A stretch of DNA of 21,295 nt from Acidobacteriota bacterium (GTDB lineage: Bacteria; Acidobacteriota; Terriglobia; Terriglobales; Acidobacteriaceae): assembly GCA_021799405.1 (NCBI GenBank), contig JAJZAL010000067.1, positions 1 to 21,295 on the forward strand, given 5' to 3'. This document shows, in pieces, positions 1 to 21,295 of this stretch (its first letter is position 1; every line of letters begins with the position of its first letter). A model generated the notes under the pieces. It ran no database searches. It worked only from the letters and a program-made list of their open reading frames with translations, and had not been told where the DNA came from. Both the position numbers and the translations under genes were made by a program.

Positions 1-44
1 TTGGCAAACGGGGCACACTCGGAAGCAGCAAAAACGATCCTCAT
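1..44 (-). CDS. glgA: Glycogen synthase GlgA, N-terminal fragment (cut by window edge)
   Basis: Only the first 14 codons are inside the window. Read on the minus strand from the ATG at 44-42 they give MRIVFAASECAPFAK (the last residue is incomplete at the edge). This is the characteristic N-terminus of bacterial ADP-glucose glycogen synthases (GT5 family), which normally continues with the KTGGLADV substrate-binding motif outside the window. A purine-rich ribosome binding site (GGGAGAGGG) lies six bases before the ATG, which supports the start. The enzyme would extend alpha-1,4-glucan chains from ADP-glucose in the cytoplasm. The gene is transcribed away from the sugar operon at 435. Identification rests on a short but distinctive peptide. 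Confidence 0.8.
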   Translation of the reverse strand, partial: MRIVFAASECAPFA

Positions 45-324
45 GAAAAACCCTCTCCCCCGGAGTCAGCAACCTCGCAGGACTTCAGTTCTGGAATCGT
101 CGTAAGTTCACTGTGCTCATGTCTTTGATGCATTCCGGCGACCAGTCGTAAGCACGGGGCCGGTAAGGGGGGATTCAGCAGACCGAGTAGGCAGCCGAAA
201 CCGGATCTGTGAACCATCTGGCAAAGATCGAGTCCATTGGGCAAATAAAATCACACTGGCCGGAGCAGCGCTTCTCCTGATGTATTTTTTTGTTTCCATA
301 TATCCATCTTTCTCTATGTTACAA

Positions 325-337
325 TTTCGTTTGTTTG
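325..337 (+). promoter_or_regulatory. Candidate DeoR-family operator
   Basis: The bases TTTCGTTTGTTTG contain a repeated T-rich half-element of the TTTCRTTT kind. From memory, this type recurs in operators of DeoR-family sugar repressors such as AgaR. It overlaps the proposed -35 box of the operon that encodes a DeoR-family protein (5430-6221), so binding would plausibly block initiation. Only the sequence is seen; regulator binding is inferred. Confidence 0.35.
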
Positions 338-360
338 CGGTGAGCGACTCAGAGTATCAT
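331..360 (+). promoter_or_regulatory. Candidate sigma70-type promoter of the galactoside/amino-sugar operon
   Basis: TTGTTT (331-336) as -35 and TATCAT (355-360, five of six matches to TATAAT) as -10 are separated by 18 bases. The -35 match is weak. An alternative -10-like TACAAT lies at 320-325 but has no good -35 at a normal distance. Initiation near 367 would give a leader of about 68 bases before the first start codon. Confidence 0.35.
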
Positions 361-413
361 TCATCCCGCGATCTTCAACAAGCAAATCAGTGGTAATCAT
401 TAACTTGGAGCAG

Positions 414-427
414 CCGTAGCGCTACGG
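414..427. repeat. Perfect 14-base palindrome overlapping the ribosome binding site
   Basis: CCGTAGC followed directly by its reverse complement GCTACGG ends seven bases before the ATG at 435. Its last two G are the first two bases of the Shine-Dalgarno GGAG (426-429). A GGAGC word occurs on both sides (407-411 and 426-430). It could be a dimeric-repressor operator or, in RNA, a structure limiting ribosome access. A palindrome with no loop favours a DNA-binding site, since the RNA hairpin would have to open its centre. Confidence 0.5.
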
Positions 428-434
428 AGCGAGA

Positions 435-1487
435 ATGAAACGCGGAGTAAAAACCCTTCACGAAATCCTCAATCAGCCTGATGTGTGGCGGACGTGCCTG
501 CAGGCGCTGGACTCACTCGGCCTTGATGCGTTAACCAGCGGCAAGGACCCGCGCACGCATGAGTGGATCTTCATCGGCTGCGGGACCAGCTACTATCTCG
601 CCCAGGGCGCGGCCGCTTCCTTCACCGAACTGACCCGTTTGTCGGCTCGCGCCGTTCCTGCTTCTGAATTCCTTCTCTTTCCCAGCCTCGTAATGCCTGT
701 TCGCGACGCCTCAATTTTTCCCGTGCTGATCTCGCGCTCCGGCCATACGTCCGAGGTTCTGCAGGTCGCTGAAGTTCTCCAGAGCAAAGGTATCGAATTT
801 CTCGGCATCACATGTGACGGTAACGAGCTGGCCCAGCTTACGCCCCGCACGATCCATCTTCCGGTGAAAGAAGAGAGCACGGTGATGACCTCTTCATTCA
901 CGTCCATGCTCATGGCACTTCAATATCTCGCGGCGCGGCTGGCGGGTGAGGATCGTTTCATCGATGCGCTGCATGCCCTTCCCGCCGCTCTGGCCGATCT
1001 GCTGCCCGTATGGCGGCCGCAAATCGAGAAGTTTGCCGAGCGCAGCTTTGACGATGTGACTTTTCTTGCCCAGGGCGCGCTCTATCCTATCGCATCCGAA
1101 ACCTCCTTGAAGGTGATGGAATCTTCGTCAAGCTACGCGCAGTTCTTCCATACACTGGAATTCCGGCATGGGCCCAAGTCCATCGTCTCGGAGAAGACGC
1201 TGGTAGGCGGGCTGCTCTCTGAGAGCGGCTATGCGGAAGAAAGCGCGGTGCTGCTGGAGATGAAGAACCTTGGCTCCTGCACCATGGCCATCGCCAACCG
1301 GCTGAGCCCGGAGATTCGCGCCTCCGCCGATCTTGCCATCGAACTTGCTCTGCCAGTGCCTGAACTCGCGCGCCTGGTTGTCTATGTTGTCTGGGGGCAG
1401 TTGCTCGGCAGCTATATGGGGCTGCGCAAAGGACTCGATCCCGATTCTCCGCGCAACCTCAGCCGCGTTGTTACACTCGCAGAATAG
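435..1487 (+). CDS. AgaS-like SIS-domain sugar-phosphate isomerase/deaminase
   Basis: A 350-residue cytoplasmic protein with two SIS (sugar isomerase) domains, as in the isomerase half of GlmS and in AgaS. The first SIS domain has GCGTSYY at 48-54 and ISRSGHTSE at 99-107. The second has SETSLKVME at 221-229 and the conserved EFRHGPKS at 242-249. The HEILNQPDVW start and VMTSS at 150-154 resemble AgaS, the galactosamine-6-phosphate deaminase/isomerase that yields tagatose-6-phosphate. The ATG is preceded by GGAG five bases upstream. It is the first gene of a five-gene plus-strand block and ends six bases before the kinase gene, suggesting tight co-expression. SIS-family substrate cannot be read from sequence with certainty: glucosamine-6-phosphate or a fructosamine-type substrate are alternatives. 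The family is sure, the substrate is not. Confidence 0.85.
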   Translation: MKRGVKTLHEILNQPDVWRTCLQALDSLGLDALTSGKDPRTHEWIFIGCGTSYYLAQGAAASFTELTRLSARAVPASEFLLFPSLVMPVRDASIFPVLISRSGHTSEVLQVAEVLQSKGIEFLGITCDGNELAQLTPRTIHLPVKEESTVMTSSFTSMLMALQYLAARLAGEDRFIDALHALPAALADLLPVWRPQIEKFAERSFDDVTFLAQGALYPIASETSLKVMESSSSYAQFFHTLEFRHGPKSIVSEKTLVGGLLSESGYAEESAVLLEMKNLGSCTMAIANRLSPEIRASADLAIELALPVPELARLVVYVVWGQLLGSYMGLRKGLDPDSPRNLSRVVTLAE

Positions 1488-1493
1488 AGCCCG

Positions 1494-2447
1494 ATGAAGA
1501 ACCGCTTCGATGTCACCATCGCCGGCGAAATCAACCTGGACCTTATCCTCTACGGCCTGCCGGAAGCAATGCCGCTGGAGCGGGAGTTGCTGGCCAGCGA
1601 TTTTCGCCTGACCCTGGGCAGTTCTTCGGCGATCCTTGCCCACAATCTAGCCGCGCTGGGAGTTTGCGCCGGCTTCATCACGCGCCTCGGCGACGATCCG
1701 CTCGGCGCAATCGCCCTCGACCGTCTGGCCGAACAAAATGTTGACCTCAGCGGCGTCAAGCGCGTCTCAGGTGGTGCATCCACGGGTGTCACCATCCTGC
1801 TCACCCACGCGGGTAAACGCCACATACTCACCTATCCGGGAACCATGTTCGAGATGTCGGCCGAAGATCTCGACCTTGACTACCTGGCTTCAGCACGGCA
1901 TTTCCATCTCTCGTCGCTCTTTCTCCACAAAGCCCTTCAGCCCAGCCTGCCGGCGATTTTTCGCCAGCTCAAGGCCCGTGGCCTCACCCTCTCGCTTGAT
2001 ACCAACGACGATCCCGACGGCCGCTGGGGCGATCCACTCGACGAACTGCTCGGCCTCGTCGATATCTTCCTGCCCAATGATGACGAGGCCTGCCGCATCA
2101 CCGGCACATCCGACGCCGAGAGCGCCATCGAAGTGCTCGCGAAGCGCATCCCACTCGTAGCCGTGAAATGCGGCAGACGCGGCGCCCTGGTCCAGGCAGG
2201 AAATCAGCGCTCGCTCATCCCGGCTCAGCCCGTCACGCCTGTCGACACCATTGGCGCCGGCGACTCCTTCAACGCTGGATTCCTGGCCGCGTGGCTGCGC
2301 GGCGAAGGCCCTGAAGCTTGCGCGGCATTTGGCAATCGCGCCGCCGCCCTGTCGACGCAGCGCCCTGGTGGTACGGAGGCGTTTCGTGATCCCATCCTGG
2401 TGAGGGAGCTTCTGTCCCATGCCGGATGGACAGCGCACGCCAATTGA
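1494..2447 (+). CDS. PfkB-family carbohydrate kinase
   Basis: A 317-residue ribokinase/PfkB-fold enzyme that phosphorylates a sugar or sugar phosphate with ATP. The C-terminal signature is DTIGAGDSFNAGF at 251-263, with Asp257 as the expected catalytic base and the GAGD anion hole. The PNDDEA segment at 194-199 corresponds to the PNxxE region of the family. The N-terminal GEINLD at 11-16 corresponds to the substrate-contact G-x-N-x-D region. The gene begins six bases after the SIS gene stop. Beside an AgaS-like enzyme, a role as tagatose-6-phosphate kinase is attractive, since the product would be tagatose-1,6-bisphosphate. However, no matching aldolase is present in this window, and fructokinase or 2-keto-3-deoxy-sugar kinase activity cannot be excluded. 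Confidence 0.87.
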   Translation: MKNRFDVTIAGEINLDLILYGLPEAMPLERELLASDFRLTLGSSSAILAHNLAALGVCAGFITRLGDDPLGAIALDRLAEQNVDLSGVKRVSGGASTGVTILLTHAGKRHILTYPGTMFEMSAEDLDLDYLASARHFHLSSLFLHKALQPSLPAIFRQLKARGLTLSLDTNDDPDGRWGDPLDELLGLVDIFLPNDDEACRITGTSDAESAIEVLAKRIPLVAVKCGRRGALVQAGNQRSLIPAQPVTPVDTIGAGDSFNAGFLAAWLRGEGPEACAAFGNRAAALSTQRPGGTEAFRDPILVRELLSHAGWTAHAN

Positions 2448-2494
2448 AAGACCCCTCAGCCTGTATGATCGTCGCAGGTCATTGATCCTCCCAC

Positions 2495-3460
2495 ATGATT
2501 ACACTTCATAACGAACGCCTGCGGGTTCGGGTCATGCCGGGCGAGGGCGCGCGAATCGCCTCCATCCTCGACATACAATCGCAGACTGAATTCCTTCTAC
2601 AACCTGCTACCCCATATGATCGGCCCGAATCCCTCGGTCTTTGGGACCGTTTCGAAAAATCCGCCTGCGCTGGCATGGATGAGTGCCTTCCCACCGTGAC
2701 TCTTTGTGGTCCGGATGCCCCCGGCGGGCCGGTTCCTGACCACGGCGACTTCTGGCGTCTTGACTGGGCCGTGACGGCCGCTCCCACGGGCGATTCCGTA
2801 TCGCTGGCTGCCACCGGCTACAGCCGTCCACTGTTCTTCCAGAAGAGCCTGCGCCTGCACTCCTCGTCACTGACCATCAGCTATCGCATCACCAATCTCA
2901 GCAACGCGCAGCTTCCTTTCCACTACGCAGCGCACCCCCTGCTTGCGATTGATGAAGGCGACCGCATTCTTCTGCCGCCTGAAGTCTGCGTCGGGCGCCT
3001 GGAAGGCTCGCGCAATAACCGCCTTGGCCCCCGAGGCGCTATCATCAACTGGCCCCGGCCACAGGGTACTGCCTCGACCGTCGATCTCAGCCGCACCGGC
3101 GCTGTCTCCGACCGAACAGCGGAGATGATCTACCCCGGCCCATTGCACTCCGGCTGGTGCGGGCTGTACCGGACGCGCAGTCGTCAGGGGATCGCCGTCC
3201 GCTTCGATCCGCAAAAACTACCCTTCGTTGGCCTCTGGATGTGTTACGGGGGCTGGCCTGAAGATGAGTCTCTGCCGCGCCAGTACGCCATAGCATTTGA
3301 ACCCACTGTTGCCCCCTGGGGCGCGCTGACCGCCGCCTGGGAACACCGCCAGGCCGCGGTGCTGGGTCCACACGCATCCTTCGCCTTCAATATTGTGTTT
3401 GAACACATTGGCCCGGCCCCATTAACCTATGATGAGTTCACGGCGCGCTGTCCCGGATAG
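2495..3460 (+). CDS. Aldose 1-epimerase (GalM-like mutarotase)
   Basis: A 321-residue beta-sandwich protein of the aldose 1-epimerase/galactose mutarotase superfamily, which interconverts alpha and beta anomers of free sugars. It opens with the typical LHNERLRVRVMPGEGARIAS strand pair. The expected catalytic pair is visible as a His in HYAAHP (143-148, His147 likely) and a Glu in AIAFEP (Glu269) near the C-terminus. No signal peptide is seen, so it should act in the cytoplasm. It lies 47 bases after the kinase gene and 81 bases before the GH35 gene. In context it would supply the anomer used by the kinase or isomerase after beta-galactoside hydrolysis. The ribosome binding site before the ATG is weak. 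It belongs to a divergent GalM branch, so substrate is uncertain. Confidence 0.78.
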   Translation: MITLHNERLRVRVMPGEGARIASILDIQSQTEFLLQPATPYDRPESLGLWDRFEKSACAGMDECLPTVTLCGPDAPGGPVPDHGDFWRLDWAVTAAPTGDSVSLAATGYSRPLFFQKSLRLHSSSLTISYRITNLSNAQLPFHYAAHPLLAIDEGDRILLPPEVCVGRLEGSRNNRLGPRGAIINWPRPQGTASTVDLSRTGAVSDRTAEMIYPGPLHSGWCGLYRTRSRQGIAVRFDPQKLPFVGLWMCYGGWPEDESLPRQYAIAFEPTVAPWGALTAAWEHRQAAVLGPHASFAFNIVFEHIGPAPLTYDEFTARCPG

Positions 3461-3541
3461 GCTTTCTTCAAAGCCAAGCCCGATCGCTCGCCGCCTTGAA
3501 AGGGATTTCGGGCCACTTCGACATCGGCCTTTGCTATTTCG

Positions 3542-5404
3542 ATGAAGAATGTAATTAAGCTCATTGTTCTCTTTGTCTTCATTGCCTCCTTCGGACATCC
3601 CTCCGGCGCGCAAGAGGCGCCCGCATCTCACTCCTTCCGAGTGGAAAACGGAAAATTTGCCCTTGACGGCAAACCCTTCCAGATCATCGCCGGTTCCATC
3701 CACTATGTGCGCGTTCCACGCGCTTACTGGCGCGCGCGCCTGCGGATGGCCAAGGCCATGGGCCTCAATACCGTCACCACGTACGTCTTTTGGAACGTAC
3801 ATGAGCCGCGTCCCGGCGTATATGACTTCTCCGGCCAGTACGATGTGGCTGAGTTCATCCGCGAGGCGCAGCAGGAGGGCCTGTACGTGATTCTCCGGCC
3901 CGGGCCGTACGCCTGCGCGGAGTGGGAGTGGGGCGGCTATCCTGCATGGCTCCTCAAGCAGCGTGGCATTGTGGTGCGCAGCACGGATCCCAGATTCATG
4001 GTCCCGGCAAAGCGCTGGCTCATGCGGCTCGGCAAGGAGCTTGCCCCTCTACAGATCGGCGATGGCGGCCCGATCATCGCCGTCCAGGTCGAAAATGAGT
4101 ATGGCTCCTTCGGCAGCGACCATGCCTACATGGAGCAGATTCACCACGCGATCCTCGATGCCGGCTTTACCAAGGCGCTCCTTTACACCGCTGACGGTCC
4201 TGCGCAGATACCCAACGGAGCCCTGCCGGAATTGCCAGCCGTGATCAACTTCGGTCCCGGCGACGCAAAGCACGGCTTCGCGACACTTCATCGCCTTCGT
4301 CCCAACGGCCCCTTCATGACCGGCGAGTACTGGGACGGCTGGTTCGATCACTGGGGCGAAAAGCACCACACCACCAATGCCCAGCAGCAGGCCGATGAGA
4401 TTGCCTGGATGCTCCAGCAGGGCTACTCACTCAACATGTACATGTTTCACGGCGGCACCAGTTTTGGCTGGATGAACGGCGCCAACATGAACAACGGCAA
4501 ATATGAGCCGGACGTCACCAGCTACGATTACGACGCCGCGCTCGATGAAAGTGGCCATCCCACGAAGAAGTACTACCTGTTTCGCGACGTCATCGCCAAG
4601 GCGACCGGGATCACGCCGCCTCCCGTACCCTCCGTTCCCGCCCCAGTCGCCGTGCCTGAAGTCACGTTACGTCAGTCGGCCTCTCTCTGGAGCAACTTGC
4701 CCACACCGGTGCATTCTACCCAGGTCCTGAGCATGGAGGACATCGGACAGGCCTACGGATACATCCTCTATCGAACCGTTGTTCCCGGCCCCGTCCAGGG
4801 AGACCTCGTCCTCGATGAGTTGCACGACTACGCGCAGATCTACGCCAACGGGAAACTCCTCGGCACTCTGGACCGGCGCCTTAATCAAAATCGTCTTCCC
4901 GTCGATCTGAAGGGCCACAACACGCGCCTCGACATCCTGGTCGAAAACAGCGGCCGGGTCAACTTCTCGCTAGCCATCCGCGGCGAGCGCCAGGGCATCA
5001 CGAAACAAGTTACGCTGGCAGGCAAACCGCTCACCGGATGGCAAATCTATTCCCTTCCCATGACTGATCCGGAAAAGCTCCCATTCAGCGCGGCGGATTG
5101 CACCGGAGCCTGCTTCTATCGCGGCACTCTGCATGTCGATCGGGTTGGCGACACTTTTCTTGACACCGGCAGTTTCACCAAGGGCTTTGTCTGGGTGAAC
5201 GGCCATCCGCTGGGCCGCATCTGGAACATCGGGCCACAGCGAACTCTCTACCTCCCCGGACCGTGGCTTCGGAAGGGTGAGAATGATGTCATTGTCTTCG
5301 ACCTCCAAGGCGCTCCGGGCAGAACCATTGAAGGCAGAGCAGCGCCAATTCTCGATGCAACTGCAGCGCAGCCTTCGCAAGGACAAGCTCGCAAGGCAAA
5401 ATAA
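3542..5404 (+). CDS. Exported GH35 beta-galactosidase
   Basis: A 620-residue glycoside hydrolase family 35 enzyme that removes terminal beta-galactosyl residues. Residues 1-23 form a signal peptide (MKNVIKL, hydrophobic core, SGAQ), so it acts in the periplasm or outside. The catalytic TIM barrel spans roughly 33-350. Hallmarks are GSIHYVRVPRAYW (51-63), GPYACAEWEWGGYPAWLL (121-138), the acid/base Glu186 in VENEYG and the nucleophile Glu262 in MTGEYWDGWFDHWG. The beta-sandwich domains common in this family follow to about 600. Length is near the family norm for compact bacterial GH35. It is embedded with a kinase, isomerase, mutarotase and DeoR repressor, pointing to galactoside use. No strong Shine-Dalgarno is seen close to the ATG. 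Natural substrates (plant galactan, arabinogalactan or glycan beta-galactosides) cannot be told apart. Confidence 0.93.
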   Translation: MKNVIKLIVLFVFIASFGHPSGAQEAPASHSFRVENGKFALDGKPFQIIAGSIHYVRVPRAYWRARLRMAKAMGLNTVTTYVFWNVHEPRPGVYDFSGQYDVAEFIREAQQEGLYVILRPGPYACAEWEWGGYPAWLLKQRGIVVRSTDPRFMVPAKRWLMRLGKELAPLQIGDGGPIIAVQVENEYGSFGSDHAYMEQIHHAILDAGFTKALLYTADGPAQIPNGALPELPAVINFGPGDAKHGFATLHRLRPNGPFMTGEYWDGWFDHWGEKHHTTNAQQQADEIAWMLQQGYSLNMYMFHGGTSFGWMNGANMNNGKYEPDVTSYDYDAALDESGHPTKKYYLFRDVIAKATGITPPPVPSVPAPVAVPEVTLRQSASLWSNLPTPVHSTQVLSMEDIGQAYGYILYRTVVPGPVQGDLVLDELHDYAQIYANGKLLGTLDRRLNQNRLPVDLKGHNTRLDILVENSGRVNFSLAIRGERQGITKQVTLAGKPLTGWQIYSLPMTDPEKLPFSAADCTGACFYRGTLHVDRVGDTFLDTGSFTKGFVWVNGHPLGRIWNIGPQRTLYLPGPWLRKGENDVIVFDLQGAPGRTIEGRAAPILDATAAQPSQGQARKAK

Positions 5405-5429
5405 ATAGATAGGAAGTGAGGCCAGAACG

Positions 5430-6221
5430 ATGAAGGTCAAATCAAAAAATGGAAGCAACATGCTCATCGGCGAGCGCCGCCAGCACATCCTAGCCCAGAT
5501 CCAGCGCGATGGGCGCGTGCTGATCTCCGAGCTCTCCGATCACCTCGGCATCTCTCGCATCACCATCCGGAAGGACCTTGACGATCTTGCGACGCGAGGC
5601 CTGGTGAGACGCACCCACGGCGGCGCGCTGTCTGTGCAGGGCACCGCCCTGCTCGATCCCTCGTTGCGCGAAAAGGAGCAGAAGCAGCTCAAGGAGAAGC
5701 AGCGAATCGCCAGGGCTGCCGCCGATCTGGTGACTGAAGGCATGTGCGTCCTGCTCGACTCCGGCACCACCACCACGGCCATCGCCCGCGAATTGCGCCG
5801 CTTCTCGCGCCTCACCGTCATCACCAACGCTCTGAACATTGCCACCGAGCTGGCAGGCACCGATTTTGAAATCCTCCTCACCGGCGGCGCGCTGCGCAAA
5901 AACTCGTTCTCGCTGGTCGGGCCGCTGGCGGAGGATATGCTCCGCGAGGTACGCGCCGATATTCTCTTCCTCGGCGTGGATGGCTTCGACGCCCGGACCG
6001 GAGTCATGACGCCGAACCTGCTGGAATCTCGCGTCAATCGCGCCATGGTCAAAGCTTCAGTGCGCGTGGTGGCCGTCTGCGACTCGACCAAGTTCAACCG
6101 CCACAGCCTCGCGCTCATCGCGCCGGCCTCAGCCATTCACACGGTCATCACCGACAGTCAGATCAGCCCGGAAGACGTGGAGGCCCTCACCGCCGCCAAC
6201 ATCGAGGTCATTCGCGTGTAG
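5430..6221 (+). CDS. DeoR/GlpR-family transcriptional repressor
   Basis: A 263-residue regulator with a DeoR-type winged helix-turn-helix at about 15-65 (RRQHILAQIQRDGRV, then ISRITIRKDLDDL and the RRTHGGA wing). A DeoRC sugar-phosphate sensing domain follows at about 88-245 (DSGTTTTAIA, TNALNIA, LTGG, LGVDGFD, CDSTKF). These proteins usually repress sugar operons until a phosphorylated intermediate binds. The ATG at 5430 has an AGGAAGTGAGG ribosome site about seven bases upstream. An in-frame ATG at 5460 (MLIGERRQ) is closer to the usual family start but lacks such a site. The gene is 25 bases after the GH35 gene and is last in the block, so it probably autoregulates the operon through sites before 435. 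Confidence 0.92.
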   Translation: MKVKSKNGSNMLIGERRQHILAQIQRDGRVLISELSDHLGISRITIRKDLDDLATRGLVRRTHGGALSVQGTALLDPSLREKEQKQLKEKQRIARAAADLVTEGMCVLLDSGTTTTAIARELRRFSRLTVITNALNIATELAGTDFEILLTGGALRKNSFSLVGPLAEDMLREVRADILFLGVDGFDARTGVMTPNLLESRVNRAMVKASVRVVAVCDSTKFNRHSLALIAPASAIHTVITDSQISPEDVEALTAANIEVIRV

Positions 6222-6295
6222 AATAGCGCCGGGGCCGTTGAGATCCCTGCTCGAACTCGCTCCACAAACTTCCGCGGACACCAAGTCGCTGCAGC

Positions 6296-6327
6296 CTTGC
6301 CCGACCCCGGAAGCGCAATCCGGCAAG
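6296..6327. terminator. Weak stem-loop between convergent genes
   Basis: CTTGCC (6296-6301) pairs with GGCAAG (6322-6327), enclosing a GC-rich loop with a further CCGG/CCGG pairing. It lies between the DeoR stop (6221) and the rhaB stop (6328) and could serve transcripts from either side. No T-run follows on either strand, so intrinsic termination is doubtful. Confidence 0.25.
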
Positions 6328-7743
6328 CTACCCGGCGCATAGCCGCCTGGCCCACCCTCGCAAAGCTTCGGGGCGGACGGGCTGTCCGCCGCACTCGCTC
6401 GATGCAAGCTGAATGGCAAGGCTGCCGATGGTAGAGCTTTCTGTTTCGCCCACCTCGACAGGCAGGCCGGTACGCTTTTCGGTCAGCTCCACCAGCAGCT
6501 TGTTGCGCGTGGCCCCGCCAATCATGTGGATGCGATCCATCTTGCGGCCGAGCATCTTTTCCAGATTGGCCAGAGCCGCGGCGTAGCGCACGGCCAGGCT
6601 CTCAAAGATCACCCGCGCAAAGAGAGGCTCATTGCCGGCCACGTCGGGAATGGGATCGAAACCAAGCCGCTGCAGCTCGCCATTGATGCGCCGCGGCATC
6701 TCGGTATCGAGCAGCAGCACTTCGGCATCCATGTCGAGCACGCCCGTGGTGCTGCGCGCGGCTGCCTCCTGCACCAGCTTTTCGATCGCCCAGGCGCGGC
6801 CGTCCGTAGCCCAGCTATCCATGCACTGCTTGAGCACCCACATGCTGTTGATCAGCGAGTGGAAGAGCAAATCGCCGGTGGCCGCGCCCAGATTCATGTA
6901 ACCCGCATCAAAGGCATGCCTGCTCGTCACCGCTACATCCGTAAGCGTGCCGAGCAGCGACCACGTGCCTGTACTGAGGTAAGCGCCTTTGCTCAGGTCC
7001 GCGGGAATGCCGGCGATGGCTGAGGCCGTGTCATGCGTGGCCGGCGCGATGAGCTGCGTCTCGCGAAACGCATCAAGCACAGCCAGCGGGCCCTGCAAAC
7101 GCCCAACGACTTCGCCCGCGTGGATGATCGGCGGCGCGGCTTCGATTGGAATATCCAGCTCGCGGAAAACCTCGCGCGACCAGTCGCGGGTCTTCAGATC
7201 AACCAAGCCGGTATGCGTGGCGTGGGTGTATTCGGAGGCGCGCCGGCCGCCGAGCCAAAGGTGAATATAGTCCGGAAGGGTGATCCAGGGTGTGCGCGGA
7301 TCGATACCCGCCGCCGGGTCTGCCAGCAACTGGTAGACGGTGTTCAGCCGCAGCGGCAGCGCGCCGGTGCGTTGGTAGAGATCGAAAGGCGGAATGATCC
7401 GGTCGGCGGCTTCCTTGGTCGCAACCGTGCGTTCATCGCGGTAGCAGAAGGGATCACGCAGCGCGCGGCCATCCGGCGCCAGGCGCACATAGTCCACGCC
7501 CCAGCTATCCGCGCCGATGGAAGCGATGCCCTCCGGTGCGGCTTCCGCGGCCTTGCGAAGACCATCTTCAAGACCGGAGAGAATGGCCTTCAGATCCCAG
7601 TAGAGCGAATCTCCGCGATGCACCGGCCCGTTGGGAATGCGATGAATGACCTTAATCGAAGACTTACCGTCTATCCACCGCAGCAGCGATACACGGCAAC
7701 TTTCAGCGCCCAAATCAATGGCAACACGTGCAGGCTCTTGCAT
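6328..7743 (-). CDS. rhaB: Rhamnulokinase
   Basis: A 471-residue FGGY-family sugar kinase that phosphorylates L-rhamnulose to L-rhamnulose-1-phosphate in the cytoplasm. The N-terminal phosphate motif VAIDLGAESCRVSLL is the RhaB form. The sequence also shows GADSWGVDYV, CYRDERT, the mid-protein MNLGAATGDLLFHSLIN segment and the C-terminal IGGATRNKLLVELTEKRTG nucleotide-binding region. Length fits rhamnulokinases. The ATG at 7743 is directly preceded by an in-frame GTG (7746), either of which could be used; GGAG lies 11 bases before the GTG. It is the last gene of the minus-strand rhamnose block, 42 bases after the rhaEW stop, and faces the DeoR gene tail to tail. Confidence 0.93.
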   Translation of the reverse strand: MQEPARVAIDLGAESCRVSLLRWIDGKSSIKVIHRIPNGPVHRGDSLYWDLKAILSGLEDGLRKAAEAAPEGIASIGADSWGVDYVRLAPDGRALRDPFCYRDERTVATKEAADRIIPPFDLYQRTGALPLRLNTVYQLLADPAAGIDPRTPWITLPDYIHLWLGGRRASEYTHATHTGLVDLKTRDWSREVFRELDIPIEAAPPIIHAGEVVGRLQGPLAVLDAFRETQLIAPATHDTASAIAGIPADLSKGAYLSTGTWSLLGTLTDVAVTSRHAFDAGYMNLGAATGDLLFHSLINSMWVLKQCMDSWATDGRAWAIEKLVQEAAARSTTGVLDMDAEVLLLDTEMPRRINGELQRLGFDPIPDVAGNEPLFARVIFESLAVRYAAALANLEKMLGRKMDRIHMIGGATRNKLLVELTEKRTGLPVEVGETESSTIGSLAIQLASSECGGQPVRPEALRGWARRLCAG

Positions 7744-7785
7744 CACAACAGCTCAGTCTCCGTTCCCCAGTGGCTCCGCCCCGGA

Positions 7786-10005
7786 TTACCGCAAAAATGC
7801 CTCCGTCAAACCGCCGTCCACGGGAATCAGATGGCCAGTGGTACACCGCGAGTGGGGACCAGCCAGAAAGAGGATCGCCTCGGCGCAGTCAGCCGGCTCT
7901 ATCTCTTTGTTCGTCAGCGTGCGCTCCGCGTAGAACGCAGCCAGCCGGCTGCGCAGCTCCTCGTCGCTGAATGACTCCTGGAACGGAATATTGTACTTGG
8001 TTAATGAGGCGCGCACGCGGTCACGCGGAAACATGGTGGAACCCTTGACCACCGTGGCCGGGCTGATGCCGTTGACGCGAACATTCGGCCCGAGTCCTAC
8101 GGCCAGTTCACGGATGAGATGCGAAAGAGCAGCCTTGCTTACGTCATAGGCTTCGCTGCCGCGCTTGGCTACGACCGCGTTGGCTGAACTGGTAAAGACG
8201 ATCGTTCCATGCAGGCCCTGTTCCTCAAAGATCTTGGCGACCTCATCGGCGAGCAGGTAGTTGGCCGTTACATTCACATCGAATGTCGTGCCCCAAATCG
8301 AATCCGGGAAGATGCCGTCGGGGGTGGTCGCGTAGATCGCAGCAGTGTTCACCAGAATGTCGACACCGCCAAAAGCGGCCACCGCCGCCTTGAGCATACT
8401 CACAATCGCTTCGCGGCTGCGAATATCCACGCCCGAGCTGACCAGGAACTCCCGCGAGGTGACCGCTTCAAGTTCGGACGTAACCTTGGCCGCTCCGGCT
8501 TCGTCGCGATCGGCAACGATCACATGGGCGCCACGGCTGGCTGCCAGGAAGGCCACTTCACGACCAATTCCGTTGGCTCCTCCAATGACGACGGCCACAC
8601 GGCGGCTGAACTCCTTTTCCGCCGGCTGGCGCCGGATCTTCGCTTCTTCGAGCGCCCAGTATTCAATGCGAAAAGCTTCCGCGGCGGGCAGGGCGACATA
8701 ATTGCTGAAAACCTTGAAACTGGCCGGATCCATTTCATCCCCGCACTGCGGAACCGGACCCGGGACCGGGCCATCCGCCAGCAGACTGGCGCCTTCCATC
8801 ACATGAATGGCATTGGTGTAGAACTCGCCGGTAATCCGCGCTTCAGTCTTGTTCTTGCCAAAGCTGAACATACCCAGGCCGGGAATGAGAACCACCGTGG
8901 GGCTGGCATCGCGAATCGCGGGCGAGTCCTGCGTGGCAAAGGTGCGATAGTAGGCCCGGTACTGTTCGCGGTACTTGGCAAGCGCAACCGAGATATGCTG
9001 CTTCAGCGCATCAATACCCGACTCGGCCGCCCACGGCACGAACAGGGGACGAATCTTGGTGCGAATAAAGTGATCGGGGCAGCTTGTGCCCAGATAAGCA
9101 AGATCCTTGGCGTGTACGGAGTTCACGAACTGCAGTACGTCGGGAGCATCCGTAAAGCTGGCAATCCACCGGATCTGAGCGCTGATGCGGCCACGCAGGA
9201 AGGGCGCGATGGCGATGGCGATTTCCCTGCGGTCGGGCCGGGTTGGAACCGCTTCACCGCCGAAGCGAACCGCTCCCTTGGCAATCCCATGGCGCTCGAT
9301 AAACTGGCCGATCTGGTCAATGACGGTCAGCGTGTTCAGGTAGCACTCGCGCTGCGTCTCGCCCCAGGTGAAAAGTCCGTGGCCGCCCAGAACAATGCCG
9401 TCACAACCGGGATTTTCAGCCACGGCACGCTTCATCATCATGGCCAGCTCAAAGCCGGGACGCTGCCAGGGCAGCCAGATCAGCGAGTGACCGAACTCGC
9501 GGTTGAACTCCTCCATTTTGGCTTTGCCATTCGCCGATGCCGCCAGCGCAATGCCCCAGTCCGGATGGAGATGGTCCACATGAGGAAACGGAAGAAAACC
9601 GTGCAGAGGAGTGTCAATCGAAGCGACGACAGGATTGTTCCGGAAGGTGCACAGCGGATACATATCCACCATCGCGTCCTCGGTATCGGTGCCTTTATAG
9701 CTCCGCTCCAGGGCCAGCAGTTTCTCCTGGTAAAGGGTGGCGAAACCGGTGCGCTTGATGCTGCCCAGATCGCCGCCGGAGCCCTTTACCCAAAGAACTT
9801 CAATCGGCTCGCCGGTCAGGGGATCGGTCTCCTGGATCTTCGAGCTGGTATTTCCGCCGGCAAAGTTGGTGATGCGCAGGTCAGAGCCAAGCAGGTTGGA
9901 ACGATAGCGCAGTAGCTCGCCCTCGTCCAGAGTATTGGCAATCTCTTGATTCCAGCGGTCTTCAAGGAATTTAAGTACAGGGGAAGCAGTCGTTGCAAGG
10001 GTCAT
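7786..10005 (-). CDS. rhaEW: Bifunctional rhamnulose-1-phosphate aldolase / L-lactaldehyde dehydrogenase (SDR)
   Basis: A 739-residue fusion. The N-terminal part (about 1-430) is a class II aldolase/adducin-type domain with NFAGGNTSSK, the metal-binding HVDHLHPDWG (histidines near 142, 145 and 147) and GGHGLFTWG. The C-terminal part (about 465-739) is a short-chain dehydrogenase with the Rossmann loop GGANGIG (about 474-480) and the catalytic YDVSK (about 619-623). RhaEW-type proteins are known to cleave rhamnulose-1-phosphate to DHAP and L-lactaldehyde and to oxidise the lactaldehyde to L-lactate. I chose the ATG at 10005 (MTLATTASPV), the usual N-terminus; the frame stays open to an ATG at 10050 (MILTRHLYF), which would add 15 residues. 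It lies between the regulator and rhaB in the same orientation. Confidence 0.92.
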   Translation of the reverse strand: MTLATTASPVLKFLEDRWNQEIANTLDEGELLRYRSNLLGSDLRITNFAGGNTSSKIQETDPLTGEPIEVLWVKGSGGDLGSIKRTGFATLYQEKLLALERSYKGTDTEDAMVDMYPLCTFRNNPVVASIDTPLHGFLPFPHVDHLHPDWGIALAASANGKAKMEEFNREFGHSLIWLPWQRPGFELAMMMKRAVAENPGCDGIVLGGHGLFTWGETQRECYLNTLTVIDQIGQFIERHGIAKGAVRFGGEAVPTRPDRREIAIAIAPFLRGRISAQIRWIASFTDAPDVLQFVNSVHAKDLAYLGTSCPDHFIRTKIRPLFVPWAAESGIDALKQHISVALAKYREQYRAYYRTFATQDSPAIRDASPTVVLIPGLGMFSFGKNKTEARITGEFYTNAIHVMEGASLLADGPVPGPVPQCGDEMDPASFKVFSNYVALPAAEAFRIEYWALEEAKIRRQPAEKEFSRRVAVVIGGANGIGREVAFLAASRGAHVIVADRDEAGAAKVTSELEAVTSREFLVSSGVDIRSREAIVSMLKAAVAAFGGVDILVNTAAIYATTPDGIFPDSIWGTTFDVNVTANYLLADEVAKIFEEQGLHGTIVFTSSANAVVAKRGSEAYDVSKAALSHLIRELAVGLGPNVRVNGISPATVVKGSTMFPRDRVRASLTKYNIPFQESFSDEELRSRLAAFYAERTLTNKEIEPADCAEAILFLAGPHSRCTTGHLIPVDGGLTEAFLR

Positions 10006-10125
10006 GAAATTCACTCTTTTAGGGAAGTACAGATGTCTGGTTAAAATCATACGCCCTTGGGCATGCGAGAGGCAGAGATCCGCATCGCCGGCAAAGGAGC
10101 ACGAGAGAGATTCTGGCGCTTCTTC

Positions 10126-11226
10126 TCAGGTTGCGTCGTCCGCGTCCAGATTCTCAGGAGTCACGGCGCGATGACGCGCGTAGTTGTAAGGAGGCACACT
10201 ATAGCCCCGCAGGAGGGCAATGCCAAGTTGAATGAGGCGCGGACCGTAAGTCTCAACCCCGTGCGAGATCGAACCGATGATGGCACTTTTGCCTGAACGC
10301 ATCTCCGCAAGCACATCGGGGATGCAATCCTGGCCAACGATGGCAAAGTCCGATTCACAGCCCAACTCACGAACCGCATCCAGAACGCCCAGGGCGCTGG
10401 AATCGGTCGCGGCCGCAACCAGAACATGCTGGCCCTTTTTATATGAATTCAGCGCACGCTTCATTGCCGAACGGCTTGGCTCACGCATGCCCCGGCCTTC
10501 GATCTCGATGAATCGATCAGACGGCAAGTCCTTGAACCGCGCGCGGATTCCGTCAAAGCTGCCTGTGATGCGGCTCTGCACAAAGCTGCCCGCCTCGCTG
10601 AAGCCAACGCCGATCACCTTATCGACCTTGCCTTTCCATTTGCTCAGCGCATGCTGGGCCAGCAATGCTCCCGCTTCGTATCCCGCTTCGAAATTATCCA
10701 CCCCGAAATAAGTAGAGTTCGGGTGGGGCACATCGATGGCTACGAGCGGAATATCGGCGTTTTTGAAGATGCGAGCCACGCGCGGCGCCACCGCTTCCTC
10801 CACTTGGAATTCGAGCACCAGGTCCACCCGCTTGGCCACAAACTCTTCGGCATTCTGGATGGCAACGTTGGCGTCGTAGCGGTTGTCGAGGATATGCAGT
10901 TCGACGCCGGCCGCCGCTGCCGCCGCAATCACGCTCTGTGTGACCGCTACGCCGAAAGGCATCTCGCCGCTCTCTGTCGCAAAGCCAAAGCGCAGCCGCC
11001 GCGGCCGTGAAACCAGGCGGTATTGGCCACTCTGCGTCTGGGCCACATAACCCCTATGAACAAGCGTCTTGAGGATGCGATAGACACTGGTCTTGGAGAT
11101 TTGCGTCTTCTGGAAGACGTCTTCCAGAGAGACAGCCGCATGGCTCTGCTCCAGCAGCTCGATCACATCGAGCGCCTTCGACAGAATCGGAATCAGATAC
11201 AGCCGCTTAATCTTTGTCTTCGGCAA
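10126..11226 (-). CDS. IclR-type HTH fused to periplasmic-binding-protein sensor: probable rhamnose regulator
   Basis: A 366-residue regulator with a non-standard domain pairing. Residues about 10-72 form an IclR-type winged helix (ILSKALDVIELL, then ISKTSVYRILKTLVHRGYVA). Residues about 78-350 form a type-1 periplasmic-binding fold as in LacI/ribose-binding proteins (RFGFATESGEMPFGVAVTQ, ADIPLVAIDVPHP, YFGVDNFEAGYEAGALLA, FAIVGQDCIPDVLAEM). IclR proteins normally carry a GAF-like effector domain instead. No early ATG exists. I chose the TTG at 11226 because AGGGAG lies six bases before it; an in-frame TTG at 11253 is the alternative. The gene lies 51 bases after rhaI and 120 bases before rhaEW, inside the rhamnose block, so it probably senses rhamnose or a pathway intermediate. 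Confidence 0.85.
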   Translation of the reverse strand: MPKTKIKRLYLIPILSKALDVIELLEQSHAAVSLEDVFQKTQISKTSVYRILKTLVHRGYVAQTQSGQYRLVSRPRRLRFGFATESGEMPFGVAVTQSVIAAAAAAGVELHILDNRYDANVAIQNAEEFVAKRVDLVLEFQVEEAVAPRVARIFKNADIPLVAIDVPHPNSTYFGVDNFEAGYEAGALLAQHALSKWKGKVDKVIGVGFSEAGSFVQSRITGSFDGIRARFKDLPSDRFIEIEGRGMREPSRSAMKRALNSYKKGQHVLVAAATDSSALGVLDAVRELGCESDFAIVGQDCIPDVLAEMRSGKSAIIGSISHGVETYGPRLIQLGIALLRGYSVPPYNYARHRAVTPENLDADDAT

Positions 11227-11277
11227 ACCCCTCTCCCTTTGGGACAAAAACAACCGGAACTCCGGCCATGTCCTAAC

Positions 11278-12471
11278 TCAAGCGTAACTGCTGACCGCCG
11301 CGTGGCGGCTGCCTCTTTCCTGGGCGATGCGCTCCACATAGCCGCTGGCCCGCAGCGCCGCCAACGGATCGGCCGGCAAGCCGCGCGCTTCACGCCAGGC
11401 CGCGGCCAGCGGACGAACATCCTTCCAGAAAGCACCGCGGAAAAGCTCCTCGGCGGCAACCAGATCACACGATTGCTGATACTCGGCCAGCTTCTCCCGA
11501 TCAATCAGCGCGGCCTTCAGATACAGTTCCTGAGCCGTCACAACCGTCTGCACCATTGCTTCAATTTTCCCCTTCAGATTGTGGCTCTGGTCAATCATAT
11601 AGGCGACATCGAGATTCAGGCCATCGGCGGCAGCCGAGTGAATCTCATGGAAAATGCGGAAGATTTGATATGGATCAATAGAGCCCAGCGTCAGATCGTC
11701 GTCCGCATAACGGCGGTCGTTAAAGTGGAAGCCGCCCAGCATGCCCGTGTGCAGCAGCCAGGCCACAATCTGCTCGATGTTCTGCGTGGTGTAGTGATGG
11801 CCGGTATCCACCAGCACGCAAGCTTGCGGACCGGCATGGCGGGACAACTGCACGGACATGCCCCAGTCTGCAATATCGGTGTGATAAAACGCAGGCTCGA
11901 AGGGCTTGTATTCAACCAACAGCCGCTGGTTCGGCGCCAGATGCTGGTGAGAAGTGCACAACGCCTCTTCAAGCCAGCCAATGCGCTTGCGGATGCTTTG
12001 CGTGCCGGGATAGTTCGATCCGTCGGCCAGCCACAGGGAGATATCGCGCGCTCCCAGCGCCTTGGCAATTTCTATCGAGTCCAGCATGTGCGCCACAGCT
12101 TGCTGCCGGATGGCCGCCGAGGGATTGCAGAGCGAACCGTACTTGTACTCCTGGTCCTGAAAGAGATTGGGATTGATGGAGCCGGATCGGACCCCGAAGC
12201 GGCGCTCCAGATCGCGCACTGCGGGCACATCTGCAAGACCGTTCGGCAAGTCCCACAGCACATGGAGTGCCAGCGTAGGCGTCACGCCGGTCAGTCGGTT
12301 GACCTCGGCCGCATCGGCAAACTTCTCCTCAATCGTGGATGCGGCTGCCGTCTGTAAGAACTTGCCGAAGCGCGTGCCGGTATTCGCGAATCCCCAGGAG
12401 GGAATCTCAATGTGGAAAGAGTCCAGGGCTTTAAATGCCTGGTCGAAGATCGCCGATTCCGAGTTTGTCAT
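11278..12471 (-). CDS. rhaI: L-rhamnose isomerase, RhaI type
   Basis: A 397-residue TIM-barrel, metal-dependent sugar isomerase that converts L-rhamnose to L-rhamnulose, the first step of the pathway. It resembles the Pseudomonas-type RhaI rather than the E. coli RhaA. Likely metal and catalytic residues are Glu187 in LLVEYKPFEP, Asp222 and the following histidines in VDTGHHY, His249 in GGFHFNDRRY, and the Asp cluster near 257-259. Start chosen at ATG 12471, which has AGAGGT nine bases upstream. The frame runs on to 12513, but that would overlap lutC and add a non-conserved MRPAESG segment. It follows lutC by 38 bases on the same strand. Confidence 0.9.
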   Translation of the reverse strand: MTNSESAIFDQAFKALDSFHIEIPSWGFANTGTRFGKFLQTAAASTIEEKFADAAEVNRLTGVTPTLALHVLWDLPNGLADVPAVRDLERRFGVRSGSINPNLFQDQEYKYGSLCNPSAAIRQQAVAHMLDSIEIAKALGARDISLWLADGSNYPGTQSIRKRIGWLEEALCTSHQHLAPNQRLLVEYKPFEPAFYHTDIADWGMSVQLSRHAGPQACVLVDTGHHYTTQNIEQIVAWLLHTGMLGGFHFNDRRYADDDLTLGSIDPYQIFRIFHEIHSAAADGLNLDVAYMIDQSHNLKGKIEAMVQTVVTAQELYLKAALIDREKLAEYQQSCDLVAAEELFRGAFWKDVRPLAAAWREARGLPADPLAALRASGYVERIAQERGSRHAAVSSYA

Positions 12472-12509
12472 AGCGTTTTTACCTCTGATCGGGCCGCTTT
12501 CTGCCGGCC

Positions 12510-13193
12510 TCATTGCGGTGTTGGTCGCGCATCCCCTTCGTCATGAACAAGGATCACATGGAGGAAGCGCGGTCCATGAACTCCCTTAATGCGCGTCATT
12601 TCGATATCTGCCGTCGCGCTGGGTCCCGAGATGAATGTGGCCAGTGCAGGCGGCTGCGGGCAGCGGCGAAAGTACTCCGGCAAGGTTTCCACCACCTGGC
12701 TGGCGAGCAAGATGCAAAGGTGCCAGTCCGGCAGCAGCGAGAGCACCCGCCGGCCTTCCATCGCCGAGTGATGCAGTACGATCGTTCCCGAATCAGCGAC
12801 GCCGCAAAAAGCCGCCGTCACCACCCCTTCAGCCTTTTCGATCTCCGCGGTCTCCAGGCTGCTGTCCATCTTCCAGTTGAACCCCGCGGCATACCATTCA
12901 GCCGGCAATCCCACGGGCGCGGCAAACGTATGCCTGCCGCTCGACCCAAGCTGCGTGGCGATGGCCTCCGGCAACTGATCCGGCGTGCTCTCCACCACCT
13001 CCGCGTCGTATTCGCGCAGGCGCTCGATCATGCGCTCGACGCAGGCTTCCGCGCTCAATTGGCCGATGCGCTGATAGCCGCGAGGCAGCGCCGCGTAGCC
13101 CTCCGCAAGCTGGGCAGGAGCCTTCGCAACCGGCCGGGTAGTGGCGGCGATGCTGTCAAGAATTCGCTGCCGCGATGTGGCGGACGCGCTCAT
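12510..13193 (-). CDS. lutC: Lactate utilization protein C (LUD domain)
   Basis: A 227-residue LUD-domain protein, the small subunit-type component of the LutABC (LldEFG) L-lactate oxidation system. The domain covers the C-terminal two thirds, with EKAEGVVTAAFCGVADSGT followed by LLPDWHLCIL and ISGPSATADIEMTRIKGVHGP, where the GPSxTADIE signature is typical. The ATG at 13193 overlaps the lutB stop by four bases (ATGA), indicating translational coupling. The same frame stays open for another 167 codons upstream inside lutB, but that extension is out of frame with lutB and shows no LutC similarity. The protein acts at the cytoplasmic side with LutA and LutB. Confidence 0.93.
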   Translation of the reverse strand: MSASATSRQRILDSIAATTRPVAKAPAQLAEGYAALPRGYQRIGQLSAEACVERMIERLREYDAEVVESTPDQLPEAIATQLGSSGRHTFAAPVGLPAEWYAAGFNWKMDSSLETAEIEKAEGVVTAAFCGVADSGTIVLHHSAMEGRRVLSLLPDWHLCILLASQVVETLPEYFRRCPQPPALATFISGPSATADIEMTRIKGVHGPRFLHVILVHDEGDARPTPQ

Positions 13194-14650
13194 CGTGCCT
13201 CCTTCCGGCGGGCCGCCCACCATTCGTGAAAGGTCTGGCTGGGCAGGCCGCGCAGATCGCGGGTTTGCGTCCATTTGGCGCCTACGCTGGGCAGCGAATG
13301 AATCCAGCCATCCTTGCGCGTAAAGCAGCGCAACCCGATGCGCGCCATCCGCTGCGCGGCGTGGAAGAGCCAGGCGCGGGAAAAGATGAGATTCGCAATG
13401 CGCAGCCCCAGGTACATGGGGTCGAAGATGCGGCCCGCCCGCTTGCGCTCCTGATCCACCACCTGGTGCCGCAACTCCAGCAGCACTTCGGGGATATTGA
13501 TCTTGACCGGGCAGACCTCGTAGCAGGCGCCGCAAAGCGAAGAGGCATACGGCAGCGATTGCGCATGGTGCATGTGCATCAGTTGCGGCGTAAGAATGGC
13601 CCCAATCGGCCCAGGATAAACCGAACCGTACGCGTGACCGCCCGTCTGCCTGTAGACCGGGCAGGCATTCATGCAGGCTGCGCAGCGAATGCACTTCAGG
13701 GTCTGCCGCTCGACCTCCCGCGCCAGCATCGAAGATCGTCCGTTGTCGAGCAGAACCACATGGAAGCGCTGCGGCCCGTCACCCGGTGTCACGCCGGTCC
13801 AGAGCGAGGTGTAGGGATTCATGCGCTCGCCGGTGGCGGAGCGGGCCAGCAACTGCAGCATCACCTCCAGATCCTGGTAACGCGGCAACACCTTCTCGAT
13901 CCCCGCCAGTGTAATCATGGTCCGCGGCAGGGTAAGGCACATGCGGCCGTTGCCCTCTGACTCGACGATCGCCACGGAGCCGGTTTCAGCAATGAGAAAA
14001 TTCGCCCCGCTGATCGCGGTGGGAACCGTCAGAAACTTCTGCCGCAGGTAGGAACGGGCAGCGGCGGTCAGAGCCTCGGGATCGTCGGAGAGATCCTTGA
14101 TCCCCATCCGGCGGGCAAATATCTCGCGCACCTGGCTGCGATTCACGTGCAACGCCGGCACGACGATGTGGGACGGCTCCTCGCCGCCCAGTTGCAGGAT
14201 GATCTCCGCCAGATCCGTCTCGTAAGTGCCGATCCCGGCAGCCTCCAGAAACGGATTCAGTTGGATCTCGGCCGAGGTCATCGTCTTGATCTTGATCACC
14301 TCGCTCGCATTCTCCTTGCGCAGCAGGTCGAGGATGATCTGGCGCGCTTCGGCCGCATCGGTCGCCCAGTGGACGATGCCGCCGGCAGCCGTGCATTTGG
14401 TCTCGAACTCAGTGAGATAGGCGCCCAGATTTTCGAGCACATGCGCGCGCATGGCCGAGGCCGCCGTGCGCAACTCCTGCCAATCTGTCTTTTCCGTGAC
14501 CAGCCGTGCCCGCTTGGCCTGGATCACATCAATGGCGTGGGCCACGTTCTTCCGCAACTGCGGGTTGCGGAGCACCGGAAGAGCGGCCTGCGGAAATGGC
14601 GGCGCCAGTGCCGGATCCAGCACCGGGTGGGTTGGAGCCGCGTGGCTCAT
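13190..14650 (-). CDS. lutB: Lactate utilization protein B (LUD plus iron-sulfur domains)
   Basis: A 486-residue iron-sulfur protein of the LutABC complex. Residues about 60-300 form a LUD domain (SGANFLIAETGSVAIVESEG at 214-233). This is followed by ferredoxin-type cysteines C320, C323, C326 and C330 (CIRCAACMNACP) and C373, C376 and C380 (CGACYEVCP), enough for two 4Fe-4S clusters when arranged as in the family. A C-terminal LutB-specific tail follows. It should pass electrons from L-lactate oxidation toward the respiratory chain. The ATG overlaps the lutA stop by four bases and its own stop overlaps the lutC start, so lutABC are translationally coupled. Length is typical. Confidence 0.95.
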   Translation of the reverse strand: MSHAAPTHPVLDPALAPPFPQAALPVLRNPQLRKNVAHAIDVIQAKRARLVTEKTDWQELRTAASAMRAHVLENLGAYLTEFETKCTAAGGIVHWATDAAEARQIILDLLRKENASEVIKIKTMTSAEIQLNPFLEAAGIGTYETDLAEIILQLGGEEPSHIVVPALHVNRSQVREIFARRMGIKDLSDDPEALTAAARSYLRQKFLTVPTAISGANFLIAETGSVAIVESEGNGRMCLTLPRTMITLAGIEKVLPRYQDLEVMLQLLARSATGERMNPYTSLWTGVTPGDGPQRFHVVLLDNGRSSMLAREVERQTLKCIRCAACMNACPVYRQTGGHAYGSVYPGPIGAILTPQLMHMHHAQSLPYASSLCGACYEVCPVKINIPEVLLELRHQVVDQERKRAGRIFDPMYLGLRIANLIFSRAWLFHAAQRMARIGLRCFTRKDGWIHSLPSVGAKWTQTRDLRGLPSQTFHEWWAARRKEAR

Positions 14651-15399
14651 TCCGTCACCTCCGCCGGAGACGCCTCGGTACTAGCCAGAATCTGCGCCAG
14701 ATGAATCGTCTTCATGCCCGCATACTGCCGGTGCATGGCTCCTCCCAGGTGCATCAGGCAGCTGTTGTCGAGAGCCGTGCAATATTCGGCCTTCGTCGAA
14801 ACCACGTCCTGCAGCTTGACCGCGAGCATCGCCGAGGAAACCTCGCCATTCTTTACGGAAAACGTGCCTCCAAAGCCGCAGCAACGGTCCAGGTTCGGCA
14901 ACTGGACAAGTTCCATCCCGCGGACTTGGGCCATCAGCCGCCAGGGCCGATCCCCCAGATGGAGCGCGCGCAGGCCGTGGCAACTGGCGTGATACGTCAC
15001 CCGGTGTGGGAAATAGGCGCCCACGTCCTCAACGGCAAGCCGGTCAATCAGAAACTCACTCAACTCGTAAACCCTGGGCAGCAGGGCCGCGAACTCCTTG
15101 CGGAGACTCTCGTTCCCCAGCTCATCAAAAAGTCCCGGATACTGATCGCGGATCATGGCCACGCACGATGAGGAAGGAATCACCACTGTCTCCGCATCCC
15201 GGTAAAGATGGACAAAGCGCTTGGCCTGGGAAAATGCCTCACCCCGAAAGCCGGTGTTGGCGTGCATCTGCCCGCAACAGGTCTGCCCGGCATGAAAGCT
15301 GAGTTCTACCCCCAGTCTTTCCAGCAGCGCAACCACCGCCCGCCCCGTCTCCGGAAAGAGTGTATCGTTGTAGCACGTGATAAAAAGCGAGGCACGCAT
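14647..15399 (-). CDS. lutA: Lactate utilization protein A (CCG-domain subunit)
   Basis: A 250-residue protein with two cysteine-rich CCG domains, as in LutA/LldE and heterodisulfide-reductase-like subunits. The first has C9 and the pair C41-C42 (QTCCGQ). The second has C140 (YHASCHG), C173-C174 (DRCCGFGG) and C214 (NSCLMHLGG), which would hold an iron-sulfur cofactor. It works with LutB and LutC to oxidise L-lactate to pyruvate. A clear AGGAG lies seven bases before the ATG, and a promoter with an overlapping inverted repeat lies 43-71 bases upstream. It is the first gene of the minus-strand block, ahead of the rhamnose genes, which supply lactate through lactaldehyde. Confidence 0.94.
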   Translation of the reverse strand: MRASLFITCYNDTLFPETGRAVVALLERLGVELSFHAGQTCCGQMHANTGFRGEAFSQAKRFVHLYRDAETVVIPSSSCVAMIRDQYPGLFDELGNESLRKEFAALLPRVYELSEFLIDRLAVEDVGAYFPHRVTYHASCHGLRALHLGDRPWRLMAQVRGMELVQLPNLDRCCGFGGTFSVKNGEVSSAMLAVKLQDVVSTKAEYCTALDNSCLMHLGGAMHRQYAGMKTIHLAQILASTEASPAEVTE

Positions 15400-15441
15400 G
15401 ACCGTCTCCTGATTCTGGCGGGACAGCTAACAGAATACCGC

Positions 15442-15470
15442 AGAATATTCGATCAGGAAAGAATTGTCTA
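15442..15470 (-). promoter_or_regulatory. Sigma70-type promoter of the lut-rha operon
   Basis: Read on the minus strand, TAGACA (15470-15465, five of six matches to TTGACA) is followed after exactly 17 bases by TATTCT (15447-15442, four of six matches to TATAAT). Initiation near 15435 would leave a leader of about 36 bases carrying the AGGAG of lutA. This is the best promoter match in the window. Confidence 0.55.
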
Positions 15471-15479
15471 TTGCAATTC
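15461..15479. promoter_or_regulatory. Inverted repeat over the lutA -35 box, candidate operator
   Basis: GAATTG (15461-15466) and CAATTC (15474-15479) are perfect inverted arms separated by seven bases, overlapping the -35 element at 15465-15470. The spacing suits a dimeric regulator. The HTH/periplasmic-binding regulator encoded at 10126-11226 is the obvious candidate ligand-responsive protein, but this is inferred from position only. Confidence 0.4.
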
Positions 15480-15592
15480 ATCCACTTGTCGAGATGACAT
15501 GTTTCTTTTCCTGTCTATTCTATTTGCCCAATTTGCCGGCGCGTTCCTGGCCGGCCTACTTGCTATGTCTTTCGAAGTATGTTTATGAGCGA

Positions 15593-15609
15593 GCGGAGAA
15601 TAGCTCCGC
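15593..15609. repeat. Small stem-loop
   Basis: GCGGAG (15593-15598) and CTCCGC (15604-15609) pair across a five-base loop AATAG. It lies upstream of both divergent promoters and has no T-run. Function unknown. Confidence 0.4.
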
Positions 15610-15745
15610 CTCACCGGAAAATTAAAGCCGGCACGCCGTTCAATTGTGGACTTGCGCCGCGGGGCCATCTTCTCATCTTTTGCAAAAGCCGCAACCCGGC
15701 AGCGCAAATTCCCGTCTAATTGATTACGCTAGGTACTTCCCACTG

Positions 15746-15770
15746 ACCGGGAAAGGGTGCTCTTCCCGGT
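15746..15770. repeat. Stem-loop in the protease upstream region
   Basis: ACCGGGAA (15746-15753) is perfectly complementary to TTCCCGGT (15763-15770) around a nine-base loop. With a neighbouring hairpin at 15831-15863 it suggests a structured leader or DNA-binding dyads. No T-run follows, so it is not an obvious terminator. Confidence 0.4.
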
Positions 15771-15830
15771 TGTTCGTTCAAGCCTTCTTACCGCTTCAGA
15801 TTTTGAACCTGCAGTCTTTCCGGACGCACG

Positions 15831-15863
15831 GGCATGGACCATGGGCGGATCCGGTCCATTGCC
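15831..15863. repeat. Ten-pair bulged stem-loop upstream of the protease gene
   Basis: GGCATGGACC (15831-15840) pairs with GGTCCAT-T-GCC (15853-15863), leaving one bulged T and a 12-base loop. The arms are GC-rich and the structure would be stable in RNA. It lies about 220 bases before the chosen protease start. I could not match it to a known riboswitch class by eye. Confidence 0.4.
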
Positions 15864-16083
15864 GGCTTTCTAGGAAGTGCTGGGCAGACCACAGAGGCCT
15901 TCGGTTCCTCCCCAGTCCTTCCTCTTGGAAATCACCGGCTATGATAACGGGTTGAAAGTTGTGGGCAATTCAGCGATGAGTCGATTTCCCCGCTTCGCGT
16001 TCTTCAAGTCAATTTTTAGAAGCAATGGCAACTTTTGGGTAATTCGGGGGTTGTCTCCGAAGAAAGGATCCAGTAACACCGCC

Positions 16084-19000
16084 ATGACAAATCTGCGCAC
16101 GCTCTCCCTCTGCCTCCTGGCCAGTGCGCTGCTTTCACCATCGGCATCACTGGCGCAGAAAGCAGCCCCTCCCGTACGCATTGTCAATCCAATTGACGAA
16201 AGCCACCTCATAACGCTCAAAGGGACCGTGAATCCGCTGGCCAACCCGAGGAATGACCGCGGGCCGGCGCCGGATAGCCTGCCGCTCAAGCGGATTCATC
16301 TCTACCTGAAACGCAGCCCGAGCCAGGAAGCAGCCCTGCGCCAGCTCATCGGCGAGATCAACACTCCGGGATCCCCCAATTATCACAAGTGGCTGACGCC
16401 GCAGCAGTTCGGCAAGCAGTTCGGCCCTTCGGATCAGGACATTACCACGATCGAAACCTGGTTGAACGGCCAGGGGTTTGGGGCAATCAAGGTGATGCCC
16501 GGCAAGCAGACCATCGAGTTCTCCGGCAACGTGGCCCAACTGCGCACCGCCTTCCATACCCAGATTCACAAGTACGTGGTGGGTGGCCAGATGCATTACG
16601 CCAACGCCACTGATCCGCAGCTGCCGGCCGCGCTGGCGCCCGTAGTGGGAGGTTTCGTTTCGCTCAACAATTTCCGGCCCAGAAGCTACGCGCAAAAGCT
16701 GGGCACGGCCATGTACGATCCAACCACAGGCAAAGCCACACCGCAGTGGACGCAGGGGACTGCCAGTGCCGGCGTCAACTTCGTGCTGTCTCCGCAGGAC
16801 TATGCGATTCAGTATGACCTGGGCCCGCTCTATAAGGCTGGAATCAACGGCAGCGGCCAGACCATCGCTATTGTCAACGAGGCCAATATCAACGTTGACC
16901 TGGTCAATCAATTCCGCACTCTCTTCGGTCTGCCTCCCAATCCGCCCCGCGTCATCATCGACGGCAACGACCCCGGCATCGACGGAATCAACAACCCCGA
17001 CGGCCCGAATTACGCCTCTATCGAAGCCTACCTGGATACGGAGTGGGCTGGAGCAGTAGCGCCTGACGCCACCATCGACCTGGTGATTGCCGCCGATACC
17101 GCGCTGCAGAATGGGCTGGTTCTGGCCCTCGAGCACGCCATCTACAACGACGTGGCGCCGGTCGTGAGCCTGAGCTTCGGTTTGTGCGAAGACGACCTTG
17201 GCTCCGCAAACCAGTTCATCAACGGATTGTACGAGCAGGCCGCTGCCCAGGGCATGACGGTTATGGTTTCCACCGGCGACAACGGCTCGGCAGGATGCGA
17301 CTCCAGCAATGCGTCATATGCTACCGGCGGTCAGGCTGTGAATGGCTTTGCCTCGACGCCTTATAACGTCGCCGTGGGCGGAACCGACTTTTACTATAGC
17401 GACTACAACAACCAAACTTCCCTGCAGACCCAGCTCGGAACCTACTGGAGCACGACGCCCACCCAGATGCCGCAGGCTTCGCTCCTGCAGCCAATCCCCG
17501 AGCAGCCGTGGAACGACAGTCAATATGGTCTGGACGCGGTGAGCTATTACAAAGACCTTACGAATTCGACCAATACGACGATTGCCGCCGGAGGTGGCGG
17601 GGCCAGCAACTGCGCAACCGGCAGCGGTTCCTCGTCCAGCGGCGGCTGGGGCACGTGCACAGCCGGCTATCCCAAGCCGTCGTGGCAAACCGGAGCCGGC
17701 GTTCCAGCCGACAAGGTGCGCGATCTGCCCGACGTCTCGCTCTATGCCGCCGACGGGATGAACTACAGCTTCTATCCCGTCTGTGCCGGTGATGGCGACT
17801 GCCAGCCCCCCTCGGGAAGCAGTCAGGTGCAGATCTCCGGAGTTGGCGGCACCTCGGCCGCGGCGCCATCTTTTGCCGGCATCATGGCCCTCGTCAATCA
17901 GAAGTACGGACCCCAGGGCCAGGCCGCCGCCATCCTGTATCCGCTGGCGGCACAATTCCCGTCCGCCTTCCATGATGTCGTGCATGGCACCAATTCCGTA
18001 CCTTGCCAACTCACCACGCCCGACTGCATCTCCGTGACCAACCCCATCGTTCTCCAGGCGAATTCCTCCAACGGGCTCTCTTCGAACGTGACGGAGGGCG
18101 AGATCGGCCTCAACGGCACGGCTGAATACGATGCCGCAGCCGGTTACGACTTGGCAAGCGGCCTTGGCTCAGTGGATGCCAGTGTGCTCGTCAACAACTG
18201 GGGCAACGTGAAGCTGGCCAGCACCACGGCCACCATGTCGGCTACCCCGACCACGATCACCCACGGGGCAGCGGTCACCATCAGCGGCACCGTATCCGGG
18301 GCCAGCGGCACGCCTACCGGCAATGTTGCGTTGATGACCGACAGCACCGAGCCGGGAGAGCAGGGAGTTACCACCTTCACTCTGAATAGCAGCGGAGATT
18401 ACTCCGGCAGCGTCACCACCCTGCCCGGCGGCACCTACAACATCTGGACGCAATACGGCGGCGACTCAACCAACGCCATGACTACCTCGCCAAAGACTCA
18501 GATGACCGTCAGTCCGGAGAACAGCGGCATCTTCCTCAACATCAATGAGCCTACGGGTTCGGTCACGGCTGGTCAGACAGTAAGTACACCCATCGATTAC
18601 GGCACGCAAATGCTGCTGAGCGCGCAGGTTGCGCCAAGTTCTCAGCTCACGGCGTTGGAGAACTGCTCGTCTTCAACAAGCACGGCCAAATGTCCCACCT
18701 TCACACCACCCACCGGGACCATCGTATTCACCGACAATAGCGCAACCCTGAAAACAGCCGTTCTCAATTCCGAAGGTGACGCGGAGTACAACGCGCCGTT
18801 TACGGTCGGCAAGCACTCGGTATCAGCCAGTTATAACGGTGACGCCAGCTACAACAAATCCACCGCTTCCTCGCCGATCACCTTCACTGTGGCGCAGGAC
18901 ACGCCACAAATCCTGGTAGGCGCCTCGAACCAGACGAGCAGTTCGTACGGCTTCCAGGTGGTTGGCGGCAAAGGCCAGCCGACGGTCCTCGATATCAGCC

Positions 19001-20862
19001 TGGAAAACGGTGCGCAGTGCAGCAGCGGCGGCGGCTCGTCCTCCCCGTGCGCTTCGTCCAATTATTACGGATACGGATCAACATCCACCTCAACGGCGAT
19101 TTATCCTGTCCCGGTCGCGCCGCCCACCGGCAGCATCACTGTCACCGGGCTTCCCTCCGGCGTCTCTGGCACCGCCACCCTCAGCCCCGGTGTGGATCCA
19201 ACCGATGGAGCAGTGGCGGGAATGGCCGCCATCACCATCCCGGCCTCCGCCACCGGCAGCTATAACATCACGATCACTTACAACGGAGATACGAATTACG
19301 TGAAGACAAGCGTCTCTGGAACGGTGCAGATCTCGCCGTCCAGCGGCCTCGCCTCCACAACCACCGCGAGCATGACCGGAGCCATCTCGCCAACCACCAG
19401 CATCACCGTAAATGGAACGGTGACCGGACAAAGCGGGCATCCCGCGCCAACGGGAAGCATTATTCTCTACTCGTCGGGCGCCACCGTATCCACTGTCAAC
19501 CTGAATCCCGGCAGCTCGGACGTCTCCACCTTCTCCGTCACCCTGAATAGTCAACTGCTCTTCCAGGGCGCGAATTTCGTCACCCTTCAGTACACGGGCG
19601 ACACCACATACGCCGCCTCGGCCTTCACGCTGAACAGCGGAGGCCCAATCTCCAACCCTCTCTCCGACTTCTCAATGGTGCCGCAGACGACCATTGTTCC
19701 CGTCAAGGCGGGTAGCAGCGGTACGGTAACCATCGATCTGGCCTCGGTGAACGGCTTCGCCGGGACCGTGAACCTGACCTGCACGGCCGATCCGGGTGTG
19801 GACTGCTCGATCCCGTCTTCTGTAGGCCTCAGCAATGGGGGCGGCACCACGGCAACACTCACCATCGACGCTGGAACCTACGCGGCCAACCAGAACTACA
19901 ACGTGACAATCACCGGCACGGATGCGGCGACAGGCAAGTTCGTTCACACCCTGGGACTCCAGGCGAACGTGAGCGGTTCGACAGCAGGCTCTCAGAGCTT
20001 CGCGCTGACGAATAGTGGCGACATCACCATCCCAACCCCCGGCCAAGCCGGCAATACGTCCACCATTACCGTGACTCCGCTCGGCGGATTTACAGGAACG
20101 GTCGGTCTGACCTGCTCAGTCTCCGGCACGTCCGGCCCCACCTCCGCCGCAACCTGCGCGCTCGCGCCGTCCTCGGTGAGTCTCTCCGGCGCGGCGCTCA
20201 CATCAACTCTGTCCGTCACCACGACGGCTTCAACTCCCACCGGAACTTACACGGTGACGGTGACCGGCAAGTCGGGTTCGATTGCGCCCACCACCACTGT
20301 AACCGTCAAGATCGGCACGCCTACTTACGCCCTGTCCAACAGCGGCAATATCACCATCACGAAGGGCGCAACCTCAGGCAACACGGCGACCATCAAGGTC
20401 ACGCCAGCGAATGGATTCACGGGAACGGTGGATCTGAGCTGCGTGGTCTCCGGCCCGTCCGGCGCCAACGATCCTGCAACCTGCGCTCTGTCTCCGCCAT
20501 CGGTCACCGTAAGCAACGGAGCGCAAACCTCCACGCTCACCATCACCACCACGGCTGCAACCTCCATGAACCAGCCGGAGAAGCTGTTCTGGCCGTCTAC
20601 AGGCGGGGCCGTCCTGGCGCTGGTCTTCTTCTTCGGCGTTCCCAAACGGCGGCGTAACTGGCTGGCGATGATCGGGCTACTGGCCTTCTTCGTCTCCCTT
20701 GCGGCAACCGGCTGCGGCGGCGGTGTCGCACCGCTTGGCAACAATGGAGGTACTGGAGGCACATCCAATCCCGGCACCACCTCCGGTACTTACACGGTGA
20801 CCGTGACCGGCGCCTCCGGCAGCATGTCGCAAACCACCCAGGTGACGGTAACCGTGAATTAA
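16084..20862 (+). CDS. Secreted S53 (pro-kumamolisin/sedolisin) protease with Ig-like modules and membrane hairpin
   Basis: A 1592-residue exported serine-carboxyl protease. Residues 1-25 are a signal peptide (cleavage after SLA) and about 40-200 a pro-kumamolisin activation domain. The S53 domain spans about 235-705, with Glu314 and Asp318 (SIEAYLDTEW), Asp399 (VSTGDNGS) and Ser591 (GGTSAAAP), and a calcium-site-like HDVVHGTN (630-637) and YDLASGLG. Four Ig-like modules follow to about 1190, each with a YNGD-, YTGD- or YGGD-type strand. Three modules with FxGTVxL(T/S)C and a second Cys come next. The last of these is split by a two-helix membrane segment (1495-1566). Start chosen at 16084 because the signal peptide begins there; its AAAGGA is 15 bases away, which is long. 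In-frame ATG codons at 15976 and 15877 are less likely. It probably degrades protein outside the cell while membrane-attached. Confidence 0.93.
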   Translation: MTNLRTLSLCLLASALLSPSASLAQKAAPPVRIVNPIDESHLITLKGTVNPLANPRNDRGPAPDSLPLKRIHLYLKRSPSQEAALRQLIGEINTPGSPNYHKWLTPQQFGKQFGPSDQDITTIETWLNGQGFGAIKVMPGKQTIEFSGNVAQLRTAFHTQIHKYVVGGQMHYANATDPQLPAALAPVVGGFVSLNNFRPRSYAQKLGTAMYDPTTGKATPQWTQGTASAGVNFVLSPQDYAIQYDLGPLYKAGINGSGQTIAIVNEANINVDLVNQFRTLFGLPPNPPRVIIDGNDPGIDGINNPDGPNYASIEAYLDTEWAGAVAPDATIDLVIAADTALQNGLVLALEHAIYNDVAPVVSLSFGLCEDDLGSANQFINGLYEQAAAQGMTVMVSTGDNGSAGCDSSNASYATGGQAVNGFASTPYNVAVGGTDFYYSDYNNQTSLQTQLGTYWSTTPTQMPQASLLQPIPEQPWNDSQYGLDAVSYYKDLTNSTNTTIAAGGGGASNCATGSGSSSSGGWGTCTAGYPKPSWQTGAGVPADKVRDLPDVSLYAADGMNYSFYPVCAGDGDCQPPSGSSQVQISGVGGTSAAAPSFAGIMALVNQKYGPQGQAAAILYPLAAQFPSAFHDVVHGTNSVPCQLTTPDCISVTNPIVLQANSSNGLSSNVTEGEIGLNGTAEYDAAAGYDLASGLGSVDASVLVNNWGNVKLASTTATMSATPTTITHGAAVTISGTVSGASGTPTGNVALMTDSTEPGEQGVTTFTLNSSGDYSGSVTTLPGGTYNIWTQYGGDSTNAMTTSPKTQMTVSPENSGIFLNINEPTGSVTAGQTVSTPIDYGTQMLLSAQVAPSSQLTALENCSSSTSTAKCPTFTPPTGTIVFTDNSATLKTAVLNSEGDAEYNAPFTVGKHSVSASYNGDASYNKSTASSPITFTVAQDTPQILVGASNQTSSSYGFQVVGGKGQPTVLDISLENGAQCSSGGGSSSPCASSNYYGYGSTSTSTAIYPVPVAPPTGSITVTGLPSGVSGTATLSPGVDPTDGAVAGMAAITIPASATGSYNITITYNGDTNYVKTSVSGTVQISPSSGLASTTTASMTGAISPTTSITVNGTVTGQSGHPAPTGSIILYSSGATVSTVNLNPGSSDVSTFSVTLNSQLLFQGANFVTLQYTGDTTYAASAFTLNSGGPISNPLSDFSMVPQTTIVPVKAGSSGTVTIDLASVNGFAGTVNLTCTADPGVDCSIPSSVGLSNGGGTTATLTIDAGTYAANQNYNVTITGTDAATGKFVHTLGLQANVSGSTAGSQSFALTNSGDITIPTPGQAGNTSTITVTPLGGFTGTVGLTCSVSGTSGPTSAATCALAPSSVSLSGAALTSTLSVTTTASTPTGTYTVTVTGKSGSIAPTTTVTVKIGTPTYALSNSGNITITKGATSGNTATIKVTPANGFTGTVDLSCVVSGPSGANDPATCALSPPSVTVSNGAQTSTLTITTTAATSMNQPEKLFWPSTGGAVLALVFFFGVPKRRRNWLAMIGLLAFFVSLAATGCGGGVAPLGNNGGTGGTSNPGTTSGTYTVTVTGASGSMSQTTQVTVTVN
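19669..20859 (+). repeat. Three tandem Cys-containing beta modules in the protease
   Basis: Module A begins at 19669 (FSMVPQTTIVPV), B at 19999 (FALTNSGDITIP) and C at 20326 (YALSNSGNITIT). Each carries NGFAGTVNLTC, GGFTGTVGLTC or NGFTGTVDLSC followed by a second Cys before a Ser/Pro-rich strand, suggesting a disulfide. B and C are close copies. Their closing strand GTYTVTVTG is at 20245 in B but displaced to 20785 in C by the membrane hairpin. Confidence 0.75.
20566..20781 (+). other. Membrane-hairpin insert inside the last beta module
   Basis: About 72 codons interrupt module C between its TTTAATS strand and its closing GTYTVTVTG strand. In order there are PSTGG (20593-20607), a short hydrophobic stretch AVLALVFFFGV, the basic loop KRRRN (20644-20658), a second hydrophobic stretch WLAMIGLLAFFVSLAATG, and Cys at 20713-20715 followed by a Gly/Asn/Thr-rich linker. 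The positive loop predicts an out-in-out hairpin. The AATG-Cys site looks like a lipobox although it is internal. I recall similar tails in other acidobacterial secreted proteins; anchoring is inferred. Confidence 0.6.
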
Positions 20863-20886
20863 CCCTTCAAGCACGTACTCCGACAT

Positions 20887-20914
20887 AATGGCCCTTCCTC
20901 CGGGAAGGGCCATT
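20887..20914 (+). terminator. Strong stem-loop after the protease gene
   Basis: AATGGCCCTTCC (20887-20898) is perfectly complementary to GGAAGGGCCATT (20903-20914) around a TCCG loop. It starts 25 bases after the protease stop. There is no T-run on either strand, so it may stop transcription inefficiently or protect the 3' end, but its position suits a terminator. Confidence 0.6.
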
Positions 20915-20950
20915 GCATGATGTGGCGTTGTGGCAATCGTCAGGAGCTGC

Positions 20951-20967
20951 CGCAGCGGCTCGCTGCG
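20951..20967. repeat. Seven-pair hairpin
   Basis: CGCAGCG (20951-20957) and CGCTGCG (20961-20967) pair around a GCT loop. It abuts a second dyad, CAGGAA-T-TTCCTG at 20968-20980. Confidence 0.5.
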
Positions 20968-20979
20968 CAGGAATTTCCT

Positions 20980-21049
20980 GTAGCGGCTCTCGCATGAACG
21001 GATAGCGAATCCGGCGCAACCATGAGACGTTCGCCAGAGTGGCCGCTAC
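20980..21049. repeat. Wide inverted repeat
   Basis: GTAGCGGC (20980-20987) and GCCGCTAC (21042-21049) are perfect inverted arms 54 bases apart, with weaker CTCT/AGAG pairing inside. Together with the two dyads just upstream it could be a folded repeat element of REP type. No second copy exists in this window to test that. Confidence 0.35.
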
Positions 21050-21113
21050 CCGCAGGATGCTGGCGATTCAATCCAAACCGCACATCCGCCGTAAAATGGA
21101 GCCCCCAAAAGTG

Positions 21114-21144
21114 AAGCCCCACCGCCTGACTGACGATGGGGCTT
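21114..21144 (-). terminator. Terminator-like stem-loop after kdpC
   Basis: On the minus strand AAGCCCCA pairs with TGGGGCTT around a 15-base loop. It is followed after CAC by a TTTT run (plus-strand 21114-21121 and 21137-21144). It lies 87 bases beyond the kdpC stop and in the right orientation for it. Confidence 0.45.
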
Positions 21145-21230
21145 GCACCCGCTCATTGTATCTAATTTGGCTTTCTACCAGCTGATTTGCCACTCAGCAC
21201 ATCTTCTAACGACCAAGGGCCTTGGGGAAC

Positions 21231-21295
21231 TCACTTCGATAATTTATCCAGAGCAAGGTTTAGTTCGAGCACATTCACCCTCGGCTCGCCCAGCA
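21231..21295 (-). CDS. kdpC: Potassium-transporting ATPase subunit C, C-terminal fragment (cut by window edge)
   Basis: The last 20 codons plus a TGA at 21233-21231 read LGEPRVNVLELNLALDKLSK on the minus strand. This matches the conserved end of KdpC, which in E. coli finishes with GQPVVNIVELNLALDKLDE. KdpC is the small membrane-anchored subunit of the KdpFABC high-affinity potassium pump. The rest of the gene, and probably kdpB and kdpA, lie beyond the right edge. Identification rests on one short but highly characteristic motif. Confidence 0.85.
   Translation of the reverse strand, partial: LGEPRVNVLELNLALDKLSK

Follow-up and report, generated by a model that had tools for sequence, protein, structure and literature searches.

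A lipoprotein-like signal on a membrane hairpin inside the last Ig-like module of an acidobacterial S53 protease

LPXTG, PEP-CTERM and GlyGly-CTERM signals combine a hydrophobic segment with basic residues near the C-terminus of a protein. Bacterial lipoproteins carry an N-terminal signal instead, consisting of a basic n-region, a hydrophobic core and a lipobox Cys with G, A or S at position -1, followed by a Gly/Ser-rich stretch. In the GAIN domain of adhesion GPCRs autoproteolysis takes place inside a beta-sandwich, of which the pieces are held by strand pairing. As described in passages of PMC11980579, the MYXO-CTERM region, which belongs to the myxosortase system, combines a conserved Cys at the C-terminal end of the protein with basic residues and a hydrophobic segment, and is predicted to be lipidated; the Cys precedes a single segment, the topology is inverted and, in these passages, no lipobox is defined.

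The last gene in the window (the whole stretch of DNA that was analysed, 21,295 nucleotides) codes for a protein of 1592 residues plus stop (P0001, reading frame 16084-20859). An earlier note on this DNA had observed that a membrane hairpin splits an Ig-like module near the C-terminus, and this observation is confirmed. The order within this module, module C, is: strands A to E, first membrane segment (TM1), KRRR, second membrane segment (TM2), lipobox Cys, Gly-rich linker, strands F and G, protein end. The features are (window coordinates):

16084..20862, + strand: S53 (kumamolisin-type) protease with Ig-like modules (Pro-kuma_activ E 2.3e-30; four Big_3_5 stretches)
16084..16155, + strand: predicted N-terminal Sec signal peptide MTNLRTLSLCLLASALLSPSASLA, which would place the N-terminus outside (read by eye from the sequence)
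19990..20313, + strand: module B, uninterrupted Ig-like module, the reference for comparison
20317..20547 (end of strand E approximate), + strand: module C part 1, strands A to E (pLDDT blocks 88-97)
20584..20643, + strand: TM1, first membrane segment LFWPSTGGAVLALVFFFGVP, PSTGG inside (from the sequence; model partly helical, at low confidence)
20644..20655, + strand: KRRR basic loop, cytoplasmic as predicted by the positive-inside rule
20656..20712, + strand: TM2, second membrane segment, lipoprotein-like h-region ending in AATG
20713..20715, + strand: lipobox Cys1544, proposed site of Lgt and LspA
20716..20784, + strand: Gly/Ser/Thr/Asn-rich linker (low confidence in the models)
20785..20859, + strand: strands F and G completing module C (GTYTVTVTG...; profile, models, structure comparison)

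At window 20587-20589 there is a one-residue difference: KLFWPS in the window against KLLWPS in the genome's own copy of the gene (L001) and in P0002. The upstream genes (window 435-15399), judged by eye from their translations, have the look of sugar-use genes (beta-galactosidase-like, kinase-like and aldolase/dehydrogenase-like products) and of an iron-sulphur lactate-use-type cluster.

The tail is already catalogued as a named NCBIfam domain: residues 1481-1592 match NF058595 (invert_tail, 'lipo-invert putative C-terminal anchoring domain') over its full length, ending at the last residue, with 82.3 bits against a cut-off of 37. We compared this family by its name and description line; the name does not mention a split Ig fold, and the description says C-terminal, whereas internal and nested copies exist (four of the six scanned lie below the cut-off). 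Text searches of the literature found no paper on the tail among the matches listed (judged by title and start of abstract), in agreement with the remark in the earlier note that no mechanism had been described. With bacterial lipoproteins the tail shares the basic region, the hydrophobic core, the lipobox Cys with G/A/S at -1 and the Gly/Ser-rich stretch after it. It does not qualify as a standard lipoprotein, since its signal lies away from the N-terminus: Cys 1544 of 1592 comes after TM1 and a large exported portion. Unlike in MYXO-CTERM, the Cys of the tail follows TM2 in the normal lipoprotein orientation rather than preceding a single segment. Hydrophobic segment and basic residues near the C-terminus are also found in LPXTG, PEP-CTERM and GlyGly-CTERM signals, but the tail has no conserved motif before TM1, the partner enzymes are not consistently present, and an outside tail follows.

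The earlier note saw the missing closing strand of module C reappear behind the hairpin. The split itself stands, whereas the single strand does not: the models place two strands, F and G, after the linker. A profile of the intact module matches both flanks of the hairpin. At E < 0.01 it recognizes the part after the Cys in 164/181 proteins, against 3/181 reversed and 0/181 shuffled sequences. Real and control sequences separate only at this strict limit, since at E < 1 the reversed sequences match nearly as often as the real ones (175/181 against 179/181; shuffled 33/181), a result that counts against the explanation favoured below. In the modelled module C the trailing strands complete the fold: both parts together match single continuous Ig-like domains of solved structures with VIA-align 2. 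Foldseek on its own finds nothing for the module C model at a limit of E 0.001, another point against that explanation; the statement on the fold is based on this second look. A two-module model brings 106 Foldseek matches at this limit, tandem Ig-like proteins in many cases, albeit without domain-level precision.

Conservation of the hairpin was assessed on a set of tails from loci L001-L140. Leaving out L008-L011, which are below the NCBIfam cut-off (L010 gave no match), 137 tails were obtained, and 134 after dropping three identical ones. At L015 two adjacent reading frames each have a terminal tail. The residue at -1 of the Cys is G in 97 tails, A in 23 and S in 14 (G/A/S in 134/134), and 133/134 have a basic loop with three or more K/R; conservation of both elements, which the earlier note had proposed as a check, is thereby borne out. 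From the last basic residue to the Cys TM2 measures 13-24 residues (19 in the window protein), and another 34-56 residues separate the Cys from the protein end. On average the loop carries a net charge of +4.5, compared with +1.1 for the 15 residues ahead of TM1 and +0.3 for the 20 residues behind the Cys, and by the positive-inside rule both parts of the Ig-like module would lie outside, as the note had argued. Its description of the second half as a complete lipoprotein-like signal also holds: basic loop, hydrophobic core and Cys are all present. The PROSITE lipobox pattern is fitted by 111 of the 134 tails and missed by 23.

G/A/S at -1 occurs more often than by chance, as only 13/30 Cys residues following internal hydrophobic segments have it in a control of 679 reading frames from two relatives. 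A profile of basic loop, TM2 and Cys gives two matches below E 0.05 on the same frames (weaker matches are mixed): one at a C-terminal protein end, which resembles a further tail, and a lipoprotein-like signal at an N-terminus (E 0.0096). An N-terminal yardstick chosen by a loose criterion has G/A/S at -1 in 18/39 candidates, but is no clean lipoprotein set, because many of the 39 appear by eye to be ordinary signal peptides. Pfam searches of eight pieces starting at the basic loop give no lipoprotein-site model (these are short models) over the cut-off, and one of the eight matches LptM at E 8.4.

Since the model used to retrieve the 134 tails includes the Cys, a separate set was chosen by the protease domain only (120 listed of 7482 homologues). 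The cassette formed by hairpin and lipobox is terminal in 98 of these 120, internal by profile in six, nested by eye in P0151 and absent in 15. Seven of the cassette-free proteins are frameshifted or truncated by eye and eight have other ends, including P0133, which its source labels as partial. Among the 98 terminal cassettes listed, 97 have [GAS]C; at -3 G is the commonest residue (32/97). In P0193 a Trp replaces the lipobox Cys near the C-terminus, while hairpin and last strands are retained. Protease homologues with other C-terminal ends are P0124, P0126, P0133, P0172, P0177, P0183, P0191 and P0204; the end of P0124 is a choice-of-anchor D domain, and that of P0191 a glucanase-like stretch, far below the cut-off of that model. 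Given these homologues, the anchor may be exchangeable.

By profile, the cassette is terminal in 238 of 263 proteins, internal in nine and undetected in 16 (P0151 among them), and none of the 263 has two. These counts are not frequencies, because the tail or the cassette served as query in two of the three source searches. In P0185, P0203, P0205, P0206 and P0207 the cassette precedes a KAPTG- or TAPTG-like stretch of an earlier Ig module, and in P0129 and P0189 a TTTGxYT strand of another module. Joined flanks match uninterrupted modules in all four proteins tested (P0185 and P0203 with 76-77% identity to the P0014 module, P0189 and P0129 with 42-48% to the P0180 module). P0151 has a whole Ig-like module after the Cys, with strands F and G still last; P0127 and P0145 resemble it, with less clear last strands. 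Overall, the cassette moves, yet stays within Ig modules wherever placement was possible.

The window's own genome has seven tail matches over the cut-off: three S53 proteases (the window protein included), two GH5 cellulases, a small Big_3_5 protein and a HYDIN/ASH-type Ig-domain protein. Within the same family 58/60 genomes have a tail over the cut-off, and in the phylum at least 49/396 (at most 11 candidates scored per listed genome). Among the matches listed in the phylum scan, those with a best E of 1e-11 or better come from 44 genomes in the own family and from two in another family. Named relatives include Terracidiphilus, Acidicapsa, Silvibacterium and records under the label Acidobacteriaceae. 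In 14 control genomes there is no match over the cut-off, and five have weaker ones. The insert is present in many homologous proteins. Of the two enzymes of the lipoprotein pathway, LspA is found in 57/60 family genomes (48/48 of high quality) and Lgt in 56/60 (47/48), with one and two matches, respectively, in the own genome. G433 (99% complete) has tails (best E 1.2e-13) and no Lgt match.

We consider it moderately probable that the tail is a movable anchoring cassette, in which an internal lipoprotein (type II) signal sits on a membrane hairpin in an Ig-like loop, with the chain cut at the Cys and its two pieces then clasped by the Ig fold. With its basic start and its lipobox, TM2 matches a lipoprotein signal in orientation and length, and the tail may function in the same way. 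The protein would first be exported by Sec, after which TM1 would enter the membrane from outside. With KRRR remaining in the cytoplasm, TM2 would lead out again and display the Cys in the manner of an N-terminal lipoprotein signal. The Cys would be lipidated by Lgt, and LspA would cleave before it. The products would be a large piece ending in the hairpin and a short lipidated piece with strands F and G; both would contribute to the Ig-like fold, which would clasp them together. Cleavage within a beta-sandwich does not necessarily set the product free, which would explain why the cassette is placed inside an Ig module. The idea is similar to that of the nicked GAIN domain, by analogy, although here the lipoprotein pathway would cut instead of autoproteolysis. 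That the domain could close around the membrane anchor had been suggested in the earlier note, and this idea is supported, although the clasp itself is an inference. Counting against an internal lipoprotein signal are the 23/134 tails that miss the PROSITE pattern, the Trp of P0193, the missing Lgt match in G433, the Pfam result and the G at -3. Moreover, we know of no precedent for LspA acting on a signal that is not N-terminal.

The same sequence evidence would fit a protein that is lipidated by Lgt and left uncut by LspA, so that the hairpin and one lipid hold it intact; covalent continuity would then need no clasp. The residue at -1 is the one on which LspA depends, and its being small in 134/134 tails makes this option rather unlikely in our view. 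A hydrophobic hairpin with a basic loop would even be enough to anchor the protein in the inner membrane with the Cys unmodified, as P0193, lacking the Cys, might illustrate. Against this distinctly unlikely explanation stands [GAS]C in 134/134 tails and in 97/98 of the listed S53 relatives chosen independently of the tail, compared with 13/30 in the controls. Other sites are possible for the cassette, and the hairpin might simply have landed in the last module without function, the remainder being left behind. This is very improbable given that 58/60 genomes have the tail over the cut-off, that the last strands are recognizable in 164/181 proteins and that no double cassette is seen by profile among 263.

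The earlier note had read the first half as a sortase-type signal, and PSTGG does precede a hydrophobic stretch and KRRR. PxTGG is present in 29/98 of the listed close S53 relatives with a terminal cassette and thus characterizes part of this group. Over the 34 residues that precede the basic loop, however, the 134 wider tails contain LPxTG in none, PxTG in four and PxTGG in one, the latter being the genome's copy of the window gene: PSTGG is genuine in the window protein, but it is not conserved as a family feature. Nor does the tail consistently co-occur with a dedicated enzyme. Sortase is found in 27/60 family genomes, the own genome included (one homologue), and exosortase in 34/60, the own genome having none; 18/60 have a tail over the cut-off with neither enzyme (14 of these 18 at least 90% complete). 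Rhombosortase exceeds the cut-off in 0/60, with weaker matches in 59/60. Set against a tail in 58/60 genomes, sortase, exosortase and rhombosortase were rejected as tail partners. The single membrane segment and short basic end of an LPXTG substrate are likewise absent from the window protein, where TM2, a linker and two strands predicted to lie outside follow the basic stretch. A sortase- or exosortase-type sorting signal centred on PSTGG is therefore hardly credible. As a separate observation, with 63 of 121 candidates scored, G418 has at least 42 tail-model matches at E 0.001 or better; no sortase and no exosortase was found in this genome.

Returning to the clasped lipoprotein cassette, the hairpin would tether the large piece to the inner membrane as long as TM1 stays uncut. 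We regard it as unlikely, yet worth stating, that two cleavages excise the used cassette, one made by LspA ahead of the Cys and the other by a rhomboid-like protease within the outer portion of TM1, leaving a nicked Ig-like domain with a lipid on its last two strands. Ordinary lipoprotein sorting would in that case bring a large enzyme, with its anchor close to the C-terminus, to the outer membrane or to the surface of the cell, and the cassette could convert an Ig module in a secreted protein to an anchor of this kind.

If the favoured explanation, with the single cut and the clasp, is true, a signal midway in an exported protein would serve as a substrate of the lipoprotein pathway, with a folded domain joining both products. 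This would add another route, besides the known sorting enzymes, by which a secreted enzyme is anchored close to its C-terminus. The proteins in question, proteases and cellulases among them, occur in 58/60 tested genomes of one family of soil bacteria.
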